From: Spirosoma endbachense
GTDB lineage: Bacteria; Bacteroidota; Bacteroidia; Cytophagales; Spirosomataceae
Direction of reading: 5' to 3'
NCBI RefSeq assembly: GCF_010233585.1
Contig: NZ_CP045997.1
Coordinates: 7,612,654-7,676,653 of the forward strand
DNA: 64,000 nucleotides
Of the stretch, positions 1-64,000 are shown in pieces. Under the pieces are notes generated by a model, which had not been told where the DNA came from, did not search any database, and saw nothing but the letters and a program-made list of their open reading frames with translations. The stretch's first letter is position 1; each line of letters opens with the position of its first letter. The translations under genes and the position numbers were made by a program.

Positions 1-482
1 TGCCCGACAACGCCAATGGGTTCTTTAACGATCAACGAAACAGTATTAGAGTCGAGCTCGGCCAGACTGCCTTCTTCGGCACGGATTACACCAGCAAAAT
101 AACGGAAATGGTCGACGACAAGTGGTAAATCGGCGGCCAGTGTTTCGCGAACGGCTTTTCCGTTTTCAACCGTTTCGACACGGGCCAGAAACTCCAGATT
201 CTGCTCTATTTTGTCGGCAATGCGAAGGAGAATATTACTGCGTTCGGTAGCTGACGTGCGCGACCAGGCCGGGAAAGCCTTGTGGGCAGCATCAAGCGCC
301 AGATCGATATCAGCGGCTTTCGAACGCGGAACACGGGCGATCAGACTGTCGTCGATTGGCGATGTATTATTGAAATACTCACCGTCTACCGGTGCTACCC
401 ACTTGCCACCGATGTAGTTTTCGTATTGGCTCTTAAACTCAGGCCGGGGCAGAATCTTACTGGGGGCTTCTAATACTTCCAT
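1..482 (-). CDS. Aldehyde dehydrogenase, N-terminal part (runs off the window)
   Basis: The reverse strand from an ATG at 482 reads open to base 1, giving about 160 residues. It starts MEVLEAPSKILPRPEFKSQY, continues with YIGGKWVAPVDGEYF and ends near KEPIGVVG. This is the usual N-terminus of NAD(P)-dependent aldehyde dehydrogenases: the GGxW start of the fold, then the ARVETVENGKAVRE helix and the EPIGVVG strand that precedes the cofactor-binding core. The catalytic Cys and Glu lie outside the window, so activity cannot be judged. The family oxidises aldehydes to acids in the cytoplasm. The closest feel is to the acetaldehyde/AldB-ExaC type, which is inference. The gene diverges from an AraC regulator at 852, a common arrangement in which the regulator controls the dehydrogenase. 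Confidence 0.9.
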   Translation of the reverse strand, partial: MEVLEAPSKILPRPEFKSQYENYIGGKWVAPVDGEYFNNTSPIDDSLIARVPRSKAADIDLALDAAHKAFPAWSRTSATERSNILLRIADKIEQNLEFLARVETVENGKAVRETLAADLPLVVDHFRYFAGVIRAEEGSLAELDSNTVSLIVKEPIGVVG

Positions 483-851
483 GTTTGTTGTTAAAAAGTT
501 AAATTGGATTTGTTACAAAGTTTGCGTGAATTATTCAATAATAGTTTATCAATCGTATCGTCTGCTAGCACAATCCTATCAAAATTGCGATGAGCCCCGT
601 AGCAGCTACCTGGAAAAAAGGAGAATTTAGAACTATTGATTACTTTACGAATTACTCGCCGGAAAGATCTGCTCCGTTCAGAATAGCAGGAGAAGAAAAG
701 CCAGAATCAGCTTAGTTGAGCTACTCGTATCTTCTTCTAATCACAATAAAATATATAACAATAACACTAAACGAACGGTTTTAAATGCCTAATTTGCAGA
801 TGAGTAAGCTGCTTTCAGTCAATTAAAGCCAGCCTAAATAGCCCATTCCTC
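483..851. other. Divergent intergenic region between aldehyde dehydrogenase and AraC regulator
   Basis: This gap of 369 bases contains no credible gene. It is AT-rich, especially 741-790, and must hold the promoters of both divergent genes. I could not place a clear -33/-7 promoter pair for either gene by eye. Short TTTG words occur on both strands. No long palindrome was seen. Confidence 0.5.
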
Positions 852-1778
852 ATGAAAAGCATACAGACAACTCCACTTGACATTTCACGCCATTTACAGT
901 CCCGGAGGCTGGAACAGGAAGTAGAGAATCGGACTGCTTATACGATTGATACGGCAGAATTAAACATCTACGAAACGCAACACATCGCCGAGAAAGTCGA
1001 GTTAACGTTTAGCAGCCCTGTACTGGCCAGCATGATCCGGGGAAAAAAAGTAATGCATTTGCCCGGTACGCCTTCGTTCGATTTTCTGCCCGGCGAGTCG
1101 GTGATTGTGCCTGGCCAGGAAACCATGCGCATTGATTTCCCGGAAGCGCAAACGCTGAATCCTACGCAGTGTCTGGCGCTGGCCATTGACCCCGGCAAGG
1201 TGAAGCAGGTAACGGATTTGTTAAACGACCGGGCACCCCTGATCGACAATTCGAATGGCTGGCAATTTGGTCAGGCGAATTTCTTTCTGACGAATGACGG
1301 GCCAATTCACCAGCTTATTGCCCGACTGATTTACATTTTTACCGAAAATAATAAGGCTAAAGAGGTGTTTGCCAACCTTGTTTTACAGGAACTGGTCGTA
1401 CGATTGATGCAAACCCAGGCCCGTACGCTGCTACTGAGCACAGAAACGAACGTTGCGAATGTGAACCGATTAGCGCACATTGCTCAGTACATCAATAAGA
1501 ATCTTGGCCGGAATCTGCCTATTAAGGAACTGGCCGACGAAGCGTGCATGAGTGAACCCAATTTCTACCGAACCTTCAGGCAAACATTCGGTATGACACC
1601 CGTCGATTTTATCAACCAGCAGCGCATTGCACTAGCGTCAAAATTATTGCGAACAACCAATCGCTACTTAGCCGACATCAGCATCGACTGTGGTTTCAAC
1701 AACCTGACCTATTTCATGAAACTGTTTCGGCGGGAAATGGGCTTGTCGCCAGCGCAGTATCGGAAACAGGTGTTGTAA
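852..1778 (+). CDS. AraC-family transcriptional regulator (AraC_N type)
   Basis: A 308-residue protein. The C-terminal 100 residues form the double helix-turn-helix of AraC/XylS regulators: HIAQYINKNLGRNLPIKELA is the first helix pair, MSEPNFYRTFRQTFGMTP follows, and the signature CGFNNLTYFMKLFRREMGLSP ends the domain. The N-terminal 190 residues, with LTFSSPVLASMIRGKK and the GESVIVPGQETMRIDFPEA stretch, resemble the cupin-like AraC_N domain. That domain is found in regulators placed next to oxidoreductases, where it senses a small ligand. The gene diverges from the aldehyde dehydrogenase at 482, so control of that gene is likely but inferred. The ATG at 852 gives a full-length N-domain and was kept. 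Confidence 0.92.
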   Translation: MKSIQTTPLDISRHLQSRRLEQEVENRTAYTIDTAELNIYETQHIAEKVELTFSSPVLASMIRGKKVMHLPGTPSFDFLPGESVIVPGQETMRIDFPEAQTLNPTQCLALAIDPGKVKQVTDLLNDRAPLIDNSNGWQFGQANFFLTNDGPIHQLIARLIYIFTENNKAKEVFANLVLQELVVRLMQTQARTLLLSTETNVANVNRLAHIAQYINKNLGRNLPIKELADEACMSEPNFYRTFRQTFGMTPVDFINQQRIALASKLLRTTNRYLADISIDCGFNNLTYFMKLFRREMGLSPAQYRKQVL

Positions 1779-1880
1779 CAAGATCCGAAAAAGAAAGCCA
1801 CAAGCGATTCGGATCACATGAATAGGGTATTGCTGGTCACGAGCGGCACAGAGAGGGCTACATTTCACATGTTTGTGCGA

Positions 1881-1911
1881 TTGATGGGCGTCGGTGAACC
1901 CGCCAACTTTG
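1881..1911 (+). promoter_or_regulatory. Possible Bacteroidota promoter for the TonB-type receptor
   Basis: TTG at 1881-1883 is followed after 20 bases by CAACTTTG at 1904-1911. The latter has one mismatch to the Bacteroidota -7 motif TAnnTTTG. Transcription would begin about 15 bases before the ATG at 1933. The match is imperfect and was found by eye only. Confidence 0.3.
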
Positions 1912-1932
1912 CAGTGTTAAACAACATCTGCA

Positions 1933-4431
1933 ATGAAACGCCAACCTCTACTACACAATTGCCCGGTTACCAGCCATTTCGCTCTGCCCTTTTTAGTGCA
2001 AAGCCTGCTGCTGATTTTTATTGGTACGCTGTTCTCAATCAGTAGTTTTTCTCAAACCTCTGTGCGCACTACGATACGTGGTACGATCCACACTATAGCT
2101 GATAAACCGCTCGAATTTGCCACCCTCATGCTGGTAAAGGCCAGCGACTCTACGTTAGTGAAAGGGACTATCGGTGACGCAGAAGGTCATTACGTTTTTG
2201 AGAACATAGTACCGGGTTCGTACCGTGTGTCGGCTCAGGTAGTTGGTTTCCAGAAGAATACATCCCCACCGTTTACACTAGCCCCTGACCAGCATCAGGT
2301 CATCGTGCCAACGCTTGTGCTTCGTCAGGCGACCAAAGAATTAGGCGAAGTGACCGTTACCGGCCAAAAGCCGTTCATCGAACAATTACCCGACAAAACC
2401 GTCGTCAACGTCGAAAATAGTATCGTTTCGGCGGGTGGAACGGCACTTGACGTTCTCGAAAAATCACCCGGTGTTGTAGTCGATAATCAGAATGACCGGA
2501 TCAGTTTTAAAGGCCGCGAAGGCGTTCTGATTATGATCGATGGGAAACCAACCTATCTGTCGGCGCAGGAAGTAGTAAACCTGCTACGGAATACACCCAG
2601 TAACAGCGTCCAGACAATTGAACTGATCATAAATCCTTCTTCCAAATATGATGCGGCCGGAAACGCTGGTATTATCAACATCCAGCTCAAACGCGGCAGC
2701 CGGAATCTGGCTGGCGGAACGGCTGGTAGCGCTACGTTCGGGGCCGGATACGGTCGTTATCCGAAAGCTTCGGCTGGCCTAACCGTAAATCATAAGTCGG
2801 GCAACTGGAACCTGTTTGGGAACTACAACTACGATTATCGCCAACGCTACGGTTCGGTGGATGCGCTTCGCCGGTTCGGTGCAGGCGATTCGCTGACAAC
2901 AGTCAATAATCTGGGGACGCGTACCAGCACTGATAGGGTTCATACCTTTAAAGCAGGAGCCGATTATACGCTCAGCCGAAAAACGACTTTAGGCTTTATG
3001 GCGAACGGATTGATCAACGACAGCCAGGCAGAAATTGACAACAAAAACCTGATTTATGACGCAACGAGCCAACTTCAGCAAACCGTAACGATGATCAACG
3101 CATCGACCCGGCCCATGCAGCGGCTGTCGGCCAATGCAAATCTGAAACACACGTTCGATACGCTGGGTCGGGAACTGACAGTCGATGTCGATTACGCTCA
3201 GGTTCACGTAAATGGGCAGGATAACATGCGGACACGCTACCTGAATGCTCAGCAGGAAGAAATTCGGCCAACCCTGCTTCAGCGTAACCAGACCCCGTCC
3301 GATATTCTGATCCGGGCTGCGAAACTCGATTATGTTCACCCCTTCAGGAGTGGCTTTAAACTGGAAACGGGCGGTAAAGTCAGTTACGTAACGTCTGACA
3401 ACGATGTACGTTTCGGTACACTGATCGAAGGGGGATACGTACCCGATCCGCAGCGAACGAACCATTTCCTGTATAAAGAAACCATTGGCGCCGGGTATCT
3501 GAACGGAAGCCGGAACTGGACAAAATGGTCGTTGCAGGCTGGATTACGAATGGAGTACACCCGATCGATCGGAAATTCGGTAACGCTTCAGAAAGTTGTG
3601 GACCGTAGTTATCTGAATGCCTTTCCCAGCCTGTTCGTAACCTATAAAGCCAGCACAAACCATCAGTGGACAAGCTCCTACAGCCGTAGAATCGACCGGC
3701 CCAGCTACCAGGATCTTAATCCATTCATTTACGTCATGGACCCGTATACCTATGCGCAGGGTAATCCGTTCCTTCGGCCTCAATATACGAATGCACTACA
3801 GCTGGGGTATACGTACAAAAACGAAACCAGTGTTAGCCTGGGTTATAATCATACGACCGACGTGATTACAGGCGTCAACGAGCAGGAAGGGCAGATATTG
3901 AAAACGACCACCGTGAATCTGGCCGCGCTCGATAATGTTGTGTTAAGTATAAGTTCACCGCTGAAACTTGCGCCTTGGTGGACCGTTCGGCAGACGGCTG
4001 ATATTTTCCTGAATGCGTATAATGCTGAGTATCTGGGTCAGCGGTTAGATTACCGACGCGTATCGGCCAATTTCACGATGAACCACCGCTTTACCCTCGC
4101 CAAAGGATTTACCGCCGAACTATCGGGTTGGTATAACACGGCTTCGATATACGCTCAGGCGCAATTTAGTGGTTTGGGTCAGGTAAATGTAGGACTTCAG
4201 AAAACGATGTTGAGCAAGGCAGCAACTCTTCGCCTGAATATCAGCGACATACTGGATATTACCCGCAGCCGGGGCACAATCCAGTATGCTACCACGAATC
4301 TAACCTTCACCAATCGTTGGGAAACCCGCGTTGCCCGATTGACCTTCACCTATAATTTCGGTAATCGCAACCTAAAAGCGGCCCGCCAGCGGCAGTCCAG
4401 TGTAGAGGACGAACAGAGCCGGGTAAGGTAG
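1933..4431 (+). CDS. TonB-dependent outer-membrane receptor (OMP_b-brl_3 type)
   Basis: An 832-residue outer-membrane protein. Residues 1 to about 40 form a signal peptide ending FSISSFSQ. Next comes a carboxypeptidase-regulatory-like beta-sandwich (TIRGTIHTIADKPLEFATLM to about 125), then a plug domain with LGEVTVTGQKPFIEQLPDKT and IDGKPTYLSAQEVVNLLR. The remainder is a beta-barrel with alternating strands and the SSYSRRIDRPSYQDLNPF segment, which is typical of the outer membrane beta-barrel family often built next to regulators in Cytophagales. Such proteins import or sense a substrate across the outer membrane with TonB energy; the substrate here is unknown. There is no SusD partner, so it is not a classical SusC. 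It stands alone, convergent with the efflux operon. Confidence 0.9.
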   Translation: MKRQPLLHNCPVTSHFALPFLVQSLLLIFIGTLFSISSFSQTSVRTTIRGTIHTIADKPLEFATLMLVKASDSTLVKGTIGDAEGHYVFENIVPGSYRVSAQVVGFQKNTSPPFTLAPDQHQVIVPTLVLRQATKELGEVTVTGQKPFIEQLPDKTVVNVENSIVSAGGTALDVLEKSPGVVVDNQNDRISFKGREGVLIMIDGKPTYLSAQEVVNLLRNTPSNSVQTIELIINPSSKYDAAGNAGIINIQLKRGSRNLAGGTAGSATFGAGYGRYPKASAGLTVNHKSGNWNLFGNYNYDYRQRYGSVDALRRFGAGDSLTTVNNLGTRTSTDRVHTFKAGADYTLSRKTTLGFMANGLINDSQAEIDNKNLIYDATSQLQQTVTMINASTRPMQRLSANANLKHTFDTLGRELTVDVDYAQVHVNGQDNMRTRYLNAQQEEIRPTLLQRNQTPSDILIRAAKLDYVHPFRSGFKLETGGKVSYVTSDNDVRFGTLIEGGYVPDPQRTNHFLYKETIGAGYLNGSRNWTKWSLQAGLRMEYTRSIGNSVTLQKVVDRSYLNAFPSLFVTYKASTNHQWTSSYSRRIDRPSYQDLNPFIYVMDPYTYAQGNPFLRPQYTNALQLGYTYKNETSVSLGYNHTTDVITGVNEQEGQILKTTTVNLAALDNVVLSISSPLKLAPWWTVRQTADIFLNAYNAEYLGQRLDYRRVSANFTMNHRFTLAKGFTAELSGWYNTASIYAQAQFSGLGQVNVGLQKTMLSKAATLRLNISDILDITRSRGTIQYATTNLTFTNRWETRVARLTFTYNFGNRNLKAARQRQSSVEDEQSRVR

Positions 4432-4474
4432 GATCGAAAAGTTTGCTTTCAGAAAACGCTGCTTTCAGAGCCTG

Positions 4475-4581
4475 TTTTAACCGCAAAGCCCGCCAGGATA
4501 ATGCCGCAAAGTACGCAAAGGAGCTATCAGAATACCCCTTGCGTTCATTGCGGCCTATCTTGGTACTCTTTGCGGTTAAAA
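4475..4581. repeat. Long imperfect inverted repeat between convergent genes
   Basis: Bases 4475-4488 (TTTTAACCGCAAAG) are a perfect inverted copy of 4568-4581. The match continues inward with few mismatches: on both arms, read outward-in, CCAxGATA and then CCGCAAxGxACGCAA follow at matching distances. The whole block can fold as one hairpin of roughly 50 base pairs. It lies between the convergent receptor and efflux genes. It may act as a bidirectional terminator or be a non-autonomous palindromic repeat; no target-site duplication was identified. Confidence 0.75.
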
Positions 4582-4605
4582 GCACAAAGGGTATCTCTCT
4601 AGATA

Positions 4606-5745
4606 CTATTGTTTCGTTTTAATCGCCTGTCCATCCCGAATTTCTTCCGAGGCTGCTTTCACGATGGGTTCGCCCTGCTTCAGATCACCGAACACTTCAA
4701 CCAGACTATCGATAACATTACCTTTCTGCACCGATACCCACTGTGCACGATTGTCGTGCACCCGAATGACGAACATTTTTTCACTGGAACTTACCACCGA
4801 CGATGTTGGAACGAACATAGTGCGGGCAGAACGTTCAACCGGAAGTGTTACTTCGGCATACATACCAGACTTCAGTTCATGAGCTGCATTATTGACGTCA
4901 AATTCGGCCATCATGGCGCGGTTTGCTTCTACCAAACTCTCGGCGCTACGGGCTAATTTGGCATTAAAGCGTCGTTCAGGAATGGCGTTTACTGTAAATG
5001 AAACGGCGCTTTTTGCGGCCAACTGATTGGCAAACGTTTCCGGAATAGCTACCGTCAAACGAAGCGTATGGCTGTCTTCCAGTACAAACAGCGGCTTTCC
5101 GCTATCACCTGCGCCAACCAGTGCGCCTGGACTGATATTCCGCTCGATGACCATGCCATCGAACGGGGCCGTAATGGTCAGGTATTGCCGAAGTTCGGTT
5201 TTTGCCTGATAATTCGAGCGGGCGGCCAGTACCGTACCGCGTGCCACCGCAACCATGGCACTATCGGCCTGCATTTTGGCCTGGGCCTGATCCAGTTCGT
5301 TGGCCGATACAGCCCCCTCCATTTTTGCCGTTTGCAACAGTCGCTGATAAGTCAGTCGGCTGGCCCGCGAACGGGTTGTTTGCTCGACCAGTGTTGCTTC
5401 CTGAGCCTGAACCTGCGCCTGCGCCTGACTGAGTTCCGAAATTACTTCAGGCGCATCGAGTCGGGCCAAGACCTGCCCTTTGCGAACGAACGTTCCGCGA
5501 TCGACCGGAATATCACGGACGAATCCTTTCACTTTTGCGTAGATATTTACCCGGTTCCAGGGTTTTAATTCACCCGGCAAGGTTACGCGTTTGCTCGGCT
5601 GTAACGCCTGAACAGTGGTCATTACTACCTGCGGTGTTTCCGGTTCTTTGGAGGCCGTCGGTTTTTTGTCGTTGCCCGAAGACGAGCAGGCTGCTATACC
5701 GGCCGCAACCGATACCGGCCAGACAAATCTCAAAAATGGTTTCAT
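4606..5745 (-). CDS. RND efflux periplasmic adaptor (HlyD/AcrA family lipoprotein)
   Basis: A 379-residue adaptor that links an inner-membrane RND pump to an outer-membrane channel. The N-terminus MKPFLRFVWPVSVAAGIAAC is a lipoprotein signal with Cys20 as the probable lipidated residue. The body shows the usual order: first barrel/lipoyl half (VTLPGELKPWNRVNIYAKVK), a coiled-coil hairpin rich in AQAQVQAQEA repeats (about 105-185), and the second lipoyl half (LTITAPFDGMVIERNISPG). A beta-barrel (LRLTVAIPETFANQL) and a membrane-proximal domain (MFVPTSSVV) follow. Its start codon overlaps the permease stop by 4 bases, so the two are translationally coupled. It is the last gene of a three-gene minus-strand operon. 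The substrate is not evident. Confidence 0.93.
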   Translation of the reverse strand: MKPFLRFVWPVSVAAGIAACSSSGNDKKPTASKEPETPQVVMTTVQALQPSKRVTLPGELKPWNRVNIYAKVKGFVRDIPVDRGTFVRKGQVLARLDAPEVISELSQAQAQVQAQEATLVEQTTRSRASRLTYQRLLQTAKMEGAVSANELDQAQAKMQADSAMVAVARGTVLAARSNYQAKTELRQYLTITAPFDGMVIERNISPGALVGAGDSGKPLFVLEDSHTLRLTVAIPETFANQLAAKSAVSFTVNAIPERRFNAKLARSAESLVEANRAMMAEFDVNNAAHELKSGMYAEVTLPVERSARTMFVPTSSVVSSSEKMFVIRVHDNRAQWVSVQKGNVIDSLVEVFGDLKQGEPIVKAASEEIRDGQAIKTKQ

Positions 5746-8700
5746 ATGGAGCGGACTGCCGGAGCAGGAGTCAGTTGTTTATCGAAAAATTTGCTTTCCG
5801 GATCTTCCGGATCGAGCGATACTGATTGAGTCGTAGCTTTGGCCTGAAGCTGGCTAAATACACAGGGAAGAATGAGCAGAGCCGCCAGGGTTGAGGCAAT
5901 CAGACCACCAATTACGGCTTGCCCAAGTGGAGCAATCTGGTCACCCCCTTCGCCAAGCCCCGATGCCATTGGCACCATCCCCGCAATCATGGCGATACTC
6001 GTCATCAGGATCGGTCGAATCCGGCTGTTGGCGGCCAGCACAACGGCTTTGAGTGTATCACCAACCTCAAGCCGAAGGTTCTCGGCATTGGTAACCATCA
6101 AAATCGCATTGGCAACCGAAACACCGACCGACATGATCAACCCCATGTAGGATTGCAGATTGAGCGTGGCACCGCAGGCCAGGAGCATCAGCAGTGCTCC
6201 GGCAACCACCGCCGGAATTGCCGACAGAATCACCAGCGAAAGCTTGAATGACTGATAATTGGCTGCCAGCAGCAGAAAGATGATCACGATGGCGACCAGA
6301 AGACCCGTTTGCAGACTACTCAGCGTGTCGGTGAGCAGATTCGTTTGTCCACCCATCTCTACAATAACACCGCGTGGGGCTTCCCCTGCGTTACGAATGG
6401 CCTGTTCTACGGCTTTCTGGGCCGTTCCGAGGTCTTTTTTCTGTAAGTTAGCCGTAATAGTAACCAGCCGATTCGGTCCGGCGCGGTCATATTCGCCGGG
6501 CGTTGTTCCTTCCGAAAAGGTAGCTACATCCGATAACAGCGGTTGCATGTTGCCGCTTTTTAACGGAATATTTCCAATGTCGCTGGTACTGCTCATCTGA
6601 TATTCAGGGATCTGGACCTGAACCTGATACGCCAATCCTTTCGACTCATCGAGCCAGAGATTTTTATCCGTAAAGCGACTTGATGACGTAGCCGCCACCA
6701 TCGACCGGGCCACCTGCGTTGAGGTAACACCCAGCTGTCCGGCCCGTTCCCGATTCATCGTTACGTTCAGAACCGGGTAGGCCAGCGGCTGTGCGATCTG
6801 TACATCACGCAGGAAGTCGATTTTGGCCATCTGTTCCCGGATTTTGTTGGCAAACCGCCCTGCTTCGGTCAGATCTTTGGCCGCTACTGTTACCTCGATG
6901 GGCGTGGAGGCACCCTGACTCATGATTTTTTCGGTCAGCTCAATCGGCTCAAACGAGATGTTGGCCGTTGGTAAGGCTTTGGCGATCCGCGTCCGCAACG
7001 ATTCCTTCAGATCATCCATTTTTACAGGATGCTCTTCTTTGAGCGATACCTGCAAAACGGCTTCATGCGGTCCGCTGTTAAATACGAAGATGTTCGATGT
7101 ACCATAACTTGACGGAACAGTTCCAACATAGGCTGAAGAAATCTCAACGTTGTCGGCGCCAACCTCATCCTTAATAATATCCAGCACTTTTAGGGTGGCC
7201 AACTCGGTACGTTCTACCCGTGTGCCGTCGGGAACGCGAAGCCGCATCTGAAACTGGTGGCTGTTGCCATGCGGCAGAATATCCGTTCCAATGACCATGA
7301 AACAAACAACAATGATTGCCAGTGTGCCAGCCAGATAACCCCCGACGACCAGACCTCTACGATTCAGTATTTTATCGAGCAACGACGAATATCGCTGTTT
7401 GAACTTCTCGAACCCTGTAGCATTAGGAACAGGATGGGCGGCTTCGTCGAGGATAGCGTGCCGTTCCTGTGCGTCGAGAGCCAGTGTTGGGGCTTCGTGT
7501 GGAGGGTGGCTTTTCAGGAGCCAGTTTGCCAGGACAGGCACGAACGTCTGCGAGAGCAGGAACGAGGCAATCATGGCAAAACCAACCGATAGCGACAACG
7601 GCAGGAACATGGAACGAGGCACTCCGCTCATAACGAACGCCGGGGCAAATACGGCCAGAATCGCCAGCAGAATCAGAAATTCAGGGAAGACGATTTCCTT
7701 ACAGGCATCCCAGATGGCAACGGCTTTAGGTTTGCCAGTTTCCAGATGCTGGTGAATATTCTCGATCGTTACCGTAGCCTGGTCGACCAGAATCCCGATG
7801 GCCAGAGCCAACCCCGACAGAGTCATGATGTTGATGGTTTGCCCGAACAGATTAAGCATAATCACCGCCGATAGAATGGAAATCGGGATCGTTACCACCA
7901 CAATAATTACACTCCGCCAGTCGCGCAGGAATAGCAATACCATCAAGCCCGTTAGTACGGCCCCCAGAATGCCCTCAGTAACAAGACTTTTGAGCGAATT
8001 TGTTACGTAGACCGACTGGTCAAATTCGTAGGAAATTTTCACATCTTCGGGAACAGCCGCCTGCAATTCGGGCATGGCTTTACGGATGTTGTTTACCACA
8101 TCAAGCGTAGACGCATCCGACTTTTTAACGACCGGAATATAGACCGCCCGACGACCGTTCACCAGCGCATAGCTCACCGTTACATCAGCGCCATCTTCAA
8201 CTGTACCAATATCGCGCACAAAAACGGTTGGGCCGGAACCAACGCGAATCGGGATATTCAGAAAATCTTCGGGCCGTTTGACGAGCGAGTTTACTGGTGT
8301 CATCAGGGCTTTATCACCGATTCGAATGTTTCCGGCGGGCGAAGGCTGGTTGTTGGTGATAATGGATTTAATGACTTCTTCCGGCGTCAGCTGGTAACTG
8401 CGGACCAGTTGTGGGTTTACTTTGATAATCACCGTCCGTTGGTTACCGCCAAAGGGTGGGGGACTCGATACGCCCGGAATGCGGGAGAACATCGGCCGCA
8501 CCCGTGATGATGCGTAATCCTGAATTTCGTTTAGCGAGCGCCCCTGACTTTCGAACACCAGTTGACCTACCGGAACCGAACTGGCATCGAAGCGCACTAC
8601 CTGGGGCGGAACCGTCCCTTCGGGCATATAAGCTTTCGCACGGGAGACGTTATTGGCAACTTCGGCAGCCGCCTGGGCCATATCGGTTCCCGGATAGAAT

Positions 8701-8984
8701 TGCAACTTGATGAGCGATAGGCCCTGAATGGTTTTTACATCAATGTCACGAATCCCCGATACGTACAGAAAGTGATCCTGATAACGGGTAGCGATGAAAC
8801 CGTCCATCTGGTCGGGAGCCATACCACCGTAAGGCTGAACGACGTAAATGGTCGGCAGATCGAGGTTCGGAAAGATATCGACGGGAATGGTAAACAGCGA
8901 CATCACTGAAAAAAACAGGAGTCCCAGAACCGCTACCACCACCGAAATCGGTTTTCGTAAGGCAGATCGAATGAGTTGATACAT
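5742..8984 (-). CDS. RND multidrug/metabolite efflux permease (AcrB-like)
   Basis: A 1080-residue inner-membrane transporter, the normal length for the AcrB/MexB family. It begins MYQLIRSALRKPISVVVAVL with the first membrane helix. Two large periplasmic loops follow, with a membrane domain after each (helices around 340-490 and 860-1050). Recognisable pieces are FPNLDLPTIYVVQPYGGMAP, LALAIGILVDQATVTIENI in helix 4 (acidic proton-relay region, with D-Q instead of the more usual D-D), and SVGVSVANAILMVTNAENLR in the second half. The family exports drugs, lipids or other hydrophobic compounds using proton flux. It sits between the TolC-like and adaptor genes, and the operon order outer-membrane channel, permease, adaptor is clear. 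Confidence 0.95.
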   Translation of the reverse strand: MYQLIRSALRKPISVVVAVLGLLFFSVMSLFTIPVDIFPNLDLPTIYVVQPYGGMAPDQMDGFIATRYQDHFLYVSGIRDIDVKTIQGLSLIKLQFYPGTDMAQAAAEVANNVSRAKAYMPEGTVPPQVVRFDASSVPVGQLVFESQGRSLNEIQDYASSRVRPMFSRIPGVSSPPPFGGNQRTVIIKVNPQLVRSYQLTPEEVIKSIITNNQPSPAGNIRIGDKALMTPVNSLVKRPEDFLNIPIRVGSGPTVFVRDIGTVEDGADVTVSYALVNGRRAVYIPVVKKSDASTLDVVNNIRKAMPELQAAVPEDVKISYEFDQSVYVTNSLKSLVTEGILGAVLTGLMVLLFLRDWRSVIIVVVTIPISILSAVIMLNLFGQTINIMTLSGLALAIGILVDQATVTIENIHQHLETGKPKAVAIWDACKEIVFPEFLILLAILAVFAPAFVMSGVPRSMFLPLSLSVGFAMIASFLLSQTFVPVLANWLLKSHPPHEAPTLALDAQERHAILDEAAHPVPNATGFEKFKQRYSSLLDKILNRRGLVVGGYLAGTLAIIVVCFMVIGTDILPHGNSHQFQMRLRVPDGTRVERTELATLKVLDIIKDEVGADNVEISSAYVGTVPSSYGTSNIFVFNSGPHEAVLQVSLKEEHPVKMDDLKESLRTRIAKALPTANISFEPIELTEKIMSQGASTPIEVTVAAKDLTEAGRFANKIREQMAKIDFLRDVQIAQPLAYPVLNVTMNRERAGQLGVTSTQVARSMVAATSSSRFTDKNLWLDESKGLAYQVQVQIPEYQMSSTSDIGNIPLKSGNMQPLLSDVATFSEGTTPGEYDRAGPNRLVTITANLQKKDLGTAQKAVEQAIRNAGEAPRGVIVEMGGQTNLLTDTLSSLQTGLLVAIVIIFLLLAANYQSFKLSLVILSAIPAVVAGALLMLLACGATLNLQSYMGLIMSVGVSVANAILMVTNAENLRLEVGDTLKAVVLAANSRIRPILMTSIAMIAGMVPMASGLGEGGDQIAPLGQAVIGGLIASTLAALLILPCVFSQLQAKATTQSVSLDPEDPESKFFDKQLTPAPAVRSI

Positions 8985-9052
8985 AGTAGTTTCCAGTATT
9001 GGGTAGTTGGTTCATGGCTCAGGCTATAAACCAACACCCGTAACAATAAGCT

Positions 9053-10564
9053 TTATTGAACTTGATTCATGAACAGCGACAGATCGCCATCGGCAGCCGC
9101 TTTCAGGAGCAGGAACCGCCAGACATTGCTGGTGGCTACGTACCCGTCAACTTCGGCACGATTGAGCGTAACAACGCTCTGCAACAGCGTAGGTAAATCC
9201 GTTAAACCGCTTTCATAGCGCGATTTTGCCTGATTATAAGCCTGTCGGGCAGCCCGAAGTTGAATCGGTGCCTGACGAGCCTGTTCGAGTGCAACCTGAT
9301 ATTGCGTTTCGGCTTCCTGATACTGGCGGTTTATACGCAGTTGCTGTTCATTGTACAATTGTCGGAACCGTTCTACCTGAAAAAGCTCGCTTCGGTAATC
9401 GTGCCGAACACGCAGAATGTTCGTCAAATTCCAGCGGGCAACCACGCCAACCAGGTAGTTGGATACCTGATAACCAAGTCCATTTATCTGGTTATTAAGA
9501 AAGATATCGCCCTGATTAGAGAAACCGGAACCGCGAGCATTACCAACACCAACCAGTGAAATAACGGGTAAACTGGTTCGCTGAGTGGCCACGCTGCGGG
9601 CCGACGATAGGGCTATCTGGGATTGAAAGAGTCGCAGAACCGGATTTTTAGGTGAGATCGAATCTGATAACGAAGCTCCTGTTGGCAGAGCGGTGTAGAA
9701 ACGCATACTATCAACCTGAATATTTCGCTGGAGCTGGCCGGTCAATTCGGATAAACGTAACCGCTGTACCTGCTCCTGCTGTTGGCTTTCCAATAGCAGA
9801 ATCCGGGCTCGAACGGCTTCTGCGGTCGCCAGTGAACTATCTACGCCAGCGCGCATACCCGATTGTACGCCCGAATCGACCACCCGTTTGAACGTTTGCG
9901 CCCGTTCGAGATTACTGCGTTGAATCTGTACCAGTTTCTGGTTGATCAGCAGTAGCAAATAGGCATCGATGGTTCGAACCTGGTGCTGAAAAAGTTCATT
10001 GTCGTAATCGATGCGGCTGCGTTGGAGTTCGGCATCGGCCACGGCTACATTGGCTTTGATCCGCCCGAATGTGATGGCCCGCCATTCGATAGCAGCACTG
10101 GTATAACTACCAAAACTGGCCTTTGAAACAGCAGTGGCCCGAACCCCGCCGGATGTAGAAATAGCGGTTCCTTCGTTCGGAAAAAACGAACCATTCAGGC
10201 TGTTGCTGGTAGCATAGTTGTACTGATCCTGAACAATCAGGCTTGGCAGGTATTCGACACGACTTGCCTGAAGCCGTCGTTCAGCACTACTAATTTCAGC
10301 CTGTTTGGACTTCAGAAATGGATATTGCCGGGTACTTTGTTCAACAACCTGGCTCAACTTCAGCGATTGTGCCTGTGCCTGAACGGTAACGAGTCCGGCT
10401 CCCAGCCAGAGCAGCCAGCCCGTTGTTCTTCGGTACTTTGCGGAGGCTGGTACCTTTTGTACAGTCGCCTGAAAACGCGGGTAGATCATTGGCTTTAACT
10501 TGCCCGGATATGGTCTGGCTCGCGGACAAGTGTCTGCAAAACACCATCTCAATTTTGGAAACAT
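9053..10564 (-). CDS. TolC-family outer-membrane efflux channel
   Basis: The longest reading is 503 residues, from ATG 10564. The true start may be the ATG at 10489 (478 residues), because a normal signal peptide (YRRTTGWLLWLGAGLVTVQAQA) follows that Met, whereas the first 25 residues of the long form have no obvious role. The mature part has two repeats of long coiled-coil helices, such as SSAERRLQASRVEYLPSLIV and LLESQQQEQVQRLRLSELTG. The matching second-half segment is QVALEQARQAPIQLRAARQA followed by YNQAKSRYESGLTDLPTLL, the TolC (OEP) signature. It forms the outer-membrane and periplasmic tunnel for the pump encoded 68 bases downstream. It is the first gene of the efflux operon. Confidence 0.93.
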   Translation of the reverse strand: MFPKLRWCFADTCPRARPYPGKLKPMIYPRFQATVQKVPASAKYRRTTGWLLWLGAGLVTVQAQAQSLKLSQVVEQSTRQYPFLKSKQAEISSAERRLQASRVEYLPSLIVQDQYNYATSNSLNGSFFPNEGTAISTSGGVRATAVSKASFGSYTSAAIEWRAITFGRIKANVAVADAELQRSRIDYDNELFQHQVRTIDAYLLLLINQKLVQIQRSNLERAQTFKRVVDSGVQSGMRAGVDSSLATAEAVRARILLLESQQQEQVQRLRLSELTGQLQRNIQVDSMRFYTALPTGASLSDSISPKNPVLRLFQSQIALSSARSVATQRTSLPVISLVGVGNARGSGFSNQGDIFLNNQINGLGYQVSNYLVGVVARWNLTNILRVRHDYRSELFQVERFRQLYNEQQLRINRQYQEAETQYQVALEQARQAPIQLRAARQAYNQAKSRYESGLTDLPTLLQSVVTLNRAEVDGYVATSNVWRFLLLKAAADGDLSLFMNQVQ

Positions 10565-10696
10565 TTGGGAAAAGGTGCGTTTCGCCAGAGATTTGAGTAG
10601 TTTTTTTGCCAGATTGATCAGTGAAACAAACAGGATGAGTCAGATTTAACCGGCTGTTTGCTAATTAGATGCGTACAATTATAAACGATAGTCTTC

Positions 10697-11158
10697 ATGA
10701 TGACGCTCTTGCCCATTCGACAGACAATTGAGGAAAATACCCAGTTTCTTCAGCTTCCGGGCAGTGAACCCGGTCTGACGTTGACAATCGAGTTTTTTAA
10801 CCGGATCGGGTATACCCCGCCCTGGATTGGCTATTTTGTTCAGCAAAACGATACGTTAGTGGGAAGCGCAGGCTTTAAGGGAAAGCCTAAAGAAGGGCGG
10901 GTTGAAATTGCATATGGTGTATTTCCACATTACCAAAATCAGGGTATTGGGGCAGACGTATGCAGGCAATTGGTGCTTCTTGCTTTGGAAACGGACCCTA
11001 CTGTTATCGTCACAGCCCGGACTCTACCAGAAGAAAATTACTCCACACGTATTCTGCGAAAAAATAAGTTTGCCTTTATAGGAGATGTTTGGGATGACGA
11101 AGATGGTACGGTATGGGAGTGGGCCTATAAAGGAACAATACCGATTATAGACCTGTGA
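10697..11158 (+). CDS. GNAT-family N-acetyltransferase
   Basis: A 153-residue acetyltransferase of the RimJ/RimL-like GNAT group. The acetyl-CoA binding motif A is visible as VEIAYGVFPHYQNQGIGADV (the QxxGxG/A loop is QNQGIG), preceded by the strand LVGSAGFKGKP. Near the end, STRILRKNKFAFIGDVWDDE is the usual GNAT C-terminal strand pair. It would transfer an acetyl group from acetyl-CoA to an amine; the substrate cannot be read from the sequence. It diverges from the TolC gene and stands alone. A second Met at residue 2 makes the exact start uncertain by one codon. Confidence 0.88.
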   Translation: MMTLLPIRQTIEENTQFLQLPGSEPGLTLTIEFFNRIGYTPPWIGYFVQQNDTLVGSAGFKGKPKEGRVEIAYGVFPHYQNQGIGADVCRQLVLLALETDPTVIVTARTLPEENYSTRILRKNKFAFIGDVWDDEDGTVWEWAYKGTIPIIDL

Positions 11159-11192
11159 ATTCATCTGTAACAAAGTCGATGTGGTAGGGTGC

Positions 11193-11304
11193 TGTCGGTT
11201 TTTCAAAACCGACAATGCGGGGCCGGTTCGCCGATGTGCCGTGGCGACTCTACAAATCTCATCCAGACTATACACTCGGTTTTAAGAATCGCAACGGCGA
11301 ACCG
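11193..11304. repeat. Palindromic intergenic repeat
   Basis: A tight hairpin TGTCGGTTTT / AAAACCGACA lies at 11193-11202 and 11205-11214, with only two bases between the arms. It is nested beside a wider inverted pair: CGGTTCGCCG at 11224-11233 and CGGCGAACCG at 11295-11304. There is no T-run after either, so a simple terminator is unlikely. The region lies between convergent genes and looks like a dispersed palindromic element. Confidence 0.6.
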
Positions 11305-11391
11305 TCCGCAGGGGTAGGTTTAAGAACCTGACCTCACATCAGTCATTGACAAAGAACGTGTTGTTTGCTGACTACTTTATGCTGTGGTAGA

Positions 11392-12489
11392 TCATTTCTT
11401 TTTCAGCAAATAATTAAGCTTGGCGTCAAGCTCGCGAGCAGATAGATCACGTTCAATCATAGTTTTTGATGCATCGAGCAATACGTTGTCAGGCATTCGT
11501 TCAATAGCAAAGCTTTTAATAACCGACGATGAATCCATCAGGTCCAGAACCTGAATCCAGGGTAGATGATCCTGCCTGATCGCTTCTTCTCCCTGTGTTT
11601 TGTTAAATTCAAATGAGATCGTAACAATTTCCAATCCTAAAGAATGATATTGCTTATAGAGTTTTCTTAAATCCCTATGCCTCTGTTGGCACGGTAAGAA
11701 ATATCGATTGGAGAAATCAAGTAAAATATAGGTGTTTTTAAGGCCTGATAAGGCAATGGTTGTACCAGTTGCCGTTGGTAAATTAAAATTAGTTGCTTTA
11801 TTGCCAACCTGTTTTCGCGCCAGTTTTTCTTTAATTTTTTGGTAGGAAGGATATGAAGAAAAGGCCGAAAGTTTGCCGAATAAATTCAGCGTTTGGGTAT
11901 AATTGAAATAGTTAGAAGCAAAAAGATACCAGCTGGATGCCAGTGAAGGATTCTCAAGGATAGTTTTGGCTAGTAAGGAATCATGCGCCAGTTGCAATGA
12001 ATCGACTTGCTGTTCAAGTGTTGACGCCGTTAGTGAATCCCCAGCCTGTAGAGCATTAAAAAGATCCATCCGTAAGTCGGGCTGAGCTTCCCGGATTCTG
12101 GTTGAAATGCCGAGTTGATCGGCCCAGAATTCACTACTCGATGAGCCCGTAATTAAGGTCTTAATAGTAGCTCCGGGATCAAAACCAATATCGATCCGGG
12201 GCGAATCGATAAAGAAATGCAGATCATCTTTATTGCCCTCCGCCCAAAGGTAGGCTGGGCAAGGCTCGGGTAAATTGATGGTAAATACCGCAACTCTATT
12301 TAGAATCGTAATTGTGTCAATAATTGGTGATCGATCCAACGGTTTAGCGACTACCATCGCTTGCTTTCCCTCCCAGGACTTAGGAAATAGACAGTTAATA
12401 GTGCTGCTAAACTGGGCATTCACGTCAGCTGTGAATACACATATTGAGAGCAGAAAAAAGAGAGCATAGTAACGTATTCCTGTTTGCAT
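11392..12489 (-). CDS. Thioredoxin-fold (TlpA/AhpC-like) secreted protein with degenerate active site
   Basis: A 365-residue protein with a signal peptide (YYALFFLLSICVFTADVNAQ). Residues 25-220 are a poorly conserved DUF4369-like and helical region. From about 225 a thioredoxin-like domain begins (VGNKATNFNLPTATGTTIAL). In the usual TlpA order YILLDFSNRYFLPCQQRHRD should carry W-C-x-x-C, but here the stretch reads Y-F-L-P-C: the N-terminal cysteine is Phe and only the resolving Cys remains. LEIVTISFEFNK and the cis-Pro strand (IERMPDNVLLD, where Met-Pro sits as expected) keep the fold. It is therefore probably not a disulfide oxidoreductase; a binding or sensory role is possible. It diverges from the two-component genes at 12639. 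Confidence 0.82.
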   Translation of the reverse strand: MQTGIRYYALFFLLSICVFTADVNAQFSSTINCLFPKSWEGKQAMVVAKPLDRSPIIDTITILNRVAVFTINLPEPCPAYLWAEGNKDDLHFFIDSPRIDIGFDPGATIKTLITGSSSSEFWADQLGISTRIREAQPDLRMDLFNALQAGDSLTASTLEQQVDSLQLAHDSLLAKTILENPSLASSWYLFASNYFNYTQTLNLFGKLSAFSSYPSYQKIKEKLARKQVGNKATNFNLPTATGTTIALSGLKNTYILLDFSNRYFLPCQQRHRDLRKLYKQYHSLGLEIVTISFEFNKTQGEEAIRQDHLPWIQVLDLMDSSSVIKSFAIERMPDNVLLDASKTMIERDLSARELDAKLNYLLKKK

Positions 12490-12638
12490 AGATTAAAATT
12501 TGACAGCAAAGACGTTTAACCGAACTCTGGGCTGTTAGACTATTTAACGCATAACAGTGACAATTTATGGCGCATAAACTTCCAGAATCTTTCCAAAATT
12601 GACGGTTATTTTCGTATTTTATTTGATCTGGCAATGAT

Positions 12639-13316
12639 ATGAAAGTATTGGTAGTTGAAGATGAAAAGGGATTGGCTGAGAGTATCACTGATTATATGGT
12701 GAAGGAAGGATACATCTGCGAAACTGCTGCTACTTTTCAGGAGGCCGACGAGAAAATATATCTCTATACGTATGATTGCGTTATTGTCGATCTGACTTTA
12801 CCCGGAGGAGATGGTTTTCAGATCATTGAGTCGTTAAAACGGCTCGTTGCCACCACTGGAATTATCATTATTTCAGCCCGTAACGCCCTGGAAGACAAGT
12901 TGCGGGGTCTTGAAATTGGCTCGGATGATTATCTAACCAAGCCATTTCACCTTTCCGAATTAAATGCCCGAGTTAAATCGTTGTTGCGACGCCGACAATT
13001 TGGCGGGCATACTGAAATCCGTTTTCAGGAAATTGTGGTTGTACCTCATAACCGGAAGGTCTACGTGAATGGTCAACTCACAACCTTATCGCGGAAGGAA
13101 TATGATTTGCTGTTGTATTTTTTATCAAATGTGGATGTAGCCCTGACAAAAGCGTCGATTGCGGAGCATTTGTGGGGCGACAACATCGATTCGGTCGACT
13201 CGTTTGATATCGTGTATTCGCATATTAAAAATCTGCGTAGGAAATTAATTGAAAAAGGTGCCGCCGATTATGTACAATCGATTTATGGCATTGGATATAA
13301 ATTCAGTCAGCCTTGA
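12639..13316 (+). CDS. OmpR/PhoB-family response regulator
   Basis: A 225-residue response regulator. The receiver domain has the acidic pair E7/D8, the phospho-acceptor Asp51 in CVIVDLTLPGGDG, and the conserved Lys101 in YLTKPF. The C-terminal winged helix (residues about 130-223) contains LSRKEYDLLLYFLSN and DIVYSHIKNLRRKLIEKGA, ending with YGIGYKF, which is the OmpR family pattern. When phosphorylated by its kinase it should bind DNA. The histidine kinase follows directly, sharing the TGA/TTG overlap at 13313-13316. It diverges from the thioredoxin-fold gene at 12489, a possible target. Confidence 0.95.
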   Translation: MKVLVVEDEKGLAESITDYMVKEGYICETAATFQEADEKIYLYTYDCVIVDLTLPGGDGFQIIESLKRLVATTGIIIISARNALEDKLRGLEIGSDDYLTKPFHLSELNARVKSLLRRRQFGGHTEIRFQEIVVVPHNRKVYVNGQLTTLSRKEYDLLLYFLSNVDVALTKASIAEHLWGDNIDSVDSFDIVYSHIKNLRRKLIEKGAADYVQSIYGIGYKFSQP

Positions 13317-14611
13317 AACTGCTTGCCAAAACCAACCGCATCTATCTTACATTTTCGCTGGTAATTTATCTGCTAACGGCCCTGGCTTTTTATCAGATCG
13401 TTCGTTTATTGATTTACGACGAAGTTGAAAGTAGATTACAGGTAGAACGCCGTGACTTTCAGGCGTATGTACGAGCGCATAACACATGGTCGAGTAGCCC
13501 TTATTTTGTTGAGAATAAAATCGATGTTGTTCCAATTAGCGATCGACCGAAACAAATACGCGAGGTTTTTACGGATACGCTGATTCGAAACCGATATGAC
13601 GATGAACTGATACCTTTTCGGCAATTAACCTTCTATGAACCCATTCAGGGCAGGATGCACCGGGTGTCGATCCGAAAATCGCTCATTCAGACTTATCGAC
13701 TTATTGAAGCAGTTACCTTTACGATGGCCACATTTCTAGGGTTGTTGTTATTGGGTACATTCTGGTTTCAGGGTAAATTATCAGGGAGGTTATGGTATCC
13801 CTTTTACGATACCTTATCGCGCATCAAAAATTTCGACCTGAATAGTGAATCACCTTTACAGTTGTCTAAACCTGAGATTACCGAATTCTATTCGTTGAAT
13901 GAAGTGCTGCAAAAAATGGCTGATAAAATGCAGCATGATTATAAAAGCCTGAAGGAGTTTACCGAAAATGCGTCTCATGAAATGCAGACACCACTGGCGC
14001 TCATCAATGCAAAAGTTGAACAATTAATTCAAAGTGAACAGCTAACGGAAGCGCAAACGAACTGGATCGAAACAATATACGAAGCCTCCCGGCGTATTGT
14101 ACGGTTGAATCAGGGACTACTATTGCTGGCGAAAATTGAAAATCACCAGTTTCAGGATGTTCAGCGCGTTAATCTATCACAACTTTTTATGGAGAAATTG
14201 CAGGATATGGAAGAAGTATTATCATTTAAAGAACTTTCTATTCATATTCATCAATCGATATCCTTTGAGGTTAAATTACCAGTTGCTCTGGCCGATATTC
14301 TGGTAACAAATCTGGTAAACAATGCGATTAAACACAATCAGCCAGGGGGTTCTATTGAGTTGGATTCTACGAAAGAGCGACTCTACCTGAGTAATACCGG
14401 CGGGCCGCTTATCTCAGCGCCTGAGCGTCTTTTCGAGCGATTTAAGAAAGAGGGTACAGGAACGGACTCGATAGGGTTGGGTTTGTCAATTGTCAAGCAA
14501 ATCTGTGATAGTTATGGCTTAGATGTAACTTATCATGTAAATCAGGAACGACATCAATTCTGTATTTCACAAATGCCGATAGATAATGCAAATGAAAATT
14601 TAGTCAGTTAA
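13313..14611 (+). CDS. Sensor histidine kinase partner of the OmpR-type regulator
   Basis: A 432-residue membrane kinase. It appears to start at TTG 13313, overlapping the regulator stop codon (TTGA). One membrane segment lies at about 10-32 (IYLTFSLVIYLLTALAFYQI), followed by a periplasmic loop of about 100 residues and a second segment at about 140-160 (FTMATFLGLLLLGTFWF). The dimerisation/phosphorylation box is ENASHEMQTPLALINAKVEQ with His222. The ATP-binding domain has the N box (LVTNLVNNAIKHNQ) and the G2 box (DSIGLGLSIVKQICDSYG). The G1 box is shortened to LYLSNTGGPL, a form common in Bacteroidota kinases. No HAMP domain is obvious. The signal sensed is unknown. Confidence 0.93.
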   Translation: MKLLAKTNRIYLTFSLVIYLLTALAFYQIVRLLIYDEVESRLQVERRDFQAYVRAHNTWSSSPYFVENKIDVVPISDRPKQIREVFTDTLIRNRYDDELIPFRQLTFYEPIQGRMHRVSIRKSLIQTYRLIEAVTFTMATFLGLLLLGTFWFQGKLSGRLWYPFYDTLSRIKNFDLNSESPLQLSKPEITEFYSLNEVLQKMADKMQHDYKSLKEFTENASHEMQTPLALINAKVEQLIQSEQLTEAQTNWIETIYEASRRIVRLNQGLLLLAKIENHQFQDVQRVNLSQLFMEKLQDMEEVLSFKELSIHIHQSISFEVKLPVALADILVTNLVNNAIKHNQPGGSIELDSTKERLYLSNTGGPLISAPERLFERFKKEGTGTDSIGLGLSIVKQICDSYGLDVTYHVNQERHQFCISQMPIDNANENLVS

Positions 14612-15365
14612 TCAAAAAATAATTAAAATTGATTTAAGAATCGGTGGTAATTTGGCTAATAAAAAATAGAAACAAGTGGTAGTAAAAGCTATAATTTATA
14701 AGCAAGTTGCTTTTGATCGAATACTTTTTTTTCAGTAAGGTCATTAAAATTTCCTTTATGAACCTCACCTTTTAGCTGCATCATTTCATAAACAAGGACG
14801 TATAGTGACTTATAATACGAAAGCAATAAAGTAGATTGTCACTTAATCGGTGAAGCAGAAATAAGCGAATTATGTCACCGTTGTTTAAACACTGTCTATT
14901 CAATTGGCCTATAGTCGCTAATATTTCTGTCTATTTGGTAAGTAAGAAAACTCATTCGCCAAAATATGATATACTATTGTTTGCTTGCACTGACACGAAT
15001 GGATTTTAGACACTACGTAATGAAGTAATGTTAGTTAATTTGGTACATTTTACTAGCGATGTTTCGGTAAAAATATAGCAATTGACAGGCGATTTGAGTG
15101 TGTAGGCAGTAAGCTCTAGTTGTTTTTTTTTATTTGCAAACAGAAATACATTGACTTAAAATGGATTTATAATCAAGGCCTAAAATCATATATCTTTTTC
15201 TAAAAAATAAAATTGAATACGCTTTTTTTGTATCCGAATTAATAATTATAGTCTTCATCGTGTCAAATATTTTCTATAATTGTTAGCCTGAGATACTAAT
15301 ATATAAATAGACACAGTATATTCGCACCTGGGTTTCATTATACGCATATAAAACAGACTGTCTTC
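14612..15365. other. Long AT-rich non-coding gap
   Basis: These 754 bases contain no credible reading frame on either strand and are far richer in A and T than their neighbours; bases 15181-15240, for example, include only 11 G or C. There are runs of T (14725-14732, 15121-15130) but no tRNA-like fold and no long repeat was seen. The gap ends at the start of an AT-hook-like protein gene. It may hold promoters, an unrecognised small RNA or a protein-binding region. Confidence 0.6.
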
Positions 15366-15839
15366 ATGAAAGCAACGCAAATTCGGTTCTTCTCTCCGCT
15401 GGAAAATAATAAACCTAAGGAGAAAAAGGCTAAAAAATCGGCGCCTGTCACGGGCTATATTTCTTCGGCAGGTAAGCTTGTTTTTCCAGCCAAATCCGTA
15501 GCACAATTAGCTTTCGATCCCGAAAATACCAAGTTTAAAGTAGGTGTTCAGGAAGGAAAGCGAAAAATAAAGTCGCTTTATGTAATTCCTGCTACTGATG
15601 GTCAGGAAGGTGCATTTGAACTGGAAAAAGCTGCTAAAAGTTACAGCGTTTCTCTACCTGTTATTTTGCAGAAAAGCGGAATCGATTATGCCGATTCAAA
15701 ATACGTTTTTACAATCAAACCATTCGATTACGAAGATGGTGTCGTAGGTTATGAATTATTGCTAAACGATCAGGCTCCCAAACCAGCTTATACAGGAAAA
15801 CCACGTGGCCGCAAACCTCAGAACAAGGCTGTGGAATAG
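15366..15839 (+). CDS. Small basic protein of unknown function with an AT-hook-like tail
   Basis: A 157-residue protein I do not recognise as a named family. The first 30 residues are lysine-rich (NNKPKEKKAKKSAP). The middle (about 30-135) looks like a compact alpha/beta domain: GYISSAGKLVFPAKSVAQLA, then IKSLYVIPATDG, then YVFTIKPFDYEDGVVGYELL. The end carries TGKPRGRKPQNKAVE, in which PRGRKP resembles the AT-hook minor-groove binding motif. With the very AT-rich DNA directly upstream, a DNA-binding or nucleoid-associated role is a reasonable inference, possibly self-binding. There is no signal peptide or membrane segment. A terminator-like hairpin follows at 15890. Confidence 0.75.
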   Translation: MKATQIRFFSPLENNKPKEKKAKKSAPVTGYISSAGKLVFPAKSVAQLAFDPENTKFKVGVQEGKRKIKSLYVIPATDGQEGAFELEKAAKSYSVSLPVILQKSGIDYADSKYVFTIKPFDYEDGVVGYELLLNDQAPKPAYTGKPRGRKPQNKAVE

Positions 15840-15889
15840 TAACCTGGCTACACAAAGGCTAATTTGTAACTGTATATAGCATATGCTAT

Positions 15890-15922
15890 ACTCCCCCATG
15901 ACGATGCTGTTTATGGGGGAGT
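15890..15922 (+). terminator. Terminator-like hairpin
   Basis: ACTCCCCCAT at 15890-15899 pairs perfectly with ATGGGGGAGT at 15913-15922 across a 13-base loop, 50 bases after the AT-hook-like gene. The following bases (GAATAAAC) lack a strong T-run, so termination efficiency is uncertain. Confidence 0.55.
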
Positions 15923-16125
15923 GAATAAACCTAAACGAAAAACAGGTTCAACTCCAATTCATAGTTTGGCCTGTATAAAAAATGTAATATTTAAATCATA
16001 AATTAGTATTTTGTTTATCATTAATCCCTAATAGTAAATTTAATATATTCAATAAATAGAAAGGGGAAATAAATAAGTCCCGTACGATAACTTTACGTTA
16101 TTGTCGATCCCTTATAATCCCTACT

Positions 16126-16347
16126 ATGAAACTTCTTATCTTGATAGGTATTCTATTGGTTGTCTTTATATTAGTCAATCTTGTTTATTACCGGGTTACA
16201 TTCAGAAGCCAGTGCCCAGTTTGCAAAAAAGCTACTGCCCTGGATCGAACAACCCGCCCAATCATCTTTAAAACGTTATTCTTCTTCTTGTCAAGCAAAG
16301 GATATGTCTGCTATGCCTGCATGAAGCACTTTGTTCGAATTGGTTAA
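16126..16347 (+). CDS. Small membrane-anchored zinc-ribbon protein
   Basis: A 73-residue protein. Residues 2-24 (KLLILIGILLVVFILVNLVY) form one hydrophobic membrane helix. The rest contains CPVCKK and CYACMK, two CxxC pairs about 30 residues apart, which could bind one zinc ion as a short ribbon, with basic and aromatic residues between them. No named family is recognised. The cysteine-rich part would be cytoplasmic or periplasmic depending on orientation; the positive residues after the helix favour a cytoplasmic side. The coding sequence is AT-rich like the surrounding region. It is separated from its neighbours by over 200 bases on each side, so it is probably transcribed alone. Confidence 0.65.
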   Translation: MKLLILIGILLVVFILVNLVYYRVTFRSQCPVCKKATALDRTTRPIIFKTLFFFLSSKGYVCYACMKHFVRIG

Positions 16348-16504
16348 TTCGTTCGACAAATAAATTAGTTGATGATGGTTCCTATTTTTAGTGAAATTTT
16401 CCTAATTTCATCTGGAAACGGAATGACTGCTTCTGTTTGGGAATAATCAACAGAAAGGTTGCCCGAACGAAGGGGTTGTATTCACTAATTTATACCAATA
16501 CACT

Positions 16505-16570
16505 ATGATTGAATGTAAAGTAGGCGAGTGGAATGGACAAATCGTTGACTTTCTTGTTATCCAGTTATGA
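16505..16570 (+). CDS. Possible 21-codon leader ORF coupled to the AlbA_2 gene
   Basis: ATG at 16505 opens a frame reading MIECKVGEWNGQIVDFLVIQ plus one Leu, and its TGA overlaps the ATG of the next gene as ATGA. Such an overlap suggests translational coupling. The frame is too short to judge by composition and may be chance. No similar peptide is recognised. Confidence 0.3.
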   Translation: MIECKVGEWNGQIVDFLVIQL

Positions 16571-17196
16571 CTCGAAACAACCTCGACGATCTGATTGCAC
16601 AGGGTGAAAACACTCGTTTAGAATTTAAACGCTCGATCTCATCGGCAAACCGTATCGCCAGAACACTGGCTGCTTTTGCCAATACGTCGGGTGGTACATT
16701 ACTGATAGGCGTCGCCGATAATGGGAAAATTGTCGGTGTCCCCTCCGAATTTCGGGAAGTCCATAAAATTGAAGATGCGACTGATCAGTTCGTTGAACCG
16801 GCTTTATCGGTCAGTTACGAAACGTTAACGCCCGATGGCCGAATTGTTTTGGTCATTCATGTGGCCGAAAGCGCAGAAAAGCCTCACTATGCTGTCGACG
16901 AATCGGGCCAACGAACAATATACGTTCGGGCAAAGGATAAGTCAGTTCCTACAAACAAGCTGATTATTACGAAGGAAAAGGCCGATGTCCATGAATTAGT
17001 GAAGTCACCCATGACGCGGACATTGATTCAATACCTTCGCAAAAATGAGTACGTTACTCCTGAACGGTTTGCCAAACTGATCAACATCTCAGATTATCGG
17101 GCGGGTAAAATGTTGCGACTATTAGCTGTTCAGGGATTGTTGCTTATGATTGACAAACCACGACCGGTGCGCTATGCATTGAAGCTCGCGGAATAA
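16567..17196 (+). CDS. AlbA_2/Schlafen-domain putative DNA- or RNA-binding protein
   Basis: A 209-residue protein. Residues 1-125 match the AlbA_2 (Schlafen) domain: GENTRLEFKRSISSANRIAR with the conserved E-F-K, then LAAFANTSGGTLLIGVADNG, then IYVRAKDKSVP at its end. This domain occurs in putative transcriptional regulators and in nucleic-acid-binding or nuclease-like proteins. Residues 140-209 (MTRTLIQYLRKNEYVTPERF, then LINISDYRAGKMLRLLAVQG) look like a winged-helix DNA-binding domain, which supports a regulatory role. No partner gene is evident. hemF begins 24 bases downstream but has its own promoter motif inside the 3' end of this gene. Confidence 0.85.
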   Translation: MTRNNLDDLIAQGENTRLEFKRSISSANRIARTLAAFANTSGGTLLIGVADNGKIVGVPSEFREVHKIEDATDQFVEPALSVSYETLTPDGRIVLVIHVAESAEKPHYAVDESGQRTIYVRAKDKSVPTNKLIITKEKADVHELVKSPMTRTLIQYLRKNEYVTPERFAKLINISDYRAGKMLRLLAVQGLLLMIDKPRPVRYALKLAE

Positions 17197-17212
17197 TCGT
17201 GTTGTATCTTTG
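17179..17212 (+). promoter_or_regulatory. Probable promoter of hemF
   Basis: TATCTTTG at 17205-17212 is a perfect match to the Bacteroidota -7 motif TAnnTTTG. TTG at 17179-17181 lies 23 bases upstream and could serve as the -33 element. The start of transcription would fall almost at the hemF ATG (17221), so the leader would be very short. Confidence 0.5.
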
Positions 17213-17220
17213 CGTGCACT

Positions 17221-18132
17221 ATGACGTCGGAACAACTTATTACGAAGGATACAATTACCGCTTTTTTTGCCGACCTGCAGGACCGGATTTGTCAGTCGCT
17301 GGAGGAGGCCGATGGTGCAGGCCAGTTTCGGACCGACGCCTGGGAGCGGCCGGGTGGGGGCGGAGGGCGCTCGCGAACTCTAGTAGACGGGGCCGTAATT
17401 GAAAAAGGAGGTGTTGGCTTTTCGGCAGTATATGGTGAGGCAACCGAAGCCACGTTGCGTTCACTAAACCTAACCGAACCGGCCGAGTTTTATGCCACAG
17501 GCGTTTCAATTGTTCTCCATCCACGCAATCCGATGGTGCCGATCATTCACATGAATGTCCGGTATTTTGAGATGAGTAGTGGTCAAAGCTGGTTTGGTGG
17601 AGGCATCGACCTGACTCCTCATTATGTTGTTGAAGAAGATGCACGCTGGTTTCATAAAAGTCTGAAAACCGTATGTGATCGGCATGATGAGGCTTATTAC
17701 CCCAAATTCAAAACCTGGGCCGACGACTATTTTTATATTCCGCATCGGCAGGAAACGCGCGGAATCGGGGGTATTTTCTTCGATTACCTAAAACCGGTTG
17801 ATGCTGCCCATAAAGCTGATCTGTTTGCCTTCGTGCAGGATGTCGGAAATGCATTTGCACCTATCTACACGCATTTTATGCATCAGAATCGCGACCTTTC
17901 TTTTGGCAATCGCGAAAAACAATGGCAGTTGCTGCGTCGCGGACGTTATGTGGAATTCAATCTGGTCTGGGACCGGGGGACTAAATTTGGCCTTGAAACC
18001 AATGGTCGTACGGAGTCTATATTGATGAGTATGCCACCCCAGGCGAACTGGACCTACGATTTTCGTCCGGAATCCGGTAGCCGCGAAGAAGATACGCTGA
18101 ACTGGTTGCGGAAAGGTGTGCACTGGGCATGA
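17221..18132 (+). CDS. hemF: Oxygen-dependent coproporphyrinogen III oxidase
   Basis: A 303-residue enzyme that converts coproporphyrinogen III to protoporphyrinogen IX by two oxidative decarboxylations, a late step of aerobic heme synthesis in the cytoplasm. Family hallmarks are clear: WERPGGGGGRSRTL near the start, EKGGVGFSAVYGE, HMNVRYFEMSSGQSWFGGGI, DLTPHYVVEEDARWFHKSLK, RGIGGIFFDYL, and near the end RRGRYVEFNLVWDRGTKFGL with TNGRTESILMSMPPQANWTY. The length is normal for the family. The presence of HemF points to an aerobic lifestyle. A -7 motif sits just ahead of the ATG. No other heme gene is adjacent. Confidence 0.98.
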   Translation: MTSEQLITKDTITAFFADLQDRICQSLEEADGAGQFRTDAWERPGGGGGRSRTLVDGAVIEKGGVGFSAVYGEATEATLRSLNLTEPAEFYATGVSIVLHPRNPMVPIIHMNVRYFEMSSGQSWFGGGIDLTPHYVVEEDARWFHKSLKTVCDRHDEAYYPKFKTWADDYFYIPHRQETRGIGGIFFDYLKPVDAAHKADLFAFVQDVGNAFAPIYTHFMHQNRDLSFGNREKQWQLLRRGRYVEFNLVWDRGTKFGLETNGRTESILMSMPPQANWTYDFRPESGSREEDTLNWLRKGVHWA

Positions 18133-18139
18133 TATTGAA

Positions 18140-18182
18140 CGTTCAGGCTTTGGTAGGCAAACTGCTTCCCAAAACCTGAACG
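18140..18182 (+). terminator. Hairpin downstream of hemF
   Basis: CGTTCAGGCTTTGG at 18140-18153 pairs with CCAAAACCTGAACG at 18169-18182, with one mismatch in 14. It begins 7 bases after the hemF stop codon. No T-run follows, so it may protect the mRNA end or terminate weakly. Confidence 0.45.
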
Positions 18183-18211
18183 AAGCCAATTACCTACTGA
18201 CGACTTAGCGA

Positions 18212-19063
18212 ATGGATCAGCAGAGCAATCAACTTGAACTGTATGCCCGACCAGCCACTGGTGTACGGTCGGCAATTCGGCACATCTATTCATTCTGGTC
18301 GGGAGTCGAGCAGCCAGCGGAGCGCGTTTTATTGCCGAATTTTCAGGCTAGTATTATCTTTAATTTCGGGCGGCCTCATACAATGCAGGTCGGTTCTAAG
18401 CAGAATGCGACGTTTACTCTGAATCGGGTTGCTATCATAGGCCCGATCAAACAGGCAATACGCTTCCAGAGCGAAGCAGGGGCAGATATGCTGTCTGTCA
18501 ATTTTTCATTTGATGGATTCTATCGGTTTTTTAACCTACCCGTTCAGGAGCTTAACGGTCACGTGGTCCATCCCGACGATCTATTGGTGAAAAAATGCTT
18601 CAGCCTGCTTTGGGAGCAATTGATGGAGGCCACTGATCATCAGGATCGAGTCGCAATTGTCAACAAATTTGCCGAACCCTATCTGAAGGCAGGAGATAAT
18701 GCCCTGAACCATGTGGCTGATCTCATCACCTTGTGTCAGAAGCAATTGCACCTGAATCCAGTCAAGCTGATGGCTAAAGAGCAACGGGTTTCGGAGCGGA
18801 CGGCGCAGCTTCGATTTCAGAAATACGTTGGATTTTCGCCAAAAGAGTTTGCGCGCTTTGTGCGTTTTCAGCGGGTACTAAACGAACTTCAGACAACTGC
18901 CCGTTCTCAGCCCGACTGGTATGATTTTGTTGAACGAAATGGCTATTATGACCAAAGCCACCTGATTCATGATTTTGCACATTTTGTTGGCCAATCTCCT
19001 ACGCATCTCCTTCATGAGTTGGGCAATGAGCGGTTGTATTGCGCCCCCTATGCGTTACCGTGA
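18212..19063 (+). CDS. AraC-family transcriptional regulator (DUF6597-type N-domain)
   Basis: A 283-residue regulator. The N-terminal part (PATGVRSAIRHIYSFWSGVE, then ILPLNF-like VLLPNFQASIIFNFGRP) fits the cupin-like sensor domain seen in small AraC proteins of Bacteroidota. IGPIKQAIRFQSEAGADMLS lies in its second half. The C-terminal 100 residues (LNPVKLMAKEQRVSERTAQL, then FQKYVGFSPKEFARFVRFQR, then YYDQSHLIHDFAHFVGQSPT) are the AraC helix-turn-helix pair. The ligand and targets are unknown. It lies 79 bases after hemF on the same strand, and its 3' end overlaps the convergent menC gene by 9 bases. Confidence 0.9.
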   Translation: MDQQSNQLELYARPATGVRSAIRHIYSFWSGVEQPAERVLLPNFQASIIFNFGRPHTMQVGSKQNATFTLNRVAIIGPIKQAIRFQSEAGADMLSVNFSFDGFYRFFNLPVQELNGHVVHPDDLLVKKCFSLLWEQLMEATDHQDRVAIVNKFAEPYLKAGDNALNHVADLITLCQKQLHLNPVKLMAKEQRVSERTAQLRFQKYVGFSPKEFARFVRFQRVLNELQTTARSQPDWYDFVERNGYYDQSHLIHDFAHFVGQSPTHLLHELGNERLYCAPYALP

Positions 19064-20161
19064 TTGCATGCTGCTGTTGGCCAATTGAGTGAAATCCCAG
19101 GGCTGGGCAGGATCATAGCGTAAGTGGCCATGCTCAATTGTGAGGGGACTGTCGATGTTATTGAAGTAAAGTTGCCCGGTTCCCAAACCCTGTGGAATGA
19201 GATTTTTAAACTGGGCCGTATATTGAGCAATCGCATTCAGGCCAATATTCGATTCCAGTGCCGATGTTAGCCACCAGCCAATATTAAGCCGACCGGCCAC
19301 CTCGACCCATTCGTCGCAATGACGCAGCCCACCCAGCAAGGTTGGTTTCAGAATGATAAACTGCGGTTGTATTTTTTTTAGCAATCGAAATTTGTGAACA
19401 TACTCCATCTGGCCGATGAGTTCTTCATCGAGGGCAATCGGTAGGGGCGAATTACGGCAGAGTTCGGCCATGAGATCGGGTTGACCGGCCCGAATGGGCT
19501 GTTCGATAGAGTGCAGCCCAAAGGTCGCTAGCCGGTCAAGCTTTTTCATCGCTTCGTCGGGGCTGAACGCACCATTGGCATCTACTCGGAGCGTAATCTG
19601 TTCGGGCGTAAATCGCTCCCGAATCATGGCCAGAAGGTCACATTCCTGCTCGAAATCAATCGCGCCTATTTTTAACTTGAGCGTGGTGTAGCCATCCCGT
19701 AATTTATCCTCAATTTGCTGGCGCATGAATTCCGGGCTACCCATCCAGATTAATCCATTGATCGGTAAAGTGCGATGCCCATTTGTGAATTCGGTTTCGT
19801 GAATGATCCGTCGGCCACCAGCCAGAAAATCGAGCATGGCTGTTTCGAAACCAAAGAGTATACTAGGAAATTGAGGGCTGATCAGTTGGTTAAGAACAAT
19901 GGAGACATTCCAGCTAAACAACTGCAAATCGAGGTCATTAAACTCCTGGCAGTTCAGGGACAGTTGCTCCTCAAAATCCGGACGGTCATCGTAGCTCAAC
20001 CCTTTTAGCGGACCGCACTCGCCATAACCAATAACTGAGGGATCTTCATCGTCGATTAGCCGAATAATATAGGATGTTTTTTCCGTAAGAATACCACGCG
20101 ACGTACCCGCTTCGAAACGAAAATGCAAGCTGTATTTCAGGTAGTCGGCTCTGAGACTCAT
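19055..20161 (-). CDS. menC: o-Succinylbenzoate synthase (enolase superfamily)
   Basis: A 368-residue enzyme of the enolase superfamily that dehydrates SHCHC to o-succinylbenzoate in menaquinone synthesis. Visible superfamily residues are the catalytic lysine of TTLKLKIGAIDF, a metal-binding Asp in LRVDANGAFSPDEA, a metal-binding Glu in HSIEQPIRAGQ, an Asp-Glu in PIALDEELIG, and the second lysine in QFIILKPTLLGGLRHCDEW. WWLTSALESNIGLNAIAQYT near the end is a typical MenC stretch. Other subfamilies, such as dipeptide epimerases, share this fold, but the LKPTLLGG and SALESNIGL motifs favour MenC. No other men genes are adjacent. The start is the ATG at 20161. Confidence 0.92.
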   Translation of the reverse strand: MSLRADYLKYSLHFRFEAGTSRGILTEKTSYIIRLIDDEDPSVIGYGECGPLKGLSYDDRPDFEEQLSLNCQEFNDLDLQLFSWNVSIVLNQLISPQFPSILFGFETAMLDFLAGGRRIIHETEFTNGHRTLPINGLIWMGSPEFMRQQIEDKLRDGYTTLKLKIGAIDFEQECDLLAMIRERFTPEQITLRVDANGAFSPDEAMKKLDRLATFGLHSIEQPIRAGQPDLMAELCRNSPLPIALDEELIGQMEYVHKFRLLKKIQPQFIILKPTLLGGLRHCDEWVEVAGRLNIGWWLTSALESNIGLNAIAQYTAQFKNLIPQGLGTGQLYFNNIDSPLTIEHGHLRYDPAQPWDFTQLANSSMQSR

Positions 20162-20254
20162 TGTACCAGACGGTATGGCGGGGGTTCACAATCCTAAAAG
20201 TACTACTTTTGGCTGCTCAATAAAGTCAATGTTACGAAATTATTAGCGAAGCAA

Positions 20255-21310
20255 TTGGTCACTCTTATACTACTCCTGCCATTTAGCAGAATCTATGGGT
20301 TAATTACCGATATTCGTAATTGGTTGTATGATAGGAAATTATATTCAAGTTATGAATCCAGTTCCTGTGTAATCGCTGTTGGGAACCTTACCGTTGGCGG
20401 TACAGGAAAAACTCCCATGATTGAATATTTGATTAAACGGCATCTGACCCCAGACTCAATTTTACGCCCTGAAGTGGCCACTTTGAGCCGAGGGTACGGT
20501 CGGCGCACAAAAGGCTTTCGGATAGCTACTGATCTCGATACGGCCGAAACCATCGGTGATGAGCCGTTACAGCTTTACCGAAAATTTAAACACCGGGTAC
20601 GGATTTTTGTTGGCGAACAGCGGGCCGAAGCTATCCGGCAGATTCTGGAAACATACCCCGAAACGAAACAGATTCTGCTGGACGACGCCTTTCAGCACCG
20701 GGCGGTTCGGCCAAACCTGAATCTGATGCTATCCGAGTATAGCCGGCCGTTTTACAACGATCATCCCTTTCCGGCGGGCCGTTTGCGTGAGCGACGGCAT
20801 GGGGCGCAGCGGGCCGATGCGGTCATTGTAACCAAGTGCCCTGATTCACTGTCCGCAGCCGAGCAAGCGAAAATTGGAGCAAACATTCGTTCGTACATTC
20901 GTGAAGGTACGCCCCTGTTTTTTGCCGGATTACAGTATGGGCAGCCCATTTCCTTTGCCGACAATAAACCGGTAAGTAGTCTTCAATCGGTGGTATTGGT
21001 ATCGGGTCTGGCCAATGCTGTTCCGTTGGAGGGCTATGTTCAGCAAACGTTTTCGATGAAGAAACATCATCGCTTTGCCGATCATTATGCCTATTCCCGT
21101 ACCGATCTCGATCAGTTGTTCGATACGCTAAGTCCGGATGATTCGTTACTGACAACAGAAAAAGACTGGGTGAAAATTGATGCCCTGCTCACCGCCGACG
21201 AGCGACGTCAGCTTCCGCTGTATTATATACCGGTCGAAATGGCATTCTTGCCCGGTTATGAAGCCGAATTTGAAACACTGGTAAATGGTTTTCTCCTTAA
21301 AAATACTTAA
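20255..21310 (+). CDS. lpxK: Tetraacyldisaccharide 4'-kinase
   Basis: A 351-residue kinase that phosphorylates the 4' position of the lipid A disaccharide precursor at the inner membrane. The N-terminus holds a hydrophobic membrane-contacting segment (LILLLPFSRIYGLI, then RNWLYDRK). The P-loop follows as AVGNLTVGGTGKTPMIEYLI, residues about 41-60. Later LpxK landmarks are LSRGYGRRTKGF, GDEPLQLYRKF, LLDDAFQHRAVRPNLNL, FPAGRLRERRHGAQRADAVI, KHHRFADHYAY and LLTTEKDWVKI. The start is read as TTG at 20255, since no in-frame ATG fits upstream. The presence of the gene confirms an LPS-bearing outer membrane. The putative porin follows at 21363. Confidence 0.95.
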   Translation: MVTLILLLPFSRIYGLITDIRNWLYDRKLYSSYESSSCVIAVGNLTVGGTGKTPMIEYLIKRHLTPDSILRPEVATLSRGYGRRTKGFRIATDLDTAETIGDEPLQLYRKFKHRVRIFVGEQRAEAIRQILETYPETKQILLDDAFQHRAVRPNLNLMLSEYSRPFYNDHPFPAGRLRERRHGAQRADAVIVTKCPDSLSAAEQAKIGANIRSYIREGTPLFFAGLQYGQPISFADNKPVSSLQSVVLVSGLANAVPLEGYVQQTFSMKKHHRFADHYAYSRTDLDQLFDTLSPDDSLLTTEKDWVKIDALLTADERRQLPLYYIPVEMAFLPGYEAEFETLVNGFLLKNT

Positions 21311-21349
21311 TCGAAGGCCTTCTATTCCGGGCATCCGGCGGTTTTGGCG

Positions 21350-21357
21350 TACTTTTG
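21350..21357 (+). promoter_or_regulatory. -7 promoter element ahead of the putative porin
   Basis: TACTTTTG matches the Bacteroidota -7 motif TAnnTTTG exactly and ends 5 bases before the chosen ATG (21363). No clear -33 TTTG is seen at the right distance, and the initiating base would fall at or just past the ATG, so the assignment is tentative. Confidence 0.3.
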
Positions 21358-21362
21358 ACTTG

Positions 21363-23333
21363 ATGAATCGAAGCGTACTTTTTCTTTTCTTTTTTATAAG
21401 CCTGACGCTTACCGTTCGGGCACAGCAGTTTCCGGGGACAACGCAGCAGCTACCGGGTGGTTTTGGTCAGTCAAACCGCCCAGGAAGTACCTCCAGTGCT
21501 AGTTTTGGTGGTATCGACGATACGACGAAGGTCATTTATGGACCCAAGTCGACCCGCTACATGCTGGAAGCGGATATTTTTAACAACCGGAAGAAACTCT
21601 ACACCATGGATACGACCATGGATAATGTTCATCAGTTTCTGTATGTCCAGCGAAGTCAGAACCAATTTCAGGACTTAGGCAATCTGGGTACGCCCATGAA
21701 GGATGTGTATGTGCCGGTGCCTCAGCAGTTAGGTGCGCAAACAGGCTATTCGGTTTTTTCGCCCTATGCCTATCAGACGATGCAGGTGAAATATTTCGAC
21801 ACCAAGTCGCCCTTTACGGATATGTATCTGGCACTTGGCGGACATAATCAGAACATCCTTCGGTTTGATTTCTCCCAGAATATTTCGCCCCGCTGGAATG
21901 TAGGCTTCAATCTGCAGCGATTCACGTCCCAGAAACAGTTTGGCACCAGTGGCGCGAATGATCCAACTAAATTGCTGGCGCAAAACTGGGGATTTCTGGG
22001 CCATACGAACTACCGATCGAAAAATGATAAATACACCCTGCTGCTGCATTTCATCAATATGCACCATACTATTTCCGAGCAGGGGGGCGTATTGCCAGGC
22101 ACTAATCTCGACGGATCGAAAAATATTTATGCCTATACCGGTGATGCAATATTGACGGGTGGCGCTTTAAACCTGCCGGACCCACAAGGCAGCGACATTC
22201 GAAATGACTGGCATATTTACCATCAATATGTGCTGGACCAGGGATTTCAGGTGTATCATCGGCTCGATTATAACCGGCATAAAAACTATTTTCAGGACGA
22301 TACACTGGCGATTAATAAAGCTTTCTACCCCGCAATTCTGGGCGATACATCGCGTATCGAACAGGATGCCCGCTTCCGGTTGCTTGAAAACCAGTTTGGG
22401 CTAAAGGGAATCTATAAACGGGGCCAATCGGCGTTTAACTACCGGGCTTATCTTCGAAGCCGGATCTATGGCCAGTATACGCGCTACAACACCGCCCGAA
22501 CTAATTATAACGAATACGAAACCCGCCGGGTCGAGACGTTTCTGGGCGGGTGGCTAGGGTATTATTTTCCCGACAGTTTATCACAGGTAACGGCTGAGGC
22601 TGAGTACCAGGTTGGGGGTGGGTATCGGCTACAGGGCCAGTTTGAGAGTAAGTATCTAACGGCTGGCTATTCGTCTATTTTTGCCAATCCGACGCTGTTG
22701 CAGGAGCGTTTTCAGAGCCATATTTTCTTCTGGCGCAATAACTTCAGTCTGCGAGGCTATAACCATGCGTATGGGAAGCTTAATCTACGCTATAAGAAAT
22801 TACAGTTGCAACCGGGTCTGGACTATTACCTGCTCAGTAATTACGTCTATTTCGACACGGCCGCTGTGGCTCGGCAGCTAAGTGGTTCATTTAGCGTGTT
22901 ACGAACGGGGCTGGGTTATCGCTTTGAAATTGGTAAGTTCCTGGCGTCCGGGCAGGCCTATTACACGGTTCAGTCAAGGCGGGATGTCTTGCGGACACCA
23001 CCGTTTTTTATGAATGCTCGCTTTCAGTATGAGTTGCTGTATGCCAAAGTGCTCTACATTCAGGTAGGGGTTGATCTGCATTACAAGTCGCCCTATTATG
23101 CCGATGCCTATATGCCTGTCACTCAGCAATTTTATATTCAGAATACAAAACAGGTTGAGGGATATGTGCTGGCTGATGTCTTCGCCAACCTGCGTGTGAA
23201 CCGAACCCGGTTGTTTGTTAAGTTTTCTCATGTCAATCAGGGGGTGTTTCAGCCGGGCTATTTTGTCGCTCCTGATTTTCTTCCCATGCGCCGGAGTTTT
23301 GCTTTCGGCGTCGATTGGTATTTGTTTGATTAA
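21363..23333 (+). CDS. Putative porin, outer-membrane beta-barrel (PF14121-like)
   Basis: A 656-residue outer-membrane protein, starting at ATG 21363 because the signal peptide MNRSVLFLFFFISLTLTVRA begins there; an earlier in-frame ATG at 21285 lies inside lpxK. After a low-complexity linker (FPGTTQQLPGGFGQSNRPG), the protein shows features of the Bacteroidota putative porin family: TRYMLEADIFNNRKKLYTMD, then YFDTKSPFTDMYLALGGHNQ, then FSQNISPRWNVGFNLQRFTS, followed by many amphipathic beta-strands. It ends FLPMRRSFAFGVDWYLFD, with the C-terminal aromatic residue needed for barrel insertion. It probably forms a passive or structural pore. It is 52 bases after lpxK on the same strand. Confidence 0.88.
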   Translation: MNRSVLFLFFFISLTLTVRAQQFPGTTQQLPGGFGQSNRPGSTSSASFGGIDDTTKVIYGPKSTRYMLEADIFNNRKKLYTMDTTMDNVHQFLYVQRSQNQFQDLGNLGTPMKDVYVPVPQQLGAQTGYSVFSPYAYQTMQVKYFDTKSPFTDMYLALGGHNQNILRFDFSQNISPRWNVGFNLQRFTSQKQFGTSGANDPTKLLAQNWGFLGHTNYRSKNDKYTLLLHFINMHHTISEQGGVLPGTNLDGSKNIYAYTGDAILTGGALNLPDPQGSDIRNDWHIYHQYVLDQGFQVYHRLDYNRHKNYFQDDTLAINKAFYPAILGDTSRIEQDARFRLLENQFGLKGIYKRGQSAFNYRAYLRSRIYGQYTRYNTARTNYNEYETRRVETFLGGWLGYYFPDSLSQVTAEAEYQVGGGYRLQGQFESKYLTAGYSSIFANPTLLQERFQSHIFFWRNNFSLRGYNHAYGKLNLRYKKLQLQPGLDYYLLSNYVYFDTAAVARQLSGSFSVLRTGLGYRFEIGKFLASGQAYYTVQSRRDVLRTPPFFMNARFQYELLYAKVLYIQVGVDLHYKSPYYADAYMPVTQQFYIQNTKQVEGYVLADVFANLRVNRTRLFVKFSHVNQGVFQPGYFVAPDFLPMRRSFAFGVDWYLFD

Positions 23334-23423
23334 GTAAGTAGGGTAGCAACTGCTGGTTTCTCTCTTTAGCTAGTATATTTAAGCTTATTTTTAAGAGTAC
23401 TCATAATAATCTCAACTTTTTGC

Positions 23424-25169
23424 ATGGACCCCTTTCAGATTAAGAAAGCCCCGGCACAATTCGATGTAGTCGTTGTCGGCTCTGGCGCTGGGGGCGGCAT
23501 GGCCGCCTACACACTTGCTAAGGCCGGCGCTAAAGTCGCGTTGCTGGAGGCCGGTGGCTATTTCGATCCAGCTGATCCTAAGTATATTACGCAACTGAAA
23601 TGGCCCTGGGAGTCGCCCCGTCGTGGTGCTGGAACGACGCGTGCATTTGGTGATTTTGATGCCGCATGGGGTGGTTGGCAGATCGATGGTGAACCCTATA
23701 CGACCGCTAAAGGGACCGAATTCCATTGGTTCCGGTCGCGGATGCTCGGTGGGCGTACGAACCACTGGGGCCGTATTTCACTCCGGTTTGCACCTGATGA
23801 TTTCCGGCGTAAAAGCATGACAGGCGTTGGTGAAGACTGGCCAATTGGCTACGATGATCTCAAACCATTCTACGACCGCGTAGACCGTCTTATCGGGGTT
23901 TTTGGCTCGGTTGAAAACATGCCGTCTGAACCAGATGGTATTTTCCTGCCCCCGCCTAAACCGCGTTTGCATGAGCTGATGATTCGGAAGGGAGCCAGAA
24001 GTATTGGTATTCCGGTAATTCCGTCTCGTTTGTCCATTCTTACCAAACAGATTAACGAAGAGCGCGGCCAATGCTTTTATTGTAGCCAGTGTGGGCGGGC
24101 ATGTCAGGCTTATGCCGATTTCTCTTCGTCGTCGGTACTGGTAAAGCCAGCGTTGAAAACCGGCAACGTTACCCTCATCAACGGGGCCATGGTTCGCGAA
24201 GTGCTTACCGACACCGCAACGGGTCTGGCAACGGGCGTTAGCTACGTGGATACGCTGTCGCTTCAGGAAAAAACAATCATGGCGAAATCGGTCGTGCTGG
24301 CAGCCAGCGCGGGCGAAACGGCCCGTTTGTTGCTTAACTCGAAATCAAGCCGTTTCCCGCAGGGGCTGGCCAATACGAGTGGCGTTGTTGGAAAGTATAT
24401 CAACGATTCGACCGGAGCCAGCCGATCGGCGTTTGTGCCCGCGCTGATGGACCGCAAACGCTACAACGAAGATGGCGTTGGTGGGATGCACGTTTTCACA
24501 CCCTGGTGGCTCGATAACAAAAAACTTGATTTCCCGCGCGGTTACCACATTGAATACTGGGGTGGCATGGGTATGCCCGCTTACGGATTCGGCTGGGGTG
24601 TTGAAGCGATGAATGGTATGATTCCCGGTCGCGATGGTAAAATGAAACCGGGTGGTGGCTATGGTGCCAGCCTGAAAGATGATTACCGTCGTTTCTATGG
24701 CGCGTATGTTGGTATGGCAGGCCGGGGTGAACCAGTCCCGCTTGAGAGTAACTACTGCGAAATTGATCCGAACGTTGTCGATAAGTACGGTATTCCGGTG
24801 CTTCGATTCAACTACAAATGGTCGGACTATGAGGTGAAACAAGCCAAACACATGCAGGATACCTTCGAAGAAATTATTCATTCGATGGGTGGTATTGCGC
24901 TTGGTAACAAACCCGGTCCTGAGAACAGTTATGGACTGGAAGCACCCGGCAAGATCATTCACGAAGTTGGTACTGCCCGCATGGGTAATGATCCTAAAAA
25001 TTCGGTTTTGAACAAATATCAGCAGGCTCACGATGTGAAGAACCTATTCGTAGTCGATGCTGCGCCATTCCCGTCCCAGGGCGACAAAAACGTAACCTGG
25101 ACGATTCTGGCCAGTTCAATGCGTACATCGGAATACTTAATTGATCAGGTAAAGAAGAAGAATATATAA
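23424..25169 (+). CDS. GMC-family oxidoreductase, probable exported sugar/alcohol dehydrogenase large subunit
   Basis: A 581-residue flavoprotein. The FAD-binding dinucleotide fold is at residues 11-40 (FDVVVVGSGAGGGMAAYTLA). RMLGGRTNHWGRISLRFAPD is the second FAD contact. Near the C-terminus HEVGTARMGNDPKNSVLNKY and LFVVDAAPFPSQGDKNVTWT are the GMC active-site and closing segments. An unusual cysteine set lies at residues 217-227: C217-x2-C220-x2-C223-x3-C227 (CFYCSQCGRAC), suggesting an iron-sulfur cluster as in FAD-dependent glucose dehydrogenases. It has no signal peptide; its partner at 25180 has a Tat signal and may carry it across the membrane folded. The substrate is probably a sugar, polyol or related alcohol. 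Confidence 0.92.
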   Translation: MDPFQIKKAPAQFDVVVVGSGAGGGMAAYTLAKAGAKVALLEAGGYFDPADPKYITQLKWPWESPRRGAGTTRAFGDFDAAWGGWQIDGEPYTTAKGTEFHWFRSRMLGGRTNHWGRISLRFAPDDFRRKSMTGVGEDWPIGYDDLKPFYDRVDRLIGVFGSVENMPSEPDGIFLPPPKPRLHELMIRKGARSIGIPVIPSRLSILTKQINEERGQCFYCSQCGRACQAYADFSSSSVLVKPALKTGNVTLINGAMVREVLTDTATGLATGVSYVDTLSLQEKTIMAKSVVLAASAGETARLLLNSKSSRFPQGLANTSGVVGKYINDSTGASRSAFVPALMDRKRYNEDGVGGMHVFTPWWLDNKKLDFPRGYHIEYWGGMGMPAYGFGWGVEAMNGMIPGRDGKMKPGGGYGASLKDDYRRFYGAYVGMAGRGEPVPLESNYCEIDPNVVDKYGIPVLRFNYKWSDYEVKQAKHMQDTFEEIIHSMGGIALGNKPGPENSYGLEAPGKIIHEVGTARMGNDPKNSVLNKYQQAHDVKNLFVVDAAPFPSQGDKNVTWTILASSMRTSEYLIDQVKKKNI

Positions 25170-25179
25170 ATTTTCGGTC

Positions 25180-25818
25180 ATGAAACGCAGAGACACCCTT
25201 AAAGCCTTTTCCCTTGCCGGCTTCGGTCTGGCAGTTTCGCCAGTAGAAGCAGCCGTGCCAGCACCGCCTGACGTTAAACCGCTCAAAATTCCAGGCGGAC
25301 GGCAGAAGTTCGAAGCTGAGCGCGATGCCAAACTGAATGCCGAAAAGTTTTTTACACCCCACGAATTGCAGACCGTTACTGTGCTGTCGGATATCATTAT
25401 CCCTGCCGATGAACGGTCGGGTAGTGCGTCGCAGGCGGGTGTTCCCGCTTTCATCGAGTTTATGATGAAAGACCAGCCCAGTAATCAGACACCGATGCGG
25501 GGTGGTATTCGCTGGCTCGACAATACCTGCGTCAAACGCTATGGCAAACAGTTTGTGTTGTGTACAAAAGCGCAGCAGATCGATATGATTGAGCAGATCG
25601 CTTACCCCAAACTGGCTAAGTCCGACATGACCCAGGGCGCATCGTTTTTTTCGATGATGCGGAACATGACGGCAACCGGCTTTTTTACCAGCCAGATGGG
25701 CGTTAAAGACATCGGTTATGTTGGTAACGTTCCGAACCAGTGGGACGGTGTACCGGCAGATGTTTTGAAACAATACAACCTGGCCTACGAAGAGCGCGAG
25801 CTAACGCAGGGGAAATAG
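25180..25818 (+). CDS. Gluconate 2-dehydrogenase subunit 3-like small subunit with Tat signal
   Basis: A 212-residue partner of the GMC protein, 10 bases downstream. The N-terminus MKRRDTLKAFSLAGFGLAVS carries the twin-arginine motif RRDTLK followed by a hydrophobic stretch and an Ala-rich cleavage region. The body has HELQTVTVLSDIIIPADERS, then GVPAFIEFMMKDQPSNQ and RGGIRWLDNTCVKRYGK, the gluconate 2-dehydrogenase subunit 3 family pattern. MGVKDIGYVGNVPNQWDG stands near the end. In characterised complexes of this family the small subunit supports export and maturation of the flavoprotein. A cytochrome c subunit, common in such complexes, is not adjacent here. A strong hairpin follows at 25830. 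Confidence 0.9.
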   Translation: MKRRDTLKAFSLAGFGLAVSPVEAAVPAPPDVKPLKIPGGRQKFEAERDAKLNAEKFFTPHELQTVTVLSDIIIPADERSGSASQAGVPAFIEFMMKDQPSNQTPMRGGIRWLDNTCVKRYGKQFVLCTKAQQIDMIEQIAYPKLAKSDMTQGASFFSMMRNMTATGFFTSQMGVKDIGYVGNVPNQWDGVPADVLKQYNLAYEERELTQGK

Positions 25819-25829
25819 AATCAGGTGTT

Positions 25830-25872
25830 AACAGAGCGCGGCCTCATTCATTGAATGAGGCCGCGCTCTGTT
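25830..25872. terminator. Long perfect palindrome acting as bidirectional terminator
   Basis: The 21 bases at 25830-25850 pair perfectly with 25852-25872 around a single base, with GAGCGCGGCCTCATT and its complement at the core. It lies between the convergent dehydrogenase operon and the serine hydrolase gene, 12 bases after the first and 31 before the second stop. The stem is longer than needed for ordinary termination. Confidence 0.75.
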
Positions 25873-25902
25873 ATAATGGTCAGCTCGTTTTTCCCTGTTT
25901 TG

Positions 25903-27015
25903 TTACTGCAGATGGAACAGAATTCCTTTTGTAATCTCATCCAGTTTTTTGCTTTCTACGTTCATGCAGATGACCACACACAATTGTTTATCCGGGAAAC
26001 GGGCAAACCAGGTTTGAAATCCCGGCTGCCCACCCGAATGCATAATCTGCTGACCCAGAACCGGATGCTGCCGTAAAAACCAGCCAAAGCCATAGGTCGT
26101 ACCGGATCTAAACTCAATCAATTGCCCGTCTGGAGTACGGGCGGGCCGAAAGGCTTCATCCTGAATCGCTTTGGGCAGGAGTTTATAATTGCTCAGGGCA
26201 TCATCCCACTTTTTCAGATCACCAGTTGTTGAAATGACCGACCCGTCGCCGTAAAAATCGCCGAGGTAGAATACAAAATTCTGGTCAGGCTCGAGGTGTG
26301 CTGGCTTGAGTGTATTGTTACGGCGTAGATAGCCGGTTGCCAGATTCTTTGCCTTTATGCGTCGAATATCCGTGACCAGCAGGGCCTCTGTGTCGTTCAT
26401 GGATGCTGGTTCGAACAGGTATTTGCGCAAAAATGCCTGATAATTCATCCCGGATAGTCGTTCGATGAGGGTTGCCAGTAAATCGAATCCGATGTCGCAA
26501 TAAATCCATTTTGTGCCAGGAGCTGCCTGAAGCGGCAACTTATGTTCAGCTAAATAAGCCAGCATGTCTGCGTTTCCGTTCGATTTTGAGGTATCCAGCT
26601 TCGGCCTGATCTGCGTCCAGAAATCGGGTAGCCCCGATGTGTGGGTGAGCAAATGACGGATTGTAATATTCGGATACGGAAAGGTGGGCAGATAGGTCTG
26701 CACGTTATCATCGTACTGGAGCTTGCCAGTTGCTTTTAATTGCATAATGGCATAAGCCGTAAACTGTTTTGACACCGACGCAATTTGAAACTGTGTCAAA
26801 CTGGTAAGCGGGCGTTGTTTATCAACGTCTGCCATGCCATAGCTTCTGGAAAGGATCACTTTTCCATGTTGAGCAATCAGAATAGTACCATTAAGCTCCT
26901 GTCGATTGTAATAAACCTGTAGCAGTGAGTCAATCGAGGCTACATTCTGTTGAGCCCGACAGCAAACCAGTGGAGAAACCACAAGAAGCAGGACACTGTA
27001 AATGCGTTTTAGCAT
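25903..27015 (-). CDS. Secreted serine hydrolase of the beta-lactamase/DD-peptidase (class C-like) family
   Basis: A 370-residue protein starting at ATG 27015; the longer open frame to 27264 only runs antisense through the VOC gene. A signal peptide (MLKRIYSVLLLVVSPLVCCR) is followed by the penicillin-binding fold. The nucleophile motif SxxK is S80-V-S-K83 in QIASVSKQFTAYAIMQL. WIYCDIGFDLLATLIERLSG supplies the Y-x-N/D motif, with Asp instead of the usual Asn. HSGGQPGFQTWFARFPDKQL takes the KTG position. LLTHTSGLPDFW is a landmark of the esterase/DD-peptidase group. It may act on a peptidoglycan peptide, ester or amide in the periplasm. It is 40 bases downstream of the VOC gene and probably cotranscribed. 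Confidence 0.9.
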   Translation of the reverse strand: MLKRIYSVLLLVVSPLVCCRAQQNVASIDSLLQVYYNRQELNGTILIAQHGKVILSRSYGMADVDKQRPLTSLTQFQIASVSKQFTAYAIMQLKATGKLQYDDNVQTYLPTFPYPNITIRHLLTHTSGLPDFWTQIRPKLDTSKSNGNADMLAYLAEHKLPLQAAPGTKWIYCDIGFDLLATLIERLSGMNYQAFLRKYLFEPASMNDTEALLVTDIRRIKAKNLATGYLRRNNTLKPAHLEPDQNFVFYLGDFYGDGSVISTTGDLKKWDDALSNYKLLPKAIQDEAFRPARTPDGQLIEFRSGTTYGFGWFLRQHPVLGQQIMHSGGQPGFQTWFARFPDKQLCVVICMNVESKKLDEITKGILFHLQ

Positions 27016-27055
27016 GATCGTGATGGTATGAGACTCAACTGGATTTCCGTGAACG

Positions 27056-27448
27056 CTACTTTTTAGGCTCAAGCAAATCCCATAAGTTGCCATACAGATC
27101 TTCGAAAACGGCGACTGTGCCATAAGGATGCTCAACAGGTGGCCGAACGAATGTGATGCCTGCCTGCTGCATGGCCTCATAATCGCGCCAGAAATCATCG
27201 GTGTACAAAAAGAGAAAGACGCGCCCACCCGTCTGGTTCCCCACCCGGCTTTTTTGATCTTCACCGTCTGCTTTGGCGAGTAATAAACAACATTCCGATG
27301 AACCTTTGGGGGCTACCCGAACCCATCGTTTTGTTTCACTTAAAATGGTATCCTCCAGCAGATCGAAGTTGAGCTTATTGGTGTAAAAGGCTATAGCTTC
27401 GTCATAGTCATTGACAACGAGAGCAAGATGGGCAATGTGTTGTTTCAT
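27056..27448 (-). CDS. VOC-family protein (glyoxalase/bleomycin-resistance fold)
   Basis: A 130-residue cytoplasmic protein. Paired beta-alpha-beta-beta-beta units are visible: HIAHLALVVNDYDEAIAFYT with a possible metal-binding His, then WVRVAPKGSSECCLLLAKAD, and GRVFLFLYTDDFWRDYEAMQ followed by VAVFEDLYGNLWDLLEP with the final Glu often used as a metal ligand. Proteins of this family catalyse isomerisations, dioxygenations or bind antibiotics; the specific role is not readable. Homologues in Bacteroidota are usually annotated only as VOC proteins. It heads a two-gene minus-strand unit with the serine hydrolase. Confidence 0.88.
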   Translation of the reverse strand: MKQHIAHLALVVNDYDEAIAFYTNKLNFDLLEDTILSETKRWVRVAPKGSSECCLLLAKADGEDQKSRVGNQTGGRVFLFLYTDDFWRDYEAMQQAGITFVRPPVEHPYGTVAVFEDLYGNLWDLLEPKK

Positions 27449-27616
27449 GCGTTGTTCGGTTAACGATTAGGTGGCTCAGAGTGGTGCAGGGATTTATCGA
27501 ATCAATTCGTAAATTCGGCAATATCGGTTATCTCGCCGTTCCAGCCATGGGTAGCCTCCGTTTTATTCGTAATTCACATCCACTGATTATCGGCTCGTGA
27601 ATCACCAGTTATTACC

Positions 27617-27645
27617 ATAAAAAAAGCCGGTTCATCGACCGGCCT
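27617..27645 (-). terminator. Intrinsic terminator after mtaB
   Basis: On the minus strand GCCGGT (27643-27638) and ACCGGC (27631-27626) form a stem with a 6-base loop, followed by a run of seven T. It starts 24 bases after the mtaB stop codon and is a textbook rho-independent terminator for that gene. Confidence 0.85.
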
Positions 27646-27669
27646 TAAAAATAGTATTCTGTTTTTAAA

Positions 27670-29004
27670 CTAGAGCATATCGACAGCTTCCGCAACCTCC
27701 ATCAGCCCATCGGCGTTGACGGCGGTCAGGTGAACGGGTAGCGTTTCATTAATAAGCAATGGGTCATATTTGGCAACCACACGAACGTAGTTTTCGGTGA
27801 AGCCCTGCATCATCCCGTCGGCAATATCTTCTTCAAACAGAACTGTAGCATCACGACCCACCTGCGAATCGTAGAAAGCACGACGTTTCTTATCCGACAA
27901 AATATGCAGCATCTTCGAGCGATCGGCGCGAACATGGCCAGGAACTACCGGCCTGATCGATAATGCGGTGGTATTTGGCCGTTCGGAATACGTAAAGACG
28001 TGCAGGTACGAAACCGGCAACTCGTTCAGGAACAGGTATGTTTCTTTAAAGGCTTCTTCTGTTTCGCCGGGGTGGCCCACAATCACATCCACACCGATGC
28101 AGGCATGTGGCATCAATTCCTTTATTTTCTGAACCCGGTCGGCATACAATTCGCGCTTATATCGACGGCGCATCAGCCCCAACACCCGGTTGCTCCCCGA
28201 TTGTAACGGTACGTGAAAATGGGGAACAAACCGCTTCGATTGGGCTACAAAGGCAATAATCTCATCGGTAAGCAGATTCGGTTCGATGCTCGAAATCCGG
28301 AAACGCTCAATACCTTCGACCTCATCCAGTGCCTGAACCAAATCAAAAAACGTCTCTTGTCTCTGGATCGCCAGCCCGGTCCCATTGACTAGCCCGAAGT
28401 CGCCAATGTTTACGCCTGTCAGTACGATTTCCTTAACCCCACGTTCGGCTATTTCATTGGCTGCCCGCACCACGTTAGCAACTGTGTCGGAGCGGCTTTT
28501 TCCGCGTGCGAGCGGGATCGTACAGTAGGCGCATGGGTAATCGCAACCGTCCTGTACCTTCAAAAACGTACGTGTCCGGTCGTTGAGTGAGTAGGAAGCA
28601 TGATAGTCGATCACCTCCTCAATGGGCGAGTTGAAAATCTGCCCGGTCTGACCCATGGGCACCTTTTCGAATGTCGACATGAGCTCGTGGAGCCGAAACT
28701 TTTCTGCCGCACCGAGTACCGCATCAACACCCGGAATCTCTGAAATCTCTTTGGGTTTCAGCTGGGCATAACACCCCAGAACGGCTACGTAGCCATCGGG
28801 GTTGATTTTTTGTGCTTCACGTACAATTTTCCGGCATTTTTTATCGGCATTGTCCGTCACAGAGCAGGTATTGATGATAAATATGTCAGGCTGTTGATTA
28901 AACTCTACCCGTTCATACCCATGCTGTTCCATCAAACGGGCGAGGGTAGAGGTTTCTGAGAAGTTCAGCTTACAGCCAAGCGTATAGAAGGCGACTTTTT
29001 TCAC
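27670..29004 (-). CDS. mtaB: tRNA t6A37 methylthiotransferase
   Basis: A radical-SAM enzyme of 444 residues that adds a methylthio group to t6A at position 37 of tRNAs reading ANN codons. The GTG at 29004 was chosen because the family N-terminus (KKVAFYTLGCKLNFSETSTL) starts directly there; the longer frame to 29073 is translated from a palindrome. C11, C47 and C78 (in YTLGCKLN, IINTCSVT, VLGCYAQ) bind the auxiliary cluster, and C154-x3-C158-x2-C161 (GCDYPCAYC) binds the radical-SAM cluster. A TRAM-like domain ends the protein. The subfamily choice between MtaB and MiaB/RimO rests on the GCKLN start, typical of MtaB. A large hairpin precedes the start codon. Confidence 0.93.
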   Translation of the reverse strand: MKKVAFYTLGCKLNFSETSTLARLMEQHGYERVEFNQQPDIFIINTCSVTDNADKKCRKIVREAQKINPDGYVAVLGCYAQLKPKEISEIPGVDAVLGAAEKFRLHELMSTFEKVPMGQTGQIFNSPIEEVIDYHASYSLNDRTRTFLKVQDGCDYPCAYCTIPLARGKSRSDTVANVVRAANEIAERGVKEIVLTGVNIGDFGLVNGTGLAIQRQETFFDLVQALDEVEGIERFRISSIEPNLLTDEIIAFVAQSKRFVPHFHVPLQSGSNRVLGLMRRRYKRELYADRVQKIKELMPHACIGVDVIVGHPGETEEAFKETYLFLNELPVSYLHVFTYSERPNTTALSIRPVVPGHVRADRSKMLHILSDKKRRAFYDSQVGRDATVLFEEDIADGMMQGFTENYVRVVAKYDPLLINETLPVHLTAVNADGLMEVAEAVDML

Positions 29005-29018
29005 GATACGTAATTTCC

Positions 29019-29103
29019 TGTGCTGTGGCGGAGGGTGGGTAGGTATGCGTGCCATGGTTCCAAACCGTGGCACGCATACCTACCCACCCTCCGCCACAGC
29101 ACA
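29019..29103. repeat. Giant palindrome just upstream of mtaB
   Basis: Bases 29019-29054 pair perfectly with 29068-29103 (36 base pairs). After one mismatch, GGTT/AACC continues the stem to a three-base loop. The core is GGTATGCGTGCCA and its complement. It lies 14 bases upstream of the mtaB GTG and 64 bases after eutC, so any read-through transcript from the eut operon would fold it in the mtaB leader. It has the same core as the palindrome at 35443. Confidence 0.9.
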
Positions 29104-29167
29104 AACACACTGATTCTGCAAAATTACAAAAAAACAGCGGGGTGGGTTCCGTATTGTTTACTGAATG

Positions 29168-29947
29168 TCACCCAATTGACAAACGATCCGGTTCAGAGCC
29201 GTCCGTATCTTTCAGGGAAACGCCGGTAAGTTGCAGCCGAAAGGCCGAATCAACCAGCCACATCAACTTGCTGACGGCCACGGCAGGAGGGAGGCCCTGG
29301 TCGCGGATATTGGAAAGACAATTTCGACGTTCATCCGTCAGACCCGGTATGGGAGCGTAGGTAAGATACGCGCCCATACTGTCGAACGAACTAAGACCCG
29401 GCCGTTCGCCGATCAACATAATGACCAGCTGAGCCTGAAGAATATGGCCTATGTCGTCGCTGATTGCCACACGGCCCTGCTCAACCAGCGTAATGGGAGC
29501 GAATGTATAGCCCGCCAGTCGGGCCGTATCGATTAGCCTGCGAACGACCAGTGGTGCATAGGTATTGACCGCATTAGCCGAGAGGCCGTCGGCAATAATA
29601 ATACTCAGCTGGGAAGGAGAAGCATTTAATTCGTGAAGCTGACGGGCTGATTCGTTCGCCAGTAACCTTCCCAGATCAGGCCGTTGCAGATAGATATCCC
29701 GGTTTGCTGCCTGACTATAAACACTGTAGATGGGTAATGCTGTATCGGCTAAAGCTTCCTGTAAACCACTATGATCCAGACATGAATAAACGGCGTCTTT
29801 GGCGTGGGCGTGAGCCAGATTGAATTGAAGCGACTCCCGAAGTGGAATCGAAACGCCTGTTCTGCCCAGGGCAATTCGGGCAGCTGTGTACGATTTCAGT
29901 GCTTGCCAATCGTCCGTTTCGGTTGCTATTTTTTTCGGTTTATTCAT
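29168..29947 (-). CDS. eutC: Ethanolamine ammonia-lyase small subunit
   Basis: A 259-residue light chain of adenosylcobalamin-dependent ethanolamine ammonia-lyase, which splits ethanolamine to acetaldehyde and ammonia. EutC landmarks are TAARIALGRTGVSIPLRESL, then FNLAHAHAKDAVYSCLDHSG, LGRLLANESARQL, IIIADGLSANAVNTY, MLIGERPGLSSFDSMGAYLT and DERRNCLSNIRDQGLPP. These include the conserved R-T-G and ERPGLSS segments of the cofactor site. It is slightly shorter than the enterobacterial protein because the N-terminal extension, which targets microcompartments, is absent. Its start overlaps the eutB stop by 4 bases. No microcompartment shell genes and no EutA reactivase are in the window. Confidence 0.96.
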   Translation of the reverse strand: MNKPKKIATETDDWQALKSYTAARIALGRTGVSIPLRESLQFNLAHAHAKDAVYSCLDHSGLQEALADTALPIYSVYSQAANRDIYLQRPDLGRLLANESARQLHELNASPSQLSIIIADGLSANAVNTYAPLVVRRLIDTARLAGYTFAPITLVEQGRVAISDDIGHILQAQLVIMLIGERPGLSSFDSMGAYLTYAPIPGLTDERRNCLSNIRDQGLPPAVAVSKLMWLVDSAFRLQLTGVSLKDTDGSEPDRLSIG

Positions 29948-31326
29948 CCACCAATCAACTCCGCGTAAAATTGTTTTTGTACACTTGTCGACAGGCGATT
30001 TCCAGATGCGTCCATGATTCCTTGCCCAAGTAACCAGGCCTCAAATTCCGGAGCAGCCCGTAATCCCAGAACCCGGCGGAGGTATAACGCATCATGGAAA
30101 GACGTAGACTGGTAGTTCAGCATAATATCGTCGGCACCCGGTATTCCCATGATGAAATTAATACCCGCCACACCCAATAGCGTCAGAAGGGTGTCCATAT
30201 CGTCCTGATCGGCCTGTGCGTGATTGGTATAACAGATATCCATTCCCATAGGTAATCCCATCAGTTTTCCGCAGAAATGATCTTCAAGTCCGGCGCGAAT
30301 GATCTGTTTGCCGTCGAACAAATATTCTGGCCCAATGAAACCGACAACCGAGTTCACCAGAAATGGGTCAAAATGACGGGCAACGGCATACGCTCGAACT
30401 TCGCAGGTTTGCTGATCGACACCATGATGCCCGTTGGACGATAACGCACTTCCCTGACCCGTTTCAAAATACATGATATTCTGGCCAAGCGTCCCCCGCT
30501 TCAGCAACAATCCGGCTTCGTAGGTTTCCTGAAGTAGCGACAGGCTCACACCAAAGCTGGTATTGGCTTTTTCGGTGCCCGCAATCGACTGGAAGATCAG
30601 ATCTACGGGTGCGCCCTGTTCAATCAATTGCAGCGTAGTTGTAATGTGGCTCAGCACGCAACTTTGGGTTGGTATCGAAAATCGCTCCCGTATGCTGTCG
30701 ATCATGTGCAAAAGGCGGGCTGTTACGGCGGGGCTATCGGTTGCCGGATTGATCCCGATCATGGCATCACCACTGCCATACAATAGCCCGTCGATCATAC
30801 TGGCGGCTATTCCTTTGGCATCATCTACGGGGTGATTGGGTTGCAATCGAACCGATAAATGCCCTCTCAATCCAATTGTATTCCTAAACTGGGTCACCAC
30901 TTCACATTTCTTTGCCACCAGAATTAAATCCTGATTGCGCATAAGCTTTGACACGGCGGATACCATCTCGGGCGTCAGGCCGGGCGCGATTTGCCGGATT
31001 GCGATCACGTCGGCCGCGTCACTCAGGAGCCAGTCGCGCAGATCGCCAACGGTAAAATGGCTGATCAGCGAAAAGGATTCTGTGTAATGGGTATCGACAA
31101 TAAGGCGGGTAACCTCGTCGGATTCGTAGGGAATGAGTACCTCATTCAGAAATGTTGGCAGAGGCACATCAGCAAGCGCCAGTTGGGCAGCCACCCGCTC
31201 TTCGTAACTCTCAGCCGCCAGCCTCGCCAGTACATCACCTGAGCGCAACGGACTTGCTTTGGCCAAAAGCGTTTTCAAGTCCTCAAATTGGTAGGTAAAA
31301 CCCCGGATGGTATGCTGATAGCTCAT
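29944..31326 (-). CDS. eutB: Ethanolamine ammonia-lyase large subunit
   Basis: A 460-residue catalytic subunit, normal in length. It folds as a TIM barrel and carries the radical chemistry on adenosylcobalamin together with EutC. Recognisable stretches are FEDLKTLLAKASPLRSGDVL near the start, LRGHLSVRLQPNHPVDDAKG, GSGDAMIGINPATDSPAVTA, LSHITTTLQLIEQGAPVDLI, then FETGQGSALSSNGHHGVDQQ and MGIPGADDIMLNYQSTSFHD. All are typical of EutB. It lies in the operon phospholipase C, permease, eutB, eutC, so its substrate probably comes from phosphatidylethanolamine head groups. Activity requires imported or synthesised vitamin B12. Confidence 0.97.
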   Translation of the reverse strand: MSYQHTIRGFTYQFEDLKTLLAKASPLRSGDVLARLAAESYEERVAAQLALADVPLPTFLNEVLIPYESDEVTRLIVDTHYTESFSLISHFTVGDLRDWLLSDAADVIAIRQIAPGLTPEMVSAVSKLMRNQDLILVAKKCEVVTQFRNTIGLRGHLSVRLQPNHPVDDAKGIAASMIDGLLYGSGDAMIGINPATDSPAVTARLLHMIDSIRERFSIPTQSCVLSHITTTLQLIEQGAPVDLIFQSIAGTEKANTSFGVSLSLLQETYEAGLLLKRGTLGQNIMYFETGQGSALSSNGHHGVDQQTCEVRAYAVARHFDPFLVNSVVGFIGPEYLFDGKQIIRAGLEDHFCGKLMGLPMGMDICYTNHAQADQDDMDTLLTLLGVAGINFIMGIPGADDIMLNYQSTSFHDALYLRRVLGLRAAPEFEAWLLGQGIMDASGNRLSTSVQKQFYAELIGG

Positions 31327-31402
31327 GAACGTGGTTTTCGGCTTATGATTTTTCAGGTATGGCTGGCTGACGCGTCTGGTTAAAGAATAAACCCGTTGCT
31401 CG

Positions 31403-32719
31403 TCAGATTTGCATCAGTTCCTTGGTTTTTCGGTGTTTACCAAAGGCGTAGAAGAGAACGATAATGGCGATCAATCCAGCAAGAAACAGCAGACACAACC
31501 AACTATAAAAATAAATCATTGCGGCCAGAGCTACAATGGCCAGCAGCAGGGCTAATGCAGGAAATACCGGATAGAAAGGTGCTTTAAAGGGTCGGCTGAG
31601 AGTAGGTTCGCTCCGGCGAAGTTTAAATAAAGCCAGCATACTGACAATATAGACAACCACCGCGCCAATCGTTGAAAGAATAACCAGCTTGCTCGTATCC
31701 AGCAACAGCAACGCTAAAACTCCCAGAGCAGCACCAGCAACTAAGGCCCAGTATGGCACCTGCTGACGAGGGCTAACTTTTGACAAAACGACGGGTAAAT
31801 AGCCGCTGCGGGAGAGCGCAAAAATCTGCCGGGAATAGCTGATAATAATGCCATGAAAGGACGCAATGAGCCCGAAGAGTCCAATACTGGCAAACAGTTT
31901 CGTCCACGGATTCGTACGGCCTAAAACCAGTCCAATTGATTCGGGAAGGGGATAATCAAGCGTAGATAGCTTTTCCCATTCGGCAATACCCCCTACACAA
32001 ACCATGACCGCCAGAGCCAGGATCGTTAGCGTCAGCAGCGCGGAAATATACCCTTTTGCAATGGCATTTTTCTCGTTTTTGACCTCCTCGGCTACCATCG
32101 CGACGCCTTCCAGACATACATAAAGCCAGATCGCAAAGGGCAGTGCCGCAAATACTCCCGACCAGCCAAATGGCATGGGGTTATGCAGAAAATTAGCCAG
32201 TTTGAAATCAGGAGCAACGACGCCGATAAACAGAAGCAGTTCGGCAATGGCCAGTAGCGTCATAACCAGCGAAAACCAGGCTGCTTCTTTGATTCCGAGC
32301 AAATTGATCAGTGTGAATAAAATGTATGATCCGACTGATACCCCGACCACCGAAATGGATGGGTACAGAAAGTGAACATAGCTCCCCAACGCAAGCGCAA
32401 TAGCCGGGGCGGCAAACAGAAACTCGATGAGGGTTGCATAGCCTGCCACCAACGCTCCCAGCGGGCCGAACGCTTTGAGTGCATACGCAAAGGGACCGCC
32501 CGCATTGGGAATCGATGTGGTTAGCTCGGTAAAGCTGAAAATAAAGGTGAAATAGAGAAGAGTAATGACAAGAGTTGCCAGTAAAAGCCCAACGGTTCCA
32601 GCCACCCCCCAACCATAATTCCAGCCGAAATACTCACCGGATATGACCAGACCAACCCCAATTGCCCATAAATGAATCGGTTTTAATGCTTGTTTTAAGG
32701 CTGGTTGTTCGTTGGCCAT
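31403..32719 (-). CDS. eat: Ethanolamine-type APC permease
   Basis: A 438-residue inner-membrane transporter of the APC family with about 12 hydrophobic helices. The first, HLWAIGVGLVISGEYFGWNY, carries the G-x-x-x-S-G-E-Y-F-G-W-N pattern known from ethanolamine permeases. Other pieces are TTSIPNAGGPFAYALKAFGP, YVCLEGVAMVAEEVKNEKNA (E-x-x-x-x-x-A-E-E-V) and GLIASFHGIIISYSRQIFAL. It stands directly between phospholipase C and eutB in the same orientation, 48 and 76 bases away, which supports ethanolamine as substrate; an amino acid is the alternative. It would supply the cytoplasmic ammonia-lyase. Confidence 0.92.
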   Translation of the reverse strand: MANEQPALKQALKPIHLWAIGVGLVISGEYFGWNYGWGVAGTVGLLLATLVITLLYFTFIFSFTELTTSIPNAGGPFAYALKAFGPLGALVAGYATLIEFLFAAPAIALALGSYVHFLYPSISVVGVSVGSYILFTLINLLGIKEAAWFSLVMTLLAIAELLLFIGVVAPDFKLANFLHNPMPFGWSGVFAALPFAIWLYVCLEGVAMVAEEVKNEKNAIAKGYISALLTLTILALAVMVCVGGIAEWEKLSTLDYPLPESIGLVLGRTNPWTKLFASIGLFGLIASFHGIIISYSRQIFALSRSGYLPVVLSKVSPRQQVPYWALVAGAALGVLALLLLDTSKLVILSTIGAVVVYIVSMLALFKLRRSEPTLSRPFKAPFYPVFPALALLLAIVALAAMIYFYSWLCLLFLAGLIAIIVLFYAFGKHRKTKELMQI

Positions 32720-32766
32720 ACTGGAAAGATGTAATTTGGTAAAGAGGGTATTTGAGAATTACTAGG

Positions 32767-35310
32767 CTAAACGTTTCCAGACTGACCCATCAGGGGGTCA
32801 CTATAACCCGCTTTCCCGGTCTCAACGCGACCGGCATACCGTTGTTCAAAAGCGGCAAAACCAGCTACTTGCAGACTAAAATCATACCAGTTGTAGCTGT
32901 TTTTTAAATTCAGTACGATAGTGGTTTGGGCCGCTTTTGTACCCGCTTTTTCCAGGGTTTTCTGCTCACCTTTGGTTCGATAGGCATTGTCGGTAAGCTG
33001 AACCGAATAAGACCGTTGTGCGTCTGTGTTTTTGATTTTTATCAACACATTGCCCGTAAATTGGTTTTTCGCATCCCGTTCATAAGTACACGAAACCTCA
33101 ATCGGCGGATTACCCGTTGCCCCCTTAAATTCGCGAAGAAACCCATTGGGGCCATAAACACGCAGGTGGTAAGGTTCGTTTAAGGGCCAGGAATCACTGA
33201 GTTGATCGCCGGGGGAAACCGTATAAGAACGAATCGCCACGTTATCGTTCATGAGCTGGTAGACCTGAAAAGGCGATCCGACTGCCCGTTTTCCGAAAAC
33301 TTCGTTCCTGGCAGCCAACGTCAGCGTAAAGCGGTCATTGGCTGTTCGACCATCTGCATACAACTCGTAGGGAAGCGCATTGGCAGGACGAACGCCTTTT
33401 TCCTGCCGGGGCCAGTGCGAAGAAGCCATTGGGTCAGCATTGATCTGGCGAATCTCATCTGGACTAAAAGCTTTATAACCAGTTGGAACGGGCTTGAACT
33501 GGGCTTTATGAATGCTTTCAATGAACGCTTCTTTGGCGACGAAAGCGGGTAATTTAATTTTTTCGCCCTGATATGGCCGGAATGCCGACGTTAGATCGCC
33601 ACAAACAGTGCGACGCCAGTCACTAATATTCGATTCCTCGATTTTCCGGCCTTTTTTATGACTCAGGAATTTTTCAAGAAACTGAAGCGTCGATGTATGG
33701 TCGAAAATCTCCGAACAGACATAACCACCCCGGCTCCACGGAGAGGCAATGACCAGCGGAACACGGTAGCCCAGACCAATTGGGCCGGTGCGCCCCTTGT
33801 TCTGACGTTTGACCTCCTGTTCTTTAGTAACAAACTCCAGCCGGGTATCGATGCTTTTACTGGTTAAACCCGTCTCAGGCTGGTCGGGGTGGGCCGGTAC
33901 GTACGGCGGAACATGGTCGAAATAGCCGTCGTTTTCGTCGTAGGCCAGAATGAAAATAGTTTTCTTCCAGATGTCAGGATTCTGAGTCAGAATATCCATA
34001 ACCTCCGAAATATACCAGGCCCCGTACCAGGGTGCGCCAGGGTGATCGGAAAAGTTTTCGGGCGCAACCAACCACGAAACAGTGGGTAGTTTTTGATTTT
34101 TTACATCGGCCCGAAATTGATGCAGCACATCGCCTTTGGGTACTTGTACTTCCCGCTTTATCGGTCCGTCCTGATAATCTAATCTGGTCAGTTTATGGTA
34201 ATCCGGATCGTTGGCGTTGGTTGTAAATGCTTTTTCGCAAAGGTTTTTATCCCGCTGCGAGAGTTGCTTAAACTTCGCTGGCGTATACTTCACCAGATCC
34301 TCCTGAATGAGTTTCTGAAAGTGTTGCTGACTCGTTAATTCACGTTTCGTTTTTGCATAGTCTTTATCCGTTTCGGTCAGCGTTTTTAGTTTATCTTCCA
34401 GTGCCTTGATGCGTTCGGGTATGATTTTTTCCTGTTGCTGAATGAATGGATAATAGGCCGGGTGAAACCGAACGCGATACTGCGAAAACCACTCAATTGG
34501 GTTGTCCGTGAAGTTACTCAGCCAGGCATCTTCCTCACCTTCCAGGCCGGTAGGTAAGCTGATTTCATTTTGGTAAATTTTCCAGGAAATGCCTTCATCT
34601 TCCAGTCGTTCGGGAAAAGTCGTCCAGTTAACCTCCGCTTCATAATCTACGTTTTCATTGCGAACGTTGGCAATTGCCTGCGGGTTTTTGGGGTCTCGAA
34701 CGGTGCCTGTCCAGAAAAATAACCGGTTTGGCGTTGTTCCGGTCAACGAAGAGCAGAAATTCTGATCACAAACGGTAAACGCATCAGCCAGCGCATAATA
34801 GAAGGGGAGGTCGTCGCGGTTATAATAGCCCATCGTTAAGGGCATGTTGGCATAATCCTTATTGCCCGACTTTTTGGAGTCCAGCCATTTATCCAGTTTT
34901 CCACCATTACGCGCATCAACCTGATCGGTCCAGGAGTGGGGGAGCGAACTCATCCAGGTCGCTTTTGTATCCCGGATATTAAGCCGGAAGGGAGCGTAGG
35001 TTTCGTTGGCCGCGTTGGTCTGGAGCCACACTTTGTTTTTGTTCGGCAGGTCGATGGCTCTTGGGTCATTAAAGCCACGAACGCCCTGAAGCGTACCGAA
35101 TGTATGGTCGAAAGAGCGGTTTTCCTGCATCAGAATGACCACATGCTCGGCATCCAGATACGTTGTTCCGGGTTGAGGATCAATGGCAAACGCTTTTTGA
35201 ATCGAAGTGGGCAATACGCCCGAAAAACCGGCTGTGCTTGACAGTAAGGCTGCTTTCTTTAAAAATTCCCGTCTGGAATCCATTACGTTCATAGGATGAT
35301 TGATGGACAA
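32767..35310 (-). CDS. plc: Phosphocholine-type (non-haemolytic) phospholipase C, Tat-exported
   Basis: An 847-residue secreted phosphoesterase that cleaves phospholipids to diacylglycerol and a phosphorylated head group. The Tat signal MDSRREFLKKAALLSS (twin Arg, S-R-R-E-F-L-K) is close to the start, which could be Met 1, 7 or 10. The catalytic domain shows DAEHVVILMQENRSFDHTFG (conserved E-N-R-S-F-D-H), GTLQGVRGFNDPRAIDLPNK, SLTGTTPNRLFFWTGTVRDP, FILAYDENDGYFDHVPPYVP and FDHTSTLQFLEKFL. Two C-terminal DUF756 beta-domains follow from about residue 640. It is the promoter-proximal gene of the operon with the permease and eutBC, so choline or ethanolamine lipids may be the target; a separate phosphatase is needed to free the amine. 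Confidence 0.95.
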   Translation of the reverse strand: MSINHPMNVMDSRREFLKKAALLSSTAGFSGVLPTSIQKAFAIDPQPGTTYLDAEHVVILMQENRSFDHTFGTLQGVRGFNDPRAIDLPNKNKVWLQTNAANETYAPFRLNIRDTKATWMSSLPHSWTDQVDARNGGKLDKWLDSKKSGNKDYANMPLTMGYYNRDDLPFYYALADAFTVCDQNFCSSLTGTTPNRLFFWTGTVRDPKNPQAIANVRNENVDYEAEVNWTTFPERLEDEGISWKIYQNEISLPTGLEGEEDAWLSNFTDNPIEWFSQYRVRFHPAYYPFIQQQEKIIPERIKALEDKLKTLTETDKDYAKTKRELTSQQHFQKLIQEDLVKYTPAKFKQLSQRDKNLCEKAFTTNANDPDYHKLTRLDYQDGPIKREVQVPKGDVLHQFRADVKNQKLPTVSWLVAPENFSDHPGAPWYGAWYISEVMDILTQNPDIWKKTIFILAYDENDGYFDHVPPYVPAHPDQPETGLTSKSIDTRLEFVTKEQEVKRQNKGRTGPIGLGYRVPLVIASPWSRGGYVCSEIFDHTSTLQFLEKFLSHKKGRKIEESNISDWRRTVCGDLTSAFRPYQGEKIKLPAFVAKEAFIESIHKAQFKPVPTGYKAFSPDEIRQINADPMASSHWPRQEKGVRPANALPYELYADGRTANDRFTLTLAARNEVFGKRAVGSPFQVYQLMNDNVAIRSYTVSPGDQLSDSWPLNEPYHLRVYGPNGFLREFKGATGNPPIEVSCTYERDAKNQFTGNVLIKIKNTDAQRSYSVQLTDNAYRTKGEQKTLEKAGTKAAQTTIVLNLKNSYNWYDFSLQVAGFAAFEQRYAGRVETGKAGYSDPLMGQSGNV

Positions 35311-35925
35311 AAGAGGCTATCCTGATTACACGGCTGACTCATGGACAATGCAAAATGATAGCTTGAGGTCATAAAAGTAAAGAAAGCGATCAACAGACTT
35401 TAGGGTTTCTTTTTACCAGTATGTTAACACTGTAAGCCTTTTGCTGGTAGCCGTGCCACTGCACGGCGGACCGTGGTTTGTTTGCGCATCACTAGTAACC
35501 GTGGCACGGCTACCAGCGAAAGTTCTACAGCGGTTTGGTAAAAGCAGAATGAATGCGCAAAATAATGCAGATACGAATTGTAGAGAAAGATCGGGCGTAT
35601 TTTATTCCTGTAAGCTTCTTGTCAATTTAGGTAAAAATGGGTAAAAAGCTATTGCGTAGGCGCTATCAGGTTCATTTTTAAAGATGTAGTGCTTCTAACG
35701 GATGGTTTTCGTCATTCGATCTCCAAATTAGAGCTTCATTAATTTTTCTAATGAAATATGGCTATTTTCTGTACCAAACGAATTTTAATTATAATAATTC
35801 CATAAAATCCGTAAGAAATACCGTCTATGAGGGTAGATGCATTAATAAATTATTGTTGCGTCGTTCTATATTTGCTGAAAGTATCGTAACAAAACCCGTA
35901 TCTCAATACAATCCACCTGTATACC
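35311..35925. other. Divergent intergenic region between phospholipase C and GSII
   Basis: These 615 bases separate the divergent phospholipase and glutamine synthetase genes and hold no credible gene. They include the palindrome at 35443-35517 and, from 35690 to 35900, an AT-rich part that probably contains the synthetase promoter. No clear TTTG/TAnnTTTG pair could be fixed by eye. Confidence 0.5.
35443..35517. repeat. Palindrome related to the one at 29019
   Basis: GCTGGTAGCCGTGCCAC at 35443-35459 is the exact inverted copy of 35501-35517. The left arm also folds locally: GCCGTGC (35450-35456) and GCACGGC (35461-35467) pair around CACT. The core GGTAGCCGTGCCA agrees with GGTATGCGTGCCA of the 29019 palindrome at 11 of 13 bases, so both belong to one repeat family. 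Confidence 0.85.
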
Positions 35926-36960
35926 ATGGCAAAGTCGAAGTTAGAGTACATTTGGCTCGATGGCTATAAGCCCACCCAAAGCCTGCGTTCCAAAACTAAA
36001 ATTGAAGCTGATTTCTCGGGTAGTCTCGAAGATTGCCCTATGTGGTCGTTCGACGGCTCTTCGACCGAGCAAGCCGAAGGCGGTTCGTCAGACTGTTTGC
36101 TGAAACCAGTTTTCATTGTACCAGATCCGCAGCGTAAGAATGGTTATCTCGTGATGTGTGAAGTGCTGAACGCTGATGGTACTCCTCACGTAACAAACGG
36201 ACGTGCTACGATTGAAGACGACGATAACGATTTCTGGTTTGGTTTTGAGCAGGAATATTTCCTATGGGATTTAAGCATTGATAAACCACTAGGATTCCCG
36301 GCCGAAGGTTTCCCGACGCGTCCACAAGGGCCATATTATTGCTCTGTAGGCGCTCAGAATGCCTATGGTCGCTACATTATTGAAGAACACCTGGATGCTT
36401 GCCTGGAAGCTGGCCTGAACGTTGAAGGTATCAACGCCGAGGTGGCAACAGGTCAGTGGGAATTCCAGATTTTCGCTAAAGGAGCAAAAGCAGCTGGTGA
36501 CCAGATTTGGGTTGCCCGTTATATCCTGGAGCGTATCGGTGAAAAATACAATATTGCCATCAACTGGCATTGCAAGCCGCTGGGCGCAACCGACTGGAAC
36601 GGTTCGGGTATGCACGCTAACTTCTCAAATACGGCTCTGCGCACGTCGGGAAGCAAGGAAGTATACGACAAAATCTGTCAGTCTTTCTCGCCTGCCGACG
36701 TTATCAAAGCACACATCGCTGTCTATGGTGCTGATAACGAGCAACGCCTGACGGGTAAACACGAAACCCAGTCGATCGATCAGTTCTCTTACGGTATCTC
36801 TGACCGTGGTGCTTCGATCCGTATCCCTATCGCTACGGTAGAACGCGGCTGGAAAGGCTGGCTCGAAGATCGTCGTCCGAACTCGGCCGCTGATCCTTAT
36901 AAAGTAGCCGCTGTCATTATCAAAACCGTTAAATCGGCTGAGATTCTGGAAACTGCTTAA
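35926..36960 (+). CDS. glnII: Glutamine synthetase, type II (eukaryote-like GSII)
   Basis: A 344-residue enzyme joining ammonia and glutamate to glutamine with ATP. GSII features: the beta-grasp start (KLEYIWLDGYKPTQSLRSKT), MWSFDGSSTEQAEGGSSDCL for substrate contacts, FGFEQEYFLWD with metal ligands (E-Q-E-Y), INAEVATGQWEFQI, INWHCKPLGATDWNGSGMHA with the N-G-S-G-x-H ammonium/glutamate site, and ASIRIPIATVERGWKGWLED with the R-x-P-R-like loop. The length matches GSII rather than GSI (about 470) or GSIII (about 730). GSII in Bacteroidota is known but uncommon. It diverges from the plc-eut operon and ends at a strong terminator. Confidence 0.96.
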   Translation: MAKSKLEYIWLDGYKPTQSLRSKTKIEADFSGSLEDCPMWSFDGSSTEQAEGGSSDCLLKPVFIVPDPQRKNGYLVMCEVLNADGTPHVTNGRATIEDDDNDFWFGFEQEYFLWDLSIDKPLGFPAEGFPTRPQGPYYCSVGAQNAYGRYIIEEHLDACLEAGLNVEGINAEVATGQWEFQIFAKGAKAAGDQIWVARYILERIGEKYNIAINWHCKPLGATDWNGSGMHANFSNTALRTSGSKEVYDKICQSFSPADVIKAHIAVYGADNEQRLTGKHETQSIDQFSYGISDRGASIRIPIATVERGWKGWLEDRRPNSAADPYKVAAVIIKTVKSAEILETA

Positions 36961-37035
36961 TAACAGGATGCTGGATTAAAGAGGTTAGACGTAAGAATGC
37001 TAGCTCATTAATCGAATATCTGTAAACGATAGAAT

Positions 37036-37065
37036 GCCCGACTACGCAAGTGGTCGGGCTTTTTT
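37036..37065 (+). terminator. Intrinsic terminator of the GSII gene
   Basis: GCCCGAC at 37036-37042 pairs with GTCGGGC at 37053-37059 across ACTACGCAAGTG-type loop bases and is followed by six T. The 24-base hairpin is identical to the one at 41658-41681. Confidence 0.9.
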
Positions 37066-37317
37066 GTTGCTAAATGGGGAACCATACAACTCAGTGCTGA
37101 ACCTTGTCCAGATTTATAAAGACTGAGAGAAAAGTAGACCTGACTGATTCGTTGAGGGTTACCAGTCTGGTGCCTTTTTAGGATAAAGGGATTTGTATTG
37201 ACTATGTTATCTGCTGTGTTACAAAATAGGGGAGGAATCTGAACACTGGTACAGCAGCGAAAGACTATCAACGGCATTGGTTGGTTTTGTGAAACTCTGA
37301 ATAATTATAGTATACGA

Positions 37318-37365
37318 ATTATAAATACTTAGTATATAATTTTAGATACTAAGTATTTATAATTG
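37318..37365. repeat. AT-rich 19-base inverted repeat upstream of the lipoprotein genes
   Basis: AATTATAAATACTTAGTAT at 37318-37336 is the perfect inverted copy of 37347-37365, with a 10-base spacer. It sits 84 bases ahead of the first lipoprotein start codon. It may be an operator or a folding mRNA leader element; no second copy was noticed before the paralogue at 38134. Confidence 0.8.
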
Positions 37366-37449
37366 TATTAGAAAATAATTTAAATAACTATTAAGAAGAA
37401 AAAAGATTACTTATGTTTATGCCCAAATCAACCTTACTAAATACTCATC

Positions 37450-37884
37450 ATGAAATCAAATCAACTACGAAGCCTGTCCACAGTAGGCCTGCTGTGGCTG
37501 GGTCTGAGCGCGGGCTGTAGTCCACCCGATCCCTGTAAAAATGGCGAATGTTGTGGCCGGGGTAAAGTAACGTTTGTCCGACGGGTTGAAGGGGCCCGAG
37601 CCGAGTATGGAGGTATTGTATTTGCTTTTCAGGAGGTTGTTAGCGCGGCACCTAATATCAATCAGGCTTCTGCCTTTACCTGCCCTACCCAACAGGCGAT
37701 GATAACAGCCCTGCATCTGAAGAGCAATACAATGGTTGACGCGACGGGTAAGATTCGCCTGATTGATTCGACCCATGCCTACCCCTATCGAGTGTGGGGC
37801 ACCATCTATAATTTAGTCGAAATGCCTGGATTCGCTGGGCCTAATTATGCGATTCGGCTTGATAAAGTCGAGTCCGTTTATTAA
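37450..37884 (+). CDS. Small cysteine-rich lipoprotein, paralogue 1
   Basis: A 144-residue protein with the lipoprotein signal MKSNQLRSLSTVGLLWLGLS and lipobox LSAGC (Cys23). The mature part starts with a short spacer and the cluster PCKNGECCG, then a beta-rich domain ending HAYPYRVWGTIYNLV and NYAIRLDKVES. It is not a family I recognise. A second gene at 38134 is clearly related: same signal, same CKNGxCC, same YPYRVWGTIY. Each copy is followed by a gene, or gene stub, for the same M4-type peptidase. The pair was duplicated together, which suggests the lipoprotein works with the peptidase, for example as an inhibitor, chaperone or anchor; this is inference. Confidence 0.8.
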   Translation: MKSNQLRSLSTVGLLWLGLSAGCSPPDPCKNGECCGRGKVTFVRRVEGARAEYGGIVFAFQEVVSAAPNINQASAFTCPTQQAMITALHLKSNTMVDATGKIRLIDSTHAYPYRVWGTIYNLVEMPGFAGPNYAIRLDKVESVY

Positions 37885-37919
37885 AGTTTTTATAACCACC
37901 CTTCAACTTGTAAATCATC

Positions 37920-38084
37920 ATGGCCACCCTATTTTTTCGTATTTTTTTATGTAACCTAATATTTTTCGGTGCTACTTATGGTTCAATGGCTCAGCGCTAC
38001 AAACCTAAGTATCTCCGTGAAAATGATAAAACCCTGCTCCAACTGACCAGTCGCGCCACTGATGATGGCTGGCTTAAAAGCTAG
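37920..38084 (+). pseudogene. Truncated stub of a second M4-type peptidase gene
   Basis: ATG 37920 opens a frame of 54 codons with a signal peptide (ATLFFRIFLCNLIFFGATYG) and then YKPKYLRENDKTLLQLTSRA followed by TDDGWLKS and a stop. This matches the mature start of the full peptidase at 38624 (FAPKYLRENDKSLLSLTSQY, then TEDGWL) almost residue by residue, after which nothing is left. It is therefore the remnant of a duplicated peptidase gene with the rest deleted. It occupies the position expected of the peptidase partner of lipoprotein paralogue 1. It could still be translated into a short secreted peptide. Confidence 0.85.
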
Positions 38085-38133
38085 AATGAGATACGTAGAA
38101 TTGTAACCAAATCAACCTAAATAAATTCTTATC

Positions 38134-38583
38134 ATGAAAATTAAGCAATTATCAAGCCTGGCCACGGTAGGCCTGCTGTGGTCGTGTTTGAGTGCAGGTT
38201 GTAGCAAAAAACCACCTCAACCTGACTGCAAGAATGGGAGCTGTTGTATGGCAGGCTATCAAAATACCGTTGTACGGACCTATGTCAATGCGCCAGCTTA
38301 TTTTGGCGGCTCCTCATTTACCTTCCAGGATTCAATTACTTGGTTTGGGTCCCGACTAATTCGTACAGCCTTTATTTGCAGTGTGCAGGGTGAACAGATT
38401 CAGCATATGAATCTGACAAACAGCATTGTAATCGACCCGGTTACACTCAAGGCTCGTCTAGTTGATTCGACCAATATGTACCCTTATCGTGTATGGGGTA
38501 CCATTTATCGCGTCCCCATCTATGCCTTTGATGGAGCTCCAGTCCATGCAGTGCGAATTGATAAGATCGAAAAGGCTAATTAA
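38134..38583 (+). CDS. Small cysteine-rich lipoprotein, paralogue 2
   Basis: A 149-residue paralogue of the protein at 37450. Signal MKIKQLSSLATVGLLWSCLS with lipobox LSAGC (Cys23), spacer KKPPQP, then the shared cluster DCKNGSCC. The shared C-terminal core is STNMYPYRVWGTIYRVPIYA and AVRIDKIEKA. Similarity at DNA level extends upstream of the start codon: CCAAATCAACCT precedes both copies, so the duplication included the leader. A third cysteine-containing segment (RTAFICSVQGEQIQ) matches FTCPTQQAM of the first copy. It lies 40 bases ahead of the intact peptidase and is probably cotranscribed with it. No known function. Confidence 0.8.
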   Translation: MKIKQLSSLATVGLLWSCLSAGCSKKPPQPDCKNGSCCMAGYQNTVVRTYVNAPAYFGGSSFTFQDSITWFGSRLIRTAFICSVQGEQIQHMNLTNSIVIDPVTLKARLVDSTNMYPYRVWGTIYRVPIYAFDGAPVHAVRIDKIEKAN

Positions 38584-38623
38584 TCTCTCTATTTCTTATT
38601 CAATCCCTTTAATCCCTCACATT

Positions 38624-41600
38624 ATGCAAAAGTATCTAATTTTCTGGCTCTTATTTTGTAGCCTATTGTTCCAAAATGACATCTTATATGGCCAGAAATT
38701 TGCACCTAAATATTTAAGAGAAAACGACAAAAGTCTATTATCCCTAACCAGCCAATATACCGAAGATGGCTGGTTAATATTCAACCCGGATTCTGAATCC
38801 ATTGAAGCCAGTAAGTTTACGTCAAGATTTCAGAATTCTTTGGGGTTGAGTGGGGATTATCAACTTTGGTTAGTAAAAGACAAAACCGATGTAAAAGAAA
38901 CCAGACATCAACACTTTCAACTGCTCTGGAAAAACATAGTCGTCGAAGGCGGTCATTTAACCTTACATTCGCGAAAAGGTGTTCTCAAGTCTGTTCATTC
39001 CCGGATTATTGATGGCTTAGCTCTAAACCCAGAACGAGTCATATCGGAAAGCCAAGCACTTGAATCAGCAGTTTTTGCCCAAAAAATCAGCCTAGCTGAT
39101 TTTAAAAATAACCTACCCAAAGGTCAATTAATTCTAACGAGCCAGGATGGAAATTTTGCAACAGAAAGTTATCAGCTTGCCTATACATTCGATATACTGG
39201 GTGGAAGGGAATCGGGCGATATTAAAAAAGCACTTGGCCCAAATCGAGTATACATCAATGCCATTAGTGGAGCAGTCATAAAAAGTGTCCCCTTGGTTAG
39301 CAAATGCTTTGATGCTAAGTATAGTCATGGCAAAGTGAGCCACAATCAGCTTCAATTACTTCCTACAACTCAAAACCTTGGTAAACCATTACAAGCCGCG
39401 ACTTTCAACTCACTACATCCACGCGGCAATCCCACTCCTTCTTTTGAAGTAGAGCCTTTGGGTACGGACTTTCGCTTATCCATGAGTACCAATGTTCCCC
39501 AGGCTTTAATTACCCGAGTTGATTTGAACAATAATGCCTGGCTCTGGGCGAATCAGAATCCACCGCAAATCAATAACGCTTGGGACGATCCTGAGGTAAC
39601 AAATTCTTCTACAAACTGGGGGACTAATGCACAGGCGGCTACCCTTAGTCACTGGGCTGTCTGGAGATGTTACCAATATTTCTTGAACCGTTTTAATATG
39701 AACGGTACTGATGGTCAAGGAACAATCGCGCGGGTTTTATCAAGCCCAGGTTACGCAGATGGTCCTGTCTGGTGGAGAAATGAGCGGCTAATGGTGGTCG
39801 AGGCTAATCCCCAAGGTCAAGTGGCTGCTGCCGTTGACATAATTGGTCATGAATATGGACATGGAGTTTCTAATCATTTAGTTGGTGGCTGGACAATTTT
39901 TGATGGCGAAACGGGGTCGTTAAATGAAGGCTTTTCTGATATCATGGGTTCGGTGATTGAGCGAGAACTGCAACCCGATGGAGGCCCAAATGGAGGAGAT
40001 TGGTATTGGCAGATGGGAGAAAACGCCTGGTATGTTCGCAATATGGCCGATCCTAATATATTTGGCCATCCCAAGATATATCACGAACCTGGCTTTTGGA
40101 ATAGTACGAATCCCCAGTTGGTCCATATAAATGCCGGCGTCTTGGATAAATGGTTTCATACATTGATAACAGGAAAAGGGCCAAATGGGGATATAACGCC
40201 CATTAGTTCGATTAATGATGCGATGAGCGTCGTGTATTGGGCGCTTGAAAATTACATTTATGGTGATTATAACTACGCTAATACCGCCAATGCCCTTCGT
40301 ATCGCAGCTGGAGCCGTTTTTGGCGAATGTTCTCCTCAACAACGCGCCGTCGCTGCTGCCTGGGGAGCGGTAGGTATACCCACTAGCTACATCTGTAGTC
40401 CAGATTGTAATTTTACGGCAACAGCCATTACACCAACGAGTGTCAATTGCAATCAGGCCATGACTCTCAGTTCGGGCTGTACGGCTGGGCCCGGCAATTC
40501 AAACGGTTGGGAATGTCAGGGAATTACCTATACCTATAGTGGCCCTAATGTTCCTTATAACCCAGGCTCGAACCCAAGTTTGAACGTAACGGCTCCAGCT
40601 TCTGCAGGAACATATCAGTACAGTCTGGCCATGTCCAAATCTGGCGCTGGTTGTTATACACCAACTTTTAACTTCAACGTCAGTGTAAACTGTGGTTCCA
40701 CTCCCACCTGCGATTTCAGTAACGGCCCTCGTTATGTGGGCACCTGGTCGAATCTGGTCGTTCAGATTCGCTCGATCTCCGGAAGAAATGTATTAGTGAC
40801 GGCCATTCCAGGCTCCTCCGATGACAAATACTACCCGCGTGGTGATAATTTCTGGGGAAGCTTTAATCAAGACCCCAATGCGGCTGGTTTGCAAAGCTGT
40901 CTCAATGCAGGTACTACGGATTGGGGTGGCCTGACTAACCCCTCCAGCATTGCTCCGCCAGCCGGTTATTATCAGGGCACGGAGCAGGATGGGGCCGTAT
41001 ATTATGCACAGAACGGTACCAATCCGCCTAATCCCTGCGATTTTAGTAGCGGCCCCCGCCATGTGGGCACCTGGAATAATTTGAACGTCGAGATTCGCCA
41101 GTTTCCGAATGGGAAGCGGGCCTTGGTAACCGCTGAGCCGAACGCATACAATGACAAGTACTACCCACGCGGTGATAATTTCTGGGATAATTTCACCAAA
41201 GATTCCGGTGTGGAAAATCTCCAAGGGTGCCTCAATGCAGGAACTACGGGTTGGTGGGGCCTTGAATTCCCAACAAGCATAACCCCTCCATCGGGTTATC
41301 AACAGGGAACGACTCAGGATGGAGCCGTTTATTTCTCAACGAATGGGTTACGAGTGGGTGCCCAACAGGAGACTATAGAGGAGGTAAGCTTAGTGAAAGT
41401 GCGCCCGAATCCGGTTCATAATGAGGTTATAGTAACATTTATGCTAAAAGAAGCCAGTGATGTTCAACTGCGTTTGCTAGACGTACAGGGCCGTGTTTAT
41501 CAGCAGCATACGCATAAGGGTATAGCTGGTAAGAACGAACGTGTTCTGACTGTTTCGTCACTGGCTACCGGTGTCTATGCGCTGGAAGTAATACTGGAAC

Positions 41601-41635
41601 GGCAGCGAATCATTCATAAGCTGGTGAAAGAATAG
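38624..41635 (+). CDS. Secreted M4 (thermolysin-like) metallopeptidase with duplicated novel domain and T9SS tail
   Basis: A 1003-residue protein from ATG 38624; the longer frame from 38462 overlaps the lipoprotein gene. Signal peptide 1 to about 22. Residues 50-230 look like an FTP/PepSY inhibitory propeptide. The zinc site is H409-E-Y-G-H413 with E435 in LNEGFSDIMG, and His501 in VHINAGVLDKWFH is the M4 transition-state histidine. Residues about 620-690 form a PKD/Ig-like linker. Two copies of a domain of about 105 residues start at C696 and C805 (CDFSxGPRxVGTW, DKYYPRGDNFW, CLNAGTTxWxGL, QDGAVY). The last 80 residues are a type A sorting domain (VRPNPVHNEVIVTF, LATGVYALEV) for export by type IX secretion. 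It ends at a terminator. Confidence 0.92.
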   Translation: MQKYLIFWLLFCSLLFQNDILYGQKFAPKYLRENDKSLLSLTSQYTEDGWLIFNPDSESIEASKFTSRFQNSLGLSGDYQLWLVKDKTDVKETRHQHFQLLWKNIVVEGGHLTLHSRKGVLKSVHSRIIDGLALNPERVISESQALESAVFAQKISLADFKNNLPKGQLILTSQDGNFATESYQLAYTFDILGGRESGDIKKALGPNRVYINAISGAVIKSVPLVSKCFDAKYSHGKVSHNQLQLLPTTQNLGKPLQAATFNSLHPRGNPTPSFEVEPLGTDFRLSMSTNVPQALITRVDLNNNAWLWANQNPPQINNAWDDPEVTNSSTNWGTNAQAATLSHWAVWRCYQYFLNRFNMNGTDGQGTIARVLSSPGYADGPVWWRNERLMVVEANPQGQVAAAVDIIGHEYGHGVSNHLVGGWTIFDGETGSLNEGFSDIMGSVIERELQPDGGPNGGDWYWQMGENAWYVRNMADPNIFGHPKIYHEPGFWNSTNPQLVHINAGVLDKWFHTLITGKGPNGDITPISSINDAMSVVYWALENYIYGDYNYANTANALRIAAGAVFGECSPQQRAVAAAWGAVGIPTSYICSPDCNFTATAITPTSVNCNQAMTLSSGCTAGPGNSNGWECQGITYTYSGPNVPYNPGSNPSLNVTAPASAGTYQYSLAMSKSGAGCYTPTFNFNVSVNCGSTPTCDFSNGPRYVGTWSNLVVQIRSISGRNVLVTAIPGSSDDKYYPRGDNFWGSFNQDPNAAGLQSCLNAGTTDWGGLTNPSSIAPPAGYYQGTEQDGAVYYAQNGTNPPNPCDFSSGPRHVGTWNNLNVEIRQFPNGKRALVTAEPNAYNDKYYPRGDNFWDNFTKDSGVENLQGCLNAGTTGWWGLEFPTSITPPSGYQQGTTQDGAVYFSTNGLRVGAQQETIEEVSLVKVRPNPVHNEVIVTFMLKEASDVQLRLLDVQGRVYQQHTHKGIAGKNERVLTVSSLATGVYALEVILERQRIIHKLVKE

Positions 41636-41657
41636 GTCCTGGTTACCCCTCTTCCAG

Positions 41658-41689
41658 GCCCGACTACGCAAGTGGTCGGGCTTTTTTTT
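41658..41689 (+). terminator. Intrinsic terminator of the M4 peptidase gene
   Basis: GCCCGAC at 41658-41664 pairs with GTCGGGC at 41675-41681 and is followed by eight T. Stem, loop and the first six T are identical to the terminator at 37036, a perfect 30-base direct repeat 4.6 kb apart. Confidence 0.92.
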
Positions 41690-41764
41690 GCCGCTCGTTG
41701 GAATATGCCCGAAGGCGTGTATGTTTGACAAAGTTTTTCAACCCAAAACCACGCATAGTAGAGA

Positions 41765-43954
41765 ATGAGCAATTTTCGGTTTAAAGCCCTCGAAATCGCC
41801 CAAAGCCGTCAGGCGATGGCCGTTGCCGCTCCCACCGAGCGCGTCGCCGATTTCTTTGGCAGCTACACATTCAACAATGAAGTGATGCGAACGCTTCTTT
41901 CGCCCGAAGCGTATATTAAGGTCACAGAGGCCATTCAAACGAATGGTCAGATCGACCGGAACATCGCCGACGAAGTGGCCGGGGCCATGAAATCCTGGGC
42001 AACTTCGAAAGGCGCCACTCACTACACCCACTGGTTTCAGCCACTAACGGGTGAAACTGCCGAGAAACACGATGCCTTCTTCGATATTACCATCGACGGC
42101 AAGGCCATCGAAAAATTTAAAGGCAGCGCCCTGGTGCAGCAGGAACCCGATGCATCGTCGTTTCCGAATGGAGGACTTCGGAATACCTTCGAGGCTCGCG
42201 GCTATACCGGCTGGGACCCCTCGTCACCTGCGTTCCTGATGGACAATGGAGCCGGAGGAAAAACACTCTGTATTCCATCCGTTTTTATTTCCTACACTGG
42301 TGAAGCACTCGATTATAAAACCCCGCTGCTCAAGGCATTAAACGCACTGGACAAGGCGGCAACGGCTGTTTGTCAATATTTTGACCGGAACATTACCAAG
42401 GTTACCCCAACGCTTGGGCCCGAACAGGAATATTTTGTGGTTGACCGGGCACTGTTCTACGCCCGCCCTGATCTGGTATTGGCGGGCCGTACGGTATTTG
42501 GTCATGCGCCCGCACGGGGCCAGCAGCTGGAAGACCATTATTTTGGCTCGATTCCTCCCCGCATCAATGCCTTCATGGTCGATTTTGAGTTCGAGTCAAT
42601 GAAGTTGGGCATGCCCGTTCGGACGCGGCATAACGAAGTTGCACCGGGCCAGTTTGAAGTTGCACCAACTTTTGAGGAAGTAAATCTGGCTATCGACCAC
42701 AACGCGCTGTTGATGGATCTGATGGAAAAAATTGCCGAAAAGCACAATCTGAAAGTTCTTTTCCACGAGAAACCATTCGCAGGTATCAACGGGAGTGGCA
42801 AGCATAACAACTGGTCGATGGGGACCAATACGGGTGTTAATCTGTTAGCGCCCAGTACCAAGCCCAAAGAAAGCCTTCGATTCCTGACCTTTCTGGTCAA
42901 TGTCGTGAAGGCTGTTCACGATAACGCCGATCTGTTGCGGGCTAGCATTGCCTCTGCCGGAAACGAATACCGGCTGGGAGCTAATGAGGCTCCACCAGCC
43001 ATTGTCTCCGTTTTTCTGGGCGAATCGCTGACACAGGCCCTTAATGATCTGGAAACCAAGTCGGAAGTTACGGTAAACAAGGGCGATAACGTGTATTACA
43101 AACTCGGTCTCAACCGTATTCCCAGCCTGATGCGTGATAATACGGATCGCAACCGAACATCGCCATTTGCCTTTACGGGCAATAAGTTTGAGTTTAGGGC
43201 AGTAGGCAGTTCGGCCAATTCGGCCTCTACCATGACCGTGCTGAATGCGATTGTGGCCGATCAGTTGAACAAATTCAAAACAGACCTTGACGAACGATTG
43301 GCGAAAGGCGAGAAGAAGGAACTGGCGATTGTCGATATTCTGAAAGCGTATTATTCTAACACGAAGCGAATTCTGTTTGAGGGCAATGGCTATTCTGATG
43401 AATGGGTCGAAGAGGCTGCTAGACGGGGTCTGTCGAATATCAAGTCGTCGCCTGAAGCGCTGGGCGTTTATGTGCAACCCGAATCACTGGCTCTGTTTGA
43501 ACGAACGGGCGTATTGAGCCACGCCGAGGTGGAGTCACGCTACGAGATCGAACTCGAAAAATACATTAAAAATGTACAGATCGAGTCGCGGGTTATGGGC
43601 GATCTGGCCATGAATCACGTTGTATCTACGGCGCTCAAGTATCAGAATAAACTGGCCGAAACGGCCCGTAATCTGGTGGAGTTGGGAATGGTCGCTGAAG
43701 CAGAGCCGATTAAAGACATTCTGCGCGAAATTTCGACCCGCGTGCTGGTGATCAAAAAAGGAGTCGAAGCGATGATCGAATCGCGCAAGAAAGCGAATAA
43801 TACGACCGATACCGCTGAACGCGCTAAACTATACGCAACGGAGGTTAAAGATCACTTCGAAATTATCCGTTATGAAGTGGACAAACTCGAGGAGATTGTC
43901 GATGACGAAGACTGGCCCCTGATTAAGTACCGGGAGTTATTGTTTGTGAAATAA
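41765..43954 (+). CDS. glnN: Glutamine synthetase, type III
   Basis: A 729-residue GSIII, the large hexagonal-ring class found in Bacteroidota and cyanobacteria, and unrelated in length to GSI and GSII. Family signs: SYTFNNEVMRTLLSPEAYIK at the N-terminus, ATHYTHWFQPLTGETAEKHD, GSALVQQEPDASSFPNGGLR, TLGPEQEYFVVDRALFYARP with metal-binding E-x-E, MPVRTRHNEVAPGQFEVAPT, HEKPFAGINGSGKHNNWSMG with the N-G-S-G-K-H site, and RDNTDRNRTSPFAFTGNKFE with the phosphate-binding arginines. The C-terminal 250 residues are the helical GSIII-specific region. It assimilates ammonia into glutamine. It lies only 4.8 kb from GSII. Confidence 0.97.
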   Translation: MSNFRFKALEIAQSRQAMAVAAPTERVADFFGSYTFNNEVMRTLLSPEAYIKVTEAIQTNGQIDRNIADEVAGAMKSWATSKGATHYTHWFQPLTGETAEKHDAFFDITIDGKAIEKFKGSALVQQEPDASSFPNGGLRNTFEARGYTGWDPSSPAFLMDNGAGGKTLCIPSVFISYTGEALDYKTPLLKALNALDKAATAVCQYFDRNITKVTPTLGPEQEYFVVDRALFYARPDLVLAGRTVFGHAPARGQQLEDHYFGSIPPRINAFMVDFEFESMKLGMPVRTRHNEVAPGQFEVAPTFEEVNLAIDHNALLMDLMEKIAEKHNLKVLFHEKPFAGINGSGKHNNWSMGTNTGVNLLAPSTKPKESLRFLTFLVNVVKAVHDNADLLRASIASAGNEYRLGANEAPPAIVSVFLGESLTQALNDLETKSEVTVNKGDNVYYKLGLNRIPSLMRDNTDRNRTSPFAFTGNKFEFRAVGSSANSASTMTVLNAIVADQLNKFKTDLDERLAKGEKKELAIVDILKAYYSNTKRILFEGNGYSDEWVEEAARRGLSNIKSSPEALGVYVQPESLALFERTGVLSHAEVESRYEIELEKYIKNVQIESRVMGDLAMNHVVSTALKYQNKLAETARNLVELGMVAEAEPIKDILREISTRVLVIKKGVEAMIESRKKANNTTDTAERAKLYATEVKDHFEIIRYEVDKLEEIVDDEDWPLIKYRELLFVK

Positions 43955-43959
43955 GTCTG

Positions 43960-44028
43960 AACCGGCATTTAACGGATTGAGGAATTAAGCAAAATCAGCT
44001 TAATTCCTCAATCCGTTAAATGCCGGTT
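43960..44028. terminator. 31-base-pair perfect hairpin between convergent genes
   Basis: Bases 43960-43990 pair without mismatch with 43998-44028 around a seven-base loop. It lies 5 bases after the glnN stop and touches the stop codon of the ROK gene on the other strand, so it can serve both transcripts. U-runs after it are weak (TTTAATAATT on the plus strand). The stem length is unusual for a terminator. Confidence 0.75.
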
Positions 44029-45260
44029 TAATAATTAGCGAAAATATCTTCCATCATATACGCGTGTGTCCCCAGCCATTTTGCGGCTCCATTCAACTGG
44101 GTTATTTCGATGGTCAGGTCGTTGCGGAAATCACTCAGGCAGTATTTACTAATTGCCTGTTCGATGGTGTTTAGGATAAAAGCTGCGGCTTTGGTTAGAA
44201 CACCATCAACGATTATCATTTCGGGATTGAACAGACTGATCGCAACGGCAAGGCCTTTCCCTAGTTGGAATCCCGTTTCGTGTAACATGTCAATCGCATA
44301 AGAATCGCCCTGGTGGGCTGCGTTGATCAGTTCATCAATATCGATCTGCTCAACCCGTTCCCGGAAAACGGCTAATTTAGAAACCTGTCCATCGGTAATA
44401 TCGCGTTGAACCCGCCGAACCAGCGCCGAGGCCGATGTAATGGTATTGAGGCAGCCTATTTTACCACAGTAACATAATTCACCCTCAGGGTCGACCTGAA
44501 TATGCCCTAATTCACCGGCAAAACCACTGGTACCCTGAAAAACTTCGCCATTAACGACAATTCCCAGGCCAACTCCCCAGTCAATATTAATGGCCAGCAC
44601 CTGTTTTTTACCCTGTGCTCCACCAAAACGGCTCTCTCCAAGTACGGTAGCTTTGGTATCGTTAATTAAATAAACAGGTAAACGGATCTGCTCCGAAAAC
44701 CAGCGAGGAAGCGAGATATTTGCCGGACTAAGATTCTTATAGGTCAGATTGGTGCCATGCCGGGCATTGACTAAGCCGGGCATGGAAATGCCAACCGCCC
44801 TGATCGTTTTGGGATTGATACCCGAATCGGCAAGGGTAGTTTTGTACTGTTGAACCAGCGTCGCCAGAAACGTTGGATTGTCTTCCAGGCGCAGATCAAA
44901 TTCACGACGAAAGACGATCTCACGGAGCACATTCATCACTAACAGTTTGGTGTCGTGCGTGCTGACATCGATCACAACCACATAATGCTTGGTTGTATCA
45001 AGACTAAACAGCGCTGGCCTTCGACCATTGTTACCCATGGCGGTACCCATGGCTGTTACCCATTTGTTACTAACCAGATCGTCGACAAGACTCGTCACGG
45101 AGGGTACACTACTGTGCAGCAGTTTGGCCAGGTGCGCCAGTGTGCAGGGGCCTTCTGCATACAGATAGGCCAGCATGTCGCGCTGCTTTTGTTTCTTCTT
45201 ATAATCTACAACTGACTGGGAAACAGGCAGGTCATCCTCAAGAAAAATAGTTGTATTCAT
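44028..45260 (-). CDS. ROK-family transcriptional repressor
   Basis: A 410-residue protein. The N-terminal 80 residues hold a winged helix-turn-helix (RDMLAYLYAEGPCTLAHLAK, then LLHSSVPSVTSLVDDLVSNK). The sugar-kinase-like ROK domain follows, with VVVIDVSTHDTKLLVMNVLR as the phosphate-binding loop, GISMPGLVNARHGTN, LINDTKATVLGESRFGGAQG, NIDWGVGLGIVVNGEVFQGT, and the zinc motif ELCYCGKIGCLNT (C-x-C-G-x-x-G-C). Proteins of this kind (NagC, Mlc, XylR) bind a sugar or its phosphate and release DNA. It diverges from the SusC/SusD locus with 258 bases between, so control of that locus by a sugar-like signal is likely. Confidence 0.93.
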   Translation of the reverse strand: MNTTIFLEDDLPVSQSVVDYKKKQKQRDMLAYLYAEGPCTLAHLAKLLHSSVPSVTSLVDDLVSNKWVTAMGTAMGNNGRRPALFSLDTTKHYVVVIDVSTHDTKLLVMNVLREIVFRREFDLRLEDNPTFLATLVQQYKTTLADSGINPKTIRAVGISMPGLVNARHGTNLTYKNLSPANISLPRWFSEQIRLPVYLINDTKATVLGESRFGGAQGKKQVLAINIDWGVGLGIVVNGEVFQGTSGFAGELGHIQVDPEGELCYCGKIGCLNTITSASALVRRVQRDITDGQVSKLAVFRERVEQIDIDELINAAHQGDSYAIDMLHETGFQLGKGLAVAISLFNPEMIIVDGVLTKAAAFILNTIEQAISKYCLSDFRNDLTIEITQLNGAAKWLGTHAYMMEDIFANY

Positions 45261-45518
45261 TTTGTTAAGACGAATGATACTATCGCGCCGTCATCTGGCC
45301 GATCAACAAGTTACGTCAAAGTCTCAAAGACAACTTTACGCCGTAGCTACTTAAAGACTGATGATATTTGTGGGCTTTTTGCTAAAGTTTTTAAAAAAAT
45401 ATATTAACTGCGTATTATTTCTAAATTAAATTTCTTAGGATTGCAGAGCCGTTAGATTTTCTAGGTAATTCCACTAGGCAACGGATTCATTTTATCACCT
45501 ACTTAATTACATGCTCGG

Positions 45519-48500
45519 ATGAAAAAACTCTTACTGTTAATGATGCTGATCCTGGTTCGGTGCTTACCGACTCTGGCACAGGCCAGGGCCACCGTTACGG
45601 GTCTTGTGCGCGATAGCCAAAGCAATCCCATTCCGGGGGCTACCATTCAGGTAAAGGGCTCTACAACCGGAACAACAGCAGGGGCTGATGGCACGTTTCG
45701 ACTGAGCCTGCCTGCCAACGCTTCTACATTGGTTGTATCGGCAATTGGGTTTGTCACGCAGCAAGTAGCCATTGGCAATGCCTCAGAATTTACGGTTACA
45801 CTTGCGGACGATTCCAAAACACTAGGCGAAGTGGTTGTAACCGGTTTTGGTATTAAGCAGGAGACCCGTAAACTTTCCTATGCTGCCCAGGAGGTGAAAG
45901 GAATGGATCTGGAACGGGCCAATAGCGCTAACCTTGTCAATGCGTTACAGGGAAAAGTGGCCGGTGTACAAATTGATCAGGGGTCGGGTGGTCCGATGTC
46001 GTCTTCACGGATTCGCATCCGGGGTAATGCATCGCTTAGCCCGAACACGCAGCCGCTTTTTGTTGTCGATGGCGTATTGATTCGGCCAACAACAACTGGT
46101 GCTGACTCGTGGGGAGCCGCTCAGGACTTTGGCAACATCATGAAAAACCTCAATGCTGATAACGTTGAGACCATGACGGTGCTGAAAGGGTCTGCAGCCA
46201 GCGCCCTGTATGGTTCAGAGGCTCTTAATGGTGTGGTTGTTATCACGACAAAGCACGGTCGTGAGCAAAAAGGCCTTGGCGTTACTTATAATCACACATC
46301 TTCATTTGAAAATGCCTACCGGTTTGTTGATGTGCAGAATCAGTATGGGGCCGGTATTGCACCGACCTTTAGTAAATCAGCTACCGGTACTGACCTGGTT
46401 GATACGCAAAACTGGCCTTATTCATTCGGACCCAAGCTGGATGGCCATATGGTGCAGGATATTGATGGCCGCATGATTCCCTGGAAAGCCAATGACCCAT
46501 TGAAGTTTTTCCAGACAGGTAAGTTCATCAATCACAATGTAGCCGTAGAGGGTGGCAATGAACGCTCCTCGTTCCGGGCGTCGTTCTCGAATCTGTTTAA
46601 TAATACGATTATGCCGGGTGGTGCCGAAATGAAGCGGAATAACTTCAATGTCCGGGCTACCCAGAAATTGGGCAAAATTTTCAGCCTCGATGTTTCGGCC
46701 GATTACACCGACAATAATAACCTGAACCCAATTCGGCAGGGTGGTAATTTTAACCCTGTTTTCCGGTTCGTCTATGGTCGTCCCCGGAGTTTTGATATTG
46801 ATTACTGGGCCAATAATTATGCGTCACCCGTGGGTGGTCGTAAGCAGGGCGCGGCTGATCCGTATAACATCTCGACGTTCATGTGGCAGACTTTCCAGTG
46901 GAACACGACTCGTAAGGAGAAGATTTTTCGGGGAAATATCGACGTCAATATGAATTTCACGCCCTGGCTGACAGGGTTGGTCCGGGCTAACATCCAGAAC
47001 GAATTATACCAGACCGAGAACAAAAATCTGGGCGATGGCGTAGGCTTTGCCGGTGGTGAATATTCGCAGTATTCGCAGGCTAACAATCAGTCGCGCATTC
47101 AGGCATTGCTGACGTTCAGCAAGGATTTGAGTCCTCTGTTTCATTTGAATCTGTCGGCTGGTGGTGAAACGAACCGGATTAACGGCGGTCGGGACTACCG
47201 GCTTCGTACGGATGGCGGATTGCGGATACCCGGCCAGTTTGCACTTCCTAATTCCATCAATCCGATTGTGGCTGATATCAGTGGCGACCGGCTGGCTCCC
47301 TCCAAGCGAACGGATGCCATCTACGCTTATGGCGATCTGAGCTATAAGGATGCGCTGTTTTTGAACTTCACCAACCGGATCGACTATTCCTCGGCGTTGA
47401 CCTATGCCAATGGAAGCGGACAGTATTCGTACTATTATCCATCGGTGGGCTTAGCCTGGGATTTTACCCAGTCTGTGAAAAATCTGCCGAAAAGCCTGTC
47501 GTTTGGTAAACTACGCGCTAGTTACGGATTTACCGGGGGCGATACAGATGCCTGGCGGACGAATCAGACGGGCTTCTACTCGGCAGGAAATATCTTTACG
47601 TCTACCGGTGGACAGATTCAGCAGTACGGTTTTCGGGATAATATCCTGCCTAACTACAACCTGCGGAACCGATTAGCCCGCGAATGGGAGGTAGGTGCAG
47701 ACCTGCGGTTCTTCAACAATCGGTTAGGCATTGATTTCGCTATTTACAACAAACTGACGACCAATGAGATCTTTACGTTGCCTGTGGCTACGGAGTCGGG
47801 TATTGCTTCGCGGTTGGCCAACGGTGGTAAAATTCTGAACCGTGGCGTTGAGATTTTGCTGACCGGTACGCCGATTAAAACGAATAAATTCCAGTGGAAC
47901 ACGGCGTTTAACTTCAGCCGGAACCGCAACAAGATTCTGGAACTGATCGAAGGCGTGGATACCTACCAGTTGAGTCTGGCTTTCGGAGCTGATATTCAGT
48001 CGATTGCTCGGGTAGGAGGGGATTATGGCACCATCAATACCTCTTATGCTTATGCCCGCGATGATCAGGGTCGTAAGTTGATCGGCGCGGCCAGTGGCAC
48101 GACCGGTGGCTATTTAACTTATCTGCGTAGCGGAGCTGCCGGGCAGGGGTCGAAAGATATTGGGACCATGCTGGAGAAGTTTCTGTTGAGCAACACCAAC
48201 AATTTCCGTTATGGTAATTTCTCGGCCACGTTGCAGGTCGATTCCAAAATTGGCGGTGTGATGGCATCTGCAACCCACGCCTACGGGTCGGCTTTTGGTA
48301 GCTTCAAGAATAGCCTGGCCGGTCGCGATGCGGAGTCGGGTGGGATCGCTTTCACCGATGCACAGGGCAACAAACGGAACGATGGTATTATTCCCGATGG
48401 TGTACTGAACAAAGGGGTTACGGCTACGGTCGATGGCAAACAGATTGATCTGGGCGGTATGACTTACAAAGATGCTGTCGACAAAGGCTATCTGACACCC

Positions 48501-48818
48501 GTTCCGGCCTATGCTTATTACGACAACCTGTCCAACTGGGGATCGGGGATCCGTGAGTATTCGGTTTTTGAAAACTCGTGGGTGGCTCTTCGTGAAGCAT
48601 CGGTTAGCTACGATGTACCGGCTACACTCCTGAACAGGGTTAAAATTCAATCACTGCGGGTGAGTGTGGTTGGCCGTAATCTGGGCTATCTCTACATGAC
48701 TGCCAAAGATGGTATCAACCCGCAGTCGCTGAAGAGCAACAATGCCGGTGAATTTGCTGAATACGGCGGACTGCCTTTCAGCCGCAACATCGGTGTAACG
48801 GTCAACGTAGGACTCTAA
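45519..48818 (+). CDS. SusC/RagA-family TonB-linked outer-membrane transporter
   Basis: A 1099-residue protein. Signal peptide 1 to about 21 (LLLMMLILVRCLPTLAQA). The carboxypeptidase-like domain is ATVTGLVRDSQSNPIPGATI. Next comes a TonB box region (LGEVVVTGFGIKQETRKLSY) and the plug with LVNALQGKVAGVQIDQGSGG, then IRIRGNASLSPNTQPLFVVD, and VLKGSAASALYGSEALNGVV, all SusC hallmarks. The barrel ends SVVGRNLGYLYMTAKDGINP and the final aromatic-free VGL. It transports a nutrient together with the SusD lid encoded 33 bases downstream. The substrate is not clear; no glycoside hydrolase is nearby, so it may not be a polysaccharide. Confidence 0.95.
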   Translation: MKKLLLLMMLILVRCLPTLAQARATVTGLVRDSQSNPIPGATIQVKGSTTGTTAGADGTFRLSLPANASTLVVSAIGFVTQQVAIGNASEFTVTLADDSKTLGEVVVTGFGIKQETRKLSYAAQEVKGMDLERANSANLVNALQGKVAGVQIDQGSGGPMSSSRIRIRGNASLSPNTQPLFVVDGVLIRPTTTGADSWGAAQDFGNIMKNLNADNVETMTVLKGSAASALYGSEALNGVVVITTKHGREQKGLGVTYNHTSSFENAYRFVDVQNQYGAGIAPTFSKSATGTDLVDTQNWPYSFGPKLDGHMVQDIDGRMIPWKANDPLKFFQTGKFINHNVAVEGGNERSSFRASFSNLFNNTIMPGGAEMKRNNFNVRATQKLGKIFSLDVSADYTDNNNLNPIRQGGNFNPVFRFVYGRPRSFDIDYWANNYASPVGGRKQGAADPYNISTFMWQTFQWNTTRKEKIFRGNIDVNMNFTPWLTGLVRANIQNELYQTENKNLGDGVGFAGGEYSQYSQANNQSRIQALLTFSKDLSPLFHLNLSAGGETNRINGGRDYRLRTDGGLRIPGQFALPNSINPIVADISGDRLAPSKRTDAIYAYGDLSYKDALFLNFTNRIDYSSALTYANGSGQYSYYYPSVGLAWDFTQSVKNLPKSLSFGKLRASYGFTGGDTDAWRTNQTGFYSAGNIFTSTGGQIQQYGFRDNILPNYNLRNRLAREWEVGADLRFFNNRLGIDFAIYNKLTTNEIFTLPVATESGIASRLANGGKILNRGVEILLTGTPIKTNKFQWNTAFNFSRNRNKILELIEGVDTYQLSLAFGADIQSIARVGGDYGTINTSYAYARDDQGRKLIGAASGTTGGYLTYLRSGAAGQGSKDIGTMLEKFLLSNTNNFRYGNFSATLQVDSKIGGVMASATHAYGSAFGSFKNSLAGRDAESGGIAFTDAQGNKRNDGIIPDGVLNKGVTATVDGKQIDLGGMTYKDAVDKGYLTPVPAYAYYDNLSNWGSGIREYSVFENSWVALREASVSYDVPATLLNRVKIQSLRVSVVGRNLGYLYMTAKDGINPQSLKSNNAGEFAEYGGLPFSRNIGVTVNVGL

Positions 48819-48851
48819 TTCTCGGCACGTATCTCAATCGAACTTACGCAT

Positions 48852-50561
48852 ATGCTTATCTCCTATAAAAACTATTTCTCCGGACTGCTCATGGCAGGGA
48901 CGCTGGTATTCAGCGGGTGCCAGAAGGAGGCTTTCGTGGAAACCAACATTAATCCGGAAGGGCTAACGAGCGTTCCGCCAGCCAATCAGTTCCTGAACGC
49001 AACGCTGTCGTTGCACGGACAGGATTTTGAAGCGTTTTATGACCTTTACCAGCGGATCATGCCCTGGATGCAGTATTCAACAGCTGTGAATGGAAATGGA
49101 CAGAATTTTACGCAGGTATACGACAACTTCTCACAGCGATATGGACGCCTGTATAATGGTGTTGGCAATACGCTGGTTGACGTAGAAAAACTGGTCGCGA
49201 ATCTCCCCGCCGAAGAGCAGCCCCGCTACGTACACATGATCCGGATTGCGCGGATTCTGAAAGCATACTACACGTTTTATGTGAGTGATATTTACGGCAG
49301 TATTCCTTACTCGGATGCTTTTCAGGCCCGTTATGGCGGCACACTAACGCCAAAGTATGACCCGCAGCAAACCATTTTCGCAACGCTCGATACCGAATTG
49401 AAAGAAGCGATTACAACGTTGAAAACCGCTCAGACTGCCTCACAGGTAGCGTTGGGTACCAATGACCAGTATTATGCCGGTAATACACAGCAGTGGGTAA
49501 AAGCGGCTAATGCACTACGGCTAAAAATAGCGATACGTCTGGCAAAACGCGATGCCGCGAAGCTTAAAACGATTGCGCAGGAAGTATTAAGTTCTCCGGC
49601 AGCCGATCTGATGAGCAGCAATGCCGATGGGTGGATGTTTATTACGCCAGCCAGCTTTACGGGCGGTAGTGATTCGAACTGGAATCCCGCCAATTTGCGG
49701 GCTGCCAAGCCGCTGGTCGATTTCATGTGGGATACCCAGGACCCCCGACTTGATGCTTTCTTTACGCAAAACAGTTATTCTCAGTCCAATATCGATCTGC
49801 TGATTGCCGACAAGCAACTGCCAGCCGGTACCAAAGAGTCGCGCCGTTATCTGGGCGGGTTCACCGGCCCGGATGCTGCGAAAGTGGCCCAGAATGTACA
49901 ACGTTTCTACACTCCGCGCTATCTTACCTTAAATGGCAATCGTACGGCAATCGATACGCTGTCGTATGTGCAGCCGCGTCTGTTCCAGGCGGGCTATGCT
50001 GATGCGAGTGGAACTGCCGGAACGGGCAAAAACTATTTCCCTGTTATCACCTATGCCGATTTCTGCTTCATGCGGGCTGAACTGGCAGCACAGGCCATTA
50101 CGGGCGAAAGTGCCAAAACCTGGTATGAAACGGCAGTAACTGCATCGTTGGATTGGTACGATATGGTTGCGCAGGGAGCGCAGGTGTTCAACTATACAGC
50201 CATGACGGCGGCAGAGAAGACCGCTTATCTAGCTAATGCCAAAGTGGCCTTCAATGCTGCCAAAGCGATGGATTTAATCGCCAGCCAGGAGTATATCCAT
50301 TTTCTACGTCAGCCAGCCGAAGGGTGGGCAACCTGGAAAAGAACCGGACTGCCCAATACAACGTCGACACTGGTTTTGCCAGCGTTGATTTCGAACGGTG
50401 CTACACTGGTGGTTCCTCGGCGGGCCCCCCTTGGTATTCCGAATGTCAATGATCCGAACTATGCGAACCGCAGGGCGGCCCTTGATGAAATGGCTAAAAT
50501 AACCGGCTTCGGAACCGACCCTCAGGATGCTACGGGTCGTGTTTGGTGGGATCAGCTCTAG
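48852..50561 (+). CDS. SusD-like (SusD_2 type) nutrient-binding lipoprotein
   Basis: A 569-residue surface lipoprotein. The signal is MLISYKNYFSGLLMAGTLVF with lipobox FSGC. The mature protein starts ETNINPEGLTSVPPANQFLN, the pattern of the SusD-like_2/SusD-RagB group rather than classical SusD. Helical TPR-like repeats continue (YVHMIRIARILKAYYTFYVS, then DIYGSIPYSDAFQARYGGTL, then WVKAANALRLKIAIRLAK). PVITYADFCFMRAELAAQAI and WKRTGLPNTTSTLVLP are further family signs. It caps the SusC barrel and captures the ligand outside the cell. A strong terminator follows at 50595, so the downstream genes may need read-through or their own promoter. Confidence 0.95.
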   Translation: MLISYKNYFSGLLMAGTLVFSGCQKEAFVETNINPEGLTSVPPANQFLNATLSLHGQDFEAFYDLYQRIMPWMQYSTAVNGNGQNFTQVYDNFSQRYGRLYNGVGNTLVDVEKLVANLPAEEQPRYVHMIRIARILKAYYTFYVSDIYGSIPYSDAFQARYGGTLTPKYDPQQTIFATLDTELKEAITTLKTAQTASQVALGTNDQYYAGNTQQWVKAANALRLKIAIRLAKRDAAKLKTIAQEVLSSPAADLMSSNADGWMFITPASFTGGSDSNWNPANLRAAKPLVDFMWDTQDPRLDAFFTQNSYSQSNIDLLIADKQLPAGTKESRRYLGGFTGPDAAKVAQNVQRFYTPRYLTLNGNRTAIDTLSYVQPRLFQAGYADASGTAGTGKNYFPVITYADFCFMRAELAAQAITGESAKTWYETAVTASLDWYDMVAQGAQVFNYTAMTAAEKTAYLANAKVAFNAAKAMDLIASQEYIHFLRQPAEGWATWKRTGLPNTTSTLVLPALISNGATLVVPRRAPLGIPNVNDPNYANRRAALDEMAKITGFGTDPQDATGRVWWDQL

Positions 50562-50594
50562 TGTATACCCGCTGAATTTTTCATAACTTAATGC

Positions 50595-50626
50595 CCAACC
50601 CGTCACATTGACGGGTTGGCTTTTTT
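50595..50626 (+). terminator. Intrinsic terminator after susD-like gene
   Basis: CCAACCCGTCA at 50595-50605 pairs perfectly with TGACGGGTTGG at 50609-50619 around a three-base loop, followed by C and six T. It begins 33 bases after the SusD stop and ends 10 bases before the start of the next gene. Confidence 0.92.
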
Positions 50627-50636
50627 CGGATTGTTT

Positions 50637-51968
50637 ATGAAGCAGTGCCTGGCACATGGAATAATCTGGTTAAGTTGGTTTTTAGTAAGCAACGCAGTTT
50701 ATGCACAGAAGCCAACGTTTTATCAGGATGTCCAACCGTTGATTCACGCTAAATGCGCGGTTTGCCACCGACCGGGTGAGGCTGCTCCGTTTTCGCTGAT
50801 TACCTATGAAGATGTAACGAAACGGGCGAAATTCATCCGGAAAGTGGTGAACTCGGGGTACATGCCCCCCTGGCGGGCCGATGATCATTATGTCGCATTT
50901 GCCAACAAACGCAGCCTGACACCAGAGCAGATCAAAATACTAACCGACTGGATCGATGCAGAACTGCCCAAAGGCAAGGTCAATACCGATGCCGAAAAGG
51001 AATTGCTCAAACGGGCTCAGGCAGGTACGGGCTACAACCGGGTGCCCGATCTGACCTTAAAAATGCCCCAGCCCTTTAAGGTAATCGGCGATGGAGTTGA
51101 GCGGTTTATGGTGTTCAAGATCCCATTCGAACTGGCCGGGGAAGCGAACGTAGAAGCAATTGAGTTTACATCCACAGACAAAAAGAGTATCCATCACGCC
51201 AATTTTGCCATTCACCCGGTCGATGATCCGGGCATCGATTTGAACAATACGGTCGCGCAGGTTAACCTGAATGGCGATGATGCGTCGCGTTATAGGGAGT
51301 GGTTGCCCTACAAAAAACAATTGACCTATTATAGCGGCTGGATTCCCGGAACAACCGTTGAAACGTATCCGGCCGATATGGGCTGGGTGATGCCTAAACG
51401 AGGAGTTGTACTGCTGACTGTTCATTTTGGCCCAGCTGCTAAAGACATCGAGAATGTAAGTGGCGTCAATTTTTTCTTTACAAAAAAGCCCATCCGACGA
51501 ACTGTGAAAGTGATCAGCTTAGGGTCTGGGGGGATTGGTGAGAAAGAAATTACACCTCCGCTGCTGGTATTTGGTGGCGATAGCCTGACAACCCGACTGC
51601 GAATCGCCTATCGAAATCAACCCATCACGCTGTTATATGCCTGGCCCCATATGCACCAGATTGGCAAACGATTCACCGCTTTCGCTACCCTGCCCGGTGC
51701 CGATACGCTGCGGCTGGTACGCATTCCGGACTGGGACTTTCGCTGGCAGGAAGTATATCGCTATCAGAAGCCAGTCATTCTGCCGACAGGGGCGGTAATT
51801 AACGTGATTGGAACGTATGATAACACCGAAGGAAACCTCCAGAATCCGAACAAACCGCCTAAGCTGATCACCTCAGATGGTCAGATGCGTAGCGATCAGG
51901 AAATGCTGACACTGCTGCTGCTGTACGTAGCTTACGAACCGGGCGACGAAAACCTTCGGCTTAACTGA
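50637..51968 (+). CDS. Cytochrome c fused to a copper type II (PHM-like) monooxygenase-like protein
   Basis: A 443-residue exported protein from ATG 50637, the first codon after the terminator. Signal peptide 1 to about 23 (HGIIWLSWFLVSNAVYA). A small cytochrome c domain follows, with heme motif C40-A-V-C43-H44 in AKCAVCHRPGEAAPFSLITY and the possible axial Met in GYMPPWRAD. Residues about 150-440 resemble the two domains of copper monooxygenases of the peptidylglycine-hydroxylase fold: His186-His187 in SIHHANFAIHP could bind one copper, H338-M-H340 in WPHMHQIGKRF and M423 in QEMLTLLLLYV the other, and GTYDNTEGNLQNPNKPP is the typical loop. The substrate is unknown. It is 6 bases ahead of the FG-GAP gene. 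Confidence 0.85.
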   Translation: MKQCLAHGIIWLSWFLVSNAVYAQKPTFYQDVQPLIHAKCAVCHRPGEAAPFSLITYEDVTKRAKFIRKVVNSGYMPPWRADDHYVAFANKRSLTPEQIKILTDWIDAELPKGKVNTDAEKELLKRAQAGTGYNRVPDLTLKMPQPFKVIGDGVERFMVFKIPFELAGEANVEAIEFTSTDKKSIHHANFAIHPVDDPGIDLNNTVAQVNLNGDDASRYREWLPYKKQLTYYSGWIPGTTVETYPADMGWVMPKRGVVLLTVHFGPAAKDIENVSGVNFFFTKKPIRRTVKVISLGSGGIGEKEITPPLLVFGGDSLTTRLRIAYRNQPITLLYAWPHMHQIGKRFTAFATLPGADTLRLVRIPDWDFRWQEVYRYQKPVILPTGAVINVIGTYDNTEGNLQNPNKPPKLITSDGQMRSDQEMLTLLLLYVAYEPGDENLRLN

Positions 51969-51974
51969 CCTGCT

Positions 51975-54900
51975 ATGTGGACTCCTCAATTAGTGCTGGC
52001 GGCTGTCTGTTTAGTGGCCGGATTGCTTTGGCCCGAAACAAGTTCAGATCCGGCCCCGCTCTTTACGGCACTATCGCCCGAACAAACCCATGTGCGGTTC
52101 GTCAATTCCTTGACGGAAACTGATTCACTGAACATTTTTCGGTACGAATATCTCTACAATGGCAATGGTGTTGGTGTCGGCGATTTTAATGATGATGGCC
52201 AGCCCGATTTGTTTTTTTCGGGCAACACCGTTCCGCATAAGTTGTATCTCAATCGGGGGGGCTGGCAGTTCGATGACGTGACCGAGCGGGCGGGCGTTGT
52301 AGGGAATGGAACCTGGGCAACGGGCGTGAGCGTGGCCGACATAAACGGCGATGGCCGATTGGATATTTACGTCTGTCATTCTGGAAAATACCCTGCCGAA
52401 AAGCTGGCCAACGAGCTGTTTATCAATGAAGGCGTTCGCGATGGCGTGCCGCAATTTAAGGACCGGGCCAGAGAGTTTGGACTCGATTTGCCGGGTACGC
52501 AATCGACGCAGGCTGCTTTTTTCGACTACGACCGCGATGGCGATCTGGATGTTTTTCTGCTGAACCACTCCAACCACACCTACAATCCATTTCTGAATAC
52601 CCGCAAAATCAGGGCAACACCCGATATGCGGTTCGGGAACCGATTGCTGCGCAACGATAACCAAAAATTTACCGATGTTACACTGGCAGAGGGCATTATC
52701 AACAATCCACTAAATTTTGGACTTGGCGTGGGTGTCAGCGACCTGAACGCCGACGGCTGGCCCGACCTCTATACCACCAGTGATTACACGGAACAGGATT
52801 GTCTGTATCTAAATCAGCATGATGGTGCTGGCCACCACACGGGCTTCAAAGAATCATTACGAACCGCGATGACGCATACATCCCGGTTTTCGATGGGTTG
52901 CGATCTGGCTGACTTTAACAATGATACGTTACCCGATGTGGTGACACTGGACATGTTGCCGGAGGACAACCACCGCCAGAAAATGCTGAAAGGCCCGGAT
53001 GAATATGACGCCTATCAGATGCTGATTGACAGCGGATACTTCCGGCAGCAGATGCGAAATATGCTTCAACTCAACCGGGGGCTGGAAGACAAAAAGCAAA
53101 TCCGTTTTAGTGAAATAGGGCAGTTGGCCGGTATAGCCGCCACCGATTGGTCGTGGTCGGCCCTGCTGGCCGATCTGGATAATGATGGTTGGAAAGATCT
53201 GTTCGTAACCAACGGGTATCTCCGCGACTTTACGGATCTGGACTTTATGAAATACACCGTCGCTGAAACTAAACTACAGGAAGCGGCAAAGGGAAATCTG
53301 AACTTTCAGACAATTGATCTGTTACGGAAAATGCCCTCGAACCGCCCCACTAACTATGCGTTTCGGAACAACCACGACCTGACTTTCAGCAATCAATCAG
53401 CCGCATGGGGACTGACGATACCGGCGGTGTCGGGTGCTGCGGCTTATGCTGATTTCGATGGAGATGGCGACCTGGATCTGGTCGTCTGTAAGCAAAACGA
53501 ACCGGTAGGTATTTACCGGAACAATGCCGAACGGAACCGGGCCGACGCTCATTTCCTGCAGATTCGCCTGCGGGGGAAGGGAGCCAATACGCAGGCCGTC
53601 GGGGCGAGGGTAGTGCTCGAAACCACCGACGGACGGCAACTACAGGAGGCTTATGCTGTGCGGGGTTACCAGGCATCAGTCGAACCAACGCTGCATTTTG
53701 GTCTGGGAAAGCAAACCAGCATTTCCCGATTGACAGTATACTGGCCTGACGGCACACAGAGCCAGCTCGCCAATCTGCCCGGCGATCAAACCTTCACGAT
53801 ACAACAAAATGAAGGTAGCAGGCAAACCGTCCAGCGAATGCCGGAAGTCGCCTGGTTTAAGCCATTGGCGATGAATCAATTGCTGCCGTATCGGCACCGC
53901 GAAAACGATTTTATCGACTTTAAGGTAGAGGTGCTGATTCCTTATGAACTGTCGCGGCTGGGGCCAGCATTAGCCAAAGCAGATGTAAACGCCGATGGGC
54001 TGGATGATGTTTTTCTGGGCGGTGCCGTCGGGCAACGGGATGAACTATGGATTCAGCAGTCGGATGGTTCGTTTAATCGTGCTGATTCGCAGCCCTGGCT
54101 TGCCGATGCAGCCAGTGAGGATGTAAACGCCCTGTTTTTCGATGCTGACCGCGATGGTGATGCGGATTTATATGCCGTAAGCGGAGGAAATGAATATGAA
54201 GATGGATCGCCGGAATATCAGGATCGTCTTTATGTCAACGATGGAAAAGGGAATTTTACCCGCGCCCCACAGGCACTGCCACAAATGCGAAGCAGCAAAC
54301 TGGCCGTAGCGGCTGCTGACATGGACCAGGATGGCGATCTGGATTTGTTTGTGGGTGGTCGGGGTAAGCCAGGCACCTTTCCATTCCCGTCGGAAAGTTA
54401 TCTGCTGCGTAACGATACACCCTCCGGCGGATCTGCACGTTTTACCGACGTTACTGACCATATAGCCCCGGCTCTACGGCATATCGGTATGGTTCAGGCT
54501 GCTGCCTGGACTGACTTTCGGGGGGATAAATTTCCCGAATTGGTTCTCGCGGGTGACTGGATGCCCATGCATCTGATCGACAATCAGAAAGGGCAATTGA
54601 CTGATATTTCCAGTGGGGCTGGCTTTACGGGCACGGAAGGAATGTGGGCGAGTCTGTTACTGGCCGACATCGATCAGGACGGCGATACTGACATCATAGC
54701 GGGTAATGCTGGCCTGAATAATCTGTTCCGGGCTGACGCCAGGCAACCGATGCAGATCACCACAACCGATATTGACAATGATGGCGTGCAGGACCCAATC
54801 TGGACTTATTATATTCAGGGCAAAGCTTATCCGGTGGCTTCACGCGACGAATTGCTCGATCAGGTAGTGCCTTTGCGGAAAAAATTTACCCGCTACCATC

Positions 54901-55343
54901 AATACGCCGATGCAACCGTCACCGATATTTTAAATCCTTCACAATTAACCCAGGCATCGGTCGTAACGGTTCGGCAACTGGCATCAGGTATTTTTGTAAA
55001 TCAGGGCAATAAAACATTCAGGTTTGAGGCTTTTCCAACAGAAGCTCAACTGTCGCGGGCAAGCGCGCTGCTGATCGACGATCTGGATGAGGATGGAAAA
55101 GCGGATTTGCTGGTGGCCGGAAATTTCTATCCCTATCGCGTACAGCTTGGCCCTTGCTCGGCAAGTTTCGGTTGCTTGTTAAAGGGTAATGGTCAAGGTA
55201 AATTTCAACCTGTGCCTCCCCAAAAAACGGGCATCTGGGCCAGCGGTGATGTGCGACAGGTGGTTAGCCTGCGGTCGGGAGCCGGTCGACGACGATTACT
55301 GTTTACGGTCAATGATGGTTCGTTAATAGGGTTTGAGCGATGA
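51975..55343 (+). CDS. Giant FG-GAP/VCBS repeat protein with ASPIC/UnbV domain
   Basis: A 1122-residue exported protein with an N-terminal hydrophobic signal (TPQLVLAAVCLVAGLLW). It carries about fourteen calcium-loop motifs of the D-x-D/N-x-D-G-x-x-D type, for example VGDFNDDGQPDLFF, ADINGDGRLDIYVC, FDYDRDGDLDVFLL, ADFDGDGDLDLVVC, ADMDQDGDLDLFVG and TDIDNDGVQDPIW. They are spread through two beta-propellers (about 60-500 and 655-1080). Between them is an ASPIC/UnbV domain (GANTQAVGARVVLETTDGRQ, then VRGYQASVEPTLHFGLGKQ, then LTVYWPDGTQSQL). Such proteins bind calcium and act as surface or periplasmic binding scaffolds. Its stop overlaps the next start by 4 bases (ATGA), so it is coupled to the haloperoxidase-like gene. 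Confidence 0.92.
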   Translation: MWTPQLVLAAVCLVAGLLWPETSSDPAPLFTALSPEQTHVRFVNSLTETDSLNIFRYEYLYNGNGVGVGDFNDDGQPDLFFSGNTVPHKLYLNRGGWQFDDVTERAGVVGNGTWATGVSVADINGDGRLDIYVCHSGKYPAEKLANELFINEGVRDGVPQFKDRAREFGLDLPGTQSTQAAFFDYDRDGDLDVFLLNHSNHTYNPFLNTRKIRATPDMRFGNRLLRNDNQKFTDVTLAEGIINNPLNFGLGVGVSDLNADGWPDLYTTSDYTEQDCLYLNQHDGAGHHTGFKESLRTAMTHTSRFSMGCDLADFNNDTLPDVVTLDMLPEDNHRQKMLKGPDEYDAYQMLIDSGYFRQQMRNMLQLNRGLEDKKQIRFSEIGQLAGIAATDWSWSALLADLDNDGWKDLFVTNGYLRDFTDLDFMKYTVAETKLQEAAKGNLNFQTIDLLRKMPSNRPTNYAFRNNHDLTFSNQSAAWGLTIPAVSGAAAYADFDGDGDLDLVVCKQNEPVGIYRNNAERNRADAHFLQIRLRGKGANTQAVGARVVLETTDGRQLQEAYAVRGYQASVEPTLHFGLGKQTSISRLTVYWPDGTQSQLANLPGDQTFTIQQNEGSRQTVQRMPEVAWFKPLAMNQLLPYRHRENDFIDFKVEVLIPYELSRLGPALAKADVNADGLDDVFLGGAVGQRDELWIQQSDGSFNRADSQPWLADAASEDVNALFFDADRDGDADLYAVSGGNEYEDGSPEYQDRLYVNDGKGNFTRAPQALPQMRSSKLAVAAADMDQDGDLDLFVGGRGKPGTFPFPSESYLLRNDTPSGGSARFTDVTDHIAPALRHIGMVQAAAWTDFRGDKFPELVLAGDWMPMHLIDNQKGQLTDISSGAGFTGTEGMWASLLLADIDQDGDTDIIAGNAGLNNLFRADARQPMQITTTDIDNDGVQDPIWTYYIQGKAYPVASRDELLDQVVPLRKKFTRYHQYADATVTDILNPSQLTQASVVTVRQLASGIFVNQGNKTFRFEAFPTEAQLSRASALLIDDLDEDGKADLLVAGNFYPYRVQLGPCSASFGCLLKGNGQGKFQPVPPQKTGIWASGDVRQVVSLRSGAGRRRLLFTVNDGSLIGFER

Positions 55344-56674
55344 AGAAACGACTACTGGTCATCACCGCAGGTTTAATGAGTCTGACAGCGCCCGCTCCGA
55401 ATCGTTCGGCATCGGCAGAGACGCGCTGGCTGCATTCGGCGCACCAACTACTAACGGCCATCATAGTATCGGATGTGTTTTCGCCCCCCGTTGCTGCCCG
55501 GATTTACGCCTATGCGCACATTGCCGCCTACGAAACACTTGTGCCATTTCAGGCTGGACGTTATCGATCCCTGGCCGGACAGATCCCGTCAATGGCAACA
55601 TTGACCACTACGCCACCGGCTGGCTGTAATCCGGCTCTGGCGGCCACCGAAGCGTTTTTGCGCGTTGGACGCACAATGATTTTTTCGGAGAAAACCTTCG
55701 ATCAGGAAACAACGCAACTTTGGGAACAGATCAAAGCAGCGGGCTATTCTGAGGAAACCATTCAAGTGTCGAAAGCATTTGGTGAACAGGCCGCTCAGCA
55801 TATCATTGCCTGGGCTAAGGGCGACAACTACCGGCAAACACGGTCGCTCCGTCGGTATGCCCCCGTAAAGCAGGCTGGCGCATGGGCACCGACGCCCCCC
55901 GGTTACATGACCGCTGTTGAGCCTTATTGGGGCCGCATCCGACCATTCGTGCTCGACTCGGCTGCGCAGTGTCGGACAACCGGACCTCCTCCGTTCAGTA
56001 CAAACGAGAAAAGTCAATTTCGTGAGGCTGCGTGGGAGGTCTACGAAACGGGTAAAAACAGAACGGCCGAACAGCGGCTAATTGCGAGTTATTGGGATTG
56101 TAATCCATTTTTTCTGAACACACAGGGGCATCTGAATTTTGCCAGCAAGAAGCTTTCGCCGGGTGGTCACTGGTTGTCTATTGCCGGACAGGTTGCACGC
56201 CTAACGAAAGCCAATCTGATCACTACGAGCGCAGCTTACACAATGACGGCGATTGCGCTCTTTGATGGGTTTATTAGTTGCTGGCATGAGAAATATCGCT
56301 ACAACGTTATCCGACCCGAAACGTACATCAACGCCCATATTGACGAGAACTGGCGGCCGTTGTTGCAAACACCGCCTTTTCCTGAATATCCCAGCGGCCA
56401 CAGTGTTGTATCGACCGCTTCGGCAGTTGTGCTGTCGGCAGTTTTGGGCAAAAATGTTTCGTTCGTCGATAGCACCGAAATGGCTTATGGCTTACCGTCG
56501 CGTCGGTTCACATCATTTAACCAGGCCGCCGATGAGGCTTCAATCAGTCGTTTGTATGGAGGTATTCATTATCGGGCCGCGCTGCAAAACGGCCAAGTGA
56601 TGGGAAAGGCAATAGGAGAGCTTGTAATCCGACGAATTAACCTGCGTCAGGCAGTTTTAAGTCAGAAACCATGA
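55340..56674 (+). CDS. Vanadium-dependent haloperoxidase / PAP2-superfamily enzyme
   Basis: A 444-residue exported protein with signal peptide (KRLLVITAGLMSLTAPAP). The three-part PAP2/vanadium-haloperoxidase fingerprint is complete: KYRYNVIRPETY (K-x6-R-P), YPSGHSVVST (P-S-G-H), and SRLYGGIHYRAA (S-R-x5-H). The length and the SRxxxxxH-Y-R-A-A form fit vanadium haloperoxidases rather than lipid phosphatases. Such enzymes use vanadate and hydrogen peroxide to oxidise halides; the same site can act as an acid phosphatase. Bacteroidota homologues next to FG-GAP proteins are usually annotated this way without proof. It closes the SusC to haloperoxidase gene row. Confidence 0.9.
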   Translation: MKKRLLVITAGLMSLTAPAPNRSASAETRWLHSAHQLLTAIIVSDVFSPPVAARIYAYAHIAAYETLVPFQAGRYRSLAGQIPSMATLTTTPPAGCNPALAATEAFLRVGRTMIFSEKTFDQETTQLWEQIKAAGYSEETIQVSKAFGEQAAQHIIAWAKGDNYRQTRSLRRYAPVKQAGAWAPTPPGYMTAVEPYWGRIRPFVLDSAAQCRTTGPPPFSTNEKSQFREAAWEVYETGKNRTAEQRLIASYWDCNPFFLNTQGHLNFASKKLSPGGHWLSIAGQVARLTKANLITTSAAYTMTAIALFDGFISCWHEKYRYNVIRPETYINAHIDENWRPLLQTPPFPEYPSGHSVVSTASAVVLSAVLGKNVSFVDSTEMAYGLPSRRFTSFNQAADEASISRLYGGIHYRAALQNGQVMGKAIGELVIRRINLRQAVLSQKP

Positions 56675-56702
56675 TGATTTCTCGCGGGTGTTCAGTACCC
56701 GT

Positions 56703-57593
56703 TCAGTGTTTCTTTACTTCATATTGCCGCCCGTAAATGTAACGTAGCGCAAGCCCCAGGCCCCAGCCAGAACCATTCGACGTAATGGTGGCCTGCTGTT
56801 GCGAACCATTGTTAACCGTATAGAGCAAGTCAGATTTAAGCGCGTCGCCCAGTCCCCAATATTTGCGGGCATAAAATCCTAACTCGAACCGAGTGGATAA
56901 TCGGGTGGCATAGTCAATTCCCAGTTCGGCAATCCCCGTAACACTGTTAAAAATAGTCGTTGTATTGTTGAGTCTAAGCGTATCGATGCGATTTCTGCCA
57001 CGCCGACTATAGCCAATCAGTTGAAAATCGCCCGTTTGTCCGCTTCCGTTAGGGATAAGCCACGCGCCCCCGGTGAGCCAGAAACCAGTGCCGTTTGCTG
57101 ACCCTTTACCCGATCCAATGCGTCGTTTTATTCGTAGAGGAATGCCATAGCCGTTGTTCAGGTAATTAAATTCAAGCGGATCTGCATTGTTGGCAATCGT
57201 AATATTGAGGTGAATAGGCGACCGGGTGTAGCCCGTTTCAATAGTCCATGAATTATGGTATGTATAGCCCAGTAGAACACTCCAGGTAGCTTTTGTCAGG
57301 GTAGCGCTGCTCACCAGCCCGTCGAGCGAATTGCTCAGGATGCTGCCATCGTTTCGAAATCCACCTTCGACCCCTATATACCAGGTTTGTATTTCGTTGA
57401 GCTGATCCAGTAGCTCTCGTCGGTTATCGGCCCGCTTCGATTGCCGGGTTTTTAGATTATCGTCGGGATCTGCCAGAATCACCCGCCGACGAACAGGAGG
57501 AGGAGCATAATAATTTGTATCGATCACGACCTCCTGAGCTTGTGCCGATAGTGACAAACCGACCAGAAAGGCAAGAAGCGAGATATTTTTCAT
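56703..57593 (-). CDS. Outer-membrane beta-barrel protein of unknown function
   Basis: A 296-residue protein from ATG 57593; the frame can be extended to 57653, but the signal peptide MKNISLLAFLVGLSLSAQAQ begins here. After a charged, Arg-rich linker (PPPVRRRVILADPDDNLKTR, then QSKRADNRRELLDQLNEIQ), the rest alternates like an 8-12-stranded barrel: WYIGVEGGFRNDGSILSNSL, then WSVLLGYTYHNSWTIETGYT, then FWLTGGAWLIP, ending WGLGLALRYIYGRQYEVKKH. No named family is recognised; it belongs to the broad outer-membrane beta-barrel group. It is convergent with the haloperoxidase gene, only 28 bases away, so it is a separate transcription unit. Confidence 0.78.
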   Translation of the reverse strand: MKNISLLAFLVGLSLSAQAQEVVIDTNYYAPPPVRRRVILADPDDNLKTRQSKRADNRRELLDQLNEIQTWYIGVEGGFRNDGSILSNSLDGLVSSATLTKATWSVLLGYTYHNSWTIETGYTRSPIHLNITIANNADPLEFNYLNNGYGIPLRIKRRIGSGKGSANGTGFWLTGGAWLIPNGSGQTGDFQLIGYSRRGRNRIDTLRLNNTTTIFNSVTGIAELGIDYATRLSTRFELGFYARKYWGLGDALKSDLLYTVNNGSQQQATITSNGSGWGLGLALRYIYGRQYEVKKH

Positions 57594-57708
57594 GGTATAG
57601 TGCCTGACCAAATAGACTCGTGTTTCTATAGTGATTACGCACATTTCCCTCACTACGTTGCTTGCCGGTGAAATTCCCCGAAAGAGCGCAGTTAGAATGA
57701 CTGATGAA

Positions 57709-58392
57709 CTACGATTGATTGTATAATTTCAGGATGGGTTCACTGATTGTTCGGCCGGTATCCGATAAAACAAACGCAATTGTTTGGCTGATTGCCTCTG
57801 GAGTTACCCATTTGGTCGGATCGGCATCGGGCATCGCCTGTCGATTTATTGGTGTATCGATGGTGCTGGGCACAATGACTGTTGCCGAAATATGTTTTCC
57901 TTTTCCCTGTGCATTGACCAGATTCGCCAGTTCAAAAATCAGCGATTTGCTGAGGGCATAGGCAAACAGGTTTTTGCCAGCCTCGGGCACCAGGGCAGGA
58001 CGGGCTCCAATGAAAACAAACTGACCATTTCCGTGGGCTTCGAACCGGGCCATTAGGGGCTTAACGAGGTTGAACGCAGTTAAAAAATTAATCCGATACA
58101 TCTTGTCCAGGGCTGACAGGTCAGTTTCCCCGATGCTGCCAGCCATAAATCCACCGACCAGCAACGCGGCCGCGTGAATGGGCTTATCAGCAATTCTGGC
58201 TAGAAAATCGGCTATTTTGTCCTCATCCAGCAGGTCGACAACATAACTTTCTACATTGGGCAGATGATTAAATAGTCCCGGTTCTTTCGCTGAGCCAAGT
58301 GTGGCTATAATGTGGTAGCCGTCGTTATGTAATTCTTCTACGAGGCTGATGCCCAGATTTCCGGAAGCACCGGTTACAAGTACAGATTTCAT
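57709..58392 (-). CDS. Short-chain dehydrogenase/reductase family protein
   Basis: A 227-residue cytoplasmic protein from ATG 58392; the frame can be extended to 58467, but the Rossmann fold starts here with MKSVLVTGASGNLGISLVEE (T-G-A-S-G-N-L-G cofactor loop). The acidic end of strand 3 is SYVVDLLDEDKIADFL. NAAA is replaced by IHAAALLVGGF. The catalytic Tyr-x3-Lys is kept in LFAYALSKSLIFELANL. The expected catalytic Ser is not obvious: the strand reads GQFVFIGARPALV. ISATVIVPSTIDTPINR follows as the cofactor-closing loop. The substrate is unknown. It is the upstream minus-strand neighbour of the beta-barrel gene at 57593. Confidence 0.88.
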   Translation of the reverse strand: MKSVLVTGASGNLGISLVEELHNDGYHIIATLGSAKEPGLFNHLPNVESYVVDLLDEDKIADFLARIADKPIHAAALLVGGFMAGSIGETDLSALDKMYRINFLTAFNLVKPLMARFEAHGNGQFVFIGARPALVPEAGKNLFAYALSKSLIFELANLVNAQGKGKHISATVIVPSTIDTPINRQAMPDADPTKWVTPEAISQTIAFVLSDTGRTISEPILKLYNQS

Positions 58393-58764
58393 GTCTTCAC
58401 AATTATCAGTTAAACCAACGTGAATTGGCCTTTGTCGAGGAAAGTAGTGTTGTTGGCAAGCTACCAATTTTTGATCAATCTGCCGTAGTGAAATCAGGTG
58501 GCAGATTCCACTAAAAATGGCTGAAATAATTCGGTGGAGTGCTGGTAGTAATGTTGCACCCAGAAACTCGATGATACTGTCTAGATTTATAACTACCTTT
58601 CATCTCTTATTGCATTTGGCTGTATAACAGTAGATTGCATGAAAGGATGACTGATTTTTCAGGACAGATCTATGGATAAAAGCCAGGCAATGCCGTGAAA
58701 GTAGGAATCACCCGTAGGATTTTTAGACGAAGGGCGTCTAATGCCTAAAAGCCATTCGCCCCGT
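58393..58764. other. Divergent intergenic region with a hairpin at the peroxidase start
   Basis: These 372 bases carry no credible gene. TTAGACG at 58723-58729 and CGTCTAA at 58735-58741 form a short hairpin that covers the upstream candidate ATG (58741) of the peroxidase gene, which is one reason to prefer the ATG at 58765. No other structure was seen. Confidence 0.45.
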
Positions 58765-59799
58765 ATGAAAAAACACCTGTTGTTACTTGCCACTCTGTCC
58801 TTATTCCTACAACATTGTAAGTCGACCGAAGAAGCCCCAAACCCGGTCGAAACGGCCAGTCCGAGAGTACCCGAAACGGCTGACAACTACCTGACTACCT
58901 TACCGGCCCATATTCAGACGGCGCTGGCAGGCACTGACAATACCCCGACCAATAACCTCCTGACCAACGATGGAGCAGCGTTGGGGCGGGTGCTTTTTTA
59001 CGATAAAAACTTATCGCTCAATCGAACGGTCAGTTGCGGGAGTTGCCATAAACAGGCTGCTTCGTTCGACGATGAGGTCGCGCTGAGTAAAGGCTTCAAC
59101 AATGCCCTTACCACCCGCAATTCGATGTCGCTCCTCAATGTGCGGTTCTATAGATCAGGTAAAATGTTCTGGGATGAGCGGGCTGCTACCCTTGAAAAAC
59201 AGGCTTTACAACCCATTCAGAATCCTTTGGAAATGGGACTTACCCTCGCTGAACTCGAAAATCGGGTAAAATCCCTGAGTTATTATCCTGCGCTATTTCA
59301 GAAGGCATTTGGCAGTACGACGGTCGATTCAATAAAAATCGCGAAAGCACTGGCCCAGTTTGAACGATCCCTTGTAACGTATCGATCCAAATACGACCGA
59401 GTGAAACAGGGTCTGGAGACCTTTACCGCTGCCGAAGCGCGTGGAGAACAGGTTTTTCTGGCAACACCGGGCGGGGGTGGAGCTATTTCCTGTGGCGGTT
59501 GCCACACGCCACCCATGTTTATTACATCGGCGCCGGCCGGGCCATTTGCTTTTCCACTCGAAGCGGGTATCAACGGACAAAATCGATTTAAAAGTGGATC
59601 GCTACGGAATGTCGGCACCCGTAAATTTTTGTTTCATCAGGGCACTATCCCCGATGTAAATTCGCTGTTCAATGGCCAACGTCCGGTGCCCGCTCATAAT
59701 ATACCTGCGCCAGATGTGGCCAATATGATCGCCTTTCTGAATACCCTCACCGACGAGTCGATAACCCAGGACCCTAAATTCTCAGATCCGTTTAACTAG
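58765..59799 (+). CDS. Di-heme cytochrome c peroxidase (MauG/CcpA family) lipoprotein
   Basis: A 344-residue periplasmic protein from ATG 58765. The signal MKKHLLLLATLSLFLQHC has a lipobox-like end with Cys18. Two c-type heme motifs are present: C91-G-S-C94-H95 in VSCGSCHKQAASFDDEVALS and C243-G-G-C246-H247 in ISCGGCHTPPMF. Other family signs are LGRVLFYDKNLSLNRTVSC, RNSMSLLNVRFYRSGKMFWD, ERAATLEKQALQPIQNPLEM, GSLRNVGTRKFLFHQGTI and ANMIAFLNTLTDESI. The family reduces hydrogen peroxide with electrons from small cytochromes or modifies proteins. It lies on the plus strand before the acidic protein gene, separated by 97 bases. Confidence 0.93.
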   Translation: MKKHLLLLATLSLFLQHCKSTEEAPNPVETASPRVPETADNYLTTLPAHIQTALAGTDNTPTNNLLTNDGAALGRVLFYDKNLSLNRTVSCGSCHKQAASFDDEVALSKGFNNALTTRNSMSLLNVRFYRSGKMFWDERAATLEKQALQPIQNPLEMGLTLAELENRVKSLSYYPALFQKAFGSTTVDSIKIAKALAQFERSLVTYRSKYDRVKQGLETFTAAEARGEQVFLATPGGGGAISCGGCHTPPMFITSAPAGPFAFPLEAGINGQNRFKSGSLRNVGTRKFLFHQGTIPDVNSLFNGQRPVPAHNIPAPDVANMIAFLNTLTDESITQDPKFSDPFN

Positions 59800-59884
59800 A
59801 CCGTTTGGAGCCGGACGCTAGGAAAACGGCTAATGAACGCTACATCAGAGATATAACCGAATATGGTTTCTTGTTAAGAAATAG

Positions 59885-59892
59885 TAGTTTTG
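59885..59892 (+). promoter_or_regulatory. -7 promoter element ahead of the acidic protein
   Basis: TAGTTTTG matches TAnnTTTG exactly and ends 4 bases before the ATG at 59897. No convincing -33 element was seen at the usual spacing. The leader would be extremely short. Confidence 0.35.
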
Positions 59893-59896
59893 CCCC

Positions 59897-60457
59897 ATGG
59901 CAAACTACAAAAATGAGGGATTTAATCCCGAAGAAATAAACGCACTCAAGGAAGAGTGCCAGCAGGAAGGTAAATCGTTTGTGTATGTTGAAGACGATGA
60001 TCTCGACGTGCTGGAATCCGGCGAATGCGTTCATATTCAGTTTCCAGGGGCTTACCAGGGGCAGGAGGTGATCTTTGACGCGCTGGTTTACACGCTGCGC
60101 CTGCACCACAGCAGCCTCGTATATGAAATGGCCGTTGAGGAGGTGCAGAAGACGTTTCCAGAGTATGTTCCGCCCGAAGACCGTAAGCCAACCTATAAAA
60201 TCGCTCCTGAACTGGAAGAGGAAGCCGAAACGGCCCTGACCGAAATAATTGAGGAAATTGAAGAAACTGAAACGGTTAAAGTACAGGAACACGTAGAGGT
60301 TGACACTGAATTCGATTATGGTATCAGTCTGGATGTATGCCTGAACGTTGAAGAAATTACCGATGAAGTAATTGAGGACTTTGTCAGCAGCTTCAAAGCC
60401 AACAATCTACATTTAGATAACACGCTGTATTCATTTACAAGCAACGGGGAAGAGTAG
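59897..60457 (+). CDS. Acidic cytoplasmic protein of unknown function beside MoxR
   Basis: A 186-residue, strongly acidic protein with no signal peptide or membrane segment. Residues 1-90 may be one domain (FNPEEINALKEECQQEGKSF, then VYVEDDDLDVLESGECVHIQ, then GQEVIFDALVYTLRLHHSSL). A glutamate-rich linker (PELEEEAETALTEIIEEIEE) follows, then an acid tail (EVDTEFDYGISLDVCLNVEE). I do not recognise a family. It stands before a MoxR ATPase and a CoxE-like VWA protein in the same direction, 116 bases apart with a repeat between them, so it may be a substrate or accessory protein of that ATPase system. This is inference from position only. Confidence 0.75.
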   Translation: MANYKNEGFNPEEINALKEECQQEGKSFVYVEDDDLDVLESGECVHIQFPGAYQGQEVIFDALVYTLRLHHSSLVYEMAVEEVQKTFPEYVPPEDRKPTYKIAPELEEEAETALTEIIEEIEETETVKVQEHVEVDTEFDYGISLDVCLNVEEITDEVIEDFVSSFKANNLHLDNTLYSFTSNGEE

Positions 60458-60462
60458 TTACA

Positions 60463-60551
60463 GTGGGCAGTTTACAGTGGGCAGTATCCGATAAATAGGG
60501 CGTAGTGGCCAAAGACTGTTCACTGAGAACTGCTAACTGAAAACTGCCCAC
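60463..60551. repeat. Intergenic CAGT-type repeat with inverted ends
   Basis: TACAGTGGGCAGT occurs twice in direct order (60459-60471 and 60473-60485). GTGGGCAGTTTACAGT at 60463-60478 pairs with ACTGAAAACTGCCCAC at 60536-60551 with one mismatch. Motifs built from CAGTT/AACTG units like this are scattered between genes in many bacteria; the function is unknown. Confidence 0.7.
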
Positions 60552-60573
60552 CGTATACTGGAACAGGCCAACT

Positions 60574-61422
60574 ATGAAAACTACTTTTTCGGGCACCGAT
60601 ACCTACGTGGCAACCCGTGAACTCAGTACGGCCGTGAACGCGTCTATTCAGCTTCAGAAACCGCTGCTGATTAAAGGTGAACCCGGCACCGGTAAAACGT
60701 TGCTGGCCTATGAGATTGCACAGGCTCTTGGCAAGCCGCTTTATACCTGGCATATCAAATCGACAACATCGGCACAGCAGGGGCTTTATGAATATGACGC
60801 CGTATCGCGGTTGCGGGATTCGCAACTCGGAAGCGAGCGCATAGGAGATATTGAAGCATATATCAAAAAAGGAAAGCTTTGGGAGGCCTTCGAATCAGAG
60901 GAGCAGGCCGTTTTACTGATCGATGAGATCGATAAAGCTGATATTGAATTTCCCAATGATCTGCTTCAGGAACTCGACCGGATGGAGTTCTACTGCTATG
61001 AACTTCGCCGGACGATTTCGGCCAAACATCGGCCGGTAGTCATCATTACGTCTAACAACGAAAAAGAATTACCCGATGCGTTTCTGCGCAGGTGCTTTTT
61101 TCACTTCATCCGTTTCCCGGACCGGGAAACGATGCAGCAGATTGTTACCGTTCATTTTCCCAATCTGTCGCAGGAACTGATGATAAAAGCGATGTCGGTT
61201 TTCTACAGCATCCGCGACGTGAAAGCGCTCAAAAAGAAGCCATCGACGAGTGAACTGATTGACTGGATTCGTTTATTGTTAGTGGCGGGGGTTACGCAGG
61301 ATGATCTGACGGATCTGGATGCGCTCAATGAACTGCCTCCATATCTGGGTTCATTGCTCAAAAATGAGCAGGATACCGATCTGATGTTGGCCCTGCGTAA
61401 AAAAGGTGGACGACCGTATTAA
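60574..61422 (+). CDS. MoxR-family AAA+ ATPase
   Basis: A 282-residue ATPase. Walker A is GEPGTGKT at residues 35-42 in PLLIKGEPGTGKTLLAYEIA. Walker B is AVLLIDEIDKAD, followed by LLQELDRMEFYCYELRRTIS. The sensor 1 region is PVVIITSNNEKELPDAFLRR, which includes the arginine finger (LRRCFFHF). MoxR ATPases act as chaperones with VWA-domain partners to insert metal cofactors or mature enzymes. The VWA partner follows 72 bases downstream. This pair resembles CoxD/CoxE of carbon monoxide dehydrogenase maturation, but no such dehydrogenase is present in the window. The protein has no signal peptide and is cytoplasmic. Confidence 0.94.
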   Translation: MKTTFSGTDTYVATRELSTAVNASIQLQKPLLIKGEPGTGKTLLAYEIAQALGKPLYTWHIKSTTSAQQGLYEYDAVSRLRDSQLGSERIGDIEAYIKKGKLWEAFESEEQAVLLIDEIDKADIEFPNDLLQELDRMEFYCYELRRTISAKHRPVVIITSNNEKELPDAFLRRCFFHFIRFPDRETMQQIVTVHFPNLSQELMIKAMSVFYSIRDVKALKKKPSTSELIDWIRLLLVAGVTQDDLTDLDALNELPPYLGSLLKNEQDTDLMLALRKKGGRPY

Positions 61423-61494
61423 AATAATACGAGATGAGTTATGGATAAATCAAGTGCTTGATAGTTATAACTCCTCCTGTAGATCATTCAAACT

Positions 61495-62718
61495 GTGTTT
61501 CTCGATTTCTTTCTCCTCCTGCGTAAACACGCTTTGCCGGTCACATTGCCGGAATATCTGACGTTGTTGTCGGCGTTGCGGAGCGATGTCGGAAGCACGA
61601 ACGTGGAGGATTTCTATTACCTGAGCAAAACGGCCCTAATCAAGCACGAACAGCACCTCGATTTGTTCGATCGGCTTTTTGGGGAGTATATTGCCGGCCG
61701 ACAGTCGACACCTTTGGGAAGTCTTCCCGATGTACCTCCCGATTGGTTAAAAGATGCGATCAACGATCAGCTAACTAACGAAGATCGGGTGGATCTTGAC
61801 GCTGCTGGTGGTCTGGACGCACTCTGGCAGCAATTTCGCGAATTACTCGACGAGCAGAATGCACGGAATGAAAACGGACCAATGTTTGGTGGTAGTCGCT
61901 GGATTGGTACGGATGGAACATCACCGTTTGGAACCAATGGCGGGGGTAGTTCGCCGGAAGGCTTTAACCTTGATACCGGTGAAAAATCCCCGTCGGGCGG
62001 TAACCGCAGCGCATCGAAAGTTTGGGAACAGCGTGACTACAAAAATCTCGACGACAGTATTGAACTGAATACACGCAACCTGAAAATGGCCCTGCGCCGG
62101 TTGCGAATTCTAACCCGTGAGGGTGTTGAGGATGAACTGGACATTGATGGTACAATCGACAGCACGAGCCGCAATGCAGGTATGCTGGACATTCAGATGC
62201 AGCCATCCCGTAAGAATCGCGTAAAAGTGTTGATGCTTTTTGATGTGGGAGGTTCAATGGACGAGCATATCGAACTGTGTTCGCATCTGTTCTCGGCAGC
62301 CCGCTATCAGTTCAAGCATCTTGAGTTTATGTACTTCCACAATTGTGTTTATGAAACCTTGTGGAAAGACAACCTGCGCCGACGTGAACGCGTGCCTACA
62401 TGGGAAGTACTGCACAAATACAACAAAGATTATAAAGTGATTTTCGTTGGTGATGCGGCCATGTCGCCCTACGAAATTACAATGGCTAAAGGGAGTGTAG
62501 AACATTACAACGAAGAGGCTGGTATTGTCTGGCTCGGCCGATTTAAGGCACAATATCCGAATTTGGTCTGGCTTAATCCCAATGTTGCGGCTTATTGGAA
62601 ATATACACAAAGTACATCGCTCATCCGCGAGTGGTCAGGTAATCGAATGTTTCCACTCACGCTGAATGGCCTGGAGCAGGCAATGAAAAGTTTGAAGAAC
62701 CCGAAAATTACATTTTAG
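61495..62718 (+). CDS. CoxE-like VWA-domain protein
   Basis: A 407-residue protein starting at GTG 61495. Residues 1-120 are helical (FLDFFLLLRKHALPVTLPEY, then LSALRSDVGSTNVEDFYYLS, then KTALIKHEQHLDLFDRLFGE). A glycine-rich linker (GGSRWIGTDGTSPFGTNGGG, then SSPEGFNLDTGEKSPSGGNR) follows. The VWA domain begins near 235 and has the metal-site motif D250-x-G-x-S254 in LMLFDVGGSMDEHIELC; the second part is VIFVGDAAMSPYEI with the third metal Asp. WLNPNVAAYWKYTQSTSLI and FPLTLNGLEQAM end the protein. It pairs with the MoxR ATPase upstream. The client protein is unknown. Its 3' end overlaps a decayed minus-strand toxin gene by 4 bases. Confidence 0.9.
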   Translation: MFLDFFLLLRKHALPVTLPEYLTLLSALRSDVGSTNVEDFYYLSKTALIKHEQHLDLFDRLFGEYIAGRQSTPLGSLPDVPPDWLKDAINDQLTNEDRVDLDAAGGLDALWQQFRELLDEQNARNENGPMFGGSRWIGTDGTSPFGTNGGGSSPEGFNLDTGEKSPSGGNRSASKVWEQRDYKNLDDSIELNTRNLKMALRRLRILTREGVEDELDIDGTIDSTSRNAGMLDIQMQPSRKNRVKVLMLFDVGGSMDEHIELCSHLFSAARYQFKHLEFMYFHNCVYETLWKDNLRRRERVPTWEVLHKYNKDYKVIFVGDAAMSPYEITMAKGSVEHYNEEAGIVWLGRFKAQYPNLVWLNPNVAAYWKYTQSTSLIREWSGNRMFPLTLNGLEQAMKSLKNPKITF

Positions 62719-62843
62719 ACAATCTTACGGAGTTTGCTGTAGGAACTAAACGAAAGTTTAGGCCTGAATACCAGCGAGTTTGGGGAAGTCAATGAGGATA
62801 AAATAGGGTTGTTAGTATCAAGTACAATACGGTAATCAGACAT
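62715..62843 (-). pseudogene. Stub of a PIN-domain toxin gene
   Basis: On the minus strand an ATG at 62843, overlapping the stop of the 69-residue gene by 8 bases, opens a 42-codon frame: MSDYRIVLDTNNPILSSLTS, then PNSLVF and a short tail before TAA. The start matches PIN-domain toxins (IVLDTNVLISSLxSP), including the first catalytic Asp in LDTN, but nothing of the remaining 90 or so residues is left because the frame runs into the VWA gene. The position directly after an antitoxin-like gene and the overlap are typical of toxin-antitoxin pairs. It is most likely a truncated, inactive toxin. Confidence 0.6.
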
Positions 62844-63045
62844 CTGTATTTAATGAGATAAACGAATCATCAGTATATCCTTTTTCTTCCCAAACCTGAT
62901 CTGCCTGATTCCTCAGTTTTTCCAAGAAGAATTTTGCCATCACTTTTTTCAGTTCGAGCAATGTCTCGTCCGAAACGCCTGTCGAGTAAAGCTTTAGTAA
63001 TTCCATCTGCACATTCGACAAGGGCGGCTTTAGGTTAGTAAGCAT
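62836..63045 (-). CDS. Small antitoxin-like protein, orphan
   Basis: A 69-residue protein: LSNVQMELLKLYSTGVSDET, then LLELKKVMAKFFLEKLRNQA and DQVWEEKGYTDDSFISLNT. The order of a short LS-x-x-Q-x-E-L-L-K-L helix, an LxxLKxxMxxFFxxK helix and a DxVWEEKGxTDD tail is shared by small proteins of many bacteria that stand before PIN-domain toxins, which I take from general knowledge. No DNA-binding motif is obvious. The stub of a PIN toxin at 62843 supports this. With the toxin lost, the antitoxin may be a relic or may protect against related toxins elsewhere. Confidence 0.7.
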   Translation of the reverse strand: MLTNLKPPLSNVQMELLKLYSTGVSDETLLELKKVMAKFFLEKLRNQADQVWEEKGYTDDSFISLNTDV

Positions 63046-63272
63046 AGTTTTTTCTATTTACCAGAACAAAAATAATAGGGATACTGTGATTTGATGCCTG
63101 CCCGGAGACCATACGGAGTTGACTAACCTGGAGATTGTATTCTACATTACTTTAAAATTTGCTGAACGAACAATGTGTTTTCTCTTCGGTATTTTTGGAT
63201 GCATTCTGCCTTCTCGGGCAATGAGTTGGTCCGACGTTATCTGCAAATGATGGCTCTCATTCCCTGAATGCG

Positions 63273-63280
63273 TATTTTTG
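63273..63280 (+). promoter_or_regulatory. -7 promoter element ahead of rsmE
   Basis: TATTTTTG matches TAnnTTTG exactly and ends 6 bases before the rsmE ATG at 63287. A -33 element could not be placed. The 241-base gap before it (63046-63286) shows no gene. Confidence 0.4.
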
Positions 63281-63286
63281 TAATCT

Positions 63287-63994
63287 ATGCATTTATTTTA
63301 TCAGCCAAAGCCAGTTCTTTACCTCACCGAAGACGATTCCCGCCATGCTGTCAAAACCCTGCGGCTGGGTATTGGCGACTCGATTGCCATAACGGACGGA
63401 CACGGAAACCGGCATTCGGCCGTTATTACACTGGCCGATAGTCGACGGTGTACGTTTCGAATAGTCGATACCCACATGACGGCCCCGCGCCCGTTTTCGG
63501 TCCGAATTTGTGTAGCGCCGACAAAAAATATAGACCGTATTGAGTGGTTTATCGAAAAAGCTGTCGAAATTGGTATTGAGCGAATCAGTTTCTTTTTCGG
63601 CCAACATTCTGAACGGCGGGTGCTGAAGCTTGACCGGCTCGAAAAAATTGCCATTGCCGCGATGAAACAGTCGTTGCAGTCGTTTCTGCCCCAGCTAGAT
63701 GATGCCGTTTCGTTTGGTGATTTACTAAAAACAGTGGGCGGGTCGACCTTTCAGGAAGAGCAATTGTATATCGCTCATTTACCCGAAAATGCAGCTGCTG
63801 TACAGTTGGCCAAGGCAGCTACAACTGCTGGCCGGTATGCGGTTTTGATTGGGCCCGAAGGTGATTTTTCGGAAAAAGAAATTCAACAGTCTGTTGCCGC
63901 TGGCTTTCAGATGGTGACGCTAGGTCCTAACCGACTGCGTACAGAAACCGCTGCACTGACGGCTTGTCAGTTATTAAATTTTATAAATACATGA
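63287..63994 (+). CDS. rsmE: 16S rRNA m3U1498 methyltransferase
   Basis: A 235-residue SPOUT-class enzyme that methylates N3 of U1498 in 16S rRNA using SAM. The N-terminal PUA-like domain is MHLFYQPKPVLYLTEDDSRH, then AVKTLRLGIGDSIAITDGHG. The SPOUT part has RICVAPTKNIDRIEWFIEKA, VEIGIERISFFFGQHSERRV, and AMKQSLQSFLPQL. The knotted SAM site is AVLIGPEGDFSEKEIQ and VTLGPNRLRTETAALTACQL (G-P-E-G-x-F/G, L-G-x-x-x-L-R-x-E-T-A). The length is normal. Its TGA at 63992-63994 overlaps the ATG of the next gene (63991), so the two are probably coupled. Confidence 0.96.
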   Translation: MHLFYQPKPVLYLTEDDSRHAVKTLRLGIGDSIAITDGHGNRHSAVITLADSRRCTFRIVDTHMTAPRPFSVRICVAPTKNIDRIEWFIEKAVEIGIERISFFFGQHSERRVLKLDRLEKIAIAAMKQSLQSFLPQLDDAVSFGDLLKTVGGSTFQEEQLYIAHLPENAAAVQLAKAATTAGRYAVLIGPEGDFSEKEIQQSVAAGFQMVTLGPNRLRTETAALTACQLLNFINT

Positions 63995-64000
63995 AAAAGC
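63991..64000 (+). CDS. Start of a next gene, cut by the window edge
   Basis: ATG AAA AAG C follows as an ATGA overlap with the rsmE stop. A start with Met-Lys-Lys is often the beginning of a signal peptide. Only three codons are visible, so nothing can be said about the product. Confidence 0.4.

Follow-up and report, generated by a model that had tools for sequence, protein, structure and literature searches.

The locus lies in a window of 64,000 nucleotides from Spirosoma endbachense (contig NZ_CP045997.1), which is the whole stretch of DNA that was analyzed. An open reading frame check of the window found five plus-strand genes exactly where a first-pass annotation had placed them. The first (45519..48818) encodes a SusC/RagA TonB-linked outer-membrane transporter (TIGR04056, 544.5 bits for a cut-off of 368) and is followed after 33 bp by a gene (48852..50561) for a SusD-like_2 surface lipoprotein (PF12771, 182 bits for a cut-off of 27), in which a lipobox (..FSGC) can be read by eye. 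The remaining three are here named P, F, and V. P (50637..51968) is predicted to be an exported protein in which a mono-heme cytochrome c is joined to a two-copper monooxygenase of the PHM type, F (51975..55343) is an FG-GAP protein with an ASPIC/UnbV domain (PF13517 and PF07593) that resembles CRTAC1, and V (55340..56674) is a vanadium haloperoxidase/PAP2-superfamily enzyme of the 4cit type. Divergent from SusC and upstream of it, on the minus strand (44028..45260), is a gene for a ROK-family regulator with a winged helix and a ROK domain (PF00480, 190.8 bits). The SusC, SusD_2, FG-GAP/ASPIC, and PAP2/haloperoxidase assignments of the first-pass annotation are borne out by Pfam/NCBIfam matches above the cut-offs, as is the close packing it described for the last three genes, with 6 bp between P and F and a 4-bp overlap between F and V. 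Its statement that all products carry export signals was read by eye, and the N terminus of F is hydrophobic but has no basic start.

This row shares with polysaccharide utilization loci a SusC/RagA gene adjacent to a gene for a SusD-like lipoprotein, a nearby regulator, and exported partners. Unlike in such loci, there is no glycoside hydrolase, and the partner genes encode a putative monooxygenase with heme and copper, a propeller protein resembling CRTAC1, and an enzyme similar to vanadium peroxidases. The lack of glycoside hydrolases, noted previously, is true of the window's row, in which profile searches detected no carbohydrate-active enzyme families, but not of the sister loci described below. 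A neighboring gene (58741-59799) scores 169 bits against the MbnH di-heme model TIGR04039, below its cut-off of 363.

The identity proposed for P is supported by a CXXCH motif, an invariant copper-ligand pattern, and a match of the modeled fold to PHM, although its Pfam matches are all sub-threshold and Cu2_monooxygen gave none at E 0.01. His193, His194, and His270, as well as His345, His347, and Met430, are invariant in 18 P rows (the identical sequences L010 and L034 count as one of the 17 loci described below, yet both are included in these 18 rows and in the 115 V rows). These residues were matched to the PHM ligands by order and spacing and would place three His at one copper and two His plus one Met at the other. 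P is ∼14% identical to peptidylglycine α-hydroxylating monooxygenase/dopamine β-hydroxylase, from which it differs by its N-terminal CXXCH heme segment and its bacterial export. PHM chemistry consists of the hydroxylation of a C–H adjacent to a heteroatom. No paper on a cytochrome c-PHM fusion was recognized in our literature search.

F contains nine FG-GAP_3 stretches and a UnbV_ASPIC domain as identified by Pfam. Its structure was modeled with a pLDDT of 87.7 and a pTM of 0.87, and the best PDB match is murine CRTAC1 (9etn, E 1.3e-26), with a TM score of 0.72 that refers to the target, the matched part of F not being given. F is therefore read, from the model, as a CRTAC1-like double β-propeller. 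Unlike CRTAC1, itself an ASPIC/FG-GAP propeller protein, it is about twice as long, appears to have two propellers, and is linked to SusC/SusD genes. No stated role for bacterial ASPIC/FG-GAP proteins was met in the partial texts covered by our literature search. PMC2668756 makes a general remark on calcium-binding repeats in adhesion and, in the portion available, does not connect FG-GAP and SusD.

V matches PAP2 (40.9 bits for a cut-off of 27.2) and resembles the vanadium haloperoxidase chain 4cit along its whole length (E 1.8e-123). The haloperoxidase fingerprint reported earlier is indeed complete, with all seven oxyanion-site residues (Lys318, Arg325, Ser352, Gly353, His354, Arg404, and His410) present in V and in 115/115 close-relative rows, window included. 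The structures 4cit and 4usz presumably represent a vanadium iodoperoxidase from Zobellia; ZgVIPO1 was reportedly studied by Fournier in 2014. In addition to full-length similarity and the seven oxyanion residues, V shares with this enzyme a Trp and a Phe, each at a second-shell site. However, Phe replaces Tyr263 of the Zobellia enzyme in 14/14 window-type rows, and the window's V has His in place of Asp322, so halide preference is not transferable to V. Similarity searches indicate that V-type enzymes are common in Bacteroidota, being found in at least 101 of 241 genomes of the order (E≤1e-40) and in 69 of 395 genomes of the phylum (E≤1e-80).

PAP2 phosphatases and vanadium peroxidases have a common active site. 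V might thus serve as a phosphatase in loci that free sugar or glycerol from phosphate esters, with its vanadium chemistry confined to the laboratory. This would fit six loci of family f8 that carry GlpK and a GlpD-like gene (the latter below model cut-offs) after V and, in four of them, genes for an aquaglyceroporin-type channel and a GDPD phosphodiesterase as well. The f8 genomes are near kin, however, so the glycerol link there represents one or few events. Moreover, the Asp of the phosphatase HX3D motif, four residues past the last His, is Ala in the window's V and is found in just 1/115 close relatives (compared with 5/7 distant paralogues from the window's own genome), which weakens a generic PAP2 phosphatase reading. 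We consider this use of V unlikely.

The row is conserved in related genomes, in 17 distinct loci including that of the window. SusC/SusD are present in 17/17, no P-F-V locus being without the pair, which supports the coupling to uptake proposed in the first-pass annotation; in four of these loci (L015, L016, L042, and L045) the pair is downstream of V. The order SusC-SusD-P-F-V is seen in Spirosoma, Siphonobacter, Telluribacter, and a Cytophagia MAG, and the order ROK-SusC-SusD-redoxin-P-F-V in four genomes of families f23 and f24, which belong to the same class as the window but to another order. P at ≥51% identity has V within 6 kb in 11/11 genomes. V is missing from the loci of more distant P proteins, as is F in most cases, and therefore P and V need not share one substrate. 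The trees used subsets of the rows (55 for V, 40 for F, and 53 for SusC); for V and F, the non-P rows had been reduced by similarity. In the F tree, the 16 rows from P-bearing loci form one clade separate from 24 others, with support of 100/100 and in 200/200 bootstrap trees. In the V tree, the 16 rows from P-bearing loci fall in one clade together with L012, a contig fragment that ends before the position where P could appear. The window's SusC groups closest with the SusC of other P-bearing loci (the protein is truncated by the sequence end in L013 and L014). A chance neighborhood was rejected, since the row is kept outside the order and the three proteins P, F, and V assort together in trees.

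V is also found alone. Among 100 loci of the order, drawn from the V matches listed (the top ones, then a selection that omits the near-duplicate second hit of G176 and other low-scoring places), 26 lack both F and SusD in the region fetched around V, and 11 of these 26 contain a SusC-profile match. Among 20 loci of the phylum, each from a different genus (no V ORF of L159 passed the ORF filter), F is present in 16 and SusD in 11. V can thus work without F and SusD, which would suit redox genes that protect the importer, with V (together with P or redoxin) clearing peroxide or making hypohalous acid at the surface of the cell to fend off competitors, and SusC/SusD importing an ordinary nutrient. 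The closest solved relative of V being a haloperoxidase points the same way, as do the many lipoprotein-like F and V proteins among the fetched loci (103/139 and 71/111, respectively, by a crude lipobox pattern that recovers just 37/54 SusD). However, no lipobox was seen by eye in the window's F and V, and P, F, and V are co-inherited with one SusC type more tightly than general defense would need. We regard protection of the importer as rather improbable.

The ROK protein is likely a local regulator. Its MarR helix-turn-helix match is sub-threshold, and it scores well under the cut-offs of the NagC/Mlc models. A ROK gene adjoins SusC in 8/17 loci (the window, L035-L037, and L154-L157) and was not seen next to SusC in 5/17 (L034, L015, L016, L042, and L045); in the other 4/17 the available sequence ends before the region upstream of SusC. 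ROK regulators usually respond to sugars, which argues against metal acquisition, where SusC/SusD and P would handle a copper chelate and P would be mainly a copper store or reductase. Relatives of P do adjoin SusC/SusD without V in L150-L153 and L174, and several have a redoxin-family gene that might deliver copper (AhpC-TSA above cut-off in L150, L154, L156, L157, and L174, and below it in L155). Nevertheless, profile searches of the window's row found no match to copper export or chelate-synthesis families, and this role appears very unlikely.

Between SusD and P lies a terminator-like hairpin on the plus strand (50595..50619) with 11 pairs followed by CTTTTTT. Its stability is −19.1 kcal/mol, equaled by 0/200 shuffles. 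A TTG start for P at 50616, 54 bp after SusD, would sit inside this strong hairpin, which makes the ATG at 50637 (a gap of 75 bp) the likelier start. Across 45000-57000, terminator-like sites are not enriched, with 9 detected for 13.2 expected, and this hairpin has the longest stem among them. In relatives, a hairpin is present at 9/9 SusD-to-P junctions (three of which, L035-L037, are near-identical) and 53/54 SusD-to-F junctions, and after 14/17 other SusD genes in loci carrying F or V. In controls, it was found at 1/83 F-to-V and 2/80 SusC-to-SusD junctions, at 93/1147 ends of non-SusD genes, and after 3/10 SusD genes in loci without F or V, a small set. These findings weaken the case for a single even five-gene transcript. 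The hairpin could even terminate the SusC-SusD transcript completely, in which case P-F-V would be expressed from another promoter. The available portions of three Bacteroides RNA papers (PMC7366714, PMC11697453, and PMC10994844) do not mention such a hairpin.

Sugar or glycerol genes are found in 26/80 sister F-V loci and 2/30 V-without-F loci, a descriptive comparison since seeds were picked after the loci had been inspected. None adjoins the P-F-V loci (0/10). Of the 50 genomes possessing a GH65 kojibiose hydrolase (1130 bits for a cut-off of 800), at least 12 encode it no more than 5 kb from V. As no V was found in 16 further fetched GH65 loci (the remaining 22 genomes being outside the count), GH65 was rejected as a fixed partner of V. 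L059 encodes a GH65 phosphorylase-type protein and a β-phosphoglucomutase (241 bits for a cut-off of 189), and L019, from an alphaproteobacterial MAG, has V-F next to genes for a Peripla_BP_4/BPD_transp_2 importer, RpiR, aldehyde dehydrogenase, aldolase, and Gfo/Idh proteins. Other sister neighbors include GPH-like and SSS transporters, PfkB, GlpK, and aquaglyceroporin-type channels.

These neighbors bear on the proposal of the first-pass annotation that SusC/SusD imports a small oxidized or halogenated molecule made or cleared by the redox enzymes. The catabolic genes near sister loci serve sugars and glycerol, and both HAD-type genes tested near P or V, considered as dehalogenase candidates, proved to be something else, i.e. 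the β-phosphoglucomutase of L059 and a YjjG-type nucleotidase in L015, each above cut-off. The haloperoxidase signature of V and the export-like N termini do fit the proposal, as would, in the available text of PMC5064120, an iodine-accumulating Arenibacter. In that of PMC9296495, the Zobellia vanadium iodoperoxidase gene vIPO3 is raised on the brown alga Ascophyllum nodosum and discussed alongside algal halogenated compounds; this is the one printed role that we found for V-type enzymes of Bacteroidota in the texts available. The proposal thus finds support in this induction and none in the neighboring genes, and we consider it unlikely. Our literature search found no paper combining a vanadium haloperoxidase with SusC/SusD. 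For haloperoxidase and TonB-dependent transport in Bacteroidetes, it returned one paper with both terms in its reference list alone, as far as its text was available, and haloperoxidase was not found in the accessible parts of PMC8626586 and PMC8537180.

We tentatively propose that the row is an inducible SusC/SusD nutrient-uptake locus in which extracytoplasmic processing is oxidative, not hydrolytic. The ROK regulator would answer a sugar-like inducer, and SusC/SusD would import a small, probably glycosidic, nutrient. P, receiving electrons via its own heme, may hydroxylate a C–H beside a heteroatom in this nutrient, a reaction that can split an ether, amine, or glycosidic bond. With vanadate, halide, and hydrogen peroxide from side reactions of P or from the surroundings, V could perform a second oxidation or burn off peroxide. 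F, a propeller protein with calcium-type FG-GAP repeats, might act as a scaffold or hold ligands and so keep the enzymes close to their substrate outside the cytoplasm, and the hairpin 3′ of SusD would lead to the importer being made in excess over the enzymes. The conserved row, the P, F, and V clades, the invariant heme, copper, and oxyanion ligand sets, the PHM fold, and the sugar-linked sister neighbors argue for oxidative uptake as a possible reading. Against it, sugar-linked genes adjoin other F-V loci and not P-F-V loci, ROK is not always next to SusC, V frequently occurs without F and SusD, and the induction of the Zobellia gene (PMC9296495, from the text available) fits halogen chemistry. 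A more specific version, which we consider improbable, is that P is a cytochrome-fed PHM-type copper monooxygenase cutting glycosides or ethers by C–H hydroxylation, making it the two-copper equivalent of lytic polysaccharide monooxygenases within a SusC/SusD locus that lacks hydrolases, with V and F as peroxide partner and scaffold.

The recurrence of this gene set in relatives outside the order suggests an undescribed uptake system, in which food may be processed by oxidation. The cytochrome c-PHM fusion would carry PHM chemistry into bacterial nutrient uptake. By tying V-type enzymes and ASPIC/FG-GAP proteins to SusC/SusD, these loci offer a place to look for the function of both and a testable pathway, i.e. 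uptake loci that would oxidize their nutrient.

The five consecutive plus-strand genes called by the first-pass annotation were borne out at their positions, and four of the families it had proposed give clear profile matches. These are the SusC/RagA transporter (45519-48818), the SusD-like_2 lipoprotein (48852-50561), the FG-GAP/ASPIC protein (hereafter F, 51975-55343), and the PAP2 haloperoxidase-like protein (V, 55340-56674). The fifth gene, encoding a cytochrome c/PHM-like protein (P, 50637-51968), lies 6 bp from F, which in turn overlaps V by 4 bp, in agreement with the tight spacing noted for the last three genes. The host genome is a single contig of 10.33 Mb, with Spirosoma validum as the closest named match. 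Just 3' of the locus, at 58741-59799, lies a MauG-type di-heme cytochrome c peroxidase scoring under the MbnH model cut-off. Elsewhere in the window, there are two glutamine synthetases of different types 5 kb apart (35926-36960 and 41765-43954), flanking a thermolysin-like peptidase with a Por_Secre_tail sorting domain (38462-41635), a Phosphoesterase-family protein with the C-terminal domain of bacterial phospholipase C (32767-35310), and an AcrB-type efflux protein alongside a CusB/HlyD-type adaptor (4606-8984).

The row is conserved in relatives. SusC, SusD, P, F, and V occur together in 17 distinct loci, counting the window: L009, L010 (identical to L034), L011, and L013-L016 in named genomes, as well as L035-L037, L042, L045, and L154-L157, with SusC incomplete at the sequence end in L013 and L014. 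SusC/SusD lie 3' of V rather than 5' of P in L015, L016, L042, and L045. The last four loci of the set (L154-L157), from two families outside the order of the window but within its class, show the single-strand order ROK regulator, SusC, SusD, redoxin-family gene, P, F, V; the redoxin-family gene exceeds the AhpC-TSA cut-off in all but L155. A ROK gene is divergent next to SusC in the window (44028-45260, minus strand), L035, L036, and L037, and no ROK gene adjoins SusC in 5/17 loci (L034, L015, L016, L042, and L045; the region upstream of SusC was covered in all but four of the 17). Phylogenetically, the 16 F sequences belonging to P-bearing loci all group together, apart from 24 others (100/100; 200/200 bootstrap trees). 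The corresponding V sequences make up one clade in their own tree, together with a single contig fragment (L012). Beside the Telluribacter loci is a gene for an FG-GAP-profile protein of ∼508 residues with an N-terminal CXXCH-like motif (L015, 16708-18234, with a matching gene in L016).

P at 51% identity or more was found in 11 distinct genomes among the 241 order-level and 395 phylum-level genomes, invariably with V within 6 kb (11/11). At 45 to 50% identity (three genomes), V is absent at the thresholds used, P adjoins SusC/SusD in all three (L150, L151, and L174), and it also adjoins F in one (G247). The window-type SusC joins that of L150 with 100% SH-aLRT, although this grouping includes a long branch. 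Of the more distant P loci covered, two at 33 to 38% identity (L152 and L153), one an own-genome paralogue, have the order SusC, SusD, small gene, P, and lack F and V; another (L175) has no SusC/SusD within the 12 kb examined. It thus appears that in the window locus an F-V pair has been added to a SusC-SusD-P module.

V has matches at E ≤ 1e-40 in 101 of 241 order genomes. In a survey of 100 V loci (stretches up to 20 kb), F was present in 73, directly upstream on the same strand in 57. SusD accompanied F in 55 loci and occurred without F in one; 26 had neither, of which 11 had a SusC-profile match and 15 lacked F, SusD, and SusC alike. Among 20 more V loci outside the order, 16 had F and 11 had SusD. 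The host genome itself has 10 V matches, two of them within F/SusD rows (the window and L026), and nine ASPIC matches. Five of the nine, including two from the same row, have a PF07980 SusD no more than 6 kb away, compared with 11% of random positions. The window ASPIC gene is a sixth near a SusD, of another type. Therefore, the link of F-V to SusC/SusD extends far past the window, most strongly in the case of F. F rows of 20 order-set loci (L044, L063, L082, and others) also contain a ∼190-residue gene, with no Pfam match in the one member tested.

Genes near other F-V loci bear on the imported substrate. They encode an exported-looking GH65 scoring above the cut-off of a kojibiose hydrolase model (at most 5 kb from V in at least 12 of 50 genomes with GH65), a GH65 phosphorylase-type protein with beta-phosphoglucomutase, a sucrose-phosphorylase-like protein slightly under cut-off, GH97, PfkB and ROK kinases, GPH-like and SSS transporters, and glycerol genes. 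Twelve such families were picked after the loci had been read; one or more of them is found in the same orientation as V and no more than 7 kb from it in 26/80 F-V, 0/10 P-F-V, and 2/30 V loci without F. In L019, an alphaproteobacterial MAG whose families were tested, V-F has a sugar-type ABC importer on one side and a row of catabolic genes on the other. The V-F pair is present in the MAGs L018-L022, and L018, L020, and L021 resemble L019 by eye and gene size. In small genomes of family f8, six loci (L080, L082, L101, L103, L106, and L113) carry genes for glycerol kinase and a GlpD-like protein downstream of V, four of them also having an aquaglyceroporin-type channel and GDPD. The first-pass annotation had proposed that SusC/SusD takes up a small oxidized or halogenated molecule. 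We gave this idea slightly more weight because a Zobellia vanadium iodoperoxidase gene is reported to be upregulated on a brown alga and is discussed alongside halogenated algal compounds (PMC9296495), but the sugar- and glycerol-type neighbors argue against it and we consider it unlikely. We judge a small glycoside or polyol glycoside to be a more probable substrate than a halogenated molecule, for the P-F-V type by kinship only. No dehalogenase was encountered among the genes inspected; the two HAD-type genes tested as candidates are a beta-phosphoglucomutase and a nucleotidase.

Tentatively, P, V, and F could together perform an oxidative, extracytoplasmic work-up beside the SusC/SusD importer, which has a ROK regulator nearby. 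What was observed are the families, modeled folds, ligand sets, co-inheritance, and a hairpin; the substrate and the activity, localization, and cooperation of these proteins are inferred. The component families are all known already, and no description of their combination was found in the literature searched, which took in few subscription journals.

The hairpin, terminator-like with an 11-pair stem followed by a T run, lies between SusD and P (50595-50619). Such a hairpin occurs at 9/9 SusD-to-P and 53/54 SusD-to-F junctions of relatives, compared with 3/10 SusD genes whose loci have neither F nor V and 93/1147 ends of other genes; terminator-like sites overall are not enriched in the region (9 found versus 13.2 expected). 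We infer that it causes partial termination or 3' protection, by which the importer would be made in excess of the enzyme. A strong hairpin of this kind after SusD may prove to be general among SusC/SusD loci.
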